Source: a virus
Strand: one strand, 5' to 3'
Length of the DNA stretch: 64,000 nt
IMG/VR virus record: IMGVR_UViG_3300027712_001262
Coordinates: 48,864 to 112,863 of that record
Both the position numbers and the translations under genes were made by a program. Under the pieces are notes generated by a model. The model was not told the DNA's origin, did no database searches, and saw only the letters and a list, made by a program, of their open reading frames with translations. Position 1 is the first letter of the stretch. Each line of letters starts with the position of its first letter. Shown in pieces: positions 1 to 64,000 of this stretch.

Positions 1-243
1 AAAGTCTGCATCTACATTTACGACAAGGTCATACTGCTCATAAAGTTTTTTTGCAAAGGCAGCTTTACATGTACTGTGCATTATCCAAGGTTCTGATCCA
101 AAGACTTTTGCAATATCATCATCTGTGTAGATTTTTAAATCGATATCAGGATGAAAATGTTTGAAACTTTTATAGAATCCTTTAAAGTCTACTACCGTAT
201 CTTTAAAGTCTTCTGTTATCCAGGCAAAAAAGACAGTCTTCAT
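1..243 (-). CDS. Glycosyltransferase-like protein, 3' end cut by window edge
   Basis: The first 81 codons of a gene that runs off the left edge. It starts with ATG at 241-243. The protein begins MKTVFFAWITEDF and reaches a hydrophobic strand followed by NVDAD at the window edge. This is the arrangement of the DxD metal- and nucleotide-sugar-binding motif of GT-A fold glycosyltransferases, so a sugar-transfer role is likely. It lies 4 bp after the FkbM methyltransferase stop and is the last visible gene of the nucleotide-sugar operon. The acceptor and sugar cannot be told from this fragment. Confidence 0.6.
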   Translation of the reverse strand, partial: MKTVFFAWITEDFKDTVVDFKGFYKSFKHFHPDIDLKIYTDDDIAKVFGSEPWIMHSTCKAAFAKKLYEQYDLVVNVDADF

Positions 244-247
244 TTGA

Positions 248-940
248 TTACGACTTGAAAACGCGGAGACCATCCGCTTCATAATATTCTGTTTGATATC
301 CAGCTTTTTCAAACACTTCTTTTAGTCTATTTCTATTGTCATGAGTATAGCCAGTTGATGTATTGTGAGATTCAATGAACCATGCACCAACTCTATCCTT
401 TGTTTCTCCAATTGTCTGATCATTGATTGCAATCATTTCACTGCCTTCAATATCACACTTGATAAAATCAACATAATCTAATCCTAGCATGTCTAAAACA
501 GATGATAGCTTTTTACCAGAAACAACAACTTCAGCGCCGTATCTATTTGCAATGCTATTCATTGTAGAGTTTTCTGTAGAGAGATATAATGTAATGTCGC
601 CATCTTCTCCACTCAACGCAAGATTTTGCGGATGAATATTTGAATGTGCTTCTGTCAGTTCACTTAGAATTTCAAAGTGAGCAGGAGTTGGTTCTATTGC
701 ATAGATTGCTTTAGCACAATCTGATACATGCAAAGAAAATAGTCCAATGTTTGCACCAATATCTAAAATAGTTAGATCATTTCCTTTCGGAACAATGTCT
801 GCGTACATATTTTTGATGTTCATCTGTCCAATAATAAAGTCTGCGTAATTAGTACCATTAGCAAAATGAGCATTGGTAGCGACATTTTCAGATTGAATTT
901 CTATTGTATTTCCTCGAATTGTATTAATTTGTCTTTTCAT
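248..940 (-). CDS. FkbM-family SAM-dependent methyltransferase
   Basis: 230 aa. The SAM-binding motif I is LDIGANIGLFS near residue 60, followed by an acidic strand end (AIEPTP). The family signature DFIKCDIEGSE lies near residue 160. FkbM-family enzymes methylate hydroxyls, often on sugars of polyketides, glycolipids or surface glycans. It sits near the end of the sugar operon, 9 bp after the upstream epimerase gene, so O-methylation of a sugar made or transferred by the operon is the natural reading. Two more FkbM modules occur in this window, at 26136-26846 and at the C-terminus of the 27504-31589 product. Family assignment is firm; the substrate is unknown. Confidence 0.85.
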   Translation of the reverse strand: MKRQINTIRGNTIEIQSENVATNAHFANGTNYADFIIGQMNIKNMYADIVPKGNDLTILDIGANIGLFSLHVSDCAKAIYAIEPTPAHFEILSELTEAHSNIHPQNLALSGEDGDITLYLSTENSTMNSIANRYGAEVVVSGKKLSSVLDMLGLDYVDFIKCDIEGSEMIAINDQTIGETKDRVGAWFIESHNTSTGYTHDNRNRLKEVFEKAGYQTEYYEADGLRVFKS

Positions 941-949
941 ATTTTCCTA

Positions 950-1774
950 TTAGTTTGTGTATTCTAAAAATTCTTTGATACCGTCTCTTAATATGTATTT
1001 TGCTTCAAACGCATATGCACTTTTGGCATATTCAGTGTCACATTTCCATACTTCCGATTCAAAGTTCTTACTTAGCGTATGCATTATATTAACATTGCCT
1101 TTGCGATTTGTCAACTCTTTAAAGATGTCGTAGACACCATTTTTGCCAAAATTAGGCGATTGTATTCCAGAACCTAGATTAATGATATCACCTGGATTCT
1201 TTTCAGAGTTAGCAATAATATTTAGACCACGAATAAAGTCATCAATGTAAATAAAGTCGTGATATCCTTGCCATAGTGTCATCTCTTGATCTTTAAAGAA
1301 TGACCTCCACATAGTAGGAAATAGTCGATGACTTCTTTCAAATCTTCCGTATACACTATATGGTCTTGCAATCTTTATGTCTAAATCATAATGTCTAGCA
1401 TAACCTTGACATAGTAATGTAGCAGCGCCCTTAGTTGCTTGATACATATCTACAGGATTTATCCTATCAGTTTCTGCACTTGCTCTAGGGACTTTTCCAT
1501 ATTCACTGCTTGACCCTATATATATCAGTTTAGTTTTTGGATTTAATTTAACGTACTCAAGAATATCTTTAGTCATAAGAACGTTAGTTGATATCATAAG
1601 ATTATCTTTATAAATCTCACCTGCACAATGAAAAATTAAATCTGGACAACAATTATTTAATGCAGTCGATATACATTCACCACGTTTGTACTCGATAATA
1701 GTGTTTGTGGTATTGTAGTATCTAATTAAGTTTAGACCTATAAATCCAGTCGATCCTGTGATAAAGATTTTCAT
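950..1774 (-). CDS. NAD-dependent epimerase/dehydratase (extended SDR)
   Basis: 274 aa. The N-terminal Rossmann fingerprint is GSTGFIG (residues 7-13). The catalytic set is S-S-S-EYG near 88-93 and YQATKGA (YxxxK) near 111. These are hallmarks of extended short-chain dehydrogenases acting on NDP-sugars, such as 4-ketoreductases and epimerases. Its start overlaps the stop of the upstream gene (ATGA), which suggests translational coupling. Because the operon already has Gmd and a GDP-mannose-epimerase-like protein, this enzyme may be the terminal 4-ketoreductase of a GDP-6-deoxyhexose pathway. That is inference; which ketosugar it uses cannot be read from the sequence. Confidence 0.8.
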   Translation of the reverse strand: MKIFITGSTGFIGLNLIRYYNTTNTIIEYKRGECISTALNNCCPDLIFHCAGEIYKDNLMISTNVLMTKDILEYVKLNPKTKLIYIGSSSEYGKVPRASAETDRINPVDMYQATKGAATLLCQGYARHYDLDIKIARPYSVYGRFERSHRLFPTMWRSFFKDQEMTLWQGYHDFIYIDDFIRGLNIIANSEKNPGDIINLGSGIQSPNFGKNGVYDIFKELTNRKGNVNIMHTLSKNFESEVWKCDTEYAKSAYAFEAKYILRDGIKEFLEYTN

Positions 1775-2433
1775 AATATAACGTGTTGAGAATATTCTTC
1801 AGCCAATTGCAATCGTCTACTTAATGACATTCCGGGCCAATGAATTAACAAATCCCCAGGTTTCCACATTCCTTCCCATGGAGGAGGCTGATAAATAACT
1901 CTTTCTTTATACATAATTTCATAATCATATGAATTAAAAGTTTTTTGATGAACTATTTTTATAATATTGTTAAATTCTTTTAGATTATCAATCACACATT
2001 GTTGTTCAGCTAAACAATGAGCTTTATATTTTTCATAGTTTGATGCAATAAGGTCTATAAAAGATCTACCCTCTTGAGAATTTTTAACTAGAAAACTATC
2101 CATATTAATTCCATTCACATCTTTTGCAATAATGAAATGAAAATTTTCATCGATAATTGATTCCAATTTTATATTAAAGTTTGTGATTATAGAATCACAT
2201 CCTGTTACCCACACCCAATCAGGATTGTCCTCATTAAAGATTTTCTGTAGATGATATATCTTTTTAAATCCATGAAATGATAATGAATGTGGGGTATTAG
2301 CTTCATTTTGATAGATGTTTAATCTAGTGTCGTATCCATGCTTAGCCGCATATGCAATTTTATTTTTATGCCAAGTTAAATTTCCTAAAGAAATATAATT
2401 GTCTGCATAACAATTTTGCAATATAATTTTCAT
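1771..2433 (-). CDS. Glycosyltransferase, GT34-like (galactosyl transferase GMA12/MNN10 type)
   Basis: 220 aa. Near residue 70 it has a hydrophobic strand, WVWVTGCDSIITN, in the place of the DxD-type motif of GT34 enzymes. Near residue 200 it has GDLLIHWPG, resembling the conserved C-terminal GDxxxHxxG segment of that family. NMDSFLVKNS in the middle also fits. Start and stop overlap both neighbours by 4 bp (ATGA), so it is co-translated with the two epimerase genes. The first position of the DxD is Cys here (CDS), a departure from the usual motif. Assignment to a GT-A glycosyltransferase is fairly sure; the family label is moderate. Confidence 0.6.
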   Translation of the reverse strand: MKIILQNCYADNYISLGNLTWHKNKIAYAAKHGYDTRLNIYQNEANTPHSLSFHGFKKIYHLQKIFNEDNPDWVWVTGCDSIITNFNIKLESIIDENFHFIIAKDVNGINMDSFLVKNSQEGRSFIDLIASNYEKYKAHCLAEQQCVIDNLKEFNNIIKIVHQKTFNSYDYEIMYKERVIYQPPPWEGMWKPGDLLIHWPGMSLSRRLQLAEEYSQHVIL

Positions 2434-3395
2434 GTTGTATGTACCTGATTGTTAATCCAGTTATACGTAGCAGTTAGTCCTTTTTTCAAATCTTGTGGTG
2501 GCTTCCACTTTAGTTTTTCTTTAATTAAATCGTTATTACTATTTCTACCACGCACGCCTTGGGGGCCATCGATGTGTTTAATTTTTATATCTTTTTTTGC
2601 AATACTAGCAATTAATGTTACTAGGTCGTTGATTGAAATTAAATGATCTGAACCTAAGTTTACTGGACCATTGAATGTTTTATGTTTCATTAAACGCATA
2701 ACGCCTTCAACACAATCGTCTATATAAAGAAAACTTCGAGTTTGTTCCCCATCGCCCCATACTTCAATTTCGTCCCCATCTTTTGCATATGCAATTTTTC
2801 TACATATTGCCGCTGGCGCTTTTTCTCTACCACCTTGCCATGTTCCATTTGGCCCAAATATGTTATGGAATCTTGCAACTTTATTCTCCATACCATGTTG
2901 ACGATTATATGACATAATTAATCTTTCGGTGAATAGTTTTTCCCATCCATAATCACTGTCAGGGTGTGCAGGATATGCAGACGCTTCTCTGCAATCAGGA
3001 TTTTGAGTATCTAGCTGTAGTTCTTCATTATAGACACAGGCGCTACTACTGAAAAATACTTGTGGTACATTTCTTCGATGTGCCGCATCTAATACATTTA
3101 AATTTATAATGGCACTGTTATGCATAACATCTGCATCGTATAAATTTGTATTAATATAGCCTGCGCCACCCATGTCAGCAGCTAATTGATATACTTCGTC
3201 AAATCCTCTATCAACAGCACTCCGGACTACGTATTGCTCTCTCAAGTCTCCGAGTAAAAAATCATCTGCTTGAGTTGATTCAAACTCACATTTTTTAATA
3301 TCAACTCCACGAACCCAATAGCCATTCTTTTTTAAACGATTAACAATGTGCCCACCAATGAATCCACCGGCGCCTAATACTAATGCTGTTTTCAT
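2430..3395 (-). CDS. GDP-mannose 3,5-epimerase-like NDP-sugar epimerase
   Basis: 321 aa extended SDR. It has GAGGFIGGH at the N-terminus, LAADMGGAGYI near 93, SSACVYNE near 118, and DYGWEKLFTER near 148 (YxxxK). It then has HNIFGPNGTWQGGREKAP near 178 and WGDGEQTRSFLYIDDCVEG near 215. The middle blocks match GDP-mannose 3,5-epimerase (GME) better than other SDRs. GME interconverts GDP-D-mannose with GDP-L-galactose and GDP-L-gulose. Together with Gmd upstream it implies that GDP-mannose is a hub for this operon. The ATG has an AGGA ribosome site. A related GDP-sugar epimerase of different specificity remains possible. Confidence 0.8.
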   Translation of the reverse strand: MKTALVLGAGGFIGGHIVNRLKKNGYWVRGVDIKKCEFESTQADDFLLGDLREQYVVRSAVDRGFDEVYQLAADMGGAGYINTNLYDADVMHNSAIINLNVLDAAHRRNVPQVFFSSSACVYNEELQLDTQNPDCREASAYPAHPDSDYGWEKLFTERLIMSYNRQHGMENKVARFHNIFGPNGTWQGGREKAPAAICRKIAYAKDGDEIEVWGDGEQTRSFLYIDDCVEGVMRLMKHKTFNGPVNLGSDHLISINDLVTLIASIAKKDIKIKHIDGPQGVRGRNSNNDLIKEKLKWKPPQDLKKGLTATYNWINNQVHTT

Positions 3396-3412
3396 TTTTT
3401 ATCCTAATAATT

Positions 3413-4369
3413 TTATATTATACTTTTTAATACTTCTTTGCAAGCCTCAGGCGACCAATCTTTTTGCATTTGTTCAATATTTTGAGCACCATTGAGAATT
3501 GCGTCTTTCAATGATTGTGCTGGGTAAGGTTGTACATATTTATGGATGTGTCTAAATGTAGTGTTAGAAGAAACTAATAACGGTGCGCCTGACATTACTA
3601 CTTGATCAGTAGTCGCCGCCAATCCCGGCAGGTCTCTGGTATAGAAAAAACAATTTAACGTATTTTCTGCACACCAATCAATTAATTGGTCATCAGAAAA
3701 ATAGTCACGTGTAAATTGTAGTTCGATACCGACTTTTAAATTTGCTCTACATTGATCTTCAATCATTGTTTTGTAATCAGCACCAAAGTGTCTATTGACT
3801 GCAACATCTGCAAATGTTGACGGAGGAAGATTTATTCTAAGTATTGCTTTATCGAATTCATGAGAAACTGCTGCTGCAATTAAATGAAACCCTTTGTCAA
3901 AAGTTGCATATCCAAAACTTCCAATTACAGGAACTTCTGGTATACTATCATAGTGTTTAATACTTCTAAAATTAGAAAGTGGACGAGAGAAAGCATGTAT
4001 ATTATTTTGTTTAGATTCAAATGTTGGATCTAAAACAAGAAACTCATCAAAGCCTTCAGGACGCATAAAGATAAAAGGATCATCTGCTGTCATCTCTAAA
4101 ATTATACAAATCTTTTTGCCTGGTAGATTTACAAAATATCTGGAATCTACTCCTTCATGTAACCGCATAGTATTGTGATGGTAATTAAAAATATAGAAGT
4201 CATAAGGTTTATAATTACCGCTATGTAATGAATTAACATCTATATGACTAATTTCTTTATATGTTAGTTCATAGTCGACGCTGTCTTTTAATGCATTGTA
4301 TATCATCAATCCACTACTATAAATGCTACAATTTGCTTTTCTAGTATTAACAAACAATCCCTTTTTCAT
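3413..4369 (-). CDS. GT-B-like glycosyltransferase, putative
   Basis: 318 aa. No strong textbook motif is present, but the layout resembles GT-B transferases. The N-terminal half holds the acceptor-like domain. Near residue 150 a second Rossmann-like half starts with VIGSFGYATFDKGFHLI, a segment typical of the loop where GT-B enzymes begin their donor domain. Near 255-275 a segment reads GLAATTDQVVMSGAPLLVSSN, as in the donor-binding region where these proteins choose a target site. It sits between the C-methyltransferase and the GME-like gene with 15-17 bp gaps. Function in sugar transfer is inferred from fold-like features and context. Confidence 0.5.
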   Translation of the reverse strand: MKKGLFVNTRKANCSIYSSGLMIYNALKDSVDYELTYKEISHIDVNSLHSGNYKPYDFYIFNYHHNTMRLHEGVDSRYFVNLPGKKICIILEMTADDPFIFMRPEGFDEFLVLDPTFESKQNNIHAFSRPLSNFRSIKHYDSIPEVPVIGSFGYATFDKGFHLIAAAVSHEFDKAILRINLPPSTFADVAVNRHFGADYKTMIEDQCRANLKVGIELQFTRDYFSDDQLIDWCAENTLNCFFYTRDLPGLAATTDQVVMSGAPLLVSSNTTFRHIHKYVQPYPAQSLKDAILNGAQNIEQMQKDWSPEACKEVLKSII

Positions 4370-4384
4370 TATTAAATTCCTTAA

Positions 4385-5608
4385 TTATTTTGAAATAATT
4401 TCAAAAACAGGACATGGTACGATAAAGGAACCACCTGCCTCTAGGAATGCTCGTTCTCTAGTTTGGAATTCACTGATAAAATGCCATGGAAGAACTAGTG
4501 CATAATCTGGATTTGCATCACGCATTTCTTCTTCGCTGATGATTGGAATATTTGTTCCAATCGTTTTGTATCCAAATTTGTACGGACTACGCTCTGCAAT
4601 TGCAGCAATATGGCTACTATCTAACCCAAAGTACTGTAACAACGTGTTACCTTTAGTACTAGCACCATACCCATATACCTTTTTACCTTCAGCTTTGGCT
4701 GTATTAATAAACGAGTTAACATTATTTTTTAATGTATCAAGTCTAAGTTTGAAATCATCCCATGCTGCCGCACTCGAAATATCAACTACATTAGTTTCAT
4801 AATTAAGAATAGTTTCTACACGATAATCACAAACATCACGCAAAGGAGAAGTTCCAAAACTAGTAACTAGTGCAGTTTCTTTTTGGAAGTAAATTCTAAA
4901 ACTACCACCATTTGTATCATTAACGCTACAATCAACAACACGGAAACCATGTTGTGAAAATAGTTTATTGATGCTCTTTAGGTCATAATAATACACATGC
5001 TCATGACAGATATTATCAAATGCCAATTGATTCATCATCAATGGAGTATAACTCATTTGAAGAACAGCAACACCATCATCGTCAAGAATATCATACAAGT
5101 CTTGTACAAATGGATGTGGATTATCTAAATCATAAAACATCGCAATACAAGTAATAACTTTAGCTTTCTTATCTGCAAATGGTGTTTTGTTCCATGCATC
5201 CTTACTAAAGAAGTCTTGGACAACAGTGGCTACTTTACTGCTTTCAGCATAGAAAGATTCGTCACATGGATCAATACCCACTTTGGTTAAGTTGTTTGGT
5301 ACAGCTTTTAACAATGTTCCGTCATTACACGCAATGTCAAGCCAAATATCATCATCTTTTAATTTAACTCTAGAAGTAATTTCTTTAACAATCCCCTGAA
5401 GTTCAATAGTCATGCTGGTATTAATAGCACTACGGTACCAATATTTGCCCCACATGGTATGTGCTGGCGCAATGTTCATTAATCGAGGAGCTCCTAGGTC
5501 TTCATCTAGGTATAGATCTAAACTATACTTTGTACGTCCCTCCATTTCGCTGTCTTCTTTAATAAAATCACTTACATAGTGATTGCCGAGTTCAAGTAAT
5601 TTTTTCAT
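4385..5608 (-). CDS. Sugar C-methyltransferase (TylC3-type, three-domain family) lacking the N-terminal zinc motif
   Basis: 407 aa. The central SAM domain carries WLDIACNDGTLL near 110. The family signature NICHEHVYYYDL lies near 205, and the C-terminal domain holds YGYGASTKGNTLLQYFGL near 310 and LPWHFISEF near 385. These features define the NDP-hexose C-methyltransferase family, which methylates C3 of NDP-4-keto-6-deoxysugars. Such a ketosugar is exactly what Gmd makes two genes upstream. The usual N-terminal Cys4 zinc domain is not visible: the first 100 residues have almost no Cys and begin directly at the LGNHYVSDF element. Either the metal site is dispensable or the enzyme is a shortened variant. 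Confidence 0.8.
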   Translation of the reverse strand: MKKLLELGNHYVSDFIKEDSEMEGRTKYSLDLYLDEDLGAPRLMNIAPAHTMWGKYWYRSAINTSMTIELQGIVKEITSRVKLKDDDIWLDIACNDGTLLKAVPNNLTKVGIDPCDESFYAESSKVATVVQDFFSKDAWNKTPFADKKAKVITCIAMFYDLDNPHPFVQDLYDILDDDGVAVLQMSYTPLMMNQLAFDNICHEHVYYYDLKSINKLFSQHGFRVVDCSVNDTNGGSFRIYFQKETALVTSFGTSPLRDVCDYRVETILNYETNVVDISSAAAWDDFKLRLDTLKNNVNSFINTAKAEGKKVYGYGASTKGNTLLQYFGLDSSHIAAIAERSPYKFGYKTIGTNIPIISEEEMRDANPDYALVLPWHFISEFQTRERAFLEAGGSFIVPCPVFEIISK

Positions 5609-5610
5609 AA

Positions 5611-5988
5611 TTAGTCCTTATAAGATTTTTCTTCAATTAGTTCAGAATTGCAAAGGATGTTTATTTCCTTTTTAATTTTGCTTCGTTTGTCATTCATTTT
5701 GAATATCATTCTCGATGTTTCAAGATATTCTTCGCCGATGTTATTATCGTTTTCAAGTCGTCTAATATCTTCGCCACCGAACCATATTTTATAATTTACA
5801 GTAAGAAGATCTTTTAGATGCTTGGCAAACTTTTCTTGAACATTTATAAATTCAGGTAAAGCAGTTAATACATCATATTCTTTTGTAATGTTTTTTAATT
5901 TATCAGCATCGGTTATTTCCATAGATTTAATCTTAAGAACTGTGATCTTATCTACAAGTTCGCCGATGCTAGCGGGTACGTTAATCAT
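5611..5988 (-). CDS. DUF6165-like small protein
   Basis: 125 aa, with N-terminus VPASIGELVDKITVLKIKS and a following EITDADKLKNI. This resembles the DUF6165 family, small helical proteins found beside surface-polysaccharide genes. No catalytic motif is visible. It overlaps the upstream fusion gene by 4 bp and ends 2 bp before the C-methyltransferase start, so the three are translationally linked. Function unknown; a partner or regulator of glycan synthesis is only a guess from context. Confidence 0.6.
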   Translation of the reverse strand: MINVPASIGELVDKITVLKIKSMEITDADKLKNITKEYDVLTALPEFINVQEKFAKHLKDLLTVNYKIWFGGEDIRRLENDNNIGEEYLETSRMIFKMNDKRSKIKKEINILCNSELIEEKSYKD

Positions 5989-6845
5989 TTGCGTTCGATA
6001 TCCTCTTCAATACACTTATCACCATATTGAATTTCTATAACTCGTAATGGTAAATCAGTTTCATTGCATAGCTTGTGCCATTGCTCATTACTGATATGTA
6101 AATTTTGAAACTTATTAAAGTTACCAACTAATTCCATATCTGTACTAGCACTATCTAATGTGTATACTGTTGCAGTACCTTCAGCGACAAACCAATGCTC
6201 TGCTCTGTCTTTATGTTTTTGCATACTTAAACAAGTCTTTGGCATTACAGTTAATTCTTTAACTTTAATTTCTTTACCTTGCTCATGTAATACACGATAG
6301 TATCCCCATTCACGAGAAGTTTTAGGAGCCTTCCATTCTTCAAGTATCCACGATGATGAATTCATTTTATTATCGCCACCGACACTAAATTCAAATGATA
6401 CGCCTTCTACAGACATCTCTGAAATATTCTCACTAGTCCTATCTCCACCATTAGCAAATACTATTTTTGATACTGGAAATTGTTTTTTAATTAGTTCAAT
6501 AGCATTAATGGAATTATTAGTGTCATCATTAAATTCAATGACATGGTCTACCATACTTAGATTGCTAATAATAGCAAAGCGTTCTTGCCAAGTATAAAAT
6601 GCTCGGCCTTTTTTTCTTTTCAACCAAGCATCTGAATTAATGCCTACAACTAGTACATCGCCTAATGCTTTGGCAGCATTAAAATATGCAATATGTCCAG
6701 AATGTAACGGATCAAATCCGCCAGTTACTATAATAACTCGTTCGTCTTTGGAAAGAAGCGTCCGCTCAAGTTTTCCAAAGTCTCTAACATAAACAGTTTT
6801 TCCTTTATCAGGACTTTCGTATATTTTAGCTGTTGGCGATTGCAT
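5985..6845 (-). CDS. Fusion: HxGH nucleotidyltransferase + type II phosphomannose isomerase cupin
   Basis: 286 aa with two domains. Residues 35-165 form a cytidylyltransferase-like nucleotidyltransferase: GGFDPLHSGHIAYF carries the HxGH motif, followed by GINSDAWLKRKKGRAF and QERFAIISNLSMVD. This is close to the adenylyltransferase half of HldE/RfaE2. Residues 180-286 form a cupin like the C-terminal isomerase domain of ManC/AlgA: REWGYYRVL, KVKELTVMP, LSMQKHKDRAEHWFVAEGTA, then IEIQYGDKCIEEDIER. In ManC this cupin is fused to a GT-A type mannose-1-P guanylyltransferase, so the partner here is different. It overlaps gmd by 20 bp and is likely coupled to it. The domain identities are strong; the joint substrate is unknown. 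Confidence 0.8.
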   Translation of the reverse strand: MQSPTAKIYESPDKGKTVYVRDFGKLERTLLSKDERVIIVTGGFDPLHSGHIAYFNAAKALGDVLVVGINSDAWLKRKKGRAFYTWQERFAIISNLSMVDHVIEFNDDTNNSINAIELIKKQFPVSKIVFANGGDRTSENISEMSVEGVSFEFSVGGDNKMNSSSWILEEWKAPKTSREWGYYRVLHEQGKEIKVKELTVMPKTCLSMQKHKDRAEHWFVAEGTATVYTLDSASTDMELVGNFNKFQNLHISNEQWHKLCNETDLPLRVIEIQYGDKCIEEDIERK

Positions 6846-7863
6846 GTTGTTGGGCTTTCATTTCAGTTTCACACATTTCAAAAACTAAATCTTTAAATGT
6901 GTAAGCAGGTTTCCAGTTTAACTTTGTGTGCGCTTTAGAGCAATCACCGAAGATATTCGGCACTTCAGCCCTGCGATAGAAATCTGAGTTTACTCTAACC
7001 ACTGTCTTACCTGTAGTTTTGTTAATGCCGATTTCATCTAATCCAGTACCTTGCCATTCAATTTCAAATCCAAGATATGTAGCAACATCATTACAGAAAT
7101 CTCTAACTGAATGCTCTTCACCACTAGAGATAACAAAATCTTCAGGTGTGTCTTGTTGTAGGATCGCCCACATTGCAACAACATAGTCCTTGGCATGTCC
7201 CCAATCTCTACGTGCATCTAAGTTGCCTAATTCTAGAATGTCCTGGAGGCCAAGGTGTGTACGGATCATTCCCAGTACAATCTTACGTGTTACAAACTCT
7301 GATCCCCTACGTGGGCTTTCGTGATTAAACAAAATACCATTACATGCATATAAATTAAAACTCTCACGATAATTTACTGTGATCCAATAGCCAAACAATT
7401 TTGCAACTGCATATGGGCTTCTTGGATAGAATGGAGTATTTTCTGTTTGTGGAATTTCTTTAACCTTGCCATACAACTCACTAGTTGACGCTTGATAGAA
7501 TCTAACTTCCTTATGATCAGAAAGTTTCTTAACTGCTTCTAATAATTTTAAAACACCGATTGCATTTACATCGCCTGTATAAGTTGGGCAATCATAACTA
7601 ACACTTACATGACTTTGAGCGCCTAAGTTATATACTTCATCTGGTTTAACTTTTAAAAGAATATCATTTAAATTAGCGCAATCTGTTAAATCACTATAGT
7701 GAAAATGTATTTTATCTTTAATCGATTCAATGTTTGCAGTGTTTAATCCTGTGCTAGATCTACGAACCAAGCCATGAACTTCGTAATCTTTCTCTAGCAA
7801 AAGTTCTGCTAAGTAGCTTCCGTCTTGTCCAGTGATGCCTGTGATCAGCGCAATTTTTTTCAT
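6826..7863 (-). CDS. gmd: GDP-mannose 4,6-dehydratase
   Basis: 345 aa, full length. It has GITGQDGSYLAELLLEK at the N-terminus, RRSST near 35, YNLGAQSHVSVSYDCP near 79, and the catalytic STSELYGK with YPRSPYAVAKLFGYW (YxxxK) near 127-160. It also has NHESPRRGSEFVTRK near 187 and RRDWGHAKDYVVAMW near 220. These are diagnostic of Gmd, which converts GDP-D-mannose to GDP-4-keto-6-deoxy-D-mannose. It is the first gene of the operon. The ATG follows an AGGA site and a sigma70-type promoter at 7907-7936. Its product is a fitting substrate for the C-methyltransferase and SDR enzymes downstream. Confidence 0.95.
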   Translation of the reverse strand: MKKIALITGITGQDGSYLAELLLEKDYEVHGLVRRSSTGLNTANIESIKDKIHFHYSDLTDCANLNDILLKVKPDEVYNLGAQSHVSVSYDCPTYTGDVNAIGVLKLLEAVKKLSDHKEVRFYQASTSELYGKVKEIPQTENTPFYPRSPYAVAKLFGYWITVNYRESFNLYACNGILFNHESPRRGSEFVTRKIVLGMIRTHLGLQDILELGNLDARRDWGHAKDYVVAMWAILQQDTPEDFVISSGEEHSVRDFCNDVATYLGFEIEWQGTGLDEIGINKTTGKTVVRVNSDFYRRAEVPNIFGDCSKAHTKLNWKPAYTFKDLVFEMCETEMKAQQHAIANS

Positions 7864-7906
7864 TTGTAATTCCTTTAATTATTTGCCTTTTGCGTCAGCG
7901 TGTTAT

Positions 7907-7936
7907 ATTATATATGCTTTTTAAAGCCGCTGTCAA
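7907..7936 (-). promoter_or_regulatory. Sigma70-type promoter for the sugar-nucleotide operon
   Basis: On the minus strand TTGACA (7931-7936) and TATAAT (7907-7912) are separated by 18 nt, a full match to both consensus hexamers. Transcription would start near 7900, about 37 nt before the gmd ATG. The spacer holds a dyad, GCTTT-AA-AAAGC, a possible operator. Confidence 0.8.
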
Positions 7937-7952
7937 TAAGATATTGGCTTTT

Positions 7953-7977
7953 AATAAAGAAAACCTGCCAAAGCAGA
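7953..7977 (-). terminator. Weak rho-independent terminator after the 7982 gene
   Basis: On the minus strand TCTGC-TTTG-GCAGG (7977-7964, one T-G pair) is followed by TTTTCTTTATT. It lies just past the stop of the upstream glycosyltransferase-like gene and before the gmd promoter, separating the two transcription units. The stem is only 5 bp. Confidence 0.4.
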
Positions 7978-7981
7978 TTAA

Positions 7982-8677
7982 TTATTTTACATAGAGAGCA
8001 GGAGGGTATCTAGTTTGATAGTGATTAGTATTGTTATCGTGTGACTCATGGAAACTATATGCATTTGGCTTTCCTAAGCCGATCCAAAATTCTGCATCCA
8101 TTCTATGCATATAGCCATGCGGTCCAAAATTAAATTGACCAAAATAATTATTGTCTTCTGGCATCCGGAATGGCGGCAATTTTTTAATATAGCTACTAGT
8201 TGCCCACCAAAAATTTCCACTATAATGTAAATGGTGATAATCACCTCGCCATATTACTCCAGCAGTATCATATCCTTGATCTAATTTATCAACACAATCT
8301 TTCCATTGTGTAACATTAAAATACATCATTAAATCGCGCCAATCATCTACTGATGGATTACCCATATGTGTTATACCTTTCTGATGTATATATAACACAT
8401 ATGTTTCTTCAGAAACATTATCGCAATATTCTTTAAGACGTTTAAGTGTAGGGATTTCCCAATCTTCTGGTTTTATACGTTGATCAATATAAGATATATT
8501 TTTATAATCTTTTAATCGATCCTTTAACCAATCATAGTTAGCAATGTCATAATTGCAATAAAAAAACAATTCACTATGATCTATAATACCTGAATTAACA
8601 ATTGTATTAATTTGAGATTCAATAATAGGACGACCGACAGGAAAGTCGGTCATGTGATAAAATACCGCTAATTTCAT
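7982..8677 (-). CDS. Putative glycosyltransferase-like protein
   Basis: 231 aa. The N-terminus MKLAVFYHM starts with a short hydrophobic strand, and YVLYIHQKGITHMG lies near 92. Then come DWRDLMMYFNVTQW and a block HYSGNFWWATSSYIKKLP near 155, with R-MDAEFWIG near 195. This HxSGNFWWA pattern occurs in uncharacterised glycan-cluster proteins often annotated as glycosyltransferase-like. The position next to the sugar operon fits. A stretch of purines (AGGAAAAAG) lies 14 nt before the start. No DxD motif is clear, so the enzymatic role is tentative. Confidence 0.45.
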   Translation of the reverse strand: MKLAVFYHMTDFPVGRPIIESQINTIVNSGIIDHSELFFYCNYDIANYDWLKDRLKDYKNISYIDQRIKPEDWEIPTLKRLKEYCDNVSEETYVLYIHQKGITHMGNPSVDDWRDLMMYFNVTQWKDCVDKLDQGYDTAGVIWRGDYHHLHYSGNFWWATSSYIKKLPPFRMPEDNNYFGQFNFGPHGYMHRMDAEFWIGLGKPNAYSFHESHDNNTNHYQTRYPPALYVK

Positions 8678-8683
8678 TTTTAC

Positions 8684-8749
8684 TTATTTCTTTTTCCTAA
8701 TAACTTGTGTAGCAAGTCTTTCCATTAGGGTTAGATTTTTACATGACAT
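8684..8749 (-). CDS. Possible 21-aa micro-ORF
   Basis: ATG at 8749 to TAA at 8684, encoding a short basic peptide (MSCKNLTLMERLATQ then VIRKKK). It lies between the structured-RNA candidate and the glycosyltransferase-like gene. No convincing ribosome site precedes it, so it may be chance or an upstream leader peptide. Low confidence. Confidence 0.2.
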   Translation of the reverse strand: MSCKNLTLMERLATQVIRKKK

Positions 8750-8777
8750 AATTTTTTTATTGAAATGACGGACTCCT

Positions 8778-8852
8778 TAGGGATTGAATATAGCCTCCGC
8801 CTAGCCGATGTAGTTTTTCACTACCCCAAGCCGCTATGCAACTTTAGCCCTA
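8778..8852 (-). ncRNA. Candidate structured RNA or 5' leader element
   Basis: A gene-free stretch with three nested, perfectly paired short stems. TAGGG (8848-8852) pairs with CCCTA (8778-8782), ATAGC (8833-8837) with GCTAT (8790-8794), and GTAGT (8820-8824) with ACTAC (8810-8814) around a 5-nt GAAAA loop. Its GC content is clearly above the flanking sequence. On the minus strand it would lie in the transcript downstream of cspA and ahead of the glycosyltransferase-like gene. It could be a riboswitch-like leader, a small RNA or a processing signal. I do not recognise a known class. Confidence 0.4.
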
Positions 8853-8865
8853 CAAGATATAATAT

Positions 8866-9012
8866 TTAATCAATCCGGCTGTAGTTAAGTACAGTACCTG
8901 AACCATATTGTGATTCGGCAATCATTTTGGCTTGCCAATCATTATCTGCATTAACCACAACATTGGCGGTTTGATATTGATTAAGTCTAATCCAAACTGT
9001 ATATTTGTACAT
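8866..9012 (-). CDS. Conserved phage small protein (48 aa)
   Basis: ATG at 9012, TAA at 8866. The peptide starts MYKYTVWIRLNQ, has NVVVNADNDWQAKMIAE in the middle, and ends VLNYSRID. An AGGA site (AGGATTTATC before ATG) supports the start. It resembles short proteins of T4-like cyanophage and marine phage genomes with a DND-x-AK-AEaQyG-G-VLNY pattern. It lies 9 bp after the cold-shock gene and is probably co-transcribed from the promoter at 9254-9282. Function unknown. Confidence 0.7.
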   Translation of the reverse strand: MYKYTVWIRLNQYQTANVVVNADNDWQAKMIAESQYGSGTVLNYSRID

Positions 9013-9021
9013 GATAAATCC

Positions 9022-9228
9022 TTACTTTACTAGTTGAATGTTTTGAGCCTGTTTTCCATTTTTACCATCGATGATTTCAAATTCTACAAGATCGTCTGGT
9101 TTCAAACTTTTGTATCCCTCTATTTGAATTTGACTATAATGTGCAAACACATCATCGCTACCCGATTCTGGAACAATAAATCCAAAACCTTTGGAATTAT
9201 TAAACCATTTTACCTTACCTTTTACCAT
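9022..9228 (-). CDS. Cold-shock domain protein (CspA family)
   Basis: 68 aa, a single OB-fold cold-shock domain. [19 protein letters not shown] contains RNP1 (KGFGFI) and DVFAHYSQI contains RNP2, so it should bind single-stranded RNA or DNA. The C-terminal block [18 protein letters not shown] is standard for the family. It stands behind a consensus sigma70 promoter with a leader of about 20 nt and an AAGAAGG ribosome site. That points to early, host-polymerase expression, possibly as an RNA chaperone during takeover. The identification is certain; the role in infection is inferred. Confidence 0.95.
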
Positions 9229-9248
9229 ATTACTTTGCCTTCTTTATG

Positions 9249-9282
9249 TATTTATTATACTGTGTTTTAGTCAACTTGTCAA
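9249..9282 (-). promoter_or_regulatory. Consensus sigma70 promoter overlapping a late-type motif, upstream of cspA
   Basis: TTGACA (9277-9282), a 17-nt spacer and TATAAT (9254-9259) match sigma70 exactly. The -10 box runs straight into AATAAATA (9249-9256), one base off the T4 late motif TATAAATA. The site could thus be used early and late. Confidence 0.8.
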
Positions 9283-9285
9283 CCA

Positions 9286-10149
9286 TTATGTTTTAGTTGG
9301 GCGCCAGCAACTTACCCAATTTGCATTATCTGCGGTCATTCCGTTTGGATATGACTTAGTTAGATCGCCATCATCTGGATTATTTTTACCACCGCTAGGA
9401 GTTTGATTGCCGCCTACAAATGTATACTTTCCATTTACCGCAGTATAAACAAAGTTAACATGCCTATAACTCCAAAATGCAATATCGCCGGGCTGAGCTT
9501 GATTCTTTGGAACCGATGTGGCACCCCATTTTTCTGGATTAGTTGTAATTGCGGCTGCACTGGCAGTTTGAAAATATCTATAGCCTGAACTTTTAAGGGC
9601 ATAATTTACAAATCCCATACACCAAGCAGTTTGATCTGTAGTCCACGGGTTGTTTTTTGGATATCCTAAATTTTGCCAAATTCCTGTAATAGTAGGATTA
9701 CTTGGTTTACCGCCTTGGCCGGTTTCTCTCCATTTACCTTGTGCTGCCTCATCAAGACACTGTGTTAAGAATGGAACAATGCTTGTAAAAGTACTATCAG
9801 TTGAAATACTTGATGTTGCAGTTGTTGATGTTGTACTGTCATCAACTGTTCCGGCGCCTGCATTGCCCTTAACTCCATCAGCTGTGGCCGCTGCACTATA
9901 TGACGGGCCCGGTTGTCCTGGATTTGTAACTTGTTGTGCTATTAGTGAATCTATCTGACTAGCTGCTGCGGCTTGAACTGTGGAATCTAAAGCCACTGCA
10001 ACACTAACACTGACACTACCAAATGTTCCGCTTTCTCCAGGGGGTTTCCACAATGCTACTAATGTATTGTTTATATAAACATTCCCGGTATGATAAACGT
10101 CAGCTACGTGAACTACCCCGTGTGCTACTGATCCTGGCTGGTATGGCAT
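9286..10149 (-). CDS. PAAR-like spike tip fused to a NlpC/CHAP-like (TIGR02594-type) peptidase
   Basis: 287 aa. The N-terminal 75 residues (VAHGVVHVADVYHTGNVYIN then NTLVALWKPPG) look like a PAAR-type spike-tip module as found in phage virion proteins. A Ser/Thr/Ala-rich linker (75-125) follows. The C-terminal part has WCMGFVNYAL near 175 (catalytic Cys), QPGDIAFW near 220, RHVNFVY near 230 (His) and VGGNQT near 245. This is the Cys-His layout of TIGR02594/CHAP-like peptidoglycan hydrolases. The protein may sit at the tail tip and cut cell-wall peptides during DNA entry. Fold assignments rest on motif patterns. Confidence 0.65.
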   Translation of the reverse strand: MPYQPGSVAHGVVHVADVYHTGNVYINNTLVALWKPPGESGTFGSVSVSVAVALDSTVQAAAASQIDSLIAQQVTNPGQPGPSYSAAATADGVKGNAGAGTVDDSTTSTTATSSISTDSTFTSIVPFLTQCLDEAAQGKWRETGQGGKPSNPTITGIWQNLGYPKNNPWTTDQTAWCMGFVNYALKSSGYRYFQTASAAAITTNPEKWGATSVPKNQAQPGDIAFWSYRHVNFVYTAVNGKYTFVGGNQTPSGGKNNPDDGDLTKSYPNGMTADNANWVSCWRPTKT

Positions 10150-10172
10150 AAAGTTAATTTCCTATCACTTAT

Positions 10173-10466
10173 TTAACTCAATGCAATACCAGTAGTACCT
10201 TCTAGATATTGTTTAGCTGCTTCGCCCTTACTTTCTACAACAAAAAATGTGTTGCTTCTGCTAAGTGTAACAGCAGAGTCTTTACCTAAGAACACCCAAG
10301 GAATCATTCCAAGTCCTTGACCGTTCATGGTCAATGCTAGAGGGCGACTAACTGTAACAGTATCTGCGTCCTCTTTTTCAAACCTAGCAATAATTTCATC
10401 ACCGTTGATTAGTTTGATACTTACTACATCTCCACTGGAGAAATTCTTACTGACATTGATTAGCAT
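10173..10466 (-). CDS. Sm-like-domain phage protein
   Basis: 97 aa. The core VSIKLINGDEIIARFEKED then TVTVSRPLAL resembles an Sm/LSm-type small beta-barrel found in T4-like marine phages. LGMIPWVFLG in the middle is characteristic of this phage group. It could bind RNA or be a structural barrel. It lies 1 bp after the preceding gene, in a string with glutaredoxin and IscU. The family link is by pattern only. Confidence 0.5.
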   Translation of the reverse strand: MLINVSKNFSSGDVVSIKLINGDEIIARFEKEDADTVTVSRPLALTMNGQGLGMIPWVFLGKDSAVTLSRSNTFFVVESKGEAAKQYLEGTTGIALS

Positions 10467-10467
10467 T

Positions 10468-10944
10468 TTATTCCTTTGTTTCTTTTGGTAAATCGCACAA
10501 GGCTTCTAGAGTCTTGTAATTGTTGTAGGCTTTCTTTAGTGCCTCAAAGTGTTCTAACTTGGCAGGGTCTGGCACTAGTATGGCCAACCGACTCTGTATA
10601 TCATCTAATATTTTGGCAATACTAACGCCTTTGATTTTAACATCACCCTCAAAGTTAGCATCGCCGCTGACACTTAATGATGGGGGGGTAGATGACGATG
10701 TTACTATACTTGGAGCACTGCTCCAAGTAGTTCCATTCATTCCGTTATATAGATACTGACCAGCGGAACCTGTAGAATTTATAGTATAATTTGATGTATT
10801 CCATAATGATGTATCGAGGGTAATAGTATTAGATGCTGCTTCCTCAATTTCTTGAGTTGCAATCTCTGTCTCGTCTGCCCATTTAAACTCGTTTGGTTTA
10901 ATGTTTGCTAGAGCTTCTTTGATTTTATCAAACCCATTAACCAT
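10468..10944 (-). CDS. Hypothetical protein, T4-like phage conserved C-terminus
   Basis: 158 aa. The middle (residues 38-85) is Ser/Thr/Gly-rich. The C-terminus has ILDDIQSRLAILVPDPAKLE then ALKKAYNNYKTLEALC, a helical block seen in many T4-like marine phage proteins of unknown function. GDANFEGDVKIKGVSI near 93-110 resembles short beta segments of fibre proteins. Its start overlaps the stop of the glutaredoxin gene by 8 bp, so the two are coupled. Probably a virion or assembly protein; not certain. Confidence 0.5.
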   Translation of the reverse strand: MVNGFDKIKEALANIKPNEFKWADETEIATQEIEEAASNTITLDTSLWNTSNYTINSTGSAGQYLYNGMNGTTWSSAPSIVTSSSTPPSLSVSGDANFEGDVKIKGVSIAKILDDIQSRLAILVPDPAKLEHFEALKKAYNNYKTLEALCDLPKETKE

Positions 10945-11161
10945 TTAAATGTGCCTTTAATTCAGTAAAGCCGCCAATTACCACATCGTCGATAATAATT
11001 TGTGGAACTGACCGGGCAGTTGGGATTGCTTCTAGCAATTCTTCTCTACTATATCCATCACCAATTTTACGTTCTTCAAATGCGATATCACGTTGACCTA
11101 ACAATGCTTTGGCCTGATCACAATATGGGCAGTGATACTTACTCCATACAACAACTTTCAT
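10937..11161 (-). CDS. nrdC: Glutaredoxin
   Basis: 74 aa thioredoxin-fold protein with the CPYC active site (HCPYCDQAKALL, Cys11 and Cys14). It has the cis-Pro TARSVPQIIIDD and the glutathione-site GGFTELKAHL. It supplies electrons to ribonucleotide reductase, whose genes lie just upstream on the same strand. A possible second role is handling Fe-S intermediates with the adjacent IscU. Full length for a phage glutaredoxin. Assignment is firm; the symbol follows T4 usage. Confidence 0.9.
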   Translation of the reverse strand: MKVVVWSKYHCPYCDQAKALLGQRDIAFEERKIGDGYSREELLEAIPTARSVPQIIIDDVVIGGFTELKAHLNG

Positions 11162-11174
11162 TTTTATTTTCCTT

Positions 11175-11558
11175 TTAAATTATATTATGTTTCTTTTTAT
11201 AGTCTTCAACGGCTGCAGAAATTGCTGATTCTGCCAAAATACTACAATGTATCTTAACTGGGGGCAGGGCTAGTTCTTCTGCAATTTGATTGTTTTTGAG
11301 TTTAATAGCATCATCAATATGCATACCTTTAACCCACTCTGTAACCAACGAGCTACTGGCAATTGCTGAACCACATCCATATGTCTTGAAACGAGCATCT
11401 CTAATAATACCATTTTCATCTACCTTTATCTGTAATTTCATCACATCCCCGCAAGCAGGGGCCCCGACCATACCTGTACCAACTGTATCGTCGATTTCAA
11501 ACTTACCCACATTACGAGGGTTTTCATAGTGGTCAATTACGGCAGCTGAATAAGACAT
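11175..11558 (-). CDS. iscU: Fe-S cluster scaffold protein IscU
   Basis: 127 aa, full length. It starts YSAAVIDHYENPRNVGKF and keeps the three ligand Cys: Cys36 in APACGDVM, Cys62 in TYGCGSAIASSS, and the third in KIHCSILAE. The Asp after the first Cys and the LPPVKIHCS motif (which docks HscA in bacteria) are also present. So it should assemble 2Fe-2S clusters on host IscS. It lies between glutaredoxin and NrdB, with a 4-bp gap to NrdB. A whole IscU in a phage nucleotide-metabolism cluster is uncommon. It may feed iron or Fe-S centres to phage or host enzymes. Confidence 0.9.
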   Translation of the reverse strand: MSYSAAVIDHYENPRNVGKFEIDDTVGTGMVGAPACGDVMKLQIKVDENGIIRDARFKTYGCGSAIASSSLVTEWVKGMHIDDAIKLKNNQIAEELALPPVKIHCSILAESAISAAVEDYKKKHNII

Positions 11559-11562
11559 AATT

Positions 11563-12654
11563 TTACAAGTCCGGTAATTCTTCGTATGTTACAGAGTCCG
11601 ACATTACCCCAATAACATAATTCGTACTTTCAGTTTCCTGAAGTGCCGACTGCTTCTTGCCGATGTTGACATGCTTATTAAACCATGGGATAGGACTAGA
11701 TTTAGGATGTTCACCTAGATACTTAATGCCAATATCCTTGAGACGATTAAATGCGGTATAATCAACAAAATCGCTTAGGATAGCGGCATTAAGACCAATA
11801 ACTGGTCCTAGTTTAAACAAATAGGTTGCCCAGGCCTTTTCTTCTTTTATAACTTCCATATACATAGCATAAACTTCATCTCGACATTCTTCAACTAGAT
11901 TAGCAAAATCAGCATCATCTTTTACTACATTATTAATAATCCAGGCAGTCCAATCTGCGTGTAGGATTTCGTCTTGTAGGATCAAGCTGATAATGTTGCC
12001 ATTACCGATGTAGATTTTATTCTCTACCATGGCTAGACTTGTGGCAAATGAAACCATAAAGCGGAACGCTTCTAATGCATAGCTAGCATGTAATGCAAGC
12101 CAAATGGCTTTCTTATGTTCGTGTAGATCAATATCCTCACCACATGCTTTTCGACAATTGAGAATGTGTAAGGCTTCGTAGTAGCGACCAATACTAGCAG
12201 CCATTTCTACAATTTCTGTAGTGTCGTGAATCTTATTAAATTCTTCTTTAGGTACTCCATATACGTTACGAATAATGTGACTGTAGCTTTTGCTATGAAT
12301 ATTTGTCTCGAACATCGACCAAATAGATACTAACGACTCAAGTTCAGGTAAACTAACAACGGGACTAAAAATTTGAACCGGTGCTCGACCCTGAATGCTG
12401 TCTAATGCTGTCTGTCTTAACAAGTTACTGGTAAAAATATGTTTAACTGCCTCACTTGCATCTTTGTGGTCCATTTTGTCTTTAGTGAGACTAATTTCCT
12501 CCGGCACCCAAAAAAATCCTCTTTGTAGTTCTTCAAACTTTGCAATTTTAGGCTGTCGATATTCTTCAAATCGTTGCACAGTTACTACACCATCTAAAAA
12601 CATTTTTCGTTTTAAATAGTTAGTAGGTTTAGATAGGTCATATGTATTTGTCAT
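11563..12654 (-). CDS. nrdB: Class Ia ribonucleotide reductase, beta subunit
   Basis: 363 aa. It aligns with E. coli NrdB by eye: LDSIQGR (Asp85), FETNIHSKSYSHIIRN (Glu116, His120, Tyr124), YALEAFRFMVSFATS (Glu195) and ILQDEILH (Glu229, His232). These give a full di-iron/tyrosyl-radical set. One oddity is that the first helix reads E-T-N-I-H, with one residue more than the usual ExxH. The nucleotide sequence confirms it. The ATG shares its A with the stop of the upstream homing-endonuclease remnant (TAATG) and has an AAGGA site. It works with the split NrdA encoded upstream. Confidence 0.93.
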   Translation of the reverse strand: MTNTYDLSKPTNYLKRKMFLDGVVTVQRFEEYRQPKIAKFEELQRGFFWVPEEISLTKDKMDHKDASEAVKHIFTSNLLRQTALDSIQGRAPVQIFSPVVSLPELESLVSIWSMFETNIHSKSYSHIIRNVYGVPKEEFNKIHDTTEIVEMAASIGRYYEALHILNCRKACGEDIDLHEHKKAIWLALHASYALEAFRFMVSFATSLAMVENKIYIGNGNIISLILQDEILHADWTAWIINNVVKDDADFANLVEECRDEVYAMYMEVIKEEKAWATYLFKLGPVIGLNAAILSDFVDYTAFNRLKDIGIKYLGEHPKSSPIPWFNKHVNIGKKQSALQETESTNYVIGVMSDSVTYEELPDL

Positions 12655-12845
12655 TATTTTTCCTTACAGTTATCAAAATGCCAACGACCCATTGATATTG
12701 CGCCACCCTCTTTATTACAATGAGGACAGATTTTATTAGGCCTTGGTTTGTTCTTTAGTGTTTCTCTTATTTTATTCTTTGTGTCTTCAGAATGGAAAAC
12801 AGGACCATTCCCGCCATTCTTTTTTTGTGTTTTGCTAATGTTCTG
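12654..12845 (-). pseudogene. Homing-endonuclease remnant (NUMOD3 + zinc-finger tail) without a start codon
   Basis: An open frame of 63 codons from the TGA at 12846-12848 to a TAA shared with the nrdB start. It has no ATG, GTG or TTG near its beginning. It encodes HSEDTKNKIRETLKNK, a NUMOD3-like DNA-binding segment. It then has CPHCNKEGG and GRWHFDNCK, the zinc-finger tail typical of phage HNH and Mob homing endonucleases. The nuclease domain is missing. It overlaps the end of the nucleotidase gene. Most likely the 3' end of a decayed endonuclease gene that once lay beside nrdB. Translation by coupling from the upstream gene cannot be excluded. Confidence 0.65.
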
Positions 12846-13350
12846 TCACTTTGAATATTTGTTCTAACCATAATTTACAGTCATTCCATTTTTTATATAT
12901 GTGTGACTGTCCGCCCGCATTTTCCCATTCTTGACAATTGCTGATTCTATCATCTATCAATATGTCTCCTGATTTGCAATGCTTCCATTTGTCGGTACTG
13001 TAAGGACCAAGGAAAACAGGAATACCGGGAAAATGTTCTTGCGCCCAAAAAACTTTATCTTGTATGGCCCATTGCATGTCGTTGTTGCGCGGTAATGCTG
13101 ATAGAAAAAATAAATTCTCTACTTTGCCAGATTCAACAAGATCACGACAATATTGCACTAGGTCATGTGCATTATCTTTCAAAGGCAAATGGCGATAAAA
13201 TCTAGAGTTCATTTTGATTTTATCCCAATCCTCCTGGGGAATACGGCCGCCTTCTCTTTCCCATTTCATTTTAAGAAATTCTTCTGCACTAGTATGCCAA
13301 TCGGCTACTACGTCATCCATGTCTAAATATATGTTCATAATTTCATCCAT
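12835..13350 (-). CDS. 5'(3')-deoxyribonucleotidase-like HAD phosphatase
   Basis: 171 aa. HAD motif I is YLDMDDVVADW near residue 8-18 (DxD nucleophile pair). Motif II is LFFLSALP near 98, and GDILIDDRISNCQEW near 132 is motif IV, with a Lys before it. This is the NT5C-type family, which dephosphorylates dNMPs and is common in T4-like phages, where it tunes nucleotide pools. The start overlaps the upstream HNH gene by 16 bp. An ATG four codons later (MNIYLDMDD) is an equally good start. Confidence 0.75.
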   Translation of the reverse strand: MDEIMNIYLDMDDVVADWHTSAEEFLKMKWEREGGRIPQEDWDKIKMNSRFYRHLPLKDNAHDLVQYCRDLVESGKVENLFFLSALPRNNDMQWAIQDKVFWAQEHFPGIPVFLGPYSTDKWKHCKSGDILIDDRISNCQEWENAGGQSHIYKKWNDCKLWLEQIFKVTEH

Positions 13351-14024
13351 TCATTGTCTTGTATTGGAATCCAACCTTTTCTAAAATACTTTATCATATT
13401 CATAAAAGGCCCTGCCTCTTTGCCGTCATCTTTCCAGTTATAATTTTTATTCATAGTCAATCCGTATAACTTACAATACGATGGTTTATTATTGTTAATC
13501 CATATATTGTAAATCTCATCGGCTCTTTTCCATAATGCTCGAGTAACATCGGTCGCCCTAGGATGATTCCAGGGCTTGACTCCAGCATTTGGATTCTTTT
13601 CGCCGCGCTTTGCTTCAGACATGGATTTCAATCCAGATTCTGTAAAACACGATGCATCAAAAGGCATACCAAATTTCCAATGTGCAGATCCCCTTGGCTG
13701 ATTTTTTCCAGGATTATTAGGACCACGCATATATTCGGAATATTGTCGTTTTAGCCAACCATATGCTTTATTGTTACGTTGTACATTGCTGTTTGATGAT
13801 ACCATAAACATAGCGGCTTTGACAAGGCGTATATTGTTAGGATGTATTTTAACTAACAACAGATGACACAAGTAATGTTCTTCTGGTGTAAGTGATACTA
13901 AGTTAGTTGCTTCATCTGTTCCTTCCATACATCGTGGAACAATATGATGCTTTTCCTTATATCCTTCTAATATTCTGTTTTGTCCTCTCCTTATTATATT
14001 ATTATATATTTTTTGGTAATCCAT
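13335..14024 (-). CDS. HNH homing endonuclease
   Basis: 229 aa. The HNH core is KEKHHIVPRCMEG then EATNLVSLTPEEHYLCHLLL (residues 23-60). It is followed by GPNNPGKNQPRGSAH and SEAKRGEKNP elements like NUMOD spacers, and a C-terminal half with an apparent DNA-binding arrangement. Such Mob-type enzymes cut phage genes and spread between T4-like phages. It lies between nrdA and the nucleotidase gene, amid two other endonuclease traces, so it may target nrd loci. The start follows AGGAG and a GATAAATA late motif. Confidence 0.8.
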   Translation of the reverse strand: MDYQKIYNNIIRRGQNRILEGYKEKHHIVPRCMEGTDEATNLVSLTPEEHYLCHLLLVKIHPNNIRLVKAAMFMVSSNSNVQRNNKAYGWLKRQYSEYMRGPNNPGKNQPRGSAHWKFGMPFDASCFTESGLKSMSEAKRGEKNPNAGVKPWNHPRATDVTRALWKRADEIYNIWINNNKPSYCKLYGLTMNKNYNWKDDGKEAGPFMNMIKYFRKGWIPIQDNEWMKL

Positions 14025-14042
14025 ACAAGTCTCCTGTAAGTT

Positions 14043-14050
14043 TATTTATC
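14043..14050 (-). promoter_or_regulatory. Late-type promoter motif GATAAATA
   Basis: GATAAATA on the minus strand, 19 nt before the HNH endonuclease ATG. One base off T4 TATAAATA and identical to motifs found before three other genes here. Confidence 0.5.
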
Positions 14051-14080
14051 ACAACTTACAGAAAACTTATAATTTACAAC

Positions 14081-15061
14081 TCAAAGTTTGCAGGCTAAAC
14101 AATCCTCTTCTTCTTCATATATTGTAACAGGTTCTGCTGTTACTAATCTATCACTTTGTGTATTTAAAATATTCTTACTGCCCACTTTATCTATCAGACT
14201 ATAGTACATTGTCTTTAAACCCCACTTGTAGGCCAACATTAAATTCTTTGCTATTAATGTGCCCGGCACCTTGCCATCTTTAAAATGCCTTGGACTATAG
14301 AATGTATTAGTACTCAAACTTTGATCAACATACACTGCAAGTACAGCGGATGTCTTTAAGTATTCAACACAATCCTTTTGATCCCACATCATTTGATAAC
14401 GATTCTTTAAACGGCGATATTCTGGAACCACTTGTACAAAACTACCTGCCTTGCTTTCTTTAACACTGATCAGTTCCATGGGCATTTCAATACCATTGGT
14501 AGAATTTAATACAACACTACTAGACTCAACAGGAGCAACTGCCATAAGTGTAGCATTACGAATACCATACTTGATCATACGAGCACGTAGTGGTTCCCAA
14601 TCCATGCTAGAAGTAAAGTCAGTTAATTCGTTAACACCGTTGGCTCTACGTTCCCAAGGAAATACTCCCCGACCGTAGTAAGTGTGTTCGCTACGCAGAC
14701 AGGGGCCGCGCTCTTGGGCCAATTCCACACTGGTTTCGGTTAGGTAGTATGCCTGGTGTTCCATCCAACGTTTGACTTCGGCCAGTGCTTCAGGTGTTCC
14801 ATACTTGAAACTTTTGCGAGCATGCCAGTAGGCCAGATTTGTGATGCCAACTCCCAACGGTTCAAAGTCTTCGTTAGCCAGTTTACTTTGAATGCTCAAG
14901 AAGTCTTGATACTGCAATAGGTTGCTTAAACTACGCACCAGCACACGACAGGCTTTTCTCATTTCCTGTGGATTACGGAACGCTCCCCAATTGATTGATC
15001 CCAACGTGCATAAGGCTATCTTTGGTACAGCTCGTGTACATTCTTTTTTAACTATTTTCAT
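14081..15061 (-). CDS. nrdA: Ribonucleotide reductase alpha subunit, C-terminal half of a split NrdA
   Basis: 326 aa. After a 14-residue non-homologous lead (MKIVKKECTRAVPK) it continues NrdA at IALCTLGSINWG, where Cys18 equals E. coli Cys462. It runs to the C-terminus through NATLMAVAPVESSS, NGIEMP, KTMYYS (the radical-transfer tyrosines) and the terminal CLACKL redox pair. The N-terminal half, with the radical Cys, is the separate gene at 15305-16819. Only together do the two contain all catalytic residues. The ATG has a GAGGAAG site and overlaps the end of an endonuclease-like ORF by 14 bp. Likely assembles in trans with NrdA-N and NrdB. Confidence 0.88.
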   Translation of the reverse strand: MKIVKKECTRAVPKIALCTLGSINWGAFRNPQEMRKACRVLVRSLSNLLQYQDFLSIQSKLANEDFEPLGVGITNLAYWHARKSFKYGTPEALAEVKRWMEHQAYYLTETSVELAQERGPCLRSEHTYYGRGVFPWERRANGVNELTDFTSSMDWEPLRARMIKYGIRNATLMAVAPVESSSVVLNSTNGIEMPMELISVKESKAGSFVQVVPEYRRLKNRYQMMWDQKDCVEYLKTSAVLAVYVDQSLSTNTFYSPRHFKDGKVPGTLIAKNLMLAYKWGLKTMYYSLIDKVGSKNILNTQSDRLVTAEPVTIYEEEEDCLACKL

Positions 15062-15275
15062 TTTTTAATGTTCTTCCTCTATAATAATTTTTATTTTCTT
15101 CTAGAAAATTATCCATAATAGATAACTCAATCCTGCAATTTGCTGTCCCATTAGTCACCCAGATCCATTTTGCTGACTGCGATGATAAGTGTTTTTTATG
15201 TTCCGAACTTCTATAATATGGATTATACTTAACCCAGTTATCGGGCGCTAGTTCATTATTAATTAATTGAACCAA
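15048..15275 (-). pseudogene. Homing-endonuclease C-terminal remnant inside nrdA
   Basis: 75 codons, readable from a TTG at 15275. The frame is open back to about 15296, where a TAG closes it. It encodes RSSEHKKHLSSQSAKWIWVT then NGTANCRI and NYYRGRTLKN. These resemble the C-terminal repeats (WVTNGT, YRGRT) of phage-borne HNH/GIY-YIG homing endonucleases. No nuclease motif remains. It lies exactly between the two NrdA halves and overlaps the start of the second. Probably the leftover of the mobile element that split the gene. Confidence 0.6.
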
Positions 15276-15304
15276 TTTTGTCTGAAATACTATTACCCAC
15301 TAAA

Positions 15305-15436
15305 TTATATTAACAAATCTCCGATATCATCTGTTTCATCTAGTTCTCGAACCTTTTTACGATTTCCATCTTTAAGCAACACTTTATGTTCGCCGGGCAG
15401 AGTTAATTCTTCCCCGGTGTCGAGAGTGATCTTAAA
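15305..15436 (-). other. Intein (Hint) block-B-like tail at the end of NrdA-N
   Basis: The last 43 codons of the 15305-16819 gene are not NrdA. They read FKITLDTGEELTL, GEHKVLLKDG and VRELDETDDIGDLLI. This is the pattern of intein block B: beta strand, dGxxixxTxxH, xxxxG, then an L-xxxDDxGD end. No block A Cys start and no C-terminal HN-Cys/Ser end is visible nearby, so it cannot be a complete intein. Confidence 0.55.
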
Positions 15437-16819
15437 TTCACCTTCGTCGTCAATTCTTTGAAATGGATAAGTTGGAAGTAAAATTTCCATACACAAATTC
15501 GATTGATATATTGGATCCACCGTTGTGTCAAACGGGCCCTGGTTGATGACATTGTCGATATTGACAAGATATATGCGCCCAGTATCAGTACGTTCTTTAA
15601 GGATTCCAGCTTTGAATATCGCATCCGCCGATACAACTTTCTTTTTAACTTTCTTGTCCTGCTCATATTGTAGGTATAACCTTTCGAACTCTTTACTGTC
15701 TCTGTAGTAGGCTTCGTATAGATCCGGAACTTCATGAGGATCAAACAACGTCATCATTTCACCACGTTTATAACGGTTCCAGAACATGGCATTAACTACC
15801 ACTGAGTAATCCATTTGACGCACACGAGTTTCATCAGTACCTTGATTGTTCTTTAATACAATAAGATCTTCAAACTGTGCGTGCCAAATGGGGAATGTAA
15901 CTGTACAGCTGGCGTTACGAATTCCGCCCTGCGAGCATGATCTCAAATCTGCAAACCATTTCTTCAAGAAAGGTATCATTCCAGTATGCTTGATCTCACC
16001 ATTGCGAATAGGTGCACCTAAGGGTCTGATTCTGCCTATTTCGAGACCAATTCCGGCTCGTTTTGAGGCATATTTGGCCATCATTTCGCCGCTAGCAAAG
16101 ATACTGTCTAAAGTGTCATCTGACGTTATCAATACACACGAGCTAAATTGTTTGGTGGTTGTTCCTAATCCTGCTAGTACCGGAGTAGCTAATGTAAAGT
16201 GTCCACTACTAGCACATTCATAATATTCTTTTACAAGTTTTAATCTTGTTTCCTTGGGTTCATTATGAAAAGCTGTTGCGGCTGCAATAGCATAACGTAC
16301 CTGCGGAGTTTCATAGACCTGTCCAGTGGCACGATTTTGTACAAGATACTTTTCTGTTAACTGTGCTATCGCAGCAAATGTGTATGTTTCATCTTTATCA
16401 TGGTCGATGAAAAGATCAATGATATCCCATTCATCTTCTGTGTACCAATCTAGCAATTTGCTAGTGTACATGCCTGCCTCTGTATTTGTTTGTACAATGC
16501 TATAAAGTTTAGGAGGGTCGTATTTACCATAGACTTCTTTGCGTAGCATACTAACACGCTGACGTCCTGCTACGTATTGGTAATTGACATTGTTAATTTC
16601 TGGATTTTCTGTTTCATCTATCAAATTAACCATAGCTTTAAGCAATAGTTCATCTATAGTTTCTGTGGTCATTCCGTCATGGAGTTCAATTTGAGCTTTG
16701 ATTTCGATCATTGATGGACTAACTCCATCAATTCCTCGGCATGCATGTGCTACTTGTCTTTGTATTTTTTCAATGTCCAATGGAACACGTTGTCCATTAC
16801 GTTTGACCACTGTGATCAT
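15305..16819 (-). CDS. nrdA: Ribonucleotide reductase alpha subunit, N-terminal half of a split NrdA
   Basis: 504 aa. Residues 1-90 form an ATP-cone (VVKRNGQRVPLDIEKIQ), so allosteric activity control is expected. FSSCVLITSDDTLDS (Cys228, equal to E. coli Cys225), RAGIGLEIGRIRPLG and LKNNQGTDETRVRQMDY follow. SNLCMEI carries the radical-site Asn441, Cys443 and Glu445. Homology stops at residue 461 (DDEGE), and a 43-residue Hint-like tail follows before the stop. The rest of NrdA is the gene at 14081-15061. The start has GAGGTAATTA before ATG and a GATAAATA late motif. The break lies between the radical Cys and the partner Cys of the active-site disulfide. Confidence 0.92.
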   Translation of the reverse strand: MITVVKRNGQRVPLDIEKIQRQVAHACRGIDGVSPSMIEIKAQIELHDGMTTETIDELLLKAMVNLIDETENPEINNVNYQYVAGRQRVSMLRKEVYGKYDPPKLYSIVQTNTEAGMYTSKLLDWYTEDEWDIIDLFIDHDKDETYTFAAIAQLTEKYLVQNRATGQVYETPQVRYAIAAATAFHNEPKETRLKLVKEYYECASSGHFTLATPVLAGLGTTTKQFSSCVLITSDDTLDSIFASGEMMAKYASKRAGIGLEIGRIRPLGAPIRNGEIKHTGMIPFLKKWFADLRSCSQGGIRNASCTVTFPIWHAQFEDLIVLKNNQGTDETRVRQMDYSVVVNAMFWNRYKRGEMMTLFDPHEVPDLYEAYYRDSKEFERLYLQYEQDKKVKKKVVSADAIFKAGILKERTDTGRIYLVNIDNVINQGPFDTTVDPIYQSNLCMEILLPTYPFQRIDDEGEFKITLDTGEELTLPGEHKVLLKDGNRKKVRELDETDDIGDLLI

Positions 16820-16847
16820 TAATTACCTCTTTTATCGATATAGATGA

Positions 16848-16855
16848 TATTTATC
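16848..16855 (-). promoter_or_regulatory. Late-type promoter motif GATAAATA before nrdA
   Basis: GATAAATA on the minus strand, 29 nt before the nrdA-N ATG. It overlaps the 3' end of the 144-aa gene. Confidence 0.5.
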
Positions 16856-17285
16856 TAGGACTACTTACTTCAATTAGGTTTTCAATGCTAACTGAATCGG
16901 GAATGTTTTTTAAGGTAATTGGACCGTTATCGTTATAGTTTATAACCCACGTGTCATCTATATATATTACATTATACTCTCTAGTTTGGTTAAGGTCAAC
17001 TAATGTTTTAAGTTCTATTTTTGAATCTTTGTATTTTTTTGTCAATTTTAACGTCCAGCCTATCATCAAAGCCTTGGTAAAATCATCGTATTTGTTATTC
17101 ACAATAATTTCCCAAGGACTAGGCCAGCTTTGTTGATAGTAGGGATCTACTTTTGGATTGTGGGGAACAAAAGGAGCATGTCTCCAAAAATCACAAGTTT
17201 CTTGTAATGGATCTGCAACTTCGTCTAATTGTTTTCTATGATTTGACCACTCTGTTAATCTATTGTCTATGGGCTGATTAAACAT
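16851..17285 (-). CDS. Hypothetical phage protein (144 aa)
   Basis: Not assigned to a family. The N-terminus has DNRLTEWSNHRKQLDEVADP then LQETCDFWRHAPFVPH, and the middle has PWPSPWEI-type aromatic residues (SWPSPWEIIVNNKYDDF). The second half looks like an alpha/beta fold with TLKLTKKYKDSKIELK. This pattern occurs in small proteins near tail genes of T4-like phages. It follows the tail spike gene by 7 bp. An assembly or neck role is possible but unsupported. Confidence 0.5.
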   Translation of the reverse strand: MFNQPIDNRLTEWSNHRKQLDEVADPLQETCDFWRHAPFVPHNPKVDPYYQQSWPSPWEIIVNNKYDDFTKALMIGWTLKLTKKYKDSKIELKTLVDLNQTREYNVIYIDDTWVINYNDNGPITLKNIPDSVSIENLIEVSSPR

Positions 17286-17292
17286 AGGTTCC

Positions 17293-19029
17293 TTATAACA
17301 TTATTTTTGTTTGAAATTCCATAATAAATGATGTACTTGTACTGGGATTAACAACTAACACTTCTAGCGATTTTGTAGTACTATTAGCAATTAGGCCAAA
17401 GTATATCCCACCGTCAGCTCCTGCTGAATTATAATTATCCTGTAATGTCACATTATTTGGTGTTAGTCCCGGTCGTACATTTATATCTAGATTACCTGTT
17501 TTTGCACCAATAGGTGATGTAGATATACAATTATATTTTACAGTTATTGCTTGAGCGGCACCGGTTATGGGCAATCTCATAATTGTAGTTGATGTGCTGG
17601 TACTTAATGATGCAGTGGTTATTGCTCTAAAATCTAATTCAGCTTTTCCTTGAATTAATGGATAATAAACAGTTGAGGTATTAAAGTTAGTATCGTGATA
17701 ACGTTTTCTTTCAAAATAATCATTGATACTAACATTTCCATTAGTGGAAAAAATTATAACTGGCTCAACTGCTACCCTCTCAGTTCCTCCGTTAGTGTTA
17801 CCCACATTGATGTACGAATTATTTTCACTAATAAAATTATGTGATTCCACACTGGTATTGGTTCCTATAAAAATTGCTTGATGTTCTATACCCTGAAATT
17901 TATTATTAACTGCTCTATAATAATTAGGACCAACAGTGGCTAGTAAGTGTGTAGTGGTGTTTAATGCTATACCATATGATGAAGCTAAAAAATTATTATT
18001 TTGAATCACAACATGATTAGTATCATAATTTGATCTTATACCATAATATAAACCATTAAATTCACAATTATCTATTAAAATATTTTCAGAAGTAACAGCA
18101 CTGTATCCTCGTAAATTTATTCCTGTAGGCAAATTTCCACCAAGACCAGACCAGGATAGTTGTCTTCCTTGTAATTTAATATTGCGTATTAATCCACCGG
18201 ACACGCAATCAAGACTAATTAAACTTAAATGTGGCGTAAATCCAGTTGAACTAGAATATCGTAATGTCATTCCTTCAATTTGAATATTATTGGGTTGCCC
18301 TGACCCTGATATGCTTGTTACTGCATTATATTCAGTTGGATCAAACTTGCCCCAAGTTAATGGATTAATCCTTCTTCCATCATAATCCACGGTTTGAAAA
18401 ATTCCCGAACCTGTAGTGATATTTTCAATAATAGTTTTATCAATGCCTTCACCAATTAATACTGCTTTTCTAGGAAGGAAAATTGTTTGTCCTACTTTGT
18501 ATATACCTGATTGAAAATTTAATTTTTTATTATATTTTAAAGTATTTCCAACATCCCAATGTGTAGAAGTTGTGAGAATATCAGTATCTAAATATAAATG
18601 ATCTATAACCATTTGAAGAGCCGCACTGCAATCTACAGGTGATGCGTCAGTTGATGGATAAACACCAAAATCAGCAACATTAACGATATCATCTAACTTA
18701 TTTTGAACTGTACGTTGTATTACTTGAAACAATGCATTGTTGATTGAAGTAGAGGTGGTAATTGTTGCTGCGTTATCACTTTCCCAAACATAATTTGTTA
18801 AAGTATTTAATAATCCTGTACTTACTATAGTGAATAGAGATTTAACATCATTTTCTGTTAATACTCGTATATTTGTGTTTCTAGATCCGCCGTCGTTGCG
18901 GTTAAGTCCAATATATAAATGTTCAGTGTCTGCGGCCCATGCAAATTCACCGCCGTCAAGTAGCGGGACTCCTGTTGTAGATTCTTTTCCTCTACGTACT
19001 TGAATTTTTGCAATTTCAACCACAGCCAT
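17293..19029 (-). CDS. Tail spike / fibre protein with pectate-lyase-like beta-helix
   Basis: 578 aa. The N-terminal 60 residues, IAKIQVRRGKES then LLDGGEFAWAADTEHLYIG, match the attachment module seen in major-tropism-determinant and related phage fibres. DFGVYPSTDASPVDCSAALQ near 125 is the start of a pectate-lyase-3 type right-handed beta-helix, whose coils run to about 430 (many short N-V-I-Q-N-N and SYGIAL turns). The C-terminal 130 residues form a beta-rich tip. It likely binds or degrades a host surface polysaccharide. A perfect TATAAATA late promoter lies about 22 nt before the ATG. Confidence 0.75.
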   Translation of the reverse strand: MAVVEIAKIQVRRGKESTTGVPLLDGGEFAWAADTEHLYIGLNRNDGGSRNTNIRVLTENDVKSLFTIVSTGLLNTLTNYVWESDNAATITTSTSINNALFQVIQRTVQNKLDDIVNVADFGVYPSTDASPVDCSAALQMVIDHLYLDTDILTTSTHWDVGNTLKYNKKLNFQSGIYKVGQTIFLPRKAVLIGEGIDKTIIENITTGSGIFQTVDYDGRRINPLTWGKFDPTEYNAVTSISGSGQPNNIQIEGMTLRYSSSTGFTPHLSLISLDCVSGGLIRNIKLQGRQLSWSGLGGNLPTGINLRGYSAVTSENILIDNCEFNGLYYGIRSNYDTNHVVIQNNNFLASSYGIALNTTTHLLATVGPNYYRAVNNKFQGIEHQAIFIGTNTSVESHNFISENNSYINVGNTNGGTERVAVEPVIIFSTNGNVSINDYFERKRYHDTNFNTSTVYYPLIQGKAELDFRAITTASLSTSTSTTIMRLPITGAAQAITVKYNCISTSPIGAKTGNLDINVRPGLTPNNVTLQDNYNSAGADGGIYFGLIANSTTKSLEVLVVNPSTSTSFIMEFQTKIML

Positions 19030-19050
19030 AATAATATCCCCTATATAGGA

Positions 19051-19058
19051 TATTTATA
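19051..19058 (-). promoter_or_regulatory. T4-type late promoter TATAAATA
   Basis: Perfect TATAAATA on the minus strand, 22 nt before the tail-spike ATG, with no gene between. Confidence 0.7.
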
Positions 19059-19077
19059 CGTTTAGTAAAAATTGATA

Positions 19078-19770
19078 TTAAGCGGGTAAAGCGTAATATT
19101 CTTCAACTTTACCAAGCCAAGCATCTTGCCACTTGTTGAAGTCTTTTGGCTCTAATGTAAATTGTTGGTATTGTAAATCTCTGCTACACATGAATATAAC
19201 ACCCTTGCGAATGTTAGTTTTGTACACTTCATTGTGTGCCAGTATATATGCCATCAATTGCAAATAGTAATCATCTACCCAAGCGGCTTTTTTTGGCTTG
19301 TTGGTTTGCTTGTGGTCACACACTGCTGGCTCATCTTGATGAATACCAATTAAGTCAGTAGTACCACTATACAGTCCAGGGAAGTAAAGACTTTGTTCCA
19401 TGGCCCAAACTTCACTCATTTTACTGAGTCCGTTCTCAATAATAATGTCTGCCATTTTGTTAGCCTGCACATGTACAGGATTACTACCTGGTTGTCTTTG
19501 TTCACCGATTAAGAATCGTTCTAAATTGGCATGCATTGCAGTCCCCACGCCTGCTGCTTCTGTAGTAATCTGCTGTGCTTTGGCATGCCCGATTCTATCA
19601 CGCCATTGATTTAAATGTGTCATATCTTTAGTAGCACCAAGGATAGTGGTCACGCTGGGCAACTTTTCACCGTCGGGCGTCCTGTAAACTCGCTTACGAG
19701 TTACTGGATCATTTATTTGGACACAATTTTTATATTGGAAACGTTCGACGAACGGAGGAGGAGTATACAT
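19078..19770 (-). CDS. PD-(D/E)XK nuclease (RecB/Cas4-like fold)
   Basis: 230 aa from the ATG at 19770 (a TTG at 19806 would add 12 residues). LPSVTTILGAT near 37 and GVGTAMHANLERFL near 75 are the N-terminal helices with the conserved His. SGTTDLIGIH near 126 and AVCDHKQTNK near 140 give the D-x11-(D)xK active site of the family. YLQLMAYILAH is the following QxxxYaxl helix. Such nucleases are common in T4-like marine phages, where they probably process DNA ends or degrade host DNA. The chosen ATG lacks a clear ribosome site, so the start is uncertain. Confidence 0.75.
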   Translation of the reverse strand: MYTPPPFVERFQYKNCVQINDPVTRKRVYRTPDGEKLPSVTTILGATKDMTHLNQWRDRIGHAKAQQITTEAAGVGTAMHANLERFLIGEQRQPGSNPVHVQANKMADIIIENGLSKMSEVWAMEQSLYFPGLYSGTTDLIGIHQDEPAVCDHKQTNKPKKAAWVDDYYLQLMAYILAHNEVYKTNIRKGVIFMCSRDLQYQQFTLEPKDFNKWQDAWLGKVEEYYALPA

Positions 19771-19802
19771 AGTATTAATTATAATACCACGTAATCTTAA
19801 AG

Positions 19803-20144
19803 TCAAATATCTGGTTTTAAATTCTTAGCGTTTCTAGATGCCATTGCATCTACAGTGGGGCTTGCCCCAGGTGCTGGAGGAGTTTGATCTGGTCTTTGTG
19901 TTTTTGTTTTGAGAGTAACTGTACCATTATCATCAATCTTTTTAATAATATCGCCAGCTGGATCAACTGCATTTTTTAGTGCAATCAATCCATCAATGTC
20001 ACTGATTCCAAGATCCATTCTTTTAATTATTTGCATAACAGCGGTAAAAGGCAACGTTGACGGTTGCCCTAACCTATCCGCTTCGCCTTTGATAACTGCT
20101 AGAACATCTCTAGCATCACCGACGTCTATTTCATACAATCTCAT
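19803..20144 (-). CDS. Hypothetical protein (113 aa)
   Basis: Starts with MRLYEI at 20144, just after the stop of the upstream gene (TAATATG). An in-frame ATG 6 codons earlier lies inside that gene and is less likely. It has VGDARDVLAVIKGEADRLG and an alpha-helical ISDIDGLIALKNAVDP segment, then a Pro/Thr-rich end. The first half resembles small helical proteins seen near capsid or portal genes of T4-like phages. Function unknown. Confidence 0.5.
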   Translation of the reverse strand: MRLYEIDVGDARDVLAVIKGEADRLGQPSTLPFTAVMQIIKRMDLGISDIDGLIALKNAVDPAGDIIKKIDDNGTVTLKTKTQRPDQTPPAPGASPTVDAMASRNAKNLKPDI

Positions 20145-20145
20145 A

Positions 20146-21558
20146 TTACTTGGCCAATGCACTTATTATATTATGCGACTCTTGAAGTTTTTGAGAAAAT
20201 GTATTTTCACGAATTTCACGACCTGTTGTGCCTGCACCTGCTGCTGCATCTGCTGCACCAAATTCATCACCTGCAGGTTCTGGATTCATTTCGTCAGGTG
20301 CGCTCATATCCATGCCCGGTTCCATACCCATACCCATGTCAGCTGTGGCTTCACCTGCAAGTACTGCTACTGCATTACTAATTGCTTCACGCTGTTGTGT
20401 TAGCATTTCTAATGTTGAGCTCAATGCTGGAACAATTGCTGCCTTAAATGCTTCTGCTTCTTGCGCTCCAAAGTCTGCTTTGATGGCATCTGCTAATTCG
20501 ATCAAAGTCTTGGTTTGATACTGGCCAACACGCTGCATCCAACTGGTGAAGTTATTGACCATATCGCCTGCACTGGTAATAGCTTTTGCTTTACCTTCTT
20601 CATCTTCTTGTAATAAGAAATCTAAACTTTCATTAACAAAACGTACATTGTGTTTGAAGTTGCTTTCTTCTAATGTACCAGCCTTGGCCTTGTTAGCACG
20701 GATTTTACCTGCTACACGTTCACCAGCCTCTTTGCTACCATAACGCTTGCCTGCATCCTTAGCAATCTTTTTAAACATCTTACCTGGTTTGCCTTCGTCT
20801 TTACCTTCCATTGTACCCATGCATTCTTTGCAATCACAATCTTTAGGATGTGCATCATCTTCACCTAGTGGCTTTTTGTCTTTTTTAGCAGGCATTGTAG
20901 TTGCTGGACGACGGGCGTCTTCTGGTGGCTTTTTATAATCAGATTGATTGCCATAGGATTTGCCTTTAACTGTTTTACTCGGTAAATCAGACATTTTAAC
21001 TTCTTTGATTTTCTTTTCTGGGTCAGCATCTGCTTTTGTATGCTTCTTAGTGTAGATTGTTCCACCAGTTTGCGGATTTGGCTTTTTATCAAACTTGCCA
21101 GTAGTCTTTTCCTTTTCGGCGCGAGCTTGAGCATCAGCCACCGTAGGAAATTCTTCTTTGACTTTGGTATCTTTCGTAGCGCCACTAGCCTTCAAGCGAG
21201 CAATTTGCACATCCTTGAAATCATTTTTGCCATCTTTGTTCTGGTCTACTTTTTTACCTTCGCTTAGTTGTGCCATTTTGTCACGTAGTTTTTGCATTTG
21301 TTCGCCTAGCATTTCTTTAATCCTTGTGTTTAACAAGTCCAGCATGGCCTTGTCTTTTTGGTATGTTTCATTGGTTAGCAAGTCGTTAATACTTACTCGT
21401 CCCTCTTGTTGGAATACCTTTGTGCGAAGTTTATTTCGCATATCTTCTAATTGTTCTCTAGAATACTTTGATATATTGACATTGACACCAAACATTTTAT
21501 TCATGTTTTCTTTTAGCTGCGAACTTGTTAGTTTTTTTCTAAAATCACTTGTTTTCAT
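20146..21558 (-). CDS. Putative virion structural protein, lysine/alanine-rich
   Basis: 470 aa. The first 110 residues are charged helix (KKLTSSQLKENMNKMFGVNV). Residues 110-300 are low-complexity Lys/Asp/Glu/Pro with a Cys cluster (HPKDCDCKECMG, near 240). GKRYGSKEAGERVAGKIRAN lies near 275. Residues 330-400 are ITSAGDMVNNFTSWMQRVGQ then QTKTLIELADAIKADFGAQE, a block found in cyanophage-type T4-like virion proteins. The end is Met/Asp/Ala/Gly-rich. A GATAAATA motif lies 30 nt upstream. A core or scaffold role is possible but unproven. Confidence 0.55.
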   Translation of the reverse strand: MKTSDFRKKLTSSQLKENMNKMFGVNVNISKYSREQLEDMRNKLRTKVFQQEGRVSINDLLTNETYQKDKAMLDLLNTRIKEMLGEQMQKLRDKMAQLSEGKKVDQNKDGKNDFKDVQIARLKASGATKDTKVKEEFPTVADAQARAEKEKTTGKFDKKPNPQTGGTIYTKKHTKADADPEKKIKEVKMSDLPSKTVKGKSYGNQSDYKKPPEDARRPATTMPAKKDKKPLGEDDAHPKDCDCKECMGTMEGKDEGKPGKMFKKIAKDAGKRYGSKEAGERVAGKIRANKAKAGTLEESNFKHNVRFVNESLDFLLQEDEEGKAKAITSAGDMVNNFTSWMQRVGQYQTKTLIELADAIKADFGAQEAEAFKAAIVPALSSTLEMLTQQREAISNAVAVLAGEATADMGMGMEPGMDMSAPDEMNPEPAGDEFGAADAAAGAGTTGREIRENTFSQKLQESHNIISALAK

Positions 21559-21587
21559 AATATTGGTTCCAAAAGAATAGTTAACTT

Positions 21588-21595
21588 TATTTATC
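21588..21595 (-). promoter_or_regulatory. Late-type promoter motif GATAAATA
   Basis: GATAAATA on the minus strand, 30 nt before the 470-aa gene. It lies in the gap after the 156-aa gene. Confidence 0.5.
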
Positions 21596-22061
21596 TGAAT
21601 CTTAATAGTTTCTCAAAATCATTAACAATGGTTTTCTTGTGTTGTTCTCGCTTATATTTGGCAATATTATATTTGGTAAACATAATTTCAGCTCTGTCAA
21701 TATTCTTTGATTTAATGTTTTTTTCCGCTAACATTTTATGTAATTCTTCTTCAAATAGTGCATGACCATAGTTTCTGTCAGCATTTAATATCTCATCATC
21801 TATGTATTTTCCAAGGGCAAGTTTATTGGCCAACAATGCAGCAGATTGTGGGAGATTAATAAAATCAACTACTACATCATTACAATAATTTAAAATGCTA
21901 TAAAATCCAGTTTTAGATTTTTTAATCTTATAATTCCCTAAGATGATAGTTCCATCTTCAGCCTTAGATGGGATTGCAATGCCTTGTTTTTGTAATTTTG
22001 TTTTTACTTTTTCGGCAAGATCTTTGACTTGTTGATATACATCATCGAGATTTTTTTTCAT
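21591..22061 (-). CDS. Hypothetical protein (156 aa)
   Basis: Lysine-rich, mainly helical. NLDDVYQQVKDLAEKVKTKL opens the protein. GNYKIKKSKTGFYSI and DFINLPQSAALLANKLALGK follow in the middle, and IMFTKYNIAKYKREQHKKTI is near the end. It overlaps the upstream 70-aa gene by 20 bp. The NLPQSAALLAN segment resembles small proteins of T4-like cyanophages, but I cannot give a function. Confidence 0.5.
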   Translation of the reverse strand: MKKNLDDVYQQVKDLAEKVKTKLQKQGIAIPSKAEDGTIILGNYKIKKSKTGFYSILNYCNDVVVDFINLPQSAALLANKLALGKYIDDEILNADRNYGHALFEEELHKMLAEKNIKSKNIDRAEIMFTKYNIAKYKREQHKKTIVNDFEKLLRFR

Positions 22062-22254
22062 CTATTTTCTTTATCAATGTTTGGTTATTATTACTTATTG
22101 AGTAAATTCCTTTTCTCACTAAGTTTTGGGCAAGCCATTGATCGCGATCACTCATAGCATCAATGGATATGTGTGATCTATGATTCTCTACAAATTGCTG
22201 TTCTTGATTTGTGAGAATAATATCCATTCCAGATAGTAACTGTGCTATTTTCAT
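22042..22254 (-). CDS. Hypothetical protein (70 aa)
   Basis: Starts KIAQLLSGMDIILTNQEQQF and contains SIDAMSDRDQWLAQNLVRKG near 35-55, which resembles a small helix-rich family of T4-like phages (LTNEEQ..RD..LAQNLVRKG). It overlaps both neighbours by 4 and 20 bp. Function unknown; a DNA-binding role is conceivable from the short helical layout only. Confidence 0.45.
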   Translation of the reverse strand: MKIAQLLSGMDIILTNQEQQFVENHRSHISIDAMSDRDQWLAQNLVRKGIYSISNNNQTLIKKIDEKKSR

Positions 22255-22682
22255 ACTCGGGCAGGTGTACTAGGTTGTGCTGGCGGGGAGGCGGGATTAA
22301 GAATTTGTTTTTGTAGCTGATCATATTTTAATTTCAATGCATTAAATTGATCAGACATAGCCTGCATACCTTGTTTTATCTCCGGACTGGGTGTAGCAGG
22401 AGTAGCAGTTGCATTAGGTTGTTGATTGCCCAAAGTGGGCTGAGGTGCCTTACCCGGAGGAGGTACAGCTTGTTGAGAATTTTGCTGTTGAGTCGGTGCT
22501 GCAGGTTGCGGTTGTCCTGGCACAGCTGGTGCCTGTTGTTGCGGAGGTGTATTGGGATTAGCAGCAGGTTGCGGTTGTCCTGGCACAGCTGGTGCCTGTT
22601 GTTGCGGAGGTGTATTGGGATTAGCAGCAGGTTGTGTGCTTGATCCTACAGGTATAGCTTCAACTAATTCTTGTATCCGCAT
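22251..22682 (-). CDS. Pro/Gln-rich low-complexity protein with a 63-bp tandem repeat
   Basis: 143 aa. Residues 15-95 are Pro, Gln and Ala-rich. The unit AANPNTPPQQQAPAVPGQPQ plus one Pro (21 aa) occurs twice in a row, encoded by perfect 63-bp repeats (22501-22626). The C-terminal third is a coiled-coil-like helix (QGMQAMSDQFNALKLKYDQL). It may be a flexible tether in the virion. No family recognised. Confidence 0.5.
   Translation of the reverse strand: MRIQELVEAIPVGSSTQPAANPNTPPQQQAPAVPGQPQPAANPNTPPQQQAPAVPGQPQPAAPTQQQNSQQAVPPPGKAPQPTLGNQQPNATATPATPSPEIKQGMQAMSDQFNALKLKYDQLQKQILNPASPPAQPSTPARV
22501..22626. repeat. Two perfect 63-bp direct repeats
   Basis: Copies 22501-22563 and 22564-22626 are identical and keep the reading frame of the Pro/Gln-rich gene. 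A recent slippage or expansion event is likely. Confidence 0.9.
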
Positions 22683-22683
22683 A

Positions 22684-23004
22684 TTATTTTAATAGAGTTA
22701 GCAATGTTTCACTATGCGCGGTAACCCATCCCAACGCTGCTAACGCACCTGCACTAAGATAAACCCATTTTGTTTTAAATTGCTCTAGATCTTTGATTTT
22801 ACCCAACATGTTATCATGTTGTTCAATATTTTCCCCATGCATACCTTTAAGTTGATCCATAATATCATCACGTGTCTTATCAAGACAATCATGCATGTCC
22901 TTAACATCTATTTTAAGGTTATCAATTTTTTCTTCGATGTTATCTACTTTTGTTTCTAACACGCTAACACGTTCTGGAACGGTTGCTAATGATGTTTTTG
23001 CCAT
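22684..23004 (-). CDS. Coiled-coil protein with a C-terminal membrane segment (XhlA/holin-like)
   Basis: 106 aa. A heptad-like region spans 10-75 (VSVLETKVDNIEEKIDNLKI). It is followed by a hydrophobic segment at about 80-100 (WVYLSAGALAALGWVTAHSE). This topology resembles XhlA-type proteins that help holin lysis, or small membrane-anchored virion factors. It is 1 bp from the next gene. The lysis role is a guess from shape. Confidence 0.45.
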   Translation of the reverse strand: MAKTSLATVPERVSVLETKVDNIEEKIDNLKIDVKDMHDCLDKTRDDIMDQLKGMHGENIEQHDNMLGKIKDLEQFKTKWVYLSAGALAALGWVTAHSETLLTLLK

Positions 23005-23054
23005 CCGAGCTATCTCCTTTTTTTTTAGAACTACTACTACTGTTAAATAGTGCC

Positions 23055-23468
23055 TTAAGATGCCTTGATGATTGTATTTTTAGCGGAAGAACTTTTCAGT
23101 TCAAATATCGCCTTATCTATATTTATGGTTTCTGTTAATTTTTTAACGATAGGTACACCATCAATATCATTGATTAACAATCCTATTTCACTAGTTTCAT
23201 CACTGTACACACCTGCTCTATCAGGATAAAATACCCATGTCCATACAGTGTGTTTACCTTTGTATTTAGAACCAAATCCTAGATCTTTAATGTCAATGTT
23301 TTCGGAACTGGGTCCACGATCGTAGCTAATGATCGACCTAAGTTCAGCACATTGCCTTAATGTGGTAAAATTTCTATATTGGTCATATTCTAGTTGAGAA
23401 CCTTGACCGGGTCTAAGCATTGTGATGTTAGTGATGTCTAATAAAGTTTTAATTTCTATGATTTGCAT
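23055..23468 (-). CDS. Hypothetical protein (137 aa)
   Basis: The start is placed at MQIIEIKTLLD (23468) because a CATAAATA late motif (23486-23493) and an AGG site lie just before it. An upstream ATG would fall inside the promoter. It has TMLRPGQGSQLEYDQYRNFT, DLGFGSKYKGKHTVWTWVFY and EIGLLINDIDGVPIVKKLTE. These are beta-rich features seen in T4-like phage proteins with a conserved WTWVFYPDR segment. Function unknown; virion association is plausible. Confidence 0.5.
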   Translation of the reverse strand: MQIIEIKTLLDITNITMLRPGQGSQLEYDQYRNFTTLRQCAELRSIISYDRGPSSENIDIKDLGFGSKYKGKHTVWTWVFYPDRAGVYSDETSEIGLLINDIDGVPIVKKLTETINIDKAIFELKSSSAKNTIIKAS

Positions 23469-23485
23469 AATATACCTATATAATA

Positions 23486-23493
23486 TATTTATG
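23486..23493 (-). promoter_or_regulatory. Late-type promoter motif CATAAATA
   Basis: CATAAATA on the minus strand, 18 nt upstream of the 137-aa gene start. It lies directly after the terminator of the 23546-23950 gene. Confidence 0.45.
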
Positions 23494-23495
23494 GC

Positions 23496-23525
23496 CAAAA
23501 GAAAAGGGAGTTAAAAAACTCCCTT
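23496..23525 (-). terminator. Rho-independent terminator after the 134-aa structural gene
   Basis: On the minus strand a 9-bp perfect stem AAGGGAGTT / AACTCCCTT (23525-23517 with 23512-23504) closes a TTTT loop. It is followed by a T-rich tract (TTCTTTTGG). Confidence 0.8.
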
Positions 23526-23545
23526 GTCTTACTCTTAATAAAATA

Positions 23546-23950
23546 TTAAGCTAGTGTGAATGCACCAGTGTTGGCCATTGATGTACCAGAAGTAACTGTT
23601 AGGTTACCTAGAGTAGCACCAGTTGCTGCCACGATAGCGGCCTTCAATGCACCGAAACCAGTTGTAACACCAGATCCAGCAACGCCGTCGCCTTGGTTGC
23701 AACTTGGGAAGTCAACGATAGCGCAAATTGCGGTTGCGTCTGTACGTGCGCCTAGTAGAACAATGCTGGCTACTGCTTGAATGCCTTTAACTGCCTTAGA
23801 ATAACCACCTTCTGTGATTACGCCTGTTGTTGCATTAACTGTGTCAGCTGTGAAGCTGTTACCAGAATCAGCAATTTTAATTACTAGTGGTGAATAGCCA
23901 TAGAAAGCACCTGCGCTAACTTGACCGTGAACTCGATTGATTGTTGCCAT
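23546..23950 (-). CDS. Putative virion structural protein (134 aa)
   Basis: Begins MATINRVHGQVSAGAFYGYS, then ITEGGYSKAVKGIQAVASIV. It is rich in Ala, Gly, Thr and Val and mostly beta. Beta-rich proteins with this VHGQ..G..YGY start occur in T4-like marine phages. It stands alone between a GATAAATA motif (24003-24010) and a strong terminator, which fits high late expression of a structural protein. Function inferred. Confidence 0.55.
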   Translation of the reverse strand: MATINRVHGQVSAGAFYGYSPLVIKIADSGNSFTADTVNATTGVITEGGYSKAVKGIQAVASIVLLGARTDATAICAIVDFPSCNQGDGVAGSGVTTGFGALKAAIVAATGATLGNLTVTSGTSMANTGAFTLA

Positions 23951-24002
23951 TTTAAATCTCCTTGATCTTTTTTGAGCTCCCCTATGGAACTCGTTATGTT
24001 TT

Positions 24003-24010
24003 TATTTATC
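24003..24010 (-). promoter_or_regulatory. Late-type promoter motif GATAAATA
   Basis: GATAAATA on the minus strand, 53 nt before the 134-aa structural gene. Confidence 0.45.
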
Positions 24011-24041
24011 TAATTTGGAAAAAAATATCCATTATGGTCGA

Positions 24042-24341
24042 TTAGTCGTCGGTTTTTACATCACCTTCGATGACTTTTAGGTGTTTAGCAGTTTCTTTAT
24101 TGTCTCTCAACTTACGTATGCTGCGAGTAAATTTGCTTGAATCCCCACCTTTAATACTGTTAAGTAGTCTACGTTCTAATTCATAGGCCTCGTCTGGACT
24201 GAAGTTTTCTTTGATAAATGACAATAGATTGATTGCACTATCAATTACATGAGTTGCCCTAGCTTCTATCAATGCTTCATTATCTTTTTTCAAAGTAATA
24301 GAATTTAGTTCTTCTAGTAAACTGCGGGTGACTTTTTTCAA
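24042..24341 (-). CDS. Hypothetical phage protein (99 aa)
   Basis: Helical. THVIDSAINLLSFIKENFSP and ELERRLLNSIKGGDSSKFTR then IRKLRDN match a short conserved protein of T4-like cyanophages (HVIDSAINLL...ELERRL.NSI.G.D..KFTR). No function known. The start is preceded by CTTGA(A) and AAGGA-like purines. A perfect TATAAATA (24443-24450) lies about 100 nt upstream. Confidence 0.6.
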   Translation of the reverse strand: MKKVTRSLLEELNSITLKKDNEALIEARATHVIDSAINLLSFIKENFSPDEAYELERRLLNSIKGGDSSKFTRSIRKLRDNKETAKHLKVIEGDVKTDD

Positions 24342-24442
24342 GATAGTATCCTTGTTGTATGAATATTTAGTGTAATTGTAACATCATTAAATGGTAAAAT
24401 AAAGACTTGCAAATACACTCAAGGATTATTTAATTGTAAAAA

Positions 24443-24450
24443 TATTTATA
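24443..24450 (-). promoter_or_regulatory. T4-type late promoter TATAAATA (minus) in the 24342-24540 gap
   Basis: Perfect TATAAATA facing the 99-aa gene, about 100 nt before its ATG. With the plus-strand CATAAATA at 24503-24510 it makes the gap a divergent promoter region. Nothing else was seen in the gap. Confidence 0.5.
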
Positions 24451-24502
24451 CTTTTTTGGAAGAAATATATAATGGTTTCTACTGAGTTTTGTTGCGTCGC
24501 CG

Positions 24503-24510
24503 CATAAATA
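24503..24510 (+). promoter_or_regulatory. Late-type promoter motif CATAAATA
   Basis: CATAAATA 30 nt before the 62-aa gene on the plus strand; the gene has an AGGAG ribosome site. Confidence 0.5.
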
Positions 24511-24540
24511 CCAGTACAATTAACACACAGGAGAAAAAAT

Positions 24541-24729
24541 ATGTTAAACCAATTAGCTGAATACTTCCACAAGATGTTTCAGAATTTCGAAGCGCCGTCT
24601 ACCTATGGCGCTGCATTAGAATCGTACATTGTTTCTAAAAACCCACAAGATGGTGGTGATGTAGATCGATTAGTACGAGAGTTTGATCAAAAAATGGCAA
24701 ACCGTCACGAAGCAGGGTGGCCAATATGA
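24541..24729 (+). CDS. DUF3563-like small protein (62 aa)
   Basis: MLNQLAEYFHKMFQNFEAPS is followed by ESYIVSKNPQDGGDVDRLVR. The arrangement (short amphipathic start, Y-(L/I)-x-S, then a DxxRLxRxxD segment) resembles DUF3563, a small family in Proteobacteria. An ACACAGGAGAAAAAAT leader precedes the ATG. Its stop overlaps the next micro-ORF (ATGA). Function unknown; possibly host-derived. Confidence 0.45.
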   Translation: MLNQLAEYFHKMFQNFEAPSTYGAALESYIVSKNPQDGGDVDRLVREFDQKMANRHEAGWPI

Positions 24730-24827
24730 TCAAGAAAATCTTAAACTCTATCTGGGATTTCTTGATAGATCTCGGAGAATATCGTTACAAAGTAATCAAA
24801 TCCCATGGTTACCAAACTTGGTATTAG
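24726..24827 (+). CDS. 33-aa micro-protein
   Basis: ATG overlaps the stop of the 62-aa gene (ATGA). It encodes MIKKILNSIWDFLIDLGEYR then YKVIKSHGYQTWY. An amphipathic helix with a short basic tail. Translational coupling makes expression plausible. Resembles short proteins in proteobacterial genomes that pair with DUF3563, but the link is weak. Confidence 0.45.
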   Translation: MIKKILNSIWDFLIDLGEYRYKVIKSHGYQTWY

Positions 24828-24828
24828 A

Positions 24829-24903
24829 ATGAGAAAGGAAATTGACTTTGTAGCTGTCAGTACTTTGATCCTGTTATCAGGATTGTTAATACTGGTTATC
24901 TAA
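24829..24903 (+). CDS. 24-aa single membrane-segment micro-protein
   Basis: ATG at 24829 one base after the previous stop, TAA at 24901. It encodes MRKEIDFVAVSTLILLSGLL then ILVI: a charged start and one strongly hydrophobic helix. It ends 1 bp before the GNAT gene start. Placement inside a tight run of overlapping genes supports it. Small membrane peptide of unknown role. Confidence 0.4.
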   Translation: MRKEIDFVAVSTLILLSGLLILVI

Positions 24904-24904
24904 A

Positions 24905-25462
24905 ATGTCATATGCAACAGTTAGGCGAGTACTGCCTTACGAATATCCCAAATATAGACTACACCTTAAGTGCTTGGATTCTGAATCTAGGACACTTAGG
25001 TTTGCTAGTCCAATCAATGATCATGTAATAGATAAATTATGTGATGGGTTTGAGGCAGATCCAAGCAAACATGTATTATTTGCCATTGAGAATTGTCGAT
25101 TAGAATTTATTGCCATCGGTCATATTTCTCTAGACGGTGACATGGAACTGGCATTTAGTGTGCTTAAAAAGCACCAAGGCCGCGGCTTTGGTAATTTGCT
25201 GATAAAACGTTGTATACAATATTGCCGTACACATAACATACTCAAAGGTTACATGGTATGTTTAAGTACCAACACTGCTATTCGATACTTGTGTAGAAAG
25301 CACGGAATTACTGTGGAGAATGATCAAGGCGAAAGCCTTGCCAACATTCAATTGCCACCTGCAGGCATTAACACATATATCAACGAAACTATAGACAACA
25401 ACATATCTGCCTTAGACTATATTACTAAGCGAGCAACTAACAAACTTCTATTTTTATCGTAA
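24905..25462 (+). CDS. GNAT-family acetyltransferase
   Basis: 185 aa. The central GNAT core is MELAFSVLKKHQGRGFGNLL near 80-100. It contains the QGRGFG acetyl-CoA pyrophosphate loop, followed by IKRCIQYCRTHNI and the beta-bulge MVCLSTNTAIRYLCRKHGI (the N-x-(A/P) helix). It should acetylate an amine on a small molecule, peptide or sugar. It ends the plus-strand micro-gene cluster. The promoter of the next gene lies inside and beyond its stop. Substrate unknown. Confidence 0.75.
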   Translation: MSYATVRRVLPYEYPKYRLHLKCLDSESRTLRFASPINDHVIDKLCDGFEADPSKHVLFAIENCRLEFIAIGHISLDGDMELAFSVLKKHQGRGFGNLLIKRCIQYCRTHNILKGYMVCLSTNTAIRYLCRKHGITVENDQGESLANIQLPPAGINTYINETIDNNISALDYITKRATNKLLFLS

Positions 25463-25465
25463 CAA

Positions 25466-25499
25466 TTGTTTTACACAGAGACACTGTGTATAATAAATA
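25466..25499 (+). promoter_or_regulatory. Sigma70-like promoter with a dyad spacer, overlapping a late motif
   Basis: TTGTTT (25466-25471), 17-nt spacer, TATAAT (25489-25494), running into AATAAATA (25492-25499). The spacer and -10 carry ACACAG-AGACA-CTGTGT, a perfect 6-bp inverted repeat that could be an operator. Confidence 0.6.
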
Positions 25500-25529
25500 C
25501 ATTACACATATACACACAAGGAGAATAAT

Positions 25530-25805
25530 ATGTTTACACCGGAATTCTATATTGATTTATTTCAATCATCCAAGCGTCAGTTTACTAATCAAGTTTACAA
25601 AGACGACACACTCAACAAGGCCTGCAATGCATTTATTGACGCTCAAACAGCGTTTGCTAAAATGATGGCTAAGAATTACATTGACCTGTCTACATATTCT
25701 GCAGACGCAATGAGCAAAGTATTTTTCCCTCAACAGGAAGAAACAGTCAAGGCCAAGACTGTTAAAAAATCAGCCAACACAGACATTAACACACAAGGAG
25801 AATAA
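25530..25805 (+). CDS. Phasin-like small protein (91 aa)
   Basis: MFTPEFYIDLFQSSKRQFTN then ACNAFIDAQTAFAKMMAKNY. The helical run with DAQTxFAKMxAKN resembles the amphipathic helix region of phasin-type granule-associated proteins, but the match is weak. A strong AGGAG site precedes the ATG. It shares a 21-nt identical leader (ACACACAAGGAGAATAATAT followed by G) with the next gene. Other roles are possible. Confidence 0.35.
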   Translation: MFTPEFYIDLFQSSKRQFTNQVYKDDTLNKACNAFIDAQTAFAKMMAKNYIDLSTYSADAMSKVFFPQQEETVKAKTVKKSANTDINTQGE

Positions 25806-25806
25806 T

Positions 25807-26076
25807 ATGTCAAATTTTGAAACCCCTAAGCTACCAGAAGTTAAATTTAACAAGAACGGATACGAAATCCGTACCGACATCTTGGGCATGGCCAAAAGCC
25901 TAGTGCAAGAGGATTTCCATGCCAAATTCCAAGGCTGGGAAATGACTGCCAATCGTGACGAGAAGACAGGACAAATTGTCAGTACAGTTCAAATGCCACA
26001 GTTTCCAGGACTTGACAAGGTTCTAGAAACAGCAGAAAAAATGTACTCATTTGTTAACTCTGGTACAAAGAAATAA
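25807..26076 (+). CDS. Hypothetical protein (89 aa)
   Basis: MSNFETPKLPEVKFNKNGYE then IRTDILGMAKSLVQEDFHAK. The sequence has TGQIVSTVQMPQFPG near 60. It begins 1 bp after the previous stop and has the same leader and start context as the 25530 gene. It ends before a strong terminator. No family recognised; co-expressed with the phasin-like gene. Confidence 0.5.
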   Translation: MSNFETPKLPEVKFNKNGYEIRTDILGMAKSLVQEDFHAKFQGWEMTANRDEKTGQIVSTVQMPQFPGLDKVLETAEKMYSFVNSGTKK

Positions 26077-26090
26077 TATAATAAAAGTTA

Positions 26091-26128
26091 GAGCGTAGCT
26101 CAATAGGACCTCCGGGTCCTATTTTTAC
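26091..26128 (+). terminator. Strong rho-independent terminator (plus), with a second small hairpin
   Basis: AGGACC-TCCG-GGTCCT (26105-26120), extended by A-T pairs to 26102-26123, is followed by ATTTTTA. A second hairpin GAGC-GTA-GCTC (26091-26101) lies before it. Read on the minus strand it precedes TAACTTTTATT and may also stop the 26136 operon. Confidence 0.8.
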
Positions 26129-26135
26129 GAATGTA

Positions 26136-26846
26136 TTATCTAAATAAATGCATTTTAGAATTATGTACAGCGACATAGTTTGGACCACCAAAATTTTCAT
26201 CAGTTAACTTGTAATTCTTAAACTCAAGGCCGTTTTTATTAAGTAATCCCAAATGAAAGCCCAATGGTGATAATTTATTGTATGCATCAAGCAACAACCA
26301 TCTACTTAATACATTGGCAAAACCATACTCAAATTGTATAATACCTATTTTATTATTTTCTAATGTCTTGGTAAATCCTTCAATTACCATACCCTCTGCA
26401 CCTTCAACATCAATTTTTAGAAAATCAATAAAATCTATTTTTCTACTTTCCACATATTCATCACCTGTTGCCACAAAACAATTCCTAACCTCAACTGGCC
26501 CAATATTCAATCCGCTATACAGTGAACTAACAGCATCAAACTTTGTACTGTACTGGATCTCCATCATTCCATGCATATCCGATAATCCAAATCCGTTGGG
26601 AATTATTTTAGGATCACTGGGTACATTGGCTAGAAATTTTCTATAGACATCTGGTACAATTTCAAAAGTATGTATATCTGCGTATGGTTGGCACGACCTA
26701 GCCATTAAACACCATTCTCCTATATTACTTCCAGCATCAAAAATTGTGAATAATTTATTTCTTAAATGCGATAATATCCAATCCTCGCCGTGTCGAGCAA
26801 ATTCTGCTCGAGCATGTTCTTTATCATATACAGGGTAATTTGTCAT
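26136..26846 (-). CDS. FkbM-family SAM-dependent methyltransferase
   Basis: 236 aa. TIFDAGSNIGEWCLMARSC near 33 is SAM motif I. HTFEIVPDVYRKF near 60 is motif II, and DFIDFLKIDVEGAEGMVIEG near 135 is the FkbM signature. It is the last gene of the glycosyltransferase operon that begins at 31589. Its start overlaps the preceding gene by 4 bp (ATGA). Likely O-methylates a sugar or an intermediate made by the same operon. Confidence 0.85.
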   Translation of the reverse strand: MTNYPVYDKEHARAEFARHGEDWILSHLRNKLFTIFDAGSNIGEWCLMARSCQPYADIHTFEIVPDVYRKFLANVPSDPKIIPNGFGLSDMHGMMEIQYSTKFDAVSSLYSGLNIGPVEVRNCFVATGDEYVESRKIDFIDFLKIDVEGAEGMVIEGFTKTLENNKIGIIQFEYGFANVLSRWLLLDAYNKLSPLGFHLGLLNKNGLEFKNYKLTDENFGGPNYVAVHNSKMHLFR

Positions 26847-27532
26847 ATTTTATTTTTAAAGTTGTTTAACATGGCAACATATAATCTACATTCTCTTTCG
26901 AGATATATAAATTCTCGATTTGGTATTGTGTTTGCTGTTACATTATTAGGTGTTGAAAATTTAAGATTTTTAATATAGTAATTTTGATTAAATTTGGCCA
27001 GCATGGTGTCCCATAACCAACTATCACCATGATAGATATCTAACCCTGCAGGAATATTGATCCAATCTTGCTTGTTAATAAACATTAAACAGCCGATATC
27101 AAATATGTTAGTTGATCCGTTGTAGTGAACTATATCAACAGGTTCCGAAGATCCATTAGATAATTGTGAATGAGATTGTGAAAATACTACAAATTTTCCT
27201 GTATCCAATTTATTCTTTAAAAAATCAAATATTGATAGATCAAAATCAATATCATCATTCATGACACACACATTTGAATATTCACTCACGCCTGCTCCAA
27301 AATTCCAAGCAGGATTTACAAATATATTTAATTTAAAATTATGTAATTTAATTTTTGGATGATGTAATACATCAGCATTGGGTGTGGAATTCATATCATT
27401 ATTAATAATAATAATTTCTCCCACTAATTCATGCTGTACTAACTTATATAGTAAATTAATAAATGGTGCATATTTCCACATAGTGGGTACTACTATTGAA
27501 AATTTATTTTCGTACAAAGTGATAATCTCCAT
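26843..27532 (-). CDS. GT-A glycosyltransferase-like protein
   Basis: 229 aa from the ATG at 27532 (AAAGGA site). The longer frame starting at 27568 lies within the upstream gene. FSIVVPTMWKYAPF opens the Rossmann-like domain, and IIIINNDMNS near 50 and CVMNDDIDFD near 95 give the DxD-like nucleotide-sugar motif. FDIGCLMFINKQDWINIPAG near 160 follows. The layout repeats a module of the giant upstream protein (SVIVPTMWRVAD, NDDVVFD), so the two share ancestry. Sugar transfer is likely. Confidence 0.75.
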   Translation of the reverse strand: MEIITLYENKFSIVVPTMWKYAPFINLLYKLVQHELVGEIIIINNDMNSTPNADVLHHPKIKLHNFKLNIFVNPAWNFGAGVSEYSNVCVMNDDIDFDLSIFDFLKNKLDTGKFVVFSQSHSQLSNGSSEPVDIVHYNGSTNIFDIGCLMFINKQDWINIPAGLDIYHGDSWLWDTMLAKFNQNYYIKNLKFSTPNNVTANTIPNREFIYLERECRLYVAMLNNFKNKI

Positions 27533-30500
27533 CTGGTCCTTTATCGCAGAACATGCCTGTACACTCAAATCCCAGTCTACTCATGTATGCTATTACTTCA
27601 TTATGTAAAGGAGCACCTTTATTATATTCTATCATCTGTAATCCTAAAATTACATGGTTAACAGTTTTTAAAGTTTCTGTGGCACCTTTGAGAATATCCA
27701 ATTCAGAGCCCTGCACATCCATCTTAATTAAATCAGGTAGTGGTAATTGTCCAGCAAGAACTGCACTATCTAATGTGATTGATTTAAGTTTACGCTTGTG
27801 AGATTCAGTGTATAAAATTTTAGCTGCTGGATTTATATCAGAATTTTCTACATAATAACTATTGCCACCTGGATCAAAATCATTTTGATAAAATTCAATT
27901 TCTCTACCATCAGTGTCACTGAGCAAACCTATGTTATATTTCATACCCGCTTCTTGATATAAAATTTCTGCAGAATCCATGGCATCAAATGCAACAACCT
28001 CAGCATTGACCCAAACTTTCTTTGCAGCTTTGGTCCAATGTAATACACATGCACCTATATCATACACAACAATAGGGTTATAATTATATTGATCTCTAAT
28101 TTTTACAAGATAGTCAGTATGTGAAGTGGGCAATGTTCCACTGTTTCCTATAAATCGCAATCTGTCTGCTACGCTATTAAACGTGGCAGAAGCTGGATCT
28201 AATAGTGCAGGTATACTATTATCAATTTGATAAGTGAAACTACCAATATGTCTGCATTGTATAGTAGTATCTACCCAGATATGGAATCCATTGTTTCTTG
28301 CCTTAGTACAGAAATCATTATCTTCAGAGATAGTGTGTGCATGATTTATGGCAGAGTGGTATTTAAATTGTGGATATCCAACTGTTCTAAACACTTCTGC
28401 CTTGACTAATACACATCCAAAACCGCAGCCTGCAATTTCAACTAGACCCCGTCCTTTGATCTTTTCATAAGGAATGTTTGATACGCCACCTCTATTATTA
28501 TGCTCATATAATTCTAAAACATGTATGCCAGGTCGACGTTGTATGTACATACCTGATACCACATCCTTATCATGTGCCAATAATTTTTTAAGAATATCTC
28601 TGTCAAATGCAATGTCACTGTCAATGGATAACAAATAATCATACCCATTAACTACCCAATCAGCAATCAGGTTACGTACCTGATCAATGTTGTAACCGTA
28701 GTAATATTGAAAGTCAACTATATATCCATCGGGTACTTCTAGATCATATATAGATTTAAACGTGTCTGCTTCAATGTTTCTAGCAGTGGGTATACCGATT
28801 AAAATTCGTTTCTTTACTTGTACAGGTAATGGCGCAATGATAGGAACAGGCAATTCGTTGATTATCTCTTGCATGTCTACTCTAACCTGTTCGTAGACAT
28901 GAGTTTCTCTTTCTAACACCCCACCGGTGATAGAAATATCCGAAGTAGTTGCTGCAAATTGACTATAGAACTCCATGTTTGTAATAATATAGTTTGTCTT
29001 GCCTCTCCTTAGCTGTAGATCAAATATAAAATTATCACCATAATAAATATCCAAACCATGGGGTATTGGGATCCAGCTCTTTTTATCGATGAACATTAAA
29101 CAGCCAAAACCATAAGTATGTTCACCTGTCCATGGAACAATATCGATGATTTTTGTAGTAATAGGTGGCTGGTTAAAGTCGGGCTCGCCTGGACATAACC
29201 CAAACACACCATTATCTTCATTTAACATGTTTTGTAGTTTTTCAAATACATCAGTATCAAACACCACATCATCGTTGACAATACATAGTTTGTCATTTCT
29301 ACTGGTTTCAACACCAATGTTCCATGCTGGATTAACAAATATGTTTGTGCCAAAGTCTAACATTCTAATCTTAGGATGATCTAATCCTATACTAGGTGTT
29401 TTGGTATTATCATTGTTAATGATGATAATTTCATTTACAGATTTATGTTCACATAGCTTACCCACAAATTCTATAAATTGATCTGCTACTCTCCACATTG
29501 TGGGAACAATTACAGAATACTTGGTAGTTTTAGTTTTGTTAATAATATCTCGGGCTGTGCGTGTTTGTTCATCACTGTTAACTTTATAATCGTTCAATGG
29601 ATTTATATCGTTGTAATTATAAACAATGTCCTGCAAACATTTAATTTTATTGGGATTAGCTGCTTCGATCAATGCATAGAACACACTACCGTCGCCTCCT
29701 GCTTTGTACCATTCCCCTTGACTGTCTTGAAACATATTGTTATCAATACTATTAATTAGATGTTTCCTAAAGGTACGAAAATGCGTATAAGGTAAAATCC
29801 AGTTAAAGTGATGGTTACGATAATTTCCGGACTGCTTAATCTTTTCAGGATATGGTTGACTAATCAACGGAATGTTATCAACCATACTCCAGCAACTACC
29901 ATAAGTAAATTCAGTGTCAGCATCGTATACAGTATTGTAATAGGATAATACAGTATTGTCGTTAATTAAACTATCATCACCATCGAGCAACATTACAATC
30001 GCACCATCATTTAATGTACGTATGGTGTCAATTTGATTTTTAACAGCACCTTGATTAGTTGTATTTTTAATTAATATAAATTTATCTTGTATCTCAATGG
30101 GTAACTTGCTGATTACATATTCTACAACTTCAATGGAATTATCAGTTGAGCAATCGTCAATCAGTATATGACGGTAATTATTGTAATCCTGTGTGGCCAC
30201 ACTGAGGATACATTTTTCAATGTAATGAGCACAATTATAAAATGGGCTAAGAATTACAAATTCTTGTTCAACATTGGATTTATAAGTTTCAAGTTCAATC
30301 TCATTATGGAATCTACGTTTCCATATTTTATTGACTTTGTGATTAATTTTACTAGCTTCTCTATATTCATCAGCAGGGAGATAATTGCCTGTCTTTTTAA
30401 AGAAATGCTGTTTCCACTGCAATGCCACACTGTCCCATCCTGCTATATCTTTGATGATGTTGCAATAGTATTGTTTTTGTTGATGTAGATATTTGTTATG

Positions 30501-31589
30501 ATATGCTGCTAGTGTTGCATTGACAAAATGTTCAACTTGTGCCGATGAATTAATAGTGGGAAATAAACCGTTGGGTACTATGGCATAGTCAATGAGATAA
30601 CAGGCACCGTCTAATGCAATTTCTTCCAAAGCGCCAAATCTGCAAGTGATCACAGGAGTATTGTAGATTAAACTTTCTAATGTACTAATTCCGTAAGTTT
30701 CAGGAAATGCTGCAGGATATATCATGAAATTAGATTCAGATAATATCTTTGCAATTTCGTACTGTGGTATAATGCCAGTAAATTCTATACCCTTGGCCTG
30801 ATTATTGACATCATCTGCTAGCTGTCGCCATTTTGTTTCTTGTTCATCAGGTGCATCACCGGAGCTAAATCTATAATAGCCTCCAATGATTTTTAATTTT
30901 GCCTGTGGCAATTGATGTTTAATCCTTGGCCAAATTTGTTCCACCAAGGGGACCATGCCCTTGCTAACAGAAGCATTATATACAAATAAATTTGGGTCTT
31001 TAGCTTGTATATCAACTTCGAGATTATAATTCCTAGCACCGTTTCTAGTAATGAATAACTTGCGTTTTAATACTTCAAAGTTTCTTTTCTTACCATGGTC
31101 GCAATTGGCCACATAGGTTGAATGAAAGTCACTGAGTGTAAAAATGTCAGTGATACGATTTGCATTGGCCAAATCTTCAATCAATAAGTCTCCGAGGCAA
31201 AATGTATCATGCATCCATAACACACGCATCTTGGCTTTGCTTAGAATACGATCATATAGATTCATATCCTTAAATGGCCAAGCTCTTGCATCACCTAATT
31301 TCTGATAGTCATTTGGATCTGTAAATGGTATTACAGTCCTAGAACTAATAATTATATCAAAAATATGATCTTGTGCAAGATCAGTTAATGGACGATATGT
31401 TACGTCATCATATATGCCTGCTTTTGCGTGATCAATATTACAGTTATTGAACACGGTAACATTAAAATCTAATTCGGCTAATTCTCGAGCCATTAAAGTA
31501 ACAGCACTTTCGCTGCCACCTAATCCTTGTTTATCCACAGTAGTACCATCGAATGGTATACCAATAATGTCTATTATAGCAATTTTCAT
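27504..31589 (-). CDS. Five-module glycosyltransferase/methyltransferase megaprotein
   Basis: 1361 aa. Residues 1-400 are a GT4-type GT-B enzyme (MKIAIIDIIGIPF; FPETYGISTLESLIYNTPVI with the E-x7-E motif near 296). Residues 440-660 are a GT2 GT-A module (VILSPFYNCAHYI; LIDDCSTDNS; MLLDGDDS near 533). Residues 688-900 are a second GT-A (VIVPTMWRVAD; IVNDDVVFD). Residues 926-1130 are a third GT-A-like module (IGIPTARNIEAD; SIDSDIAFDRD). Residues 1170-1361 are FkbM (VVYDIGACVLHW; LIKMDVQGSELDILKG). It may build a short glycan on one scaffold and cap it with methyl. A consensus promoter sits 7 nt before the ATG. Confidence 0.85.
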   Translation of the reverse strand: MKIAIIDIIGIPFDGTTVDKQGLGGSESAVTLMARELAELDFNVTVFNNCNIDHAKAGIYDDVTYRPLTDLAQDHIFDIIISSRTVIPFTDPNDYQKLGDARAWPFKDMNLYDRILSKAKMRVLWMHDTFCLGDLLIEDLANANRITDIFTLSDFHSTYVANCDHGKKRNFEVLKRKLFITRNGARNYNLEVDIQAKDPNLFVYNASVSKGMVPLVEQIWPRIKHQLPQAKLKIIGGYYRFSSGDAPDEQETKWRQLADDVNNQAKGIEFTGIIPQYEIAKILSESNFMIYPAAFPETYGISTLESLIYNTPVITCRFGALEEIALDGACYLIDYAIVPNGLFPTINSSAQVEHFVNATLAAYHNKYLHQQKQYYCNIIKDIAGWDSVALQWKQHFFKKTGNYLPADEYREASKINHKVNKIWKRRFHNEIELETYKSNVEQEFVILSPFYNCAHYIEKCILSVATQDYNNYRHILIDDCSTDNSIEVVEYVISKLPIEIQDKFILIKNTTNQGAVKNQIDTIRTLNDGAIVMLLDGDDSLINDNTVLSYYNTVYDADTEFTYGSCWSMVDNIPLISQPYPEKIKQSGNYRNHHFNWILPYTHFRTFRKHLINSIDNNMFQDSQGEWYKAGGDGSVFYALIEAANPNKIKCLQDIVYNYNDINPLNDYKVNSDEQTRTARDIINKTKTTKYSVIVPTMWRVADQFIEFVGKLCEHKSVNEIIIINNDNTKTPSIGLDHPKIRMLDFGTNIFVNPAWNIGVETSRNDKLCIVNDDVVFDTDVFEKLQNMLNEDNGVFGLCPGEPDFNQPPITTKIIDIVPWTGEHTYGFGCLMFIDKKSWIPIPHGLDIYYGDNFIFDLQLRRGKTNYIITNMEFYSQFAATTSDISITGGVLERETHVYEQVRVDMQEIINELPVPIIAPLPVQVKKRILIGIPTARNIEADTFKSIYDLEVPDGYIVDFQYYYGYNIDQVRNLIADWVVNGYDYLLSIDSDIAFDRDILKKLLAHDKDVVSGMYIQRRPGIHVLELYEHNNRGGVSNIPYEKIKGRGLVEIAGCGFGCVLVKAEVFRTVGYPQFKYHSAINHAHTISEDNDFCTKARNNGFHIWVDTTIQCRHIGSFTYQIDNSIPALLDPASATFNSVADRLRFIGNSGTLPTSHTDYLVKIRDQYNYNPIVVYDIGACVLHWTKAAKKVWVNAEVVAFDAMDSAEILYQEAGMKYNIGLLSDTDGREIEFYQNDFDPGGNSYYVENSDINPAAKILYTESHKRKLKSITLDSAVLAGQLPLPDLIKMDVQGSELDILKGATETLKTVNHVILGLQMIEYNKGAPLHNEVIAYMSRLGFECTGMFCDKGPDGDYHFVRK

Positions 31590-31596
31590 ACTATTA

Positions 31597-31624
31597 ATTA
31601 TACACTACAGGTACTGTGTGTCAA
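31597..31624 (-). promoter_or_regulatory. Consensus sigma70 promoter with dyad spacer, directly before the 1361-aa gene
   Basis: TTGACA (31619-31624), 16-nt spacer and TATAAT (31597-31602) on the minus strand. The spacer holds ACAG-TAC-CTGT. The -10 box ends 7 nt before the ATG at 31589, so the transcript would start at or next to it (leaderless). Confidence 0.75.
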
Positions 31625-31640
31625 TAATATTGAGTATGGT

Positions 31641-34600
31641 TTATCTTAACCGTGGATAAGTCAGTGGTGGCGGAAGTAAAGGGTCTGTATATCGAGCAAT
31701 TTGTGTAATTCTTAAATCATCAATATATCCCTTAAATGATAATGAATTATAGGATATTCCAATGTACTTAAATGGTATTGTGTAATTTGTTGTATTTGTT
31801 GTAGAACTAGTAATTGCAGAATTTATATACATAGTTAATATAGATCCAGATCTAACAACTGCTACATGATTCCATATATTAACAATCACAGTTCCTGTGG
31901 TAACAAATGTGGTATTATCTTTCCAACCAATTTGACTGCCCACAGCATCGTTCACTCCTGTATATCCTAAATATGCAGATCCCGGAACACTGGTACTAGT
32001 AGTCCTAGAATCTAATAATGCCGGTGCGGTAGTTGAGGTACTGTACAAACTAAGTGGGTACATCCACATTTCTATTGTAAAATCCCCAGAGCCCAGTGCT
32101 GTTAAATTTGTTGCAGTGGTTGTTGAAGTCGAACCTATACCCAATCCATCACCGTCACCATCAAAGTATATACTAGTGGCATTATATTTAACAATTGAAT
32201 TTGAAACTGATATATCACCTATGGAATATATATTATTTTGTGTAGTGGCATCAAATATTTTACTTTCAGTGGCATTAATTAATAAACTAGTGTTAGCAAA
32301 TTTAAATTCAATAGCTCCGCTGGAATTAAACACATAAACTTTATAGCTGTTTGTGGTATAAACTCCAGTTGTACCTGTGGTCAACGGTGCAGTAGTAAGC
32401 GTATCTGTATGCCATATAATTACTTTACCTGATCCTCCGGTGCCGCCGGTGCCGCCGCCGCCGTAGTAATCGCCGCCGCTGCCGGCTCCCCCGTTGCCAG
32501 TGTTTGTGCCGGCTGCAGGTGGACTTAAGGAGTTGGATGGTGTGCCACCTGCAGAAAATGTTGCCGAATATGTTGAACTACTAGCAACACTAACATACAG
32601 TCCGGAACCACCAACACCGTAAGCTCCTGCACTAGATGCACCACCTGCAGAACCAGCGCCACCACCACCGCCACCGAAATAGCTGCTGCGGCCCTGGCCG
32701 GCAACGCTGTAGCTGTAACCGCCACTATTCCCTCCACTATTTCCATATCCAATTCCAGAACCATTTAGTCCCAGTGTATTTTGTGTAGATGTACCAGCCT
32801 GGGTTGCCGCCGTTTGATAACTATAGGCATTACCACCACTACCAGAACCACCAGCGAGACCTACGGTACCGGCTGCATCCGACCCACCACCACCACCACC
32901 TTTAGCTAGAATATTTGGAGGAATATTAAGTCCAACCAGTTGACTATCTTGGCCATTGGTCCGGGAACCACCGCCTGCACCCACAGTGATAGTTATTACA
33001 CCCATGATATCAGTGGCAGTAAAGCTACCAACTGTTAGGCCGCCTGCGCCGCCGCCTGCGCCATATTCTGTGCCATAGGCCGCACTGGGAGTGTATTGGC
33101 CAGTCCCACCACCACCGCCACCTGCTACTACTACATAATTAATTGTAAAACTTGATGATTGAGATCTAGTGTCAGGTGTTAATGGTGTAACTGGTAATGT
33201 ATATGTTGTAACACCTCCAGCAGTTGTTATCCGTTCTGAAATAGCGCCTCGTAATATACGTAGATTCGATAGATACCCCTTGTAATATCCAAGATTTAGA
33301 TATGTCGATCTACCTATACTAAAATTATTAGTAATCAATTTAAAATTAGGAGATACAGCAGTATACAAACTGCTTAGAACAGTTGTAATTGTAATAGATG
33401 TAACAGTAGTACCGGCAGATGTGCCATTGATATACAAAGTTACAGTTGTATTATTTCTAACTAATGCTATATGATTCCATGCTCTAAATTTAACTTTTAA
33501 ATTTTCTGCATCGGTACTTGTAAATGTAGTGGCAGTTCCTAGACTAACTGTACATCGCCCCGAAGTCTGCAATGCCAAAGACATCCCATCGTTGGTAGAC
33601 GTAGTAGCTGTACCAAATGTCATAGCACCGGATATGTTATATCGACTATCGATAAAATACACAGTGGTGCTAATTGGTTCTGGATAAGACCAAAATTCTA
33701 TACTAAAACTGTTATTTTGAAAATTAACAGCATTAGGATTCACTGTTAAAAAGTCTGTGCTACCATCAAAGTAAACACTACCACCGGTCAACAGTGTGTT
33801 ATATGGCCCGGGATTTATAAAGGGAGAGAATCTACGTATTGCAGGAGTACCATTTTGACTAACTGTAAAATTATAATTGCTTTTGTCAATAAGTGATCCA
33901 CTTGCAGAAACCAACAAGTTAGTATTATTAACTAACGGAAACGGTGATCTAGGTAATGCAATTATACTTGATCCATTTAAAAAACGAAAATTTGACATGT
34001 AACCCTGGAAATAGTTGGTACCGTCATAGCCAATATATATAGATTGAGTATTATTATACACTGTTCCAGTGCTGGACGCGGTTACTAAATTACCGCCATT
34101 TAACATGCTGGTATAGGTTGATCCGGACCTAGATAGAGATATGTGATTCCAAGTGTTCAAATTAATCAGAGTGTTAGATATTGGTAGATAATCTGTTCCG
34201 AACGTAATAGTTCCACTACCGGTGAATATATATATTCTAAATCCGCCTGTCACAGTGTATGTTACTGGGCCAATTGTTGTTGCTGGTGCATAGGTATCAG
34301 AATAACGAAGAATGACTACTCCCGACCCGCCTCTACTACCCGCAGTCCCTGACTCACCGCCACCACCGCCACCACCTCCTCCAGTATTTGCGGTGGCGTT
34401 TGAGGCAGCCCTGTAATTGTAAGCTGCGCCATAGCCACCGCCATAACTAAGGCCGAAGCCGGTGTAACTGCTGTTGCCGCCGCCACCACCTCCTCCTCGG
34501 CCAACAGATGTCCCTGTAATAGTCGAATATAATCCTATGCCACCTTCTCCTCCTCCTCCGACCCCGCCAGCACCACCGCCTCCGTTGTTATAATAGCTAA

Positions 34601-37600
34601 AACTGCCGCTAAGACTGCCACCGGCAAATCCTTGCCCAGTTGTGCCAGCACCACCAGTACCGCTACCGGAGTTGCCTTGAGCACCGCCACCACCACCAGA
34701 CCCTCCAGCAAGGCCATTACCAACATTATCATAATAACTACTACCACCACCACCACCACCGTTTGCAACCACGCTTACATTTGGGCCTGTTATAGAAGAA
34801 TAGTTGCCAGATTGTCCTGTTCCAAAGAACGGCGTTCCTCCACCATCTCCCACCGTTACGGTATAAAGGGTAAGAGTTTGTACCGTAAGCGTATTCTCGG
34901 CAGATGCTCCGCCTCCAGATGTTTCGACAGATGTTCTATATCCACCAGCACCTCCTCCAGCGCCGCCAAGACCACCACCACCACCTCCTCCACCACCACC
35001 ACCAATGACTAGAAAATCAACACTCTGTGGCGGGCGAACTTCAGCAATTGAAGTAGTTACTGTATTTTGAGCACTTATTTTTAAGTTAAAAGGACTGAGT
35101 TCACTAGTGATTGATTTTGTAATAATCGTAGAAGTGGATGCACGAGTTGAATAAAACCAACCCTCTACTGTAAAATCTGAACTAATATTGAATACACTGC
35201 TGTGTTGAATGCTTAGGTAGTCAGTGGTGCCATTAAAATATGTACTCCAATTTGTTGAGTATGGATTAAATGATCCTTGTGCCAACATATTCCCATACCC
35301 TTGAACAGGATATGATAATATACTTGAATCTTTTAAATATCTATTACCCCATTGTGGACCAAATGTAATTGTTCCGCTGCCATTAAGAAATGCATATATT
35401 ATATAATCATTTTGATATGATATATTATATGCACTTTTATTTCCAACTGCTGCTATTGGCAATGATGCTAAATGCCAGAAGAATGCAAGACCACCACCGC
35501 CGGAATATCCAGCACTTCCACTTCCACCTCCACCATTTCCGCCTATTGGGCCGGCACCGTTAATACCACCATTACTATCGCCACCACCAGTGGCAAAAGT
35601 ATTTGAAAAAGTTGAAGAGCTAGCTATATTAACATATTTTCCAGCAACAACAACTGAACCGTCTGGTGAGTTAGAAAGATAGACTGTATTCCCACTACCT
35701 GTAATATTAACTTTTTTAATATTAGTAGGACGGGTACCTAATCGATCATCATTGCCTACTTGAAATAATCCGCCATCATCATGTCCCCAGTCTGCAAACC
35801 ATAGATATCCTGATGAATCAATGGATCCAAATATATCCATGTCGCTTTGCGTTGAGTACCCAGCAGTAAAACTACTTTTTCCAATAATTGAACTTGGACC
35901 GTAACCTGTGTTTTCTTTCCAACCCGATGTTCCACCATAGTAAAAGTTCCCGTTACTATGGAAAGAAGAATAACCATCAATTGAAAATAATTGTGTTCCC
36001 ACTGAATCTTCTTCTGTAGTATTTCCATATGTTTGACCAAATGACACACTGATTGGAAAAGCAACAGAAGTTAATACGCCTGTGGATAAATTTACTGTAA
36101 ACAATCTTGCGGAGTTGGTATTCCAACGTCCAATCATAAATTGATTAACACCGTCCGACATTGTCCATAAACTGTTGCGGGGCGACGCAGTTCCTATTGC
36201 AGCCTGTTCACTTGCTGAAAATGTTCCAGTAGTAAAAGAATTTACTTTATATTTTTGTGTAGACAAGTTAATCCACACAGTACTACTTGTTGCAGGGAAC
36301 GTAACTATTGTTGCGCTGGCGCTGCCAGCGTTTATAAACGTAGATCCAGGATAATACGTTACACTATCAAGTGCTGAATTTGTAATAGTAGCGGCGCTCC
36401 CTTGAAATTTGTCCCAGTTGCCGCCCCAAGTATCTGTATTATTTCTAGCAATTACACCTTTACCATCTGCATCCATGAATAAACTATCATGGTCGTCATT
36501 ACTATAGAATAATATACTAGTAGTAGCAGCAGTGTATGCTGGGGTTACGCCACCAGTAGTAAACATAGACTGCGAAATTGTAGTTCCGAGTGTGTTTTTT
36601 ACATATGCTACACTAATAGTTATATTGCCACTGGCAGTTGCAAGTATATATTTTAAAAATCCTTTATTTGGTAACGCAATAAATCCAGTAATAGGAAGTA
36701 ATGCATCAATGGATGTAATTGGGCCAACTGAGGTAGCGTCATAACTGCTACCTGATATCAATGAAAACCCAGAACTAAGACCACTAGTAGCTGCACCAGC
36801 GCCACCGCCTTGGGCAACATAGAGACCTCCGCCACCCATGAAACCTGCATGACCCCAATAATTAGGACCATTATTTAGTGATAATGTTGTAATACCAGCA
36901 GTACCTCCGGGGCTACCACCACCACTGCCACCACTTGCTAATGGGCTATTAACATATGCTCCTGCATAGCTATAACTTTGTCCAGCACCGCCGCCAGTAG
37001 CAGTAATTGTTTGTGCAGTATCGCCGCCTAGTGGTTGTTTTCCGTTAACTGTGGATGATGTACCAGTACTTGCAAAGCGGGCAGAGTCATTAGCTGCACC
37101 AGCGCCACCTGCACCAATTGTAACAATTAATGTATTACTAAGTAAAGGATTAAACGAATTTACATAAAGACCACCAGCCCCACCGCCGCCACCGGCATAT
37201 GAAACACTAGAATAAGTTCCGCCACCCCCACCACCACCACCACCGCCGATGAGCAACATATTAATTTCACCAGTTGAGTAACTTACTGATGATTGATTAC
37301 TTAATAATAAATTATTATATGCAAAATAGGGATCAAATGACTGTGGGGTACTTGCTATATATTTTGTGTATCGTATAATAACAATACCAGAACCGCCGGG
37401 GAAACCACTAGTACCGCCGTTTCCACCACCACCAGTATTTGGGGTACCTGCTGATTCAGCACCACCACCACCGCTTGAAGCAGTGCCATCTAAACCAGAG
37501 CCACCACCTGCGTATGAAATGCCATTAAGCCAAGTTGCACCATTACCGCCTGTGACACCGCTGCCTGCAGATCCAGCACCGCCGCCAGCCCCGTCGCCTC

Positions 37601-38066
37601 CGGCAAAACCTTGACTAGGATTTGTAACCAGCGCAGCTTGGCCGGAGCCGGGGACCAGAACACCATTACCGCCACCGCCTGAACCTCCGGAGTAACCAGC
37701 ATTACCGCCACCATACGCTGTGGAACTAACACCGTTTCCTATAATTGAGGAATTGCCTCCCGTGTTGGTTCCACTGTCTGCTATGCCACCCTGTCCCACA
37801 GTGATGGTAAATGCATTATTTTTTTGAAAGCTAATGGTACTTGATATATATCCACCAGCGCCGCCGCCGGACAGCCCACTACCACCACCACCGCCACCCA
37901 CTATTAAACATTCAGCAATTACATTGTATACTGGGACAAATACTGAAGATGTTGTGGTGAATGTATGATATACATAGTCAGAAGCTGTGGTAACTGTTCC
38001 ACCTGTGGCAATAAAGGTAGGTTCTACATACCGTTGACGTTTGATTATTCCTAGATCGTATACCAT
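31641..38066 (-). CDS. Giant adhesin: glycine-rich domains with LamG (concanavalin-like) domains
   Basis: 2141 aa. Glycine-rich modules end in IVIIRY, VVILRY or KVIIWH. They lie at about 50-235, 265-430, 820-860, 1015-1255 and 1640-1885, and resemble polyglycine-helix receptor-binding tips of phage fibres. LamG modules with SLSRS or VRNN and GY(M/L)SN(F/L)R signatures lie near 947-1372, 1438-1608 and 1982-2128. The first LamG is interrupted by the fourth glycine module. A beta-rich stretch of unknown type occupies 430-820. It should bind host surface glycans. The gene ends before the promoter of the glycosyltransferase operon. Confidence 0.75.
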   Translation of the reverse strand: MVYDLGIIKRQRYVEPTFIATGGTVTTASDYVYHTFTTTSSVFVPVYNVIAECLIVGGGGGGSGLSGGGAGGYISSTISFQKNNAFTITVGQGGIADSGTNTGGNSSIIGNGVSSTAYGGGNAGYSGGSGGGGNGVLVPGSGQAALVTNPSQGFAGGDGAGGGAGSAGSGVTGGNGATWLNGISYAGGGSGLDGTASSGGGGAESAGTPNTGGGGNGGTSGFPGGSGIVIIRYTKYIASTPQSFDPYFAYNNLLLSNQSSVSYSTGEINMLLIGGGGGGGGGGTYSSVSYAGGGGGAGGLYVNSFNPLLSNTLIVTIGAGGAGAANDSARFASTGTSSTVNGKQPLGGDTAQTITATGGGAGQSYSYAGAYVNSPLASGGSGGGSPGGTAGITTLSLNNGPNYWGHAGFMGGGGLYVAQGGGAGAATSGLSSGFSLISGSSYDATSVGPITSIDALLPITGFIALPNKGFLKYILATASGNITISVAYVKNTLGTTISQSMFTTGGVTPAYTAATTSILFYSNDDHDSLFMDADGKGVIARNNTDTWGGNWDKFQGSAATITNSALDSVTYYPGSTFINAGSASATIVTFPATSSTVWINLSTQKYKVNSFTTGTFSASEQAAIGTASPRNSLWTMSDGVNQFMIGRWNTNSARLFTVNLSTGVLTSVAFPISVSFGQTYGNTTEEDSVGTQLFSIDGYSSFHSNGNFYYGGTSGWKENTGYGPSSIIGKSSFTAGYSTQSDMDIFGSIDSSGYLWFADWGHDDGGLFQVGNDDRLGTRPTNIKKVNITGSGNTVYLSNSPDGSVVVAGKYVNIASSSTFSNTFATGGGDSNGGINGAGPIGGNGGGGSGSAGYSGGGGLAFFWHLASLPIAAVGNKSAYNISYQNDYIIYAFLNGSGTITFGPQWGNRYLKDSSILSYPVQGYGNMLAQGSFNPYSTNWSTYFNGTTDYLSIQHSSVFNISSDFTVEGWFYSTRASTSTIITKSITSELSPFNLKISAQNTVTTSIAEVRPPQSVDFLVIGGGGGGGGGGGLGGAGGGAGGYRTSVETSGGGASAENTLTVQTLTLYTVTVGDGGGTPFFGTGQSGNYSSITGPNVSVVANGGGGGGSSYYDNVGNGLAGGSGGGGGAQGNSGSGTGGAGTTGQGFAGGSLSGSFSYYNNGGGGAGGVGGGGEGGIGLYSTITGTSVGRGGGGGGGNSSYTGFGLSYGGGYGAAYNYRAASNATANTGGGGGGGGGESGTAGSRGGSGVVILRYSDTYAPATTIGPVTYTVTGGFRIYIFTGSGTITFGTDYLPISNTLINLNTWNHISLSRSGSTYTSMLNGGNLVTASSTGTVYNNTQSIYIGYDGTNYFQGYMSNFRFLNGSSIIALPRSPFPLVNNTNLLVSASGSLIDKSNYNFTVSQNGTPAIRRFSPFINPGPYNTLLTGGSVYFDGSTDFLTVNPNAVNFQNNSFSIEFWSYPEPISTTVYFIDSRYNISGAMTFGTATTSTNDGMSLALQTSGRCTVSLGTATTFTSTDAENLKVKFRAWNHIALVRNNTTVTLYINGTSAGTTVTSITITTVLSSLYTAVSPNFKLITNNFSIGRSTYLNLGYYKGYLSNLRILRGAISERITTAGGVTTYTLPVTPLTPDTRSQSSSFTINYVVVAGGGGGGTGQYTPSAAYGTEYGAGGGAGGLTVGSFTATDIMGVITITVGAGGGSRTNGQDSQLVGLNIPPNILAKGGGGGGSDAAGTVGLAGGSGSGGNAYSYQTAATQAGTSTQNTLGLNGSGIGYGNSGGNSGGYSYSVAGQGRSSYFGGGGGGAGSAGGASSAGAYGVGGSGLYVSVASSSTYSATFSAGGTPSNSLSPPAAGTNTGNGGAGSGGDYYGGGGTGGTGGSGKVIIWHTDTLTTAPLTTGTTGVYTTNSYKVYVFNSSGAIEFKFANTSLLINATESKIFDATTQNNIYSIGDISVSNSIVKYNATSIYFDGDGDGLGIGSTSTTTATNLTALGSGDFTIEMWMYPLSLYSTSTTAPALLDSRTTSTSVPGSAYLGYTGVNDAVGSQIGWKDNTTFVTTGTVIVNIWNHVAVVRSGSILTMYINSAITSSTTNTTNYTIPFKYIGISYNSLSFKGYIDDLRITQIARYTDPLLPPPLTYPRLR

Positions 38067-38097
38067 GAAAAAATTAGTTTAAGGGAGTAGTTGTGAC

Positions 38098-38457
38098 TTA
38101 TTGTTGTACTACTATTTCAATCCAATTTACTGTTGTTTCGTCCCAAACATATCGCTTTCCGTCCTCTACCGGCATTGCAATTGGAGCTGCCCAAAGACAT
38201 GTTTCTTCGTTCAGTACCCAAGAATCAAACGGCTTTGGAGGAATGAATGCATCTCTACCTGCATCGTAGGTATATCCTATGCCCGCATAATTTTTTCTCA
38301 GTGGAGTACCACCCAACCTATGCTGGCCACCTTGAGTATTATAGCTAGTTTGGACCCATAAGCTGGGATCGCCCCAATGTCCTGTGTTAAGGACGTCTTG
38401 TTCAATAACAATTACTTGTGTTACTATACCGTCTTCTACTTTTGCAAAATGACTCAT
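38098..38457 (-). CDS. Conserved marine/T4-like phage protein (119 aa)
   Basis: The start is chosen at MSHFAKVEDGIVTQVIVIEQ (38457) because AAGGA lies before it and a perfect TATAAATA (38490-38497) precedes that. An ATG further upstream lies inside the promoter. WVQTSYNTQGG near 41, KNYAGIGYTYDAGRDAFIPP near 60-80 and the terminal W-DE-T-x-W pattern match a small protein common in cyanophages and other T4-like marine phages. Often near fibre genes; function unknown. Confidence 0.75.
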   Translation of the reverse strand: MSHFAKVEDGIVTQVIVIEQDVLNTGHWGDPSLWVQTSYNTQGGQHRLGGTPLRKNYAGIGYTYDAGRDAFIPPKPFDSWVLNEETCLWAAPIAMPVEDGKRYVWDETTVNWIEIVVQQ

Positions 38458-38489
38458 TTTTAAAATCCTTGTAATGATATTGTTATAGC

Positions 38490-38497
38490 TATTTATA
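38490..38497 (-). promoter_or_regulatory. T4-type late promoter TATAAATA (minus)
   Basis: Perfect TATAAATA facing the 119-aa gene, 33 nt before its ATG. It is divergent from the plus-strand late promoter at 38609-38616. Confidence 0.7.
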
Positions 38498-38608
38498 ACA
38501 TTATAATTTATCATAGATGACATTTATACTTGGCAAAATAGGCCATAGTATTCTGTATCATATGATGTTAAAGTTATTTATAAAATATTTTTAGGGCACT
38601 ATCATGTC

Positions 38609-38616
38609 TATAAATA
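38609..38616 (+). promoter_or_regulatory. T4-type late promoter TATAAATA (plus)
   Basis: Perfect TATAAATA on the plus strand, 25 nt before the carbamoyltransferase ATG (38641), which has an AGGA site. Confidence 0.7.
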
Positions 38617-38640
38617 TCGAGAACAAAATAGGAATTTAAC

Positions 38641-40479
38641 ATGGCTTGGATAGCTGGTATCACACGTGGACATAATGGAGCAGTGTGTCTTTTAAAAGAT
38701 GGAAAAATAGTATTTGCTATAGAAGAGGAAAGATTAAGTGGATTTAAATACGATGGATCTCCACTACTTGGAATGTCATTAATACAAAAATATACCGACA
38801 AACTCGATTATTTGGTAATTACAGGTACTTATTCACTAGCAGGGGATGTTTATAACCGGTTGGAGTGGACCGAGGAAAATATTTATGCAGGTTATGCTAG
38901 GAAATTAGGGCTAATTGATCGAGATATTACCAAATCAAAAAATACAGAACATCCTGATTCACAAGTCATTGACGTTGGAACCCAACATCATAAAATGCAT
39001 GCCTCTTGTGCATTTTATAGGTCCGGATTTGATCAAGCAGTTGCAGTGATTTTAGATGGTGGGGGATCAGGATTTACATTGCTAAATTCAACTAATAGCC
39101 GTGTATTTGAAGTAGAAACCATATTTAAATGTTCATACCCAAATACATTTACAACTCTATATAAACACATGGCCGGATCTGGTCCATTTAAAAATAATAA
39201 AAGTTATGATTTTAAAGATCCACTCGAATATGATCATGCTCCCCAAACAGCAGGCACTGGTATTCTTAAAGTAACTACCAGTGCAGGTATTGTCAAAGCA
39301 TACGAAGCAGTCACTGAATTCTGTGGTTGGCAAGGCATCGAAGCGGGAAAAACTATGGGATTATCCCCTTACGGAAAATCAAACAGCCTTATACCACCAA
39401 TATATACCAAGGACATTGACGGATTTTATTGCGGTAATAAATCCATGTTTACGCCTAACTATCCGCAAACTGCATTTATAGATAATGATATGAGTATCAT
39501 GTCAGATACATTTTTATCTAATGAGAAAGATAAAACAGTATTACAAGATCGAAGAGACATGGCATATGCTGTTCAGAAACAAAGTCAAGAAGTTGTGCTA
39601 AATCTCATACTTAGGGCTGTGGAAATGTCTGGTATAAAAAATGTAGTATTATCCGGTGGGTATGGATTAAATTGTGTGGCTAATTATTTTTATCTCGAAA
39701 AACTAAATGAATTAGGTATTAATTTGTATGTTGAACCAGTGAGTACTGACGCTGGTCTCAGCGTGGGTGCTGCATTATATATGCATCATAAATTAGAAAA
39801 AACTGAAAAGCCATTACCACGTGATACTAATTTATATTTAGGCATTGATTTTACATATACACCTGAACTGATCAATCAGTTGGTATCACAATATAATGGT
39901 GTTGAAGTATTAGAAAACATTCACAGTGATCAAGTTTCTCAAATTTTAAGAGATAAAAACATTGTTGCATTATTTCAAGGATCATCTGAAATTGGGCCAC
40001 GAGCATTGGGTAATCGAAGTATTATATTTGATCCAACTTTTAAAGACGGAAAAGATTTTGTCAATAATGTAAAACGCAGAGAATACTTTCGACCATTTGC
40101 TGGTAGTATTCTACACGAACATGTAAATGAATGGTTTGATATGCGGGGACTTGAAGAAAGTCCCAATATGATGTATGCTGTAAATTGTCAGCCAGGTGTT
40201 GAAGAAAAAATTCCCAGCATCATACACATTGACGGCACCTGTCGAATTCAAACAGTAAAACCTCAGCAGAATCCATTATTTTATGAGTTGATATCAGAAT
40301 TTTATAAATTGACAGGCGTTCCCATTTTATTCAATACCAGTTTTAACCTCGGTGGAGCACCCATGGTTGAAACATTGCATGATGCAATACATACATTGGT
40401 AAACAGTGATATTGAATATCTCTACTTACCAGAATATAAGATATTAATAACAGCAGAAAATCAACCCGAGGAATTTTAA
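38641..40479 (+). CDS. O-carbamoyltransferase (NodU/CmcH/TobZ family)
   Basis: 612 aa. The N-terminal part has AGITRGHNGAVCLLKDGKIV, EEERLSGFKYDG, QHHKMHASCAFY (His pair) and VILDGGGSG, the carbamoyl-adenylate domain of the family. The C-terminal part (from about 350) has LSGGYGLNCVANY, FQGSSEIGPRALGNRSIIFD, EYFRPFAGSIL and ILFNTSFNLGGAPMVE. The two-domain family first makes carbamoyl-AMP from carbamoyl phosphate and ATP, then carbamoylates a hydroxyl, usually of a sugar. Its stop overlaps the next gene start (TAATG). In this phage it may cap a glycan or modified base. Confidence 0.88.
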   Translation: MAWIAGITRGHNGAVCLLKDGKIVFAIEEERLSGFKYDGSPLLGMSLIQKYTDKLDYLVITGTYSLAGDVYNRLEWTEENIYAGYARKLGLIDRDITKSKNTEHPDSQVIDVGTQHHKMHASCAFYRSGFDQAVAVILDGGGSGFTLLNSTNSRVFEVETIFKCSYPNTFTTLYKHMAGSGPFKNNKSYDFKDPLEYDHAPQTAGTGILKVTTSAGIVKAYEAVTEFCGWQGIEAGKTMGLSPYGKSNSLIPPIYTKDIDGFYCGNKSMFTPNYPQTAFIDNDMSIMSDTFLSNEKDKTVLQDRRDMAYAVQKQSQEVVLNLILRAVEMSGIKNVVLSGGYGLNCVANYFYLEKLNELGINLYVEPVSTDAGLSVGAALYMHHKLEKTEKPLPRDTNLYLGIDFTYTPELINQLVSQYNGVEVLENIHSDQVSQILRDKNIVALFQGSSEIGPRALGNRSIIFDPTFKDGKDFVNNVKRREYFRPFAGSILHEHVNEWFDMRGLEESPNMMYAVNCQPGVEEKIPSIIHIDGTCRIQTVKPQQNPLFYELISEFYKLTGVPILFNTSFNLGGAPMVETLHDAIHTLVNSDIEYLYLPEYKILITAENQPEEF

Positions 40480-41561
40480 TGACACGACCACAAGCATATT
40501 TTATCAACGGCGGTGCCGGAAGAGTAATTGCATCTATACCAGCTTTTGAAAAATTAGCCGAGACTAACACAGATTTTATAATTGTATGTGAAGGTGGCAG
40601 TGACATGTATCGGGGTCATCCCTTATTAGATCAAAGAGCATATGATCATTGGCATAAAGGAATATTTGCAGAGCAGTTAAAACATAGAGATTTAATTACA
40701 CCAGAACCATATCGTGTATGGGAATATTATAATCAAATGTGCAGTCTTTCACAGGCTTTTGATATTGCCATTAATAATAAAGGAATACGTAAATTACCTG
40801 CACCCTCTATTCATCTTAATAAACTTGAAATAGCAGAAGCATACCGATTTATGCAAGAAGTAAAGACCAGATCGGGATTTGAAAAAACTATAGTTATACA
40901 ACCATTTGGTCGAAGTGTTATCGCTAATCACGGAATGATTGTTGATCCCAGTTCAAGAAGTTTTGCTCAGAATGATTTAATAGATATAGTCAATTCCTTA
41001 AAAAAGGAATACGGTGTAATTGTTATGAGCGAATTTGGTAATATTACAGGAATTGAAGCAGCTACTCCAAAAATACCGAACATTAGGATATGGGCTGCAA
41101 TTATTGAACTAAGTGATTACTTCCTGGGCTGCGATAGTGTGGGACAACATATGGCAAGAGCATTGGAAAAACCTGCTACAGTTGTTATCGGATCTACTTT
41201 TCCTATTAATGTGAGTTATCCAGATTATTCTAATTTTACAATAATTGACATTGGTGAAAAACAAAGAATATATAGCCCAATTAGAATATCACAAGAAGAT
41301 GCCATTGAAAGACATAATGATGCATGTATGGAAATGTCCGATGAAGATAAGAGACAAATTGTGAAATCTATTAAGAATAAACTTGGAAAATCAGTTAAAT
41401 CTGCTGTAAAACCGTCTGTGAATGCCAATACACAGATAGATAACACCCATATACATAATCATGGGGTAAATCCCGTTAACAATGATTTTAAATTAAATCC
41501 ACTTTCAGAAGAATTATCAAATAATTTTCCAAAATTAGTTAGCAGTCCAAACTTGTCTTAA
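40479..41561 (+). CDS. GT9-like glycosyltransferase (heptosyltransferase type)
   Basis: 360 aa. The N-terminal half has NGGAGRVIASIPAFEKLAE (a GT-B glycine turn). The second half has IVIQPFGRS near 150 and FLGCDSVGQHMARALEKPAT then VVIGSTFP near 220-240. The D-S-x-x-x-H-x-A-x-A-x-x-x-P pattern is characteristic of GT9. The last 100 residues are low-complexity and hydrophilic, not part of GT9. It is translationally coupled with the carbamoyltransferase. Its end overlaps the convergent fibre gene by 27 bp. Confidence 0.7.
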   Translation: MTRPQAYFINGGAGRVIASIPAFEKLAETNTDFIIVCEGGSDMYRGHPLLDQRAYDHWHKGIFAEQLKHRDLITPEPYRVWEYYNQMCSLSQAFDIAINNKGIRKLPAPSIHLNKLEIAEAYRFMQEVKTRSGFEKTIVIQPFGRSVIANHGMIVDPSSRSFAQNDLIDIVNSLKKEYGVIVMSEFGNITGIEAATPKIPNIRIWAAIIELSDYFLGCDSVGQHMARALEKPATVVIGSTFPINVSYPDYSNFTIIDIGEKQRIYSPIRISQEDAIERHNDACMEMSDEDKRQIVKSIKNKLGKSVKSAVKPSVNANTQIDNTHIHNHGVNPVNNDFKLNPLSEELSNNFPKLVSSPNLS

Positions 41562-43910
41562 TCTAGTAATCATTTGAGAAGATCCTAATGGTGCAGCTGG
41601 ATTAACATATGCACTGGTTATAAATATAGCCGAGCTGCCACCAACTGCCCCACTTCCCGGACCACCCACATAGAAACTGCTGTCGGGATTAATAGTCAAC
41701 GATGCACTAATTACTGGGTTATTATAGCTCATATAACCGGTAGGAATTGCTCTAACTCCAACTTGTTGATATTTACTATTATTCAGTACCGGTATTAGTA
41801 ATCCAGAATCAAAATCTTGTATCCCAAGATAATAATTAGTATTATTTCCAGCAAAACCGTAACCTGCCAAGGAGTTTAGATTATTAATGGGTTTAAATCT
41901 GTTGTCTTTGAAGAATATTTTTGATGTTGCTTCAATTACAATAACATCGATTGCACGATTTGTAAGCGAACTGGCATTACCAGTTTGACCTATTGCTTGA
42001 TAGGGAATTGTAGCGCCTGCGGCCCAACTGGAGGTATTGGGATAATTGTATAATGGTACTTCTAATAAAACACTGGTGTTGGTATAAACAAAAGATATAG
42101 TTCCTGTTGATACCAGTGGACTTATATTTCCAGTGATAGTTGATGCTACTGTGATAAGGGTTCCATATAAGGGTGCAAGATCTGCATATTGAGAAACTAT
42201 GGTTGTTGCTGTATTTACAAATTGAATAGTGCCAACATTATTAAAATTATTAATAGATGTAGAAGTTGAAACACTATTATTGCCACGGAACTCACTATCT
42301 TGTAATATTAATAAAGCAGTTTCAGTGGTTATTGCATTAATATTCGTAGCACTAGTTGTGGTAGTAGTGAATGGTATTGGCGGAACTGTAAATGCCCCAG
42401 TATATACTGTATTGCCCACTACAAATCGCATATTTGATATATAACCAGTCGAATATGCGCCAAGTGTTGAAGGAGCACCTATGAATATATCACCACTTGA
42501 CGTAGTTAATGCCTGATTGTCGGTTCGAGTAACTCCCACAGCACCATTAACAAATATCCTGAATGCATTAGCACTGTTTCTGGCAAAAGCATAGTGGTTC
42601 CATCGGTTAACAGAACCACTAAGCGTTGATAATCCCATAACGTTGAGTGCAGAACCTGTGCCTGCAATGTTCATCTGCGGAGTTATTCCGTTGACTAGCC
42701 AAAATGACCAAGTTGCAGTACCAGTATTAACAGCATTATTCCTACCAGCTAGATAAAAAGCCGATGTAGACACTGTATAAGCCCAACACTCGAAACTAAA
42801 TGGTACACTTGCACCTATATTATATCCAGCTTGGTATGGTATAGTTAGATAATTAGTGGCGGTACTATCGAATACTGCTGCAACGTTAGTACCAGTAGTT
42901 GATACACAGGCCAATAATGCAGTATTTGATGTTGATACACTGGTAAATGGCATACTAACTGGAGTCACTGCTGTATTAGTAAATGAGAACGATGTGGTTG
43001 TTGAATATAATGCTGTACCTTTGACCAGTCTAAAATGGCTAATGCTTCCCGACCAATAAGCTGTTGTTTGATTTGTTCTTCCCGCGCCTATACGTAAAAC
43101 ATCAGTTTGATTTAAAGTAGCAGTTGAAGTAGCAGTGGATTGTCGTACACCATTGACGAACAATGCTGTGGCGCCGGTGCTGGTTGACGCTCTAGAAACC
43201 GCAACATGATACCATGTATTATCTAATACCCTAGTACTTCCAGTAATTGTTACAGCAGTATCATTATAAACTACCACGCTGGCAGTTGATACGTATATAG
43301 TCCACCCCGTACCCGTGATACCTTTTGCAGCAAAGGTAGATGATGTAGAAGTTGTAGTTCTATATAGCCATCCGTCAATGGTAAATGCACCTAAACCAAA
43401 ACTTAGAGTAGTACCGGATGTGGCTTCAGTTACACTTAAATATTGAGTAGTACCATTAAATGATGTTATACCTGTACCAGTTGTAATAGCCATGGCGGCA
43501 ACGGCACCACCAGTACCATTAATTGAACTTTTTAATTCTGTCCAATTTTTTGCCCTACGGTCACCAAATGTGATATTACCCTGTACTTGCCTACTATTTG
43601 TTAAGTTTGATAACAACAAATTATTAGTAGTCGTAGTAACAAGTGTACCGGCACCATAATAAAAAGATTGAGTAAGACCACTGGGAGTACCCGATGGCGT
43701 AAAAGATAACGAATTTTGAGTCGAGGCAGTAGTCCCTTGTACAAAAACGTTGAGCTCATTTAATTGAGGTTGATATGCAATTGTGGGAAAAGCACTTGAA
43801 GCGTCTTGTCCCTGCGTATTCCTTTGGTCCAGAGGTCCCCATTGATTCTTGCCGCCCGGTCGCGTACCGTAATCAATTTGAAAGTTTGATAGTTGTAACT
43901 CTCTAGACAT
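41535..43910 (-). CDS. LamG-domain tail fibre/adhesin protein
   Basis: 791 aa. The start SRELQLSNFQIDYGTRPGGK is an attachment-like head. It has two LamG-like modules: one near 155-300 (FTIDGWLYRT; TWYHVAVSRA; GSISHFRLVKG) and one near 350-500 (FSFECWAYTV; WNHYAFARNS; GYISNMRFVVG). Ser/Thr-rich beta linkers lie between, and a C-terminal beta domain follows. Probably a receptor-binding or fibre accessory protein. It is 17 bp after the Cys-rich structural gene and converges on the plus-strand GT9 gene. Confidence 0.65.
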   Translation of the reverse strand: MSRELQLSNFQIDYGTRPGGKNQWGPLDQRNTQGQDASSAFPTIAYQPQLNELNVFVQGTTASTQNSLSFTPSGTPSGLTQSFYYGAGTLVTTTTNNLLLSNLTNSRQVQGNITFGDRRAKNWTELKSSINGTGGAVAAMAITTGTGITSFNGTTQYLSVTEATSGTTLSFGLGAFTIDGWLYRTTTSTSSTFAAKGITGTGWTIYVSTASVVVYNDTAVTITGSTRVLDNTWYHVAVSRASTSTGATALFVNGVRQSTATSTATLNQTDVLRIGAGRTNQTTAYWSGSISHFRLVKGTALYSTTTSFSFTNTAVTPVSMPFTSVSTSNTALLACVSTTGTNVAAVFDSTATNYLTIPYQAGYNIGASVPFSFECWAYTVSTSAFYLAGRNNAVNTGTATWSFWLVNGITPQMNIAGTGSALNVMGLSTLSGSVNRWNHYAFARNSANAFRIFVNGAVGVTRTDNQALTTSSGDIFIGAPSTLGAYSTGYISNMRFVVGNTVYTGAFTVPPIPFTTTTTSATNINAITTETALLILQDSEFRGNNSVSTSTSINNFNNVGTIQFVNTATTIVSQYADLAPLYGTLITVASTITGNISPLVSTGTISFVYTNTSVLLEVPLYNYPNTSSWAAGATIPYQAIGQTGNASSLTNRAIDVIVIEATSKIFFKDNRFKPINNLNSLAGYGFAGNNTNYYLGIQDFDSGLLIPVLNNSKYQQVGVRAIPTGYMSYNNPVISASLTINPDSSFYVGGPGSGAVGGSSAIFITSAYVNPAAPLGSSQMITRLRQVWTAN

Positions 43911-43927
43911 TTGTTTTCTTAAAAATG

Positions 43928-46138
43928 TTAAATTTCAGAAACAGTAGCTACAATTTTTGCATAAGCAGCAGATATTAAGTTGATTGTAACAGAGGTATCT
44001 GTTGACGCCGAGGATGTTACAGTTGCAAAATATGTACCATCACCGAACGTTATACCCGGATTGGCTGTTTGACCAATAACTGACAATGTCACTGGTTTAG
44101 CCACTCTGGCACCTAGATAATTATACACGTTAACAAGTATGCTACTAGACACAGTGGTTCCAGTGTATACAAAACTGGTTGCTGTGGTAGTAAGTGAAAT
44201 AGTTTGTCCAACATCTGATGTTATAACGTCAATATAGTTAGAAGTATAACCGTTGTTGCTAATACTATTGTCAAAGACTTGGGCACACCATCTAGAATCT
44301 TTATCTTTAAATAATCTAGCAGCCGCATATGGCATGGTATTTTGATATTGATAGATACCTGTGGTTATATTCAATGTCATAATAATATCATTAGAGAATG
44401 TACAACCTACATACAGGGTATTCCACATTACACCAGTTGGATACGAAGCAACATTTCCCGGATCTAATGGACAAAAATATCTAGGACCAAACTGGGCGGT
44501 CGATACATTGCCCATATATTTGGCATAAGAACCAGCATCAGAAATTTCCCAGCTGTATATTCTAAACATATTTCCTGTACTTGCTGCGTTGTTGAAACCA
44601 GTTGCTGCCAATACTAATCCTGTTCCGTTAGTGTTGTATACACCCATATGTAATCTTTTAGTACCGTTTGAATCAATACTGATCCAAACACGATGCACTG
44701 TTTGTCTACGAAAACTCATATTATCCAATTGTCCACGACCATTATTGAGATATCCACTATTTGAATAGATTTGCTGTTGGTCACTTATTGACATAAAGCC
44801 AGAGTTATCCGAATTTTTCAATGCATAGGTAGAATAGGTAGAAGTGCCTCCACTGTTGTTTAGTGTGATTCTAGCAAGAGTAATACTACCAGTGCTTGAT
44901 GGAGAGACAGCAGTAAAATCATTTCCATTAAAATATAATTGATAAAATCTATAACTTGAACCTTCTGTATCTTGATCTGGATTCGATGGGGTAATAAACC
45001 CACCTAGACCCTTGTTGATAGAGAGAATGGTGGTAGTACCACCACTGGCGCTATACGCTTTTAATTTTAACCGCTGGAGATTGCCTGTATTTGTGCTGCC
45101 ATCAGATCCTTGAATTCCTCCAAACAGCGAATTAAAATGCATATAATAGGTATACTGATTAATGTTGGCTAGGAATATTCGACTGCCAAATTCAACTGCC
45201 TGATCAGCCGTGGCGCCGGCAGGCTTACCACCCAATTGGAATGTTACTCCATTGATGTAATTCTGCTTGCAGCAGGCCAAGACGGTATTACAAGATGCTG
45301 ATATAGTAGAGAATGTTGCTAAATTTCCCTGGTCACAGGTACCATAATAGAACTGATCACCAGTTGATGTAGTTCCAGAGTAAACCCCGAGTGGTTCGTT
45401 TCCTCCAGCTGTATATATATCGGTGGCCAGAGTTATGGGGGAGGCGGTGAGGCAGGAGCATTGTCCGGCGCTATACTGGCAAGCCGAAAAGATAGTTGAT
45501 GTAAAAGTACCACTTGTTTGTTCCGTTACATTAGTGGTAGTGGAACGGGTACTTACACACGTACAACCGCAGCCACTCGTGATGCTGACGAATTGTTTAA
45601 ATATGCTGTTGGGAACAAAACAATTAAAACATCCAGTTGGATGTTCTATTACTTGCCAATTGTATAGATTACTGCAATATGTGTAAGTGGCGGTGGTGCC
45701 CACGGTAGAAAGATAATCATTGGTCTGATCAGTATAACCACACACACATCCGCATAAACAGGAAATACCTGTACTATCTTGAACAGAGAATGTCAACGGT
45801 CCAAGGCAGCTTGTATTCTTAAAGGTCCAAACTCCACTAGAATTATAGGTGCCAAACGAATTAAATTTTGCAGCATTATATTCTCCGGAAAATCTACTAC
45901 CAGCGTGATCAAACGGTGTCATTCCCAGGCTGGGTTCAAACACACTGGGAACTGTAATAGGAGCCAAGGCCGCGCCGCATCGACTGGGGGCACAGGTATA
46001 TTGATAATTTCCCACTTGTTCAACGTTGTTTGTTGTAAAATAAAATTGACCGTTAACTGTATAGTTAGTTCCTCTATACCCGTATTGGACCACTTGGTCC
46101 GCGGTTGGGGGCAAGTATCTCTGATAAAATTTTGCCAT
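43928..46138 (-). CDS. Cysteine-rich structural protein (736 aa)
   Basis: The first 310 residues have an unusual number of Cys, including ISCLCGCVCGY, GCFNCF, GCGCTC, CQYSAGQCSC and ACCKQ. The rest is Ser/Thr/Asn/Gly-rich beta with few Cys. There is no signal peptide. The head (FYQRYLPPTADQVVQYGYRG) resembles a virion-attachment start. In a reducing cytoplasm these Cys may bind metal, or form disulfides after release. It lies within the fibre cluster between a 61-aa gene and a LamG gene. Fold and role unknown. Confidence 0.55.
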   Translation of the reverse strand: MAKFYQRYLPPTADQVVQYGYRGTNYTVNGQFYFTTNNVEQVGNYQYTCAPSRCGAALAPITVPSVFEPSLGMTPFDHAGSRFSGEYNAAKFNSFGTYNSSGVWTFKNTSCLGPLTFSVQDSTGISCLCGCVCGYTDQTNDYLSTVGTTATYTYCSNLYNWQVIEHPTGCFNCFVPNSIFKQFVSITSGCGCTCVSTRSTTTNVTEQTSGTFTSTIFSACQYSAGQCSCLTASPITLATDIYTAGGNEPLGVYSGTTSTGDQFYYGTCDQGNLATFSTISASCNTVLACCKQNYINGVTFQLGGKPAGATADQAVEFGSRIFLANINQYTYYMHFNSLFGGIQGSDGSTNTGNLQRLKLKAYSASGGTTTILSINKGLGGFITPSNPDQDTEGSSYRFYQLYFNGNDFTAVSPSSTGSITLARITLNNSGGTSTYSTYALKNSDNSGFMSISDQQQIYSNSGYLNNGRGQLDNMSFRRQTVHRVWISIDSNGTKRLHMGVYNTNGTGLVLAATGFNNAASTGNMFRIYSWEISDAGSYAKYMGNVSTAQFGPRYFCPLDPGNVASYPTGVMWNTLYVGCTFSNDIIMTLNITTGIYQYQNTMPYAAARLFKDKDSRWCAQVFDNSISNNGYTSNYIDVITSDVGQTISLTTTATSFVYTGTTVSSSILVNVYNYLGARVAKPVTLSVIGQTANPGITFGDGTYFATVTSSASTDTSVTINLISAAYAKIVATVSEI

Positions 46139-46324
46139 TTATTGTTCTTCCTTATTCGTTAGTAGATAACCATAATCTTGAAATGCCCAAGTTCGAGCTT
46201 CTTCTTCACTGGTCCATGGTTGTTGAGTTGCTGGATTAAATGGTTGAGTAGCCATCCTAACCTTAGTATCTGTTAGATTTATGTAAGCAATATTGTTTAT
46301 AAATTCAAATTCGTGACTTGTCAT
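46139..46324 (-). CDS. Small protein in the fibre cluster (61 aa)
   Basis: Starts at 46324 after a GGAG site. An inner ATG (MATQPFNPATQQPW) is another option. PWTSEEEARTWAFQDYGYLL resembles a short module found near fibre genes of T4-like phages. Just before the 736-aa gene (overlap/adjacent). Possibly an assembly factor; unproven. Confidence 0.5.
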   Translation of the reverse strand: MTSHEFEFINNIAYINLTDTKVRMATQPFNPATQQPWTSEEEARTWAFQDYGYLLTNKEEQ

Positions 46325-46336
46325 TTTTTCTCCAAT

Positions 46337-49300
46337 TTAAGAATTAACATAATTAATAGACACATACAAATCTGCTGCATATGCCCCTGTATTAGTTATG
46401 ATAACTGTAACATTTGATGAAGATGATGCGATTGAAATAGGAGTATTAGTACCATAACTCGGTCCGAGACCTGTAAAACTAATTGTACTCACAGTCACAT
46501 CATCAACATTAATATTTAGCGAAACAGCTTGGGTACCAGAACTTAAAACTCTGGCTGTGATACTGTTAATTAAAATAGTTCTGTTTGGAAACCATTTTGA
46601 AGTATATAAACTACTGTATCCAGTGAATAAACTACCCGGAGTATAAACTTGAGCAACTAATGCAGTAGATCCACCTCCACCCACAGCACTACCATTTTGA
46701 TAAATTGTTCCGCCGACATATAAAGATCCGCCGATCCCCACTCCACCTCTAACTACTAATGCACCTGTGGTAGTTGATGTTGAGCCAGTAGCATTAGTTA
46801 TAACAAATGTTGAGCTAGTTCCAGTACTATTAGATGCACTACTACCAGTATACCCTATTGCTGTAGATGCGCCAGAAGCTCCAACACTACCGGTAAAACC
46901 CAGTGGGCCTTGAATTTTAGTTATAGAAGTCCATGTCGAGCCGCTCCATATCCACAAAAATCCGTCAACAGCAGTAATATATGCATCTCCTTTAGAACCA
47001 GTATATGACATTGGAGCTGTTTGATAACCAGGCAAGTCAGTCGACGTTGAAACAGAACCTATGATAGATATGGATGATCCGGGATTACCCTCACTTCCAG
47101 TATAACCATTACTACCTATATATCCACTAGCGGTGCTTGCTGATCCAGTATAACCTCTACTACCAGTAAATCCTATGCTACCAGTGTAACCTGTGCTACC
47201 TATGTATCCACTAGCAGTGCTGGCTGATCCAGTATAACCAACACTACCCCAATACCCTGTGCTACCTATATAACCAACACTACCCCAATAACCTGTGCTA
47301 CCCCAATAACCTGTGCTACCCCAATAACCAACACTGCCCCAATAACCAGTAATACCTTGTGTACCGGTACTACCAATAAAACCTGTGCTACCCCAATAAC
47401 CAACACTGCCCCAATAACCAGTAATACCTTGTGTACCGGTACTACCAGTATAACCTGTGCTACCTATATATCCTAGACTACCAGTAAAACCTGTGCTACC
47501 TATATATCCTAGACTACCAGTAAAACCTGTGCTACCTATATATCCTAGACTACCAGTATAACCTGTGCTACCTATATATCCTAGACTACCAGTAAAACCT
47601 GTGCTACCTATATATCCTAGACTACCGGTATATCCCTTACTGCCCCAATAGCCAGTAATACCCTGACTACCCGAATACCCGATTGGTCCTGTTTCTGAGT
47701 TTGCAGGACCGGCAAATGTCCATTCATTGCTAGCTACTTTAATCACCGTAGCGATAGTGAACGGAACAGTTAAAGTGGGAGTTTCCGTAGTATGTAACGT
47801 TACTCCAAAAAATCCTGATATGATTACAGGTCCAGTGCCTACGTTACATAAATCAATACGTTGACCCACAGCAAAATTAACTCCCCCCTCTGATGGAATA
47901 TATACCGTAATAGGCGAACTATTAGTAAATTCAATAAGTGTGCCGGCATCTGACAATGCTAGAGTATAACTTCCTGATTGCGTACTAATAGCTTGTATTG
48001 AATCAAATCCACCTTTACTACCAGCATATCCCTCACTACCCCAATATCCATTAGTTCCGTTGGTTCCATTAGTTCCACCACTACCCCAATACCCCTGGGC
48101 ACCTCTGCTACCAGTAAATCCAACAGCTCCTGCAACACTGGTAGCAGGACCGGCAAATGTCCATTCATTGTTGGCTACTTTAATCAACGTACCAATACTA
48201 TATTGACTGTTTAAAATAGCAGAGTCCGAAGTATGTAAAGTTACTCCCGCGGCTGCGGCTATAATTACAGGACCTGTACTTATCTGACCTATATCTATAC
48301 GTTGACCAACACTGAAATTAACAGTATTATAGTCTGGAATAGTTACTGTAGTACCATTAGTAGTATCAAAATTAACTAGGCCACCAGCATCTGACAATGC
48401 TAGAGTATACGTTGCTCCTGTTTGAGTACTAATAATCTGTACTGAATCAAATCCACCTCTACTACCAACATATCCTGCACTGCCTGTAAATCCTACGCTA
48501 CCTATATATCCAAGACTACCAGTATATCCTCTACCCGCATATGCTCCATCTGCCCCAACACTACCGGTAAATCCCTTTTCACCCTGACTACCAGTATATC
48601 CTGCACTTCCAACGTAACCTGTGCTACCTATATATCCACTGGCAGTGCTGGCTGATCCAGTATAACCGGTGCTACCTATATATCCCACGCTGCCAGTAAA
48701 TCCCATGCTGCCAGTATATCCCACGCTGCCAGTAAATCCCATGCTGCCAGTAAATCCCATGCTGCCAGTATAACCAGTAGATCCGTTAAAACCAAGTCCG
48801 ATAATAGTTCCATTTAAACTAATAGCACCAGTTACGTTTAAAAGGCCACCCACATATAAATTTTCAGCAATGCCAACGCCACCTTTGACTAGCAACGCAC
48901 CTGTACTGGTTGATGTACTGCTGGCAGTATTTGCTATTAAAAATGTGCTGGTGGTACCTGAACTGTTAGCATTAATAGCTTGACCATTAGAACCAAAAAT
49001 TTGCCCACCCACATATAAATCTTTAGCAATACCAACTCCACCGTTGACTACCAATGCACCTGTACTAGTTGATGTACTGCTAGCAGTATTTGCTATTAAA
49101 AATGTGCTGGTGGTACCTGAACTATTATCACTAATAGCTTGACCATTAGAACCAAAAATTTGCCCACCCACATATAAATCTTTAGCAATGCCAACTCCGC
49201 CATAAACTATCAATGCACCTGTATTGGTTGATGTACTGCTGGCAGTATTTGATATTAAAAACGCCCTAGTGGTACTTGTATTTGAAACTAAAAAACCTTG

Positions 49301-49816
49301 AACATACAAGGAACCGCCAATAAATAAACTACCGCGTACACCTACACCACCTGCAACTGTTAATGCACCAGTAAAAGTATTAGCTGCAATTGTTGTATTG
49401 GAAATATTGATAGCTTGATTAGTTGATGATCCTCTGCTAGTAATAGTTTGTAATGTACTAGTATTCCAAATAATAATATTACCAGTACTGGTACTAACTG
49501 CTGTATCTGTGCCAGCAGTTATCGATGTTTGATTTGCATAATTATTAATCGAAGCAGTGGTAATTACTTGTTGATTATTTGAATATATATCGCCGCCAAC
49601 ATATAATTTCTCACCTATGCCCACGCCTCCCGAGACCACCAATGCACCTGAGTTAGTCGATGTTGATGCAGTGTTGTTAATTATCTGAAATATTTCAGTT
49701 GTACCATCAATAAATGCTGATACGATTGTCCAAGAATTGCTTGAAGCAGAGTAAACGTAGGTAGTTCCATCTACAACGGCTGTTTCATTGTCTACGGGTG
49801 AAATTGGAAATGTCAT
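46337..49816 (-). CDS. Long tail fibre with SGALVVxGGVGI modules and collagen-like GYTGS repeats
   Basis: 1159 aa. About six modules of the type SGALVV-GGVGI-K-LYVGG form the N-terminal 330 residues plus one near the C-terminus. Two collagen-like blocks are built of G-x-x-G-S (GYTGS, GFTGS, YWGS, YIGS). Between them lie two similar 100-residue beta domains ([12 protein letters not shown] and [12 protein letters not shown], each followed by a GQRIDxxxxxTGPVII strand). [11 protein letters not shown] then LWIWSGSTW module precedes the tip. It should be a long trimeric fibre. Ser and Thr in the repeats are potential glycosylation sites. Confidence 0.7.
46860..47690. repeat. Collagen-like GxxGS repeat tract (15-bp unit)
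   Basis: Near-perfect 15-bp units encode G-(Y/F)-(T/I/W)-G-S on the minus strand, with 45-bp higher-order copies at 47457-47640. A smaller tract lies at 48460-48780 in the same gene. Confidence 0.85.
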
Positions 49817-49831
49817 TCTATTATTTAACCG

Positions 49832-52800
49832 TTAAAAAGTTATCGTGCCTGAAGTTTGCCAGGTATATATTCTATATCCATTATTTACTGTTGCAATTGC
49901 ACCACTTACAGAAGTTGGTCCCAAATATGTATTAGGATATCTAATAATTACAACACCCTTACCACCGTTATAGCCTGCCCCGCCACCGCCGCCGGTATTT
50001 GGGGTACCAGCAGTTCCCGATGTATCAGAACTTGCGCCAAGGCCGCCGCCGCCTTGTCCACCCTGTCCACCGTAAGTTCCATTATGTGATGAATAATATA
50101 ATCCACCACCACCACCACCTGCATAATAAGTAGCAGTACCAGATATAGCTGATGCGGATCCAATACCACCGCCACCGCCAGACCCGCTGCCATTAGAACC
50201 TGCGCCACCGGCGCCGCCGCCGCCGGCACCAAGAAACGGAGCATTATACTGACTCACTGATCCCCCAACATTGCCTTGGTTGCCAGTTGCATTACCTCCC
50301 GTACTATTACCATTTCGACTAGCACCGCCGCCACCAGACCCTCCAGTACCAGCAATGCTAGTACTAACTCCACCACCACCGCCACCGCCCAATGCAGTTA
50401 TGTTATTGCCAAATTGCGAATAATCACCAGATGAGCCGTTGCCTCCAAAGTTAGATCCCACTGCGCCACCGTTACCTACAGTAATTGTATAACTTGTACC
50501 AGTACTAATAGAATATCCAACACCTGTCAAGAAACCGCCTGCACCGCCACCGCCTGCATATGCACCATCGGCACCGCCCCCACCGCCACCTCCGACCACT
50601 AGATATTCTATAGTAATTGGGGCTGTTATACTTGTTAGATTTTTTACAAATTTTACTTTTTGTCCGGTGAAATCTAACCAGAACTTATCGGTATTGTTAA
50701 CAGTGGTATATCTATATAACCTGTCATTGTTAGTATTATACCAAATATCTCCTACAGTAGCAACTACTGGAGCAGTAGAACTAGAGGTGCTTCTTACTCC
50801 ACCAGCAATAATGCTAGTAGCATTAATTTGTCCGCCTACACCTAATCCCCCTGTGATTACTACAGCACCTGTAGTTATTGATGTACTAGTTGCGGTGTTG
50901 GTAAAGGAAACAACATTAGTAGTTGTTGCTCCTCGACCAGTTATACTTTGTAGTGTGCTGGCGTCATTAATTATGATTGATCCAGTAGTTGCACTTAGCG
51001 TAATATCCGTGCCACTAGATAAGTTCGTAACACCCAAGTTAGTAATAATTACATTGCCGCTACTAGTGCTTACACCAATGTATGTACTACCAGTTGCAGT
51101 AGTAACGCCAGTATTAGTAACAATTATATTACCGCTACTGGTGCTTACACTAATGCCAATACCAGCAGTTATTGATGTTTGATTAGCATACAGATTAACC
51201 GTGGCCGTGGTCAATACTATATTACCACTACTATATATTGTGCTATTAACATATAAGTTTCCACCAATACCTACACCGCCACGAACAATCAATGCACCGG
51301 TTGTAGTTGATGTTGAACTTGTAGTATTGGAAATACTAATAACTTGAGTAGTTGATGATCCTCTACTAGTAATAGTTTGTAATGTGCTGGTATTCCAAAT
51401 AGTAATATTACCAGTGCTGGTACTAATTGCGGTATCAGTACCTGCTGTAATAATAGTTTTATTTGCATAATCATTAATTGTTGCAGTGGTAATTACTTTT
51501 TGATTCTTGGTATAAATATCCCCGTTGACCTGTAGATCCCCACCTATACCTGCACCGCCTAATACAACCAGTGCACCTGTGGTAGGATTATCTGCTGAGG
51601 TAGCATTAGATATTGATATTGCATTGCTAGTATCTGAACCTCTATCAGTAATAGTTTGTAATGTACTAGTATTCCAAATAGTAATATTACCAGTGCTGGT
51701 ACTAATTGCAGTATCAGTACCTGCTGTAATAATAGTTTTATTTGCGTAATTATTAATCGTTGCAGTGGTAATTACCTTTTGATTTTTGGTATAAATATCC
51801 CCGCCAACCTGTAGATCTCCACCTATACCTGCACCCCCTGCAACTACTAACGCACCTGAATTAGTACCAGTCGAATTAGTAACATTATAAGTTGATATTA
51901 TGTCATCTGTTACAATCAACGTTGTGGTAATTGTGGTTAATTGTATTTCCAATTCTTGAGCAACAATTTTTCCACCAACATACAAATTGCCGCCAATACC
52001 AACACCACCTGTAACTTTCAATGCACCTGAGTTAGTTGAAGTTGCACTAGTTACATTAGTAATTACTATAGTATTAGTGGTAGAACTTCCTCTATTAGTA
52101 ATAGTTTGTAATGTACTGGTATTCCAAATAGTGATATTACCAGTACTGGTACTAATTGCAGTATCAGTACCTGCTGTAATAATAGTTTTACTTGCATATA
52201 GGTTAACCGTAGCAGTGGTAATAATTTCTGAATTAATAATATAAGATGTGGTATTAACAAATAATGCACCACCTACATATACATCTTTAGCAATGCCAAC
52301 TCCTCCAGTCACTTGTAAGGCACCTGAATTAGTGCTAGTTGACTGGGTTAAATTATTAATAAGAAATGAGCTAGTAGTACCTGTACTACTACCTACCAAA
52401 GATCCATTTGAATATACACTGCCTGCAAATACTCCGCCACCTACATATACATTTTTAGCAATGCCAAGTCCACCATATACAACTAATGCACCGGAACTAG
52501 TGCCGGTTGACTGGGTTAAATTATTAATAAGAAATGTGCTGGTTGTGCCTGTACTGCTACCAACCAAAGATCCATTTGAATATAGATTTCCTGCATATGT
52601 TGTGCCGCCAACATACAGATCTCTATTAATACCCACACCACCATATACAACTAATGCACCGGAACTAGTGCCGGTTGAATTAGTACTTGTAGTAATTCTT
52701 AGTACTAGATCAATGACTGACTGGCCGAACTTACTGGTCAATCCACTTTGTGTAGTTAGAACTTCAACGTTATTAATAAGGGCTTTGCCCAATATGTTGA

Positions 52801-53089
52801 TATCGCCAGCTATGCCAACACCACCATCTACTACCAGAGCATTGGGAGTATAAAAACCTATGTTAGATAATGTTGAGCGTACACGTACTGTGGCTCCATC
52901 AATTGTAAGAAGATTCGACCAATTACGTATATTTGTAGCAGTTGATCCAGTAAGTACACTGCCATTAATAGTTGGAGAGCCAAGATCCGGTTCTGCTTGA
53001 CTAGTATCTAAATATTCGTAGCGATCAGCAGTTAACTTTGTACTGCCTAATTTCTTTATTTTACCGCTGAATAATCTACTTTTACTCAT
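49832..53089 (-). CDS. Tail fibre with nine SGALVVxGGVGI modules and a glycine-rich tip
   Basis: 1085 aa. Starts with SRLFSGKIKKLGSTKLTADR, then nine or so modules of the form (S/T)GAL-V-GG-GI-x-L-VGG spaced by TST linkers and repeated [11 protein letters not shown] strands. The last 250 residues are a glycine-rich domain (YLVVGGGGGG, GGAGG, GVVIIRYPNTY) like those in the 31641-38066 adhesin, ending in YTWQTSGTITF. A fibre whose tip is a polyglycine receptor-binding domain is the likely role. It overlaps the 113-aa gene by 8 bp. Confidence 0.7.
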   Translation of the reverse strand: MSKSRLFSGKIKKLGSTKLTADRYEYLDTSQAEPDLGSPTINGSVLTGSTATNIRNWSNLLTIDGATVRVRSTLSNIGFYTPNALVVDGGVGIAGDINILGKALINNVEVLTTQSGLTSKFGQSVIDLVLRITTSTNSTGTSSGALVVYGGVGINRDLYVGGTTYAGNLYSNGSLVGSSTGTTSTFLINNLTQSTGTSSGALVVYGGLGIAKNVYVGGGVFAGSVYSNGSLVGSSTGTTSSFLINNLTQSTSTNSGALQVTGGVGIAKDVYVGGALFVNTTSYIINSEIITTATVNLYASKTIITAGTDTAISTSTGNITIWNTSTLQTITNRGSSTTNTIVITNVTSATSTNSGALKVTGGVGIGGNLYVGGKIVAQELEIQLTTITTTLIVTDDIISTYNVTNSTGTNSGALVVAGGAGIGGDLQVGGDIYTKNQKVITTATINNYANKTIITAGTDTAISTSTGNITIWNTSTLQTITDRGSDTSNAISISNATSADNPTTGALVVLGGAGIGGDLQVNGDIYTKNQKVITTATINDYANKTIITAGTDTAISTSTGNITIWNTSTLQTITSRGSSTTQVISISNTTSSTSTTTGALIVRGGVGIGGNLYVNSTIYSSGNIVLTTATVNLYANQTSITAGIGISVSTSSGNIIVTNTGVTTATGSTYIGVSTSSGNVIITNLGVTNLSSGTDITLSATTGSIIINDASTLQSITGRGATTTNVVSFTNTATSTSITTGAVVITGGLGVGGQINATSIIAGGVRSTSSSTAPVVATVGDIWYNTNNDRLYRYTTVNNTDKFWLDFTGQKVKFVKNLTSITAPITIEYLVVGGGGGGGADGAYAGGGGAGGFLTGVGYSISTGTSYTITVGNGGAVGSNFGGNGSSGDYSQFGNNITALGGGGGGGVSTSIAGTGGSGGGGASRNGNSTGGNATGNQGNVGGSVSQYNAPFLGAGGGGAGGAGSNGSGSGGGGGIGSASAISGTATYYAGGGGGGLYYSSHNGTYGGQGGQGGGGLGASSDTSGTAGTPNTGGGGGAGYNGGKGVVIIRYPNTYLGPTSVSGAIATVNNGYRIYTWQTSGTITF

Positions 53090-53423
53090 TGCTTGTTTCT
53101 AAAATACTTAAAACTAAATTAACACTGCCATTAGCGCCGGCGCTAGCAGTTATACTTGCACCGGTTTCAATTACTAGTTTCCCTGTAATAACTTCACAGG
53201 CATCGTTTACAGGTATTTCGAAATCTTTTAGCATAATAAATTCAGTGGCATTTTTAACCAAAGTAAATTTTACAGTAACAGGATCTATACCAATATTAGT
53301 AGCTTGGGCGCCAAGTACAATAGTAGTTACTGTGTCCGGAGTAGTATAGATGGTTTGGGCATCAGTAGTTAATTCAAATGCTTTAGTTTTAAACGAATTT
53401 AAGGGTAGTGCTGCGGTTGCCAT
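53082..53423 (-). CDS. Small beta-sandwich-like virion protein (113 aa)
   Basis: LTTDAQTIYTTPDTVTTIVL, VTVKFTLVKNA and FEIPVNDACEVITGKLVIET form a pattern of beta strands like small fibre or baseplate accessory proteins in T4-like phages. It lies between two long fibres with a 3-bp gap to the 1659-aa gene, and ends inside the next fibre start. Role inferred only from context. Confidence 0.55.
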   Translation of the reverse strand: MATAALPLNSFKTKAFELTTDAQTIYTTPDTVTTIVLGAQATNIGIDPVTVKFTLVKNATEFIMLKDFEIPVNDACEVITGKLVIETGASITASAGANGSVNLVLSILETSNE

Positions 53424-53426
53424 TTT

Positions 53427-56400
53427 TTATGATCCTATTGCTAATATATACGGTGTCATGACCGCAAACAGACTTTTTGTAAATGTTCTTCCAGAAATTG
53501 TTCCTATACTGTTATTTATAACCAAGTCATTTCCAATTCTAAAATCTCCCTGTTGATCTGTTGCGGTGTAATAAACTTTGCCACCATTAATAGCTATAGC
53601 ATAATTATCGCTGTTTGGTTCACCTCCCAAGAACGGTAATGCAGCATCAATATTAATACCTGCACCAATCCATTCAAAATTATGTGAAGAACTTTGTATC
53701 TGACTATATTGATGGAATGTTACTACAGTATTATCATTGATTGTTGACGGTACTGTTGTTTGTAGAACAACAGTACTTGAATATTCATTTTCCACTACAT
53801 TAGCAATTATATCTACTAATGCTTGGGCTCGTAATGATTCTACGCTAGTAGCAGTAGTATAACTAACAATTTGAGTTAACGCGGTATACCTAGGAGTAAA
53901 TGCGGTATTTAATACTACATTATCTATAATATCTTTAATACGAGAGTAACCAGCAATAGTGGCTAATTTTTGTTTACTTGGAACTCTTAATACGCCACCA
54001 TCATAATATGCATCACCGGCTTTAGCAGTTTGACTATTACCGTTATATAATAAATCATAACTTACTGCATCTATTATGTAACCGACATCTCGTTTACAGG
54101 TTGCAGTACTGTACACTAATCCCACATAGCTAGTATTGATAAATGCCACAGTTTCTGCCTGTATAAAAGTTCTATTTGCTAATAATAAATTAAAAGCGTT
54201 TTTTACGCTTACATTTGTACTTTCAGTAAGAGGAATAGAAACTTTTGGAAGAGCAACACTTGGACCATTAATAATAATATTTGTTATGGTAGATATTTTA
54301 GAATTAATTAATCCAACTTCTATAGATGTTGCTGTATTAGCACTAACGGTTTGAGTAACTGTACTTTGATAGGGATTAGTTATTAAACTACCTTTAATAA
54401 TAGATGATGAAATATCTCTGATAAAATTATATGCAGCAGTAGTCTGCGGTATTTCGTTAGCGATCACAGTGGCTGTTGAATCAGTATTATAACCATAATA
54501 GTAGACTCCGCTCATAACGCTCTGTCTATTACCACCATGCAATAAATCAAATGCTACACTATCAAGAATATATCCAACATCACGACTACAGGTATCTTGA
54601 TTATAACTATATAAACTATTAACATAGCCAACTGTTTCTGCTTGTATAAAACTTCTATTTGCTAATAATAAATTAAAAGCATTGACAAAAGTAGTAGTAG
54701 AAGTGGCAGTTAATCCAATTGGGATTTTAGAAGTTACTACGCCTGGACCATTATTAATAATATTTGTTATTGTATTGATATTATTAACTATTAATGCTGC
54801 TTCAACAGAAGTTGCTGTATTAATACTAATAGATTGTTTTATAATACTTTGATAACGCGGAGTTACTGTAATACCTTGTATTATATTGCTTGTAAGTGTT
54901 TTAATATAATTGTATGCAGCAGTAGTCTGTGCGATTTGGTTAACTATTACAGTAGATGAACTATTAAAATTGTAATAATACACACCACTCATAACACTTT
55001 GTCTATTACCACCATGTATTAAATCAAATGCAATAGAATCAATGACGTATCCCAAATCTCTATAACATGTAGATGTATTAAATGTAAATGATGGATTATT
55101 AGTAGTAATCCAATTGAGTGTTAATGTTTGTAATTGAGCTTTTGAACTTCTGATTACATTATATGCATTTACAATATTTGTAGTAGTTTTTCTAACACCA
55201 TTTGGAACTATTAATGAAGTTATACCAGTATCATAATTCTTGTCTATTTCTATAATTAGACCATCAATCATAGCAAGTTTAACTGCTAATAACAGTTTGG
55301 CAGAAGTACTTGTGGTTGTAGGGTATACTATTACAGGTAAAGAATTGGTATTACCGCTAGATATAACTCCTTTAACTATATTAACTAATGAGTCTAACTC
55401 TGTTGCTTCTGTAGCAGATGCAGGATTAGTTATGATTTGTGTTAATCCATCATTAGTAGTTGAAGGTGTAACCGTTTGTCCTTGAACGATTTGACCAACT
55501 ACAGTTTGTAGTCTAGTATAAGCAGCAACCGTAGCAGCTATTTCTGATCCTCCTATTAATAAACTTCCCGAAAAATATGCAGACGCAGCACCTCGGCTTG
55601 CAGTATTTCCGCCATACATAACATCGTAGCATAATGCATCGATTATATATCCCACATCTCTAAAACATTTACTTGAACTATAAGTTAAATCAGAATAGTA
55701 ATCGTATATATACGCAATAATTTCTGTTTGTATATATGTTTTATTAGCAATTAATAAGTTTTTAGCTTTGATAGCATTTGCGCTACGTGCGGTATTATTA
55801 TTAAACACCAACGCCGATGGAGTTGATCCATTAATAATATTTGTTATTTCATCAAACTTTACATTAGCAGTAGAAGTTGATAATGATTGAGCTGTTTGCG
55901 TTTTTAAATAATTTATAGCAAATAATGTTTGTGCTAATTCAGTATTCAACACTATATTTGTTGATGTTATGTATCGACGATATGCAGCACCGGCAGTAAC
56001 TGAATTATAATTAGTACCAAACGCCACATCATATGCAACACCAGTTAGAATAATATCAGAATCTCTTCTGCAGGTTGTTCTGTTATAATTTAGATATACA
56101 GTTCCGGTGTTAAAAATATATAATAATGTGTTAAAATTATTGCTAACACTAGTACCAACTGTGGCACCACCAGCTGCTATTACATTTCCTACTAATAATC
56201 CTTTTAAATATGATATTGCGTTACTAGTAGTAGTTAATTGTGAGCCGATGATCCCAGTATATCCTGTATTTTGACTCCAATATTGTAATCCCGCAAACGT
56301 TGATTGACTAGTGCCACCGTATAATAGATCAAAAGCCACCGAATCAACTATTAATCCTACATCTCTACTGCATTTTGCTTGATTATATGCAAATCCATTT

Positions 56401-58406
56401 GAATATGTAGAATTTATCCAACTAATAGTAGCTTCTTGTAATAAAGACCTACTAGCAACAATAGCATTATATGCGGCCACTGTACTGGTATTAGTCGTCG
56501 CAGTAGAATTAGGAACGATTTGAGATGAGATACCACTTGTACCAGTATTTAAAATATACAATATCTTATTAAAATTATTTGTAACTGTTGTGGCAGCAAC
56601 CGTTCCTCCTGTTGCACTACTGATAGCAATTACTTGATCTCGCACATATGCAATTGCTGCACTAGTAGTAGTTAATTCTCTACCAATAGCACCTGTAAGG
56701 CCTGTTTGACTCCAATATTGTAATCCAGCAAATACACTTTGACTAGTGCCGCCCTGCAACAAATCAAATGCAATAGAATCAACAATGAGTCCAGTGTCTC
56801 TATAACATGTGGCGGTGTTATAAGTAAAATTGCTAATATATCCCACTGTTTCTTCTGCTATGAGAGTTTTGTTAGCTTGCAAGATTGTTACAGCCTTGAG
56901 AGCATTTGTAGCAGTAGTGCTAGTATTAATAGAAGGAAGATTATATGTTATAGCAGGTATTACACCATATCCGTTTTGAACTATATCTAATAGTAAAACA
57001 AATAAAGCATTAACTCGATTATATGCAGCACTACCACTTGTTAAGGATGCTAATATTTTATTTTGTAAAAATACAATAGCGTTTATAGTTTGTGTTTTTT
57101 GAGTAGTAATTACATTAGAACCTGATGCTCGATAATAACTTGAACCTGCTTGTATAGTTTGATAATTTGTGTTTAATACCATGTCATAGGATATTGCATC
57201 TATAATATTACCTACATCTCTGCTACATTTAAATTGATTAAAACTAAACCCTGGAAATGCTTCTAAAATATGATTAATGGTTAATATTTGTAATTTTGCT
57301 TTTTCATCTAAAATAGTTTGTCTAGCATTTCTTAACACAGCATCATACTGACTATTGTCCCAAACTACACTTAATGGATATACAATATCTGTAGATCCAG
57401 TTTTAAATGCAGTACTTGAAGCAACAGCATAATAATTACCATCTCCAAAATTTACAGCATCGCCTATAGCCGGTTTAGTTCCAAGTCCGTCAATAACAAA
57501 TGTTCTCCCACTAGTGTCGCCTACAACCTTACCAGCATGTCTAATAGCTCCAACACCGTCTGCATATAATGCATAATTACCAAAGCTACTGTTACTGTTG
57601 GTAATAGAACAAAATCCGCCTGATTCGCATAAGTACCCTATATTGCAACATATAGTAAAAACTGATACTAACGAAGCATACCCGCTGTTTAACATGTGAA
57701 TGCCAATACCGCCTTGATTATACTGTGTAAATGCATCAACCATCATGCTCTTTGTTCCCAATGCATGATTGCCGTTGACCCGCATACCGGTTCCGTCAGT
57801 GGTCATGCTAGTACAGTTTTGTACATATGGACTTGTTGATATAACACCTGCGCTACCGTCAATTGGAAATGCTATTGCTGCTGCTGGTGCTTCATGTCCT
57901 TTAAACGTTATGTTTGCTATGTATACACCATTGTTTACATAAAATATGTCGTTGGTTGATGTTGTGGCTCTGACATTGACTGTTCTTAAATTATCACCCA
58001 CAATAGCAACAGACTTTGGAACCGTTATAGGAGTAATCTCAGTGTAATCACCGCTTTTAACAAAAATAGTAGTACCAGTGGTTGCGATTGCTACCGCTGC
58101 TTTAATAGTGAGTTTAGATTCGTTTAAAGTTGTTCCGCTATAAGAATCATTGCCGCTTTTACTTACATATAATACATTTTGAACAGCAATACTAGGGCCT
58201 TGCGGACCTTGAATACCTTTACTACCAACATAACCCTGTATACCACCGTAGGGTAAATCATTCCAATGCAGAATACCGTTACCAATTTTAAATAAATTAG
58301 TATTGGTTTCGATACCCATTTCTCCCTGGGCAAGAATAGGATTTGCGGTACCTGTATTGCTCCATTCTGTGGATGTACCGCGTCTAAATTGAATTTGAAT
58401 TGCCAT
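53427..58406 (-). CDS. Large fibre with beta-helix head and eight CxRDxG repeats
   Basis: 1659 aa. The start IQIQFRRGTSTEWSNTG and ILAQGEMGIETNTNLFKIG is the fibre attachment module, followed by a GYVGSKGIQGPQGP mini-collagen stretch. Residues 75-290 are a beta-helix (YVSKSGNDSYSGT; GDYTEITPI). Residues 380-1540 hold eight repeats of 120-150 aa with the core C-x-RD-x-G-x-I-x-D-x-(V/I)-x-(F/Y)-D-(L/V). Six of them go on to GG-x-x-x-S/T. The C-terminus is a short beta tip. A CATAAATA motif lies 26 nt upstream. Repeats differ enough to suggest old duplication. Confidence 0.7.
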   Translation of the reverse strand: MAIQIQFRRGTSTEWSNTGTANPILAQGEMGIETNTNLFKIGNGILHWNDLPYGGIQGYVGSKGIQGPQGPSIAVQNVLYVSKSGNDSYSGTTLNESKLTIKAAVAIATTGTTIFVKSGDYTEITPITVPKSVAIVGDNLRTVNVRATTSTNDIFYVNNGVYIANITFKGHEAPAAAIAFPIDGSAGVISTSPYVQNCTSMTTDGTGMRVNGNHALGTKSMMVDAFTQYNQGGIGIHMLNSGYASLVSVFTICCNIGYLCESGGFCSITNSNSSFGNYALYADGVGAIRHAGKVVGDTSGRTFVIDGLGTKPAIGDAVNFGDGNYYAVASSTAFKTGSTDIVYPLSVVWDNSQYDAVLRNARQTILDEKAKLQILTINHILEAFPGFSFNQFKCSRDVGNIIDAISYDMVLNTNYQTIQAGSSYYRASGSNVITTQKTQTINAIVFLQNKILASLTSGSAAYNRVNALFVLLLDIVQNGYGVIPAITYNLPSINTSTTATNALKAVTILQANKTLIAEETVGYISNFTYNTATCYRDTGLIVDSIAFDLLQGGTSQSVFAGLQYWSQTGLTGAIGRELTTTSAAIAYVRDQVIAISSATGGTVAATTVTNNFNKILYILNTGTSGISSQIVPNSTATTNTSTVAAYNAIVASRSLLQEATISWINSTYSNGFAYNQAKCSRDVGLIVDSVAFDLLYGGTSQSTFAGLQYWSQNTGYTGIIGSQLTTTSNAISYLKGLLVGNVIAAGGATVGTSVSNNFNTLLYIFNTGTVYLNYNRTTCRRDSDIILTGVAYDVAFGTNYNSVTAGAAYRRYITSTNIVLNTELAQTLFAINYLKTQTAQSLSTSTANVKFDEITNIINGSTPSALVFNNNTARSANAIKAKNLLIANKTYIQTEIIAYIYDYYSDLTYSSSKCFRDVGYIIDALCYDVMYGGNTASRGAASAYFSGSLLIGGSEIAATVAAYTRLQTVVGQIVQGQTVTPSTTNDGLTQIITNPASATEATELDSLVNIVKGVISSGNTNSLPVIVYPTTTSTSAKLLLAVKLAMIDGLIIEIDKNYDTGITSLIVPNGVRKTTTNIVNAYNVIRSSKAQLQTLTLNWITTNNPSFTFNTSTCYRDLGYVIDSIAFDLIHGGNRQSVMSGVYYYNFNSSSTVIVNQIAQTTAAYNYIKTLTSNIIQGITVTPRYQSIIKQSISINTATSVEAALIVNNINTITNIINNGPGVVTSKIPIGLTATSTTTFVNAFNLLLANRSFIQAETVGYVNSLYSYNQDTCSRDVGYILDSVAFDLLHGGNRQSVMSGVYYYGYNTDSTATVIANEIPQTTAAYNFIRDISSSIIKGSLITNPYQSTVTQTVSANTATSIEVGLINSKISTITNIIINGPSVALPKVSIPLTESTNVSVKNAFNLLLANRTFIQAETVAFINTSYVGLVYSTATCKRDVGYIIDAVSYDLLYNGNSQTAKAGDAYYDGGVLRVPSKQKLATIAGYSRIKDIIDNVVLNTAFTPRYTALTQIVSYTTATSVESLRAQALVDIIANVVENEYSSTVVLQTTVPSTINDNTVVTFHQYSQIQSSSHNFEWIGAGINIDAALPFLGGEPNSDNYAIAINGGKVYYTATDQQGDFRIGNDLVINNSIGTISGRTFTKSLFAVMTPYILAIGS
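53850..57260. repeat. Eight diverged protein repeats (about 120-150 aa each)
   Basis: Repeat cores (RDVGNIIDA, RDTGLIVDS, RDVGLIVDS, RDSDIILTG, RDVGYIIDA, RDLGYVIDS, RDVGYILDS, RDVGYIIDA) are spaced through the 53427-58406 gene. Confidence 0.7.
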
Positions 58407-58431
58407 TTTAAGTGTTATGTGTAATTTGTAA

Positions 58432-58439
58432 TATTTATG
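58432..58439 (-). promoter_or_regulatory. Late-type promoter motif CATAAATA
   Basis: CATAAATA on the minus strand, 26 nt before the 1659-aa gene; it overlaps the 3' end of the preceding fibre gene. Confidence 0.45.
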
Positions 58440-59892
58440 TTAAAACGCCGCCTGCATCTAAACTGGTAATTCCACCGTATACTGAATCGGGACGACCGCC
58501 ATCAAAGTTACCTATAATTGCATTACTAGCACTGCCTGTGTACCCATCTCTACCGATAAATCCTGAACTACCTGTATATCCGTTGCTGCCTATATATCCA
58601 AGACTACCAGTATATCCTCTACCCGCGTATGCGCCATCTGCCCCAACACTACCGGTAAATCCAAGACCAAAACTACCTGTAAATCCCCTTTCAGTGCTGG
58701 CAGAACCAGTGTAACCAAAACTACCCCAATAACCAATACTACCCCAATATCCATTGCTACCCCAATATCCATTGCTACCCCAATACCCTTGGCGGCCTTC
58801 ACTGCCGACATAACCTGTACTACCGATATATCCGCTTGCTGTACTAGCACTACCAGTAAATCCAGTAAGTCCAACTACCCCTCGACTACCTGTATAGCTT
58901 GTACTACCTGTGAATCCCACACTACCCGTATAACCTGTACTACCTATATATCCACTAGCAGTACTTGCCGAACCTGTAAAACCAAAACTACCCCAATATC
59001 CCTGATCACCTTGACTACCTGTGAATCCCACACTACCAGTAAATCCTAAACTACCAGTGAATCCATAAATGCCCTGACTACCTGTGAATCCAAAACTACC
59101 CCAATATCCCTGATCACCTTGACTACCTATGAATCCCACACTACCGGTAAATCCAAAACTACCAACGTAACCTTGACTACCTATGAATCCCACACTACCA
59201 GTAAATCCAAAACTACCAGCAAATCCCACACTACCGGTATAACCTCGACTACCAGTATAACCAACACTGCCCCGATAACCAACACTGCCCCAATAACCAA
59301 CACTGCCCCAATAACCTGTAATACCTTGTGGGCCTTTGATTTCTCCTGCATCTATCCAACTAGCTCCACTCCAAATCCAAAGATGGCCAGTATCTGTGGC
59401 AATATAACCATCGCCACGTGTTCCAGAAGGTGGCAAATCGGATGAAGCTGCTACTGATCCCAGGATATTAACAGAAGTACCATCTGCACCACGACTACCC
59501 ACATAACCAACACTACCAGTAAAACCGGTAGCTGTGCTTGCTGAGCCAGTATATCCAAATTCAACCAAGGTCCAGTTTGCTTCAGCATTGGGACTTGCAC
59601 CAGTAGAACTATTTCTAACTTCACTGGATAATAATTTATATGTATAATATCTACCGCCCGATCTAGTATATCCACTAGCGGTATAGGTTGTTGTGACATA
59701 TACAAGCATACCTTCTTGCAATCTTTGACCGTAGATATCTGTTAATCTATCACCGGAATTTCCTGTAATACTTTGCAACGATCCGCGTATTTCAGTATCT
59801 AAAACAATCGGCTGATTGCTACTAGGGCTCCATGTACCGGGCCATAGATTTCGCGTTAATCCATCATAATTTGTGCTTGTAGTTGAACTCAT
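58435..59892 (-). CDS. Collagen-like tail fibre (485 aa)
   Basis: A head of about 110 residues ([28 protein letters not shown]) precedes a [12 protein letters not shown] then [11 protein letters not shown] module near 130-190. Next comes a long GxxGS collagen-like tract (190-455), and a short tip follows ([14 protein letters not shown]). The WIWSG module recurs in the 46337 and 59889 fibres, so fibres here share swappable parts. Its start overlaps the upstream fibre stop (ATGA). Likely a trimeric fibre. Confidence 0.7.
58530..59310. repeat. Collagen-like GxxGS repeat tract in the 58435 gene
   Basis: 15-bp coding units of G-(F/Y)-(T/V/W)-G-S with QGDQGYWGS inserts; minus-strand frame intact throughout. 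Confidence 0.85.
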
Positions 59893-62800
59893 GTTATACT
59901 CACATATGTATTACCGTTTTGCAACGTAATTCCATATAAATTATATGTAACTGCAACATACCCTGGTAATGGACTATCTGGTTGTAGATTAACAGTATTA
60001 CCTGTGACCACAGTTACATCACTTAACAACCCCGCACTTGCACCTGTTCTAAATGTAGTAGGTTGACTTCCACCAGCTCTTACAGCAAACCAAAGTGCTT
60101 GTGGTCCTCCACTTGAATTATTAATTAATCCTACTAACGAACTTGTTAAATTTGCTAATTGTGTTACCCCTGAGGAAAATCCCGTACCTGTTACATATGT
60201 TGATCTAGTGGGTATTGTTGACGCACCAGCAGTAAATACCCACAATGAAGGATAGGTAAATGAGGCATTTGGATTTGACGATGTTGCTGATACTATAATG
60301 TCATAGGCTGTACCGGTAACTGAACTAGGTCTTTTAAATGTAGTTGTAACTAACACAGTTCTACCACCTGTATTGTCTTTATGTAGACGGTCAGTAAATG
60401 TAAAAGTACCCGAGCCAAAACCGTTATCAGCAGTTCCTCCTGCTATAGATACGCTGTGGGGGAAATTTACAGCATTTGTCATACCTGTTACAGTAATTGT
60501 ATATGCAACCGAGGCATAACTTTGTAAAAAAGTCAATCCTGTTAAATTAGACAACGAAATTGATAACGTAGGAGTTGCCCAATTAATTGACCAAGTGGCA
60601 GGTATTGCATATGACACAGTACTTGATCCATCGTAGTAACTAACTCCCACTTGAGCACTAACGGTGCTACCGGCAATAGTACTACTAATAGGTCTTATAT
60701 ATGCAGAGCCGCTATACGTAAAGCCTTGTATCCAACTTATTCCTCCAGCAGGAGTATTCGATGGCGTCTGTGCTATAAACGTTGAGAATGCACTTATAGA
60801 TCCTGCTGTGGCTGTAATTGATGTAACACTATTGATATATTGATCTGTAATATCCGGAGGATTAGTAACATTCACAATAAATCCCGAGGCAGGAACATCC
60901 CAATTTAACGATGCACTAGGAGAAGGCACTGAAGACACCACGGGTGTAAATGTTGCCAATGTTAATTGCAATTTATTAGCTACAAATGCAGCAGTTCTAA
61001 CTGGTTTAGTAACTAAATTTTCTTTATATCCTGTTAATGTTCTATTATCACCACTTGCAGTCCAAACTAATGTTTCATTGCCTGACCCTGCACCAGATGC
61101 AATATTAATAGTTACATTATTACCAGTAGCAACAGCAGTAACTCCTGTGCCTGTAAATGCAATACTAGTTACATTTTGTGTTAATGTGGTAGCATTAGCA
61201 ATGATAGCTACTGCCGATCCAGCTCCCGCACTACCAACATAACCTGTGCTACCTATGTATCCACTGGCAGTGCTGGCTGAACCAGTATAACCTTTGCTAC
61301 CGGTATATCCTAGACTACCAGTGTAACCTGTGCTACCTATATATCCACTAGCAGTGCTGGCTGAACCAGTATAACCTGTGCTACCCCAATACCCTGTACT
61401 ACCAGTGTAACCTGTGCTACCTATATATCCACTAGCAGTGCTTGCCGAACCTGTATACCCAAAACTGCCCCAATAGCCAGTGTCTCCTTGACTACCAGTA
61501 TACCCTGCGCTACCTGTATATGCCATACTACCAGTATAACCAAAGCTACCTGTATACCCAAAGCTACCCCAATACCCAGTGTCTCCTTGGCTACCTGTAT
61601 ATGCCATACTACCAGTATAACCAAAGCTACCAGTATAACCTGTGCTACCTATATATCCTAGACTACCGGTATAACCTGTGCTACCAGTATATCCCAAACT
61701 ACCAACGTAACCTTCACTTCCCCAATAACCGGTAATACCTTGTTCGCCGAGAGGACCTAGACTACCAGTATACCCAACACTACCGGTATACCCTGTACTA
61801 CCTATATATCCACTTTCGGTGCTGGCTGATCCTGTAAAACCAACACTACCTGTATAACCTAAACTACCGGTATAACCTGTGCTACCTATATATCCTAAAC
61901 TACCAACGTAACCTTCACTTCCCCAATAACCTTGTTCGCCTTGACTACCTGTAAATCCTAGACTACCTTGAATACCTTGACTACCGAAATATCCTGTAAG
62001 ACCTTTTGAGCCTGTAAATCCTTTACTACCAGTATATCCTAGACTACCAGTATAACCAAAGCTACCCCAGTAACCGGTAATTCCTTGACTACCGGTAAAA
62101 CCTCGACTACCTGTGTATGCCGTACTACCAGTGTAACCAAAACTACCAGTATAACCAAAACTGCCCCAATAACCAACACTACCTCGATATCCAGTGGATC
62201 CCCAATACCCTTGATTACCTTGACTACCTGTAAATCCTGTTTTACCAAAACTACCAGTATAACCTCGAACTCCACGAGCACCTGTAATCTGCCCAATCTC
62301 GTTCCATTGAGATCCGTCATATAAGTAAAGATATCCCGGAAAACCAGCTGTTACATCGCCAACAATCCAGCCGTCACCAAGTTCGGGATCTGGCGGTAAA
62401 TTTCCAATAGTTAAAATACTACCTAGAATGTGTACTGAATCGCCTCGATCACCTTGACTACCTGTATAACCTAGGCTACCATCATATCCCTGACTGCCAA
62501 CATAACCAAAGCTGCCGCTGTATCCACTACTACCCAAATACCCTGTAGATCCCCAATAGCCGGTAATACCTTGACTACCTGTGTATGCCATACTACCAGT
62601 ATACCCTATACTACCAGTATAACCAAAGCTACCCCAGTAACCGGTAATTCCTTGACTACCGGTAAAACCTCGACTACCTGTGTATGCCATACTACCAGTG
62701 TAACCAAAACTACCAGTATAACCAAAACTACCCCAGTAACCAGTAATTCCTTGACTACCTGTATATGCCATACTACCAGTATAACCTAAACTACCAGTGT

Positions 62801-64000
62801 AACCTGTACTACCTATATATCCTAAACTACCAGTATATCCAATACTTCCCCAAAAACCTTGATCGCCCGTACTACCAGTATATCCAATACTTCCCCAAAA
62901 ACCGCGTAATCCCTGTCCTCCGGTGAATCCCCTACTACCAGTATATCCATCAATACCTTGACTACCAGTGTAACCAAAACTACCAGTATAACCAAAACTA
63001 CCCCAGTAACCAGTAATTCCTTGACTACCTGTATATGCCATACTACCAGTATAACCAAAGCTACCAGTATACCCTAAACTACCAGTATAACCAAAACTAC
63101 CCCAATATCCAGTGTCTCCTTGACTACCAGTATACCCTGTACTACCAGTATAACCAAAACTACCCCAATAACCTGTACTACCAGTATAACCAAAACTACC
63201 CCAATAACCTGTACTACCAGTATAACCTGTGCTACCCCAATACCCTGTACTACCAGTATAACCTGTGCTACCCCAATATCCTGTACTACCAGTATAACCA
63301 AAACTACCCCAATAACCTGTACTACCAGTATAACCTTTGCTACCCCAATACCCTGTACTACCAGTGTAACCTGTGCTACCTATGTATCCTAGACTACCGG
63401 TAAATCCAAAACTACCCCAATAACCTGTACTACCAGTATAACCCGTGCTACCTATATATCCTGTACTACCAGTGTAACCTGTGCTACCTATGTATCCTAG
63501 ACTACCAGTATATCCCTCACTGCCCCAATAACCTGTACTACCAGTGTAACCTGTGCTACCTATATATCCTGTACTACCAGTGTAACCTGTGCTACCTATG
63601 TATCCTAGACTACCAGTATATCCCTCACTGCCCCAATAACCTGTACTACCAGTGTAACCTGTGCTACCGGTATATCCTAAACTACCAGTGTAACCTGTGC
63701 TACCTATGTATCCACTGGCAGTGCTGGCTGAACCAGTATAACCTGTGCTACCCCAATACCCTGTACTACCAGTGTAACCTGTGCTACCTATATATCCACT
63801 GGCAGTGCTGGCTGAACCAGTATAACCTGTGCTACCCCAATACCCTGTACTACCAGTGTAACCTGTGCTACCTATGTATCCACTGGCAGTGCTGGCTGAA
63901 CCAGTGTAACCTGTGCTACCGGTATATCCTAAACTACCAGTATAACCTGTGCTACCTATATATCCACTAGCAGTGCTGGCTGAACCAGTGTAACCTGTGC
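59889..64000 (-). CDS. Very long collagen-like tail fibre, 5' end beyond the window
   Basis: At least 1369 codons in one frame. The in-window ATG at 63041 is internal: the GYTGS coding frame continues without a stop to 63998. Collagen-like G-x-x-G-S runs (with [14 protein letters not shown] and QGITG inserts) fill about two thirds. [11 protein letters not shown] then [10 protein letters not shown] module interrupts them near 62300-62450. The C-terminal 430 residues, from about 61180 to the stop, form a beta-rich non-repeat domain ([24 protein letters not shown] end). Several Ig-like strands suggest a receptor-binding tip. The rest is probably a triple-helical shaft. Confidence 0.75.
62030..64000. 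repeat. Dense GYTGS collagen-like repeats with an 84-bp higher-order unit
   Basis: 15-bp units in tandem. Near the right edge an 84-bp unit occurs at 63712, 63796 and 63880 with very few changes. A tract of the same type lies at 61220-61980. Confidence 0.85.

Follow-up and report, generated by a model that had tools for sequence, protein, structure and literature searches.

To our knowledge, glycosylation of the virion has been demonstrated in few bacterial viruses, and the glycosyltransferases (GTs) of phage host-recognition islands are usually dismissed as LPS modifiers. In the mycobacteriophages Che8, Corndog and Myrna, phage GTs O-glycosylate the phages' own virion proteins, the targets named in the available secondary accounts being the C-termini of capsid and tail-tube proteins (Freeman et al. 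2023, via PMC12363180 and PMC12619734). Repeat proteins are modified in other systems. The spore protein BclA is glycosylated on Thr-rich Gly-X-Y repeats (PMC8968730). In the Fap1/serine-rich repeat adhesin locus (gtf1/2, gtf3, dGT1, galT2, gly), the GTs encoded beside the adhesin act one after another in the cytoplasm, with the protein backbone as their substrate (PMC5207161). Among archaeal viruses, the GT A197 of STIV is a candidate for coat-protein glycosylation (PMC4187194). Finally, pelagimyophages, which are aquatic T4-like phages, carry GTs among their tail-fibre genes; the portion of that report available to us reads them as LPS-modifying and describes no specific link between a GT and GYTGS repeats (PMC7029224).

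Here we report that a large fused GT encoded in the window (the whole 64,000-nucleotide stretch analysed, the final 64 kb of a virus record of 112,863 bp) belongs to a family that tracks collagen-like fibres with GYTGS repeats, not collagens in general. Like the mycobacteriophage enzymes, this GT is phage-encoded, and those phages may serve as a precedent for fibre glycosylation, although the targets here would be collagen-like fibre shafts. The resemblance to the Fap1 locus lies in GT genes beside a repeat protein and in the stepwise scheme that we propose, which would be functionally similar. However, the present locus is from a phage, its GTs are fused in one protein, and a virion protein needs no accessory Sec system. 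In the relatives L027 and L198 the enzyme is divided into two or three genes, which gives a natural fusion/fission series. The features of the window are collected in Table 1.

Table 1. Positions in the window of the fused enzyme, its modules, the fibre genes and other features discussed in the text
Feature	Coordinates	Strand	Remarks
Sugar-nucleotide cluster	248..8677	-	GDP-mannose dehydratase, two epimerases, C-methyltransferase, cytidylyltransferase/mannose-P isomerase, GT34, FkbM
Stand-alone FkbM methyltransferase	26136..26846	-	Pfam 1.3e-12
Small GT-like protein, module 3 paralogue	26843..27568	-	similar to residues 690-905 of the fused enzyme; start uncertain, overlaps the GT gene
Fused enzyme, 1361 aa	27504..31589	-	GT4 + GT2 + GT2-like + GT-A + FkbM methyltransferase
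Modules 1 and 2 of the enzyme	residues about 1-410 (GT4) and 440-690 (GT2)		Pfam
Module 3 of the enzyme, GT2-like	residues 690-905		43.9 bits; optional in the family
Module 4 of the enzyme, GT21/Anp1-like GT-A	residues 925-1120		
C-terminus of the enzyme, FkbM methyltransferase	residues 1170-1361		optional in the family
Sigma-70-type promoter of the GT gene	31597..31624	-	TTGACA-16-TATAAT, 12/12, 7 nt before ATG
Gly-rich/laminin-G fibre	31641..38066	-	directly upstream of the fused enzyme, gap 51 bp
Carbamoyltransferase and partner gene of no known family	38641..41561	+	separate cassette, outside the fibre-glycosylation unit
Collagen-like tail fibre (P0006), TST-rich head	46337..49816	-	24 G[YF]TGS; 354 collagen residues
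TST-rich/Gly-rich fibre	49832..53089	-	without GYTGS
Tail fibre, Mtd_N head and repeats	53427..58406	-	without GYTGS
Collagen-like tail fibre (P0004)	58435..59892	-	20 G[YF]TGS; 249 collagen residues
Collagen-like tail fibre (P0003)	59889..63998	-	69 G[YF]TGS; 798 collagen residues; 5' end cut

The preliminary description of this DNA had credited the product of 27504-31589 with four GT modules, on which the Pfam matches and the folds obtained with AlphaFold and Foldseek agree. Both halves of the enzyme were modelled with a mean pLDDT of 89-91. Foldseek matched the N-terminal half to GT4 enzymes and the C-terminal half to heparosan and chondroitin synthases, STIV A197 and polypeptide GalNAc-transferases. 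In an alignment with ten diverse relatives, the motifs DGDD (536-539) and DxD (990-992) are invariant. Module 4 has the GT-A fold of STIV A197 (PDB 2C0N; Foldseek TMt 0.72, E 2.5e-10; sequence E 0.0015), which differs in being an uncharacterised, single-domain GT of an archaeal virus. Module-4-like GTs of the cyanophages S-TIM5 and S-SCSM2R do not adjoin annotated collagen fibres, and module 4 alone is therefore not diagnostic. Compared with a phage collection, the complete enzyme (P0002) gave partial, module-level matches only, with no mycobacteriophage among the organisms named, and the GT-fibre pair was not found in any phage of that collection. The three FkbM domains noted earlier on the contig were also recovered, namely the C-terminus of the enzyme, 26136-26846 and 248-940. 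The structural matches of the enzyme point to GT folds broadly, with polysaccharide synthases ranking equally high, and do not name the acceptor.

Minus-strand tail-fibre genes fill most of the sequence from 31641 to the end of the contig; because the window ends where the contig ends, the fibre gene at 59889-63998 is cut at its 5' end. The collagen-like fibre block at 46337-63998 is real. P0003, P0004 and P0006 match Pfam Collagen PF01391 (8.9e-104, 2.6e-34 and 4.2e-43, respectively) as well as phage tail-fibre PHROGs. With collagen runs defined strictly as G[^G][^G], so that poly-Gly runs are not counted, they reach 798, 249 and 354 residues, respectively, versus maxima of 15-30 in shuffled sequences, and therefore are not due to chance. 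The six fibre ORFs of 46337-63998 comprise 5,870 residues with 113 G[YF]TGS and 41 TST/STS motifs. They contain 1,934 Ser, Thr and Tyr residues, for which the "thousands" of the preliminary description was a generous figure, and just 583 of them lie in collagen repeats.

The long Gly-X-Y repeats are those of a collagen, and their composition is unusual for one. Over 452 triplets, the X position is Ser in 46% and Tyr in 37%, and the Y position is Thr in 40%; X and Y together hold 30% aromatics and 0.4% Pro, so the proline-rich X/Y positions typical of collagens are not found in the GYTGS repeat. Gly-X-Y repeats with much Thr at Y are shared with the collagen-like spore glycoproteins of the BclA type. 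Unlike these, the present protein is a phage fibre with virtually no proline and many aromatics, and its glycan is predicted from gene content. A linked GT gene, as for BclA, was present in 33/33 head-to-head loci reached from the fibre side, whereas in the window the GT and GYTGS genes lie 14.7 kb from each other and have no more than the island in common.

We examined the association between the GT and the fibres from both sides, with the carbamoyltransferase family as a control. In the GT-side sample of 106 loci, the upstream neighbour was fibre-like in 67/91 cases, compared with 0/79 for the carbamoyltransferase. The fibre-side sample consisted of records with a P0004-like fibre (relatives of 58435-59892) and was selected without use of the GT. 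The GT was carried by 24 of these 47 records versus 1 of 47 carbamoyltransferase records (Fisher 4e-8, a descriptive value, as are all p-values here, since the contigs are related and independence is overstated). All 33 fibre-side loci containing the GT start were head-to-head with a collagen ORF across a gap of 59-117 bp. GYTGS was present in 27/40 GT records versus 1/40 controls, and the sole positive control record is one that also carries the GT. Among GT records of at least 40 kb, GYTGS was found in 13/15 and not in 2/15.

Collagens as such showed no comparable association. Of 80 collagen-bearing viral records sampled with a sequence-neutral G-x-y pattern, only three had the GT, including both records of GYTGS composition (L270 and L327), which had been picked out by composition before the GT was looked for. 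The third positive record, L323, is without GYTGS composition. In a further sample based on GYT repeats, the GT was found in 20/29 records with at least 10 G[YF]TG[ST] motifs at the locus versus 1/20 with fewer (p=6e-6, likewise descriptive); the GYTGS-rich records without the GT number 9/29, nearly all records being fragments. Of the earlier proposal that the fibres are glycosylated by enzymes encoded nearby, the GT-GYTGS link is strongly supported by the order of the genes, their co-occurrence and their common promoters in hundreds of viral contigs. The placement of the GYTGS genes next to the GT did not hold within the window, where the GT follows the fibre 31641-38066 by 51 bp and the closest GYTGS gene is 14.7 kb away.

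The relatedness of the contigs, together with the common gene order within clades of the GT tree, would suit an explanation by hitchhiking, in which the GT and the GYTGS fibres are neutral neighbours in one lineage and the GT acts on an unrelated substrate. We regard this as improbable. Co-occurrence persisted though gene order changed between head-to-head and same-strand arrangements. The head-to-head GYTGS state is found on either side of the midpoint root of the GT tree and needs six changes; at least five changes of this state are forced by starred branches. Moreover, among close relatives (records of at least 50 kb with an NrdB at least 80% identical to that of the window), the GT and GYTGS were both present in two and both absent in seven, with no discordant record. 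In this small set, the concordance of gain and loss speaks against common descent as the sole explanation.

In the head-to-head spacers, TATAAATA, the consensus of T4-type late promoters, stands on the GT strand in 20/25 and on the collagen strand in 19/25; in random segments the motif occurs on either strand in 4%. The palindrome TATTTATAAATA was found in 15/25 spacers. Since TATAAATA occurs on both strands, the GT and the fibre are probably co-expressed late, and the motifs suggest that the spacer functions as a bidirectional late promoter shared by the GT and the collagen gene. The organisation differs in the clade of the GT tree that holds the window, where a same-strand fibre lies upstream in 32/49 rows. 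A sigma-70-type match of at least 11/12 precedes the GT in 29/49 same-strand relatives versus 5/1000 random segments. With this near-perfect promoter in the window clade, the GT may have an early role.

Early expression would agree with the strongest rival to fibre glycosylation, namely that the GT alters the LPS or capsule of the host during infection, blocking superinfection or re-adsorption of progeny. We consider this possible but rather unlikely. A host-surface-modifying enzyme would likewise be linked to a receptor-binding fibre, because the two would share a host-recognition island and have the same receptor to match. The GTs of pelagimyophage host-recognition clusters are interpreted in this way by the authors (PMC7029224). 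In addition, GT4 and GT2 modules are common in polysaccharide synthesis, and the PDB matches of the enzyme include teichoic acid, heparosan and chondroitin enzymes. Two features of the window itself speak against a fibre acceptor: the GT does not adjoin the GYTGS genes, and its own strong sigma-70-type promoter, conserved in the window clade, fits early expression and a host target.

Linkage between fibre and GT is predicted by both readings. We favour the fibre as the target because the association is specific to one repeat of the shaft and the late promoter is shared: the link is confined to GYTGS and does not extend to fibres or collagens generally, and the bidirectional late-promoter motif is common to the GT and the fibre. 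The gene content of the window also differs from that of surface-modifying systems. The enzyme has no membrane-protein character, and no large polytopic protein resembling a flippase or ligase was seen on the contig. Hydropathy revealed no polytopic protein among the ORFs of the window, and so no membrane GT and flippase of a serotype-converting Gtr set (GtrA, GtrB and polytopic GtrC), which argues against membrane-linked transfer to the host surface. Furthermore, prokaryote genomes almost lack the family, which is phage-specific, being encoded in at least 581 viral stretches, with one match in genome contigs of 84,980 prokaryote species. This single contig has the GT head-to-head with a collagen gene, as in marine phages, and is therefore probably a phage contig binned in a MAG.

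We lean towards the view that the fused GT is a phage-dedicated enzyme for stepwise O-glycosylation of the phage's own fibres, with methylation as an option. As a soluble multi-module protein, it would build a short O-glycan stepwise from nucleotide sugars in the cytoplasm. The acceptor would be the phage's own tail fibres, most likely Ser/Thr (or Tyr) residues of the proline-free GYTGS collagen shafts; in the window clade, the Gly-rich/laminin-G fibre 31641-38066 might alternatively be modified. The FkbM module may O-methylate a sugar where it is present, and of the methylated or carbamoylated glycan proposed earlier, the methylated form is retained as the work of an optional module. The glycan may stabilise or solubilise the proline-free collagen helix, which suggests how collagens of this kind might be stabilised. 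Immune evasion, which had been offered as a second benefit, is unsupported for a free-living aquatic phage.

Whether these elements form a phage-exclusive module, in which one polypeptide with three or four GTs and, in some members, a methyltransferase builds an O-glycan on a distinct class of proline-free, Tyr/Ser/Thr-rich collagen shafts, with a bidirectional late promoter shared with the fibre in many relatives and a wide distribution in aquatic phages, we judge to be evenly poised. A phage-only enzyme family tied to one fibre repeat offers a defined enzyme-substrate pair to test. If fibre glycosylation is correct, many "auxiliary metabolic" GTs of aquatic phages would be reassigned to virion assembly.

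The carbamoyltransferase is present at 38641-40479 as first described, and its evolutionary company is different. A homologue of the neighbouring 40479 gene occurs in 78/80 carbamoyltransferase loci and is adjacent in 61. The carbamoyltransferase is found in only 3/40 GT-bearing records, and its cassette is mostly carried by phages without GYTGS or the fused GT. Together with the 0/79 fibre-like upstream neighbours noted above, these counts led us to reject the two genes as part of the fibre-glycan pathway; they form their own conserved cassette, and a carbamoylated fibre glycan is therefore unsupported. The label "GT9" given to 40479-41561 was not confirmed, as no GT family was matched in Pfam (E up to 1) or the PDB; the gene matches only phrog_8954, whose function is unassigned.

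DNA can also be a substrate of phage GTs, and hypermodified bases of the phage genome could in principle be decorated by the fused GT or by the carbamoyltransferase. Indeed, a phage carbamoyltransferase makes 5-carbamoyloxymethylcytosine (PMC8670742). For the present enzymes we regard such a role as highly improbable. The 5-carbamoyloxymethylcytosine system pairs the carbamoyltransferase with a thymidylate synthase/dCMP hydroxymethylase, whereas PF00303, which covers both enzymes, is absent from the 112.9 kb contig, itself possibly incomplete. Moreover, the GT follows a structural-protein repeat and not replication genes, and MetaGPA reports GT-flanked carbamoyltransferases in unmodified contigs.

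Further sugar genes accompany the fused GT. The sugar-nucleotide cluster at the start of the window possibly supplies donors to the fused GT. The small GT-like protein that overlaps its gene resembles module 3 in sequence, has a merged tblastn match and has no Pfam match by itself.

The carbamoyltransferase and its partner, a gene of unknown family (phrog_8954), form a conserved two-gene phage cassette. A homologue of the partner is present in 78 of 80 carbamoyltransferase loci and adjoins in 61, and most of the phages carrying this cassette lack the multi-module glycosyltransferase (GT). The sole "bacterial" match of the GT family, L194 (NZZP01000034.1), has the GT and a collagen gene head-to-head, as is typical of phages, and is probably a contig of phage origin that ended up in a Gammaproteobacteria MAG through binning.

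A perfect -10 box lies 7 nt ahead of the GT start and this arrangement is kept in relatives; the short spacing implies a GT transcript that is leaderless or nearly so.

Features discussed, in window coordinates unless marked
Feature	Position
HNH-like ORF	13335-14024
Ribonucleotide reductase large subunit, two ORFs (span 14081-16819)	15305-16819 and 14081-15061
Tandem duplication	22501-22634
GT	27504-31589
-10 box and GT start	31589-31624
Carbamoyltransferase and phrog_8954 partner	38641-41561
Tail fibre, Mtd_N head and repeats	53427-58406
Desaturase-like gene row	contig 7999-17006 (L004)

The Mtd_N-headed tail fibre contains at least seven copies of a C.RDxG.I.D....D repeat, and one stretch matches PF00502 Phycobilisome (Pfam, 9.5e-10), suggesting that this phage fibre carries helical repeats resembling those of phycobilisome proteins.

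The ribonucleotide reductase large subunit is apparently in two pieces with an HNH-like ORF close by, and an intron or split gene is possible. Desaturase-like membrane proteins are encoded in a row, accompanied by an acyl-carrier-protein-like ORF, which is unusual for a phage. Additionally, a Pro/Ala/Gln-rich ORF carries a 63-bp exact tandem duplication.
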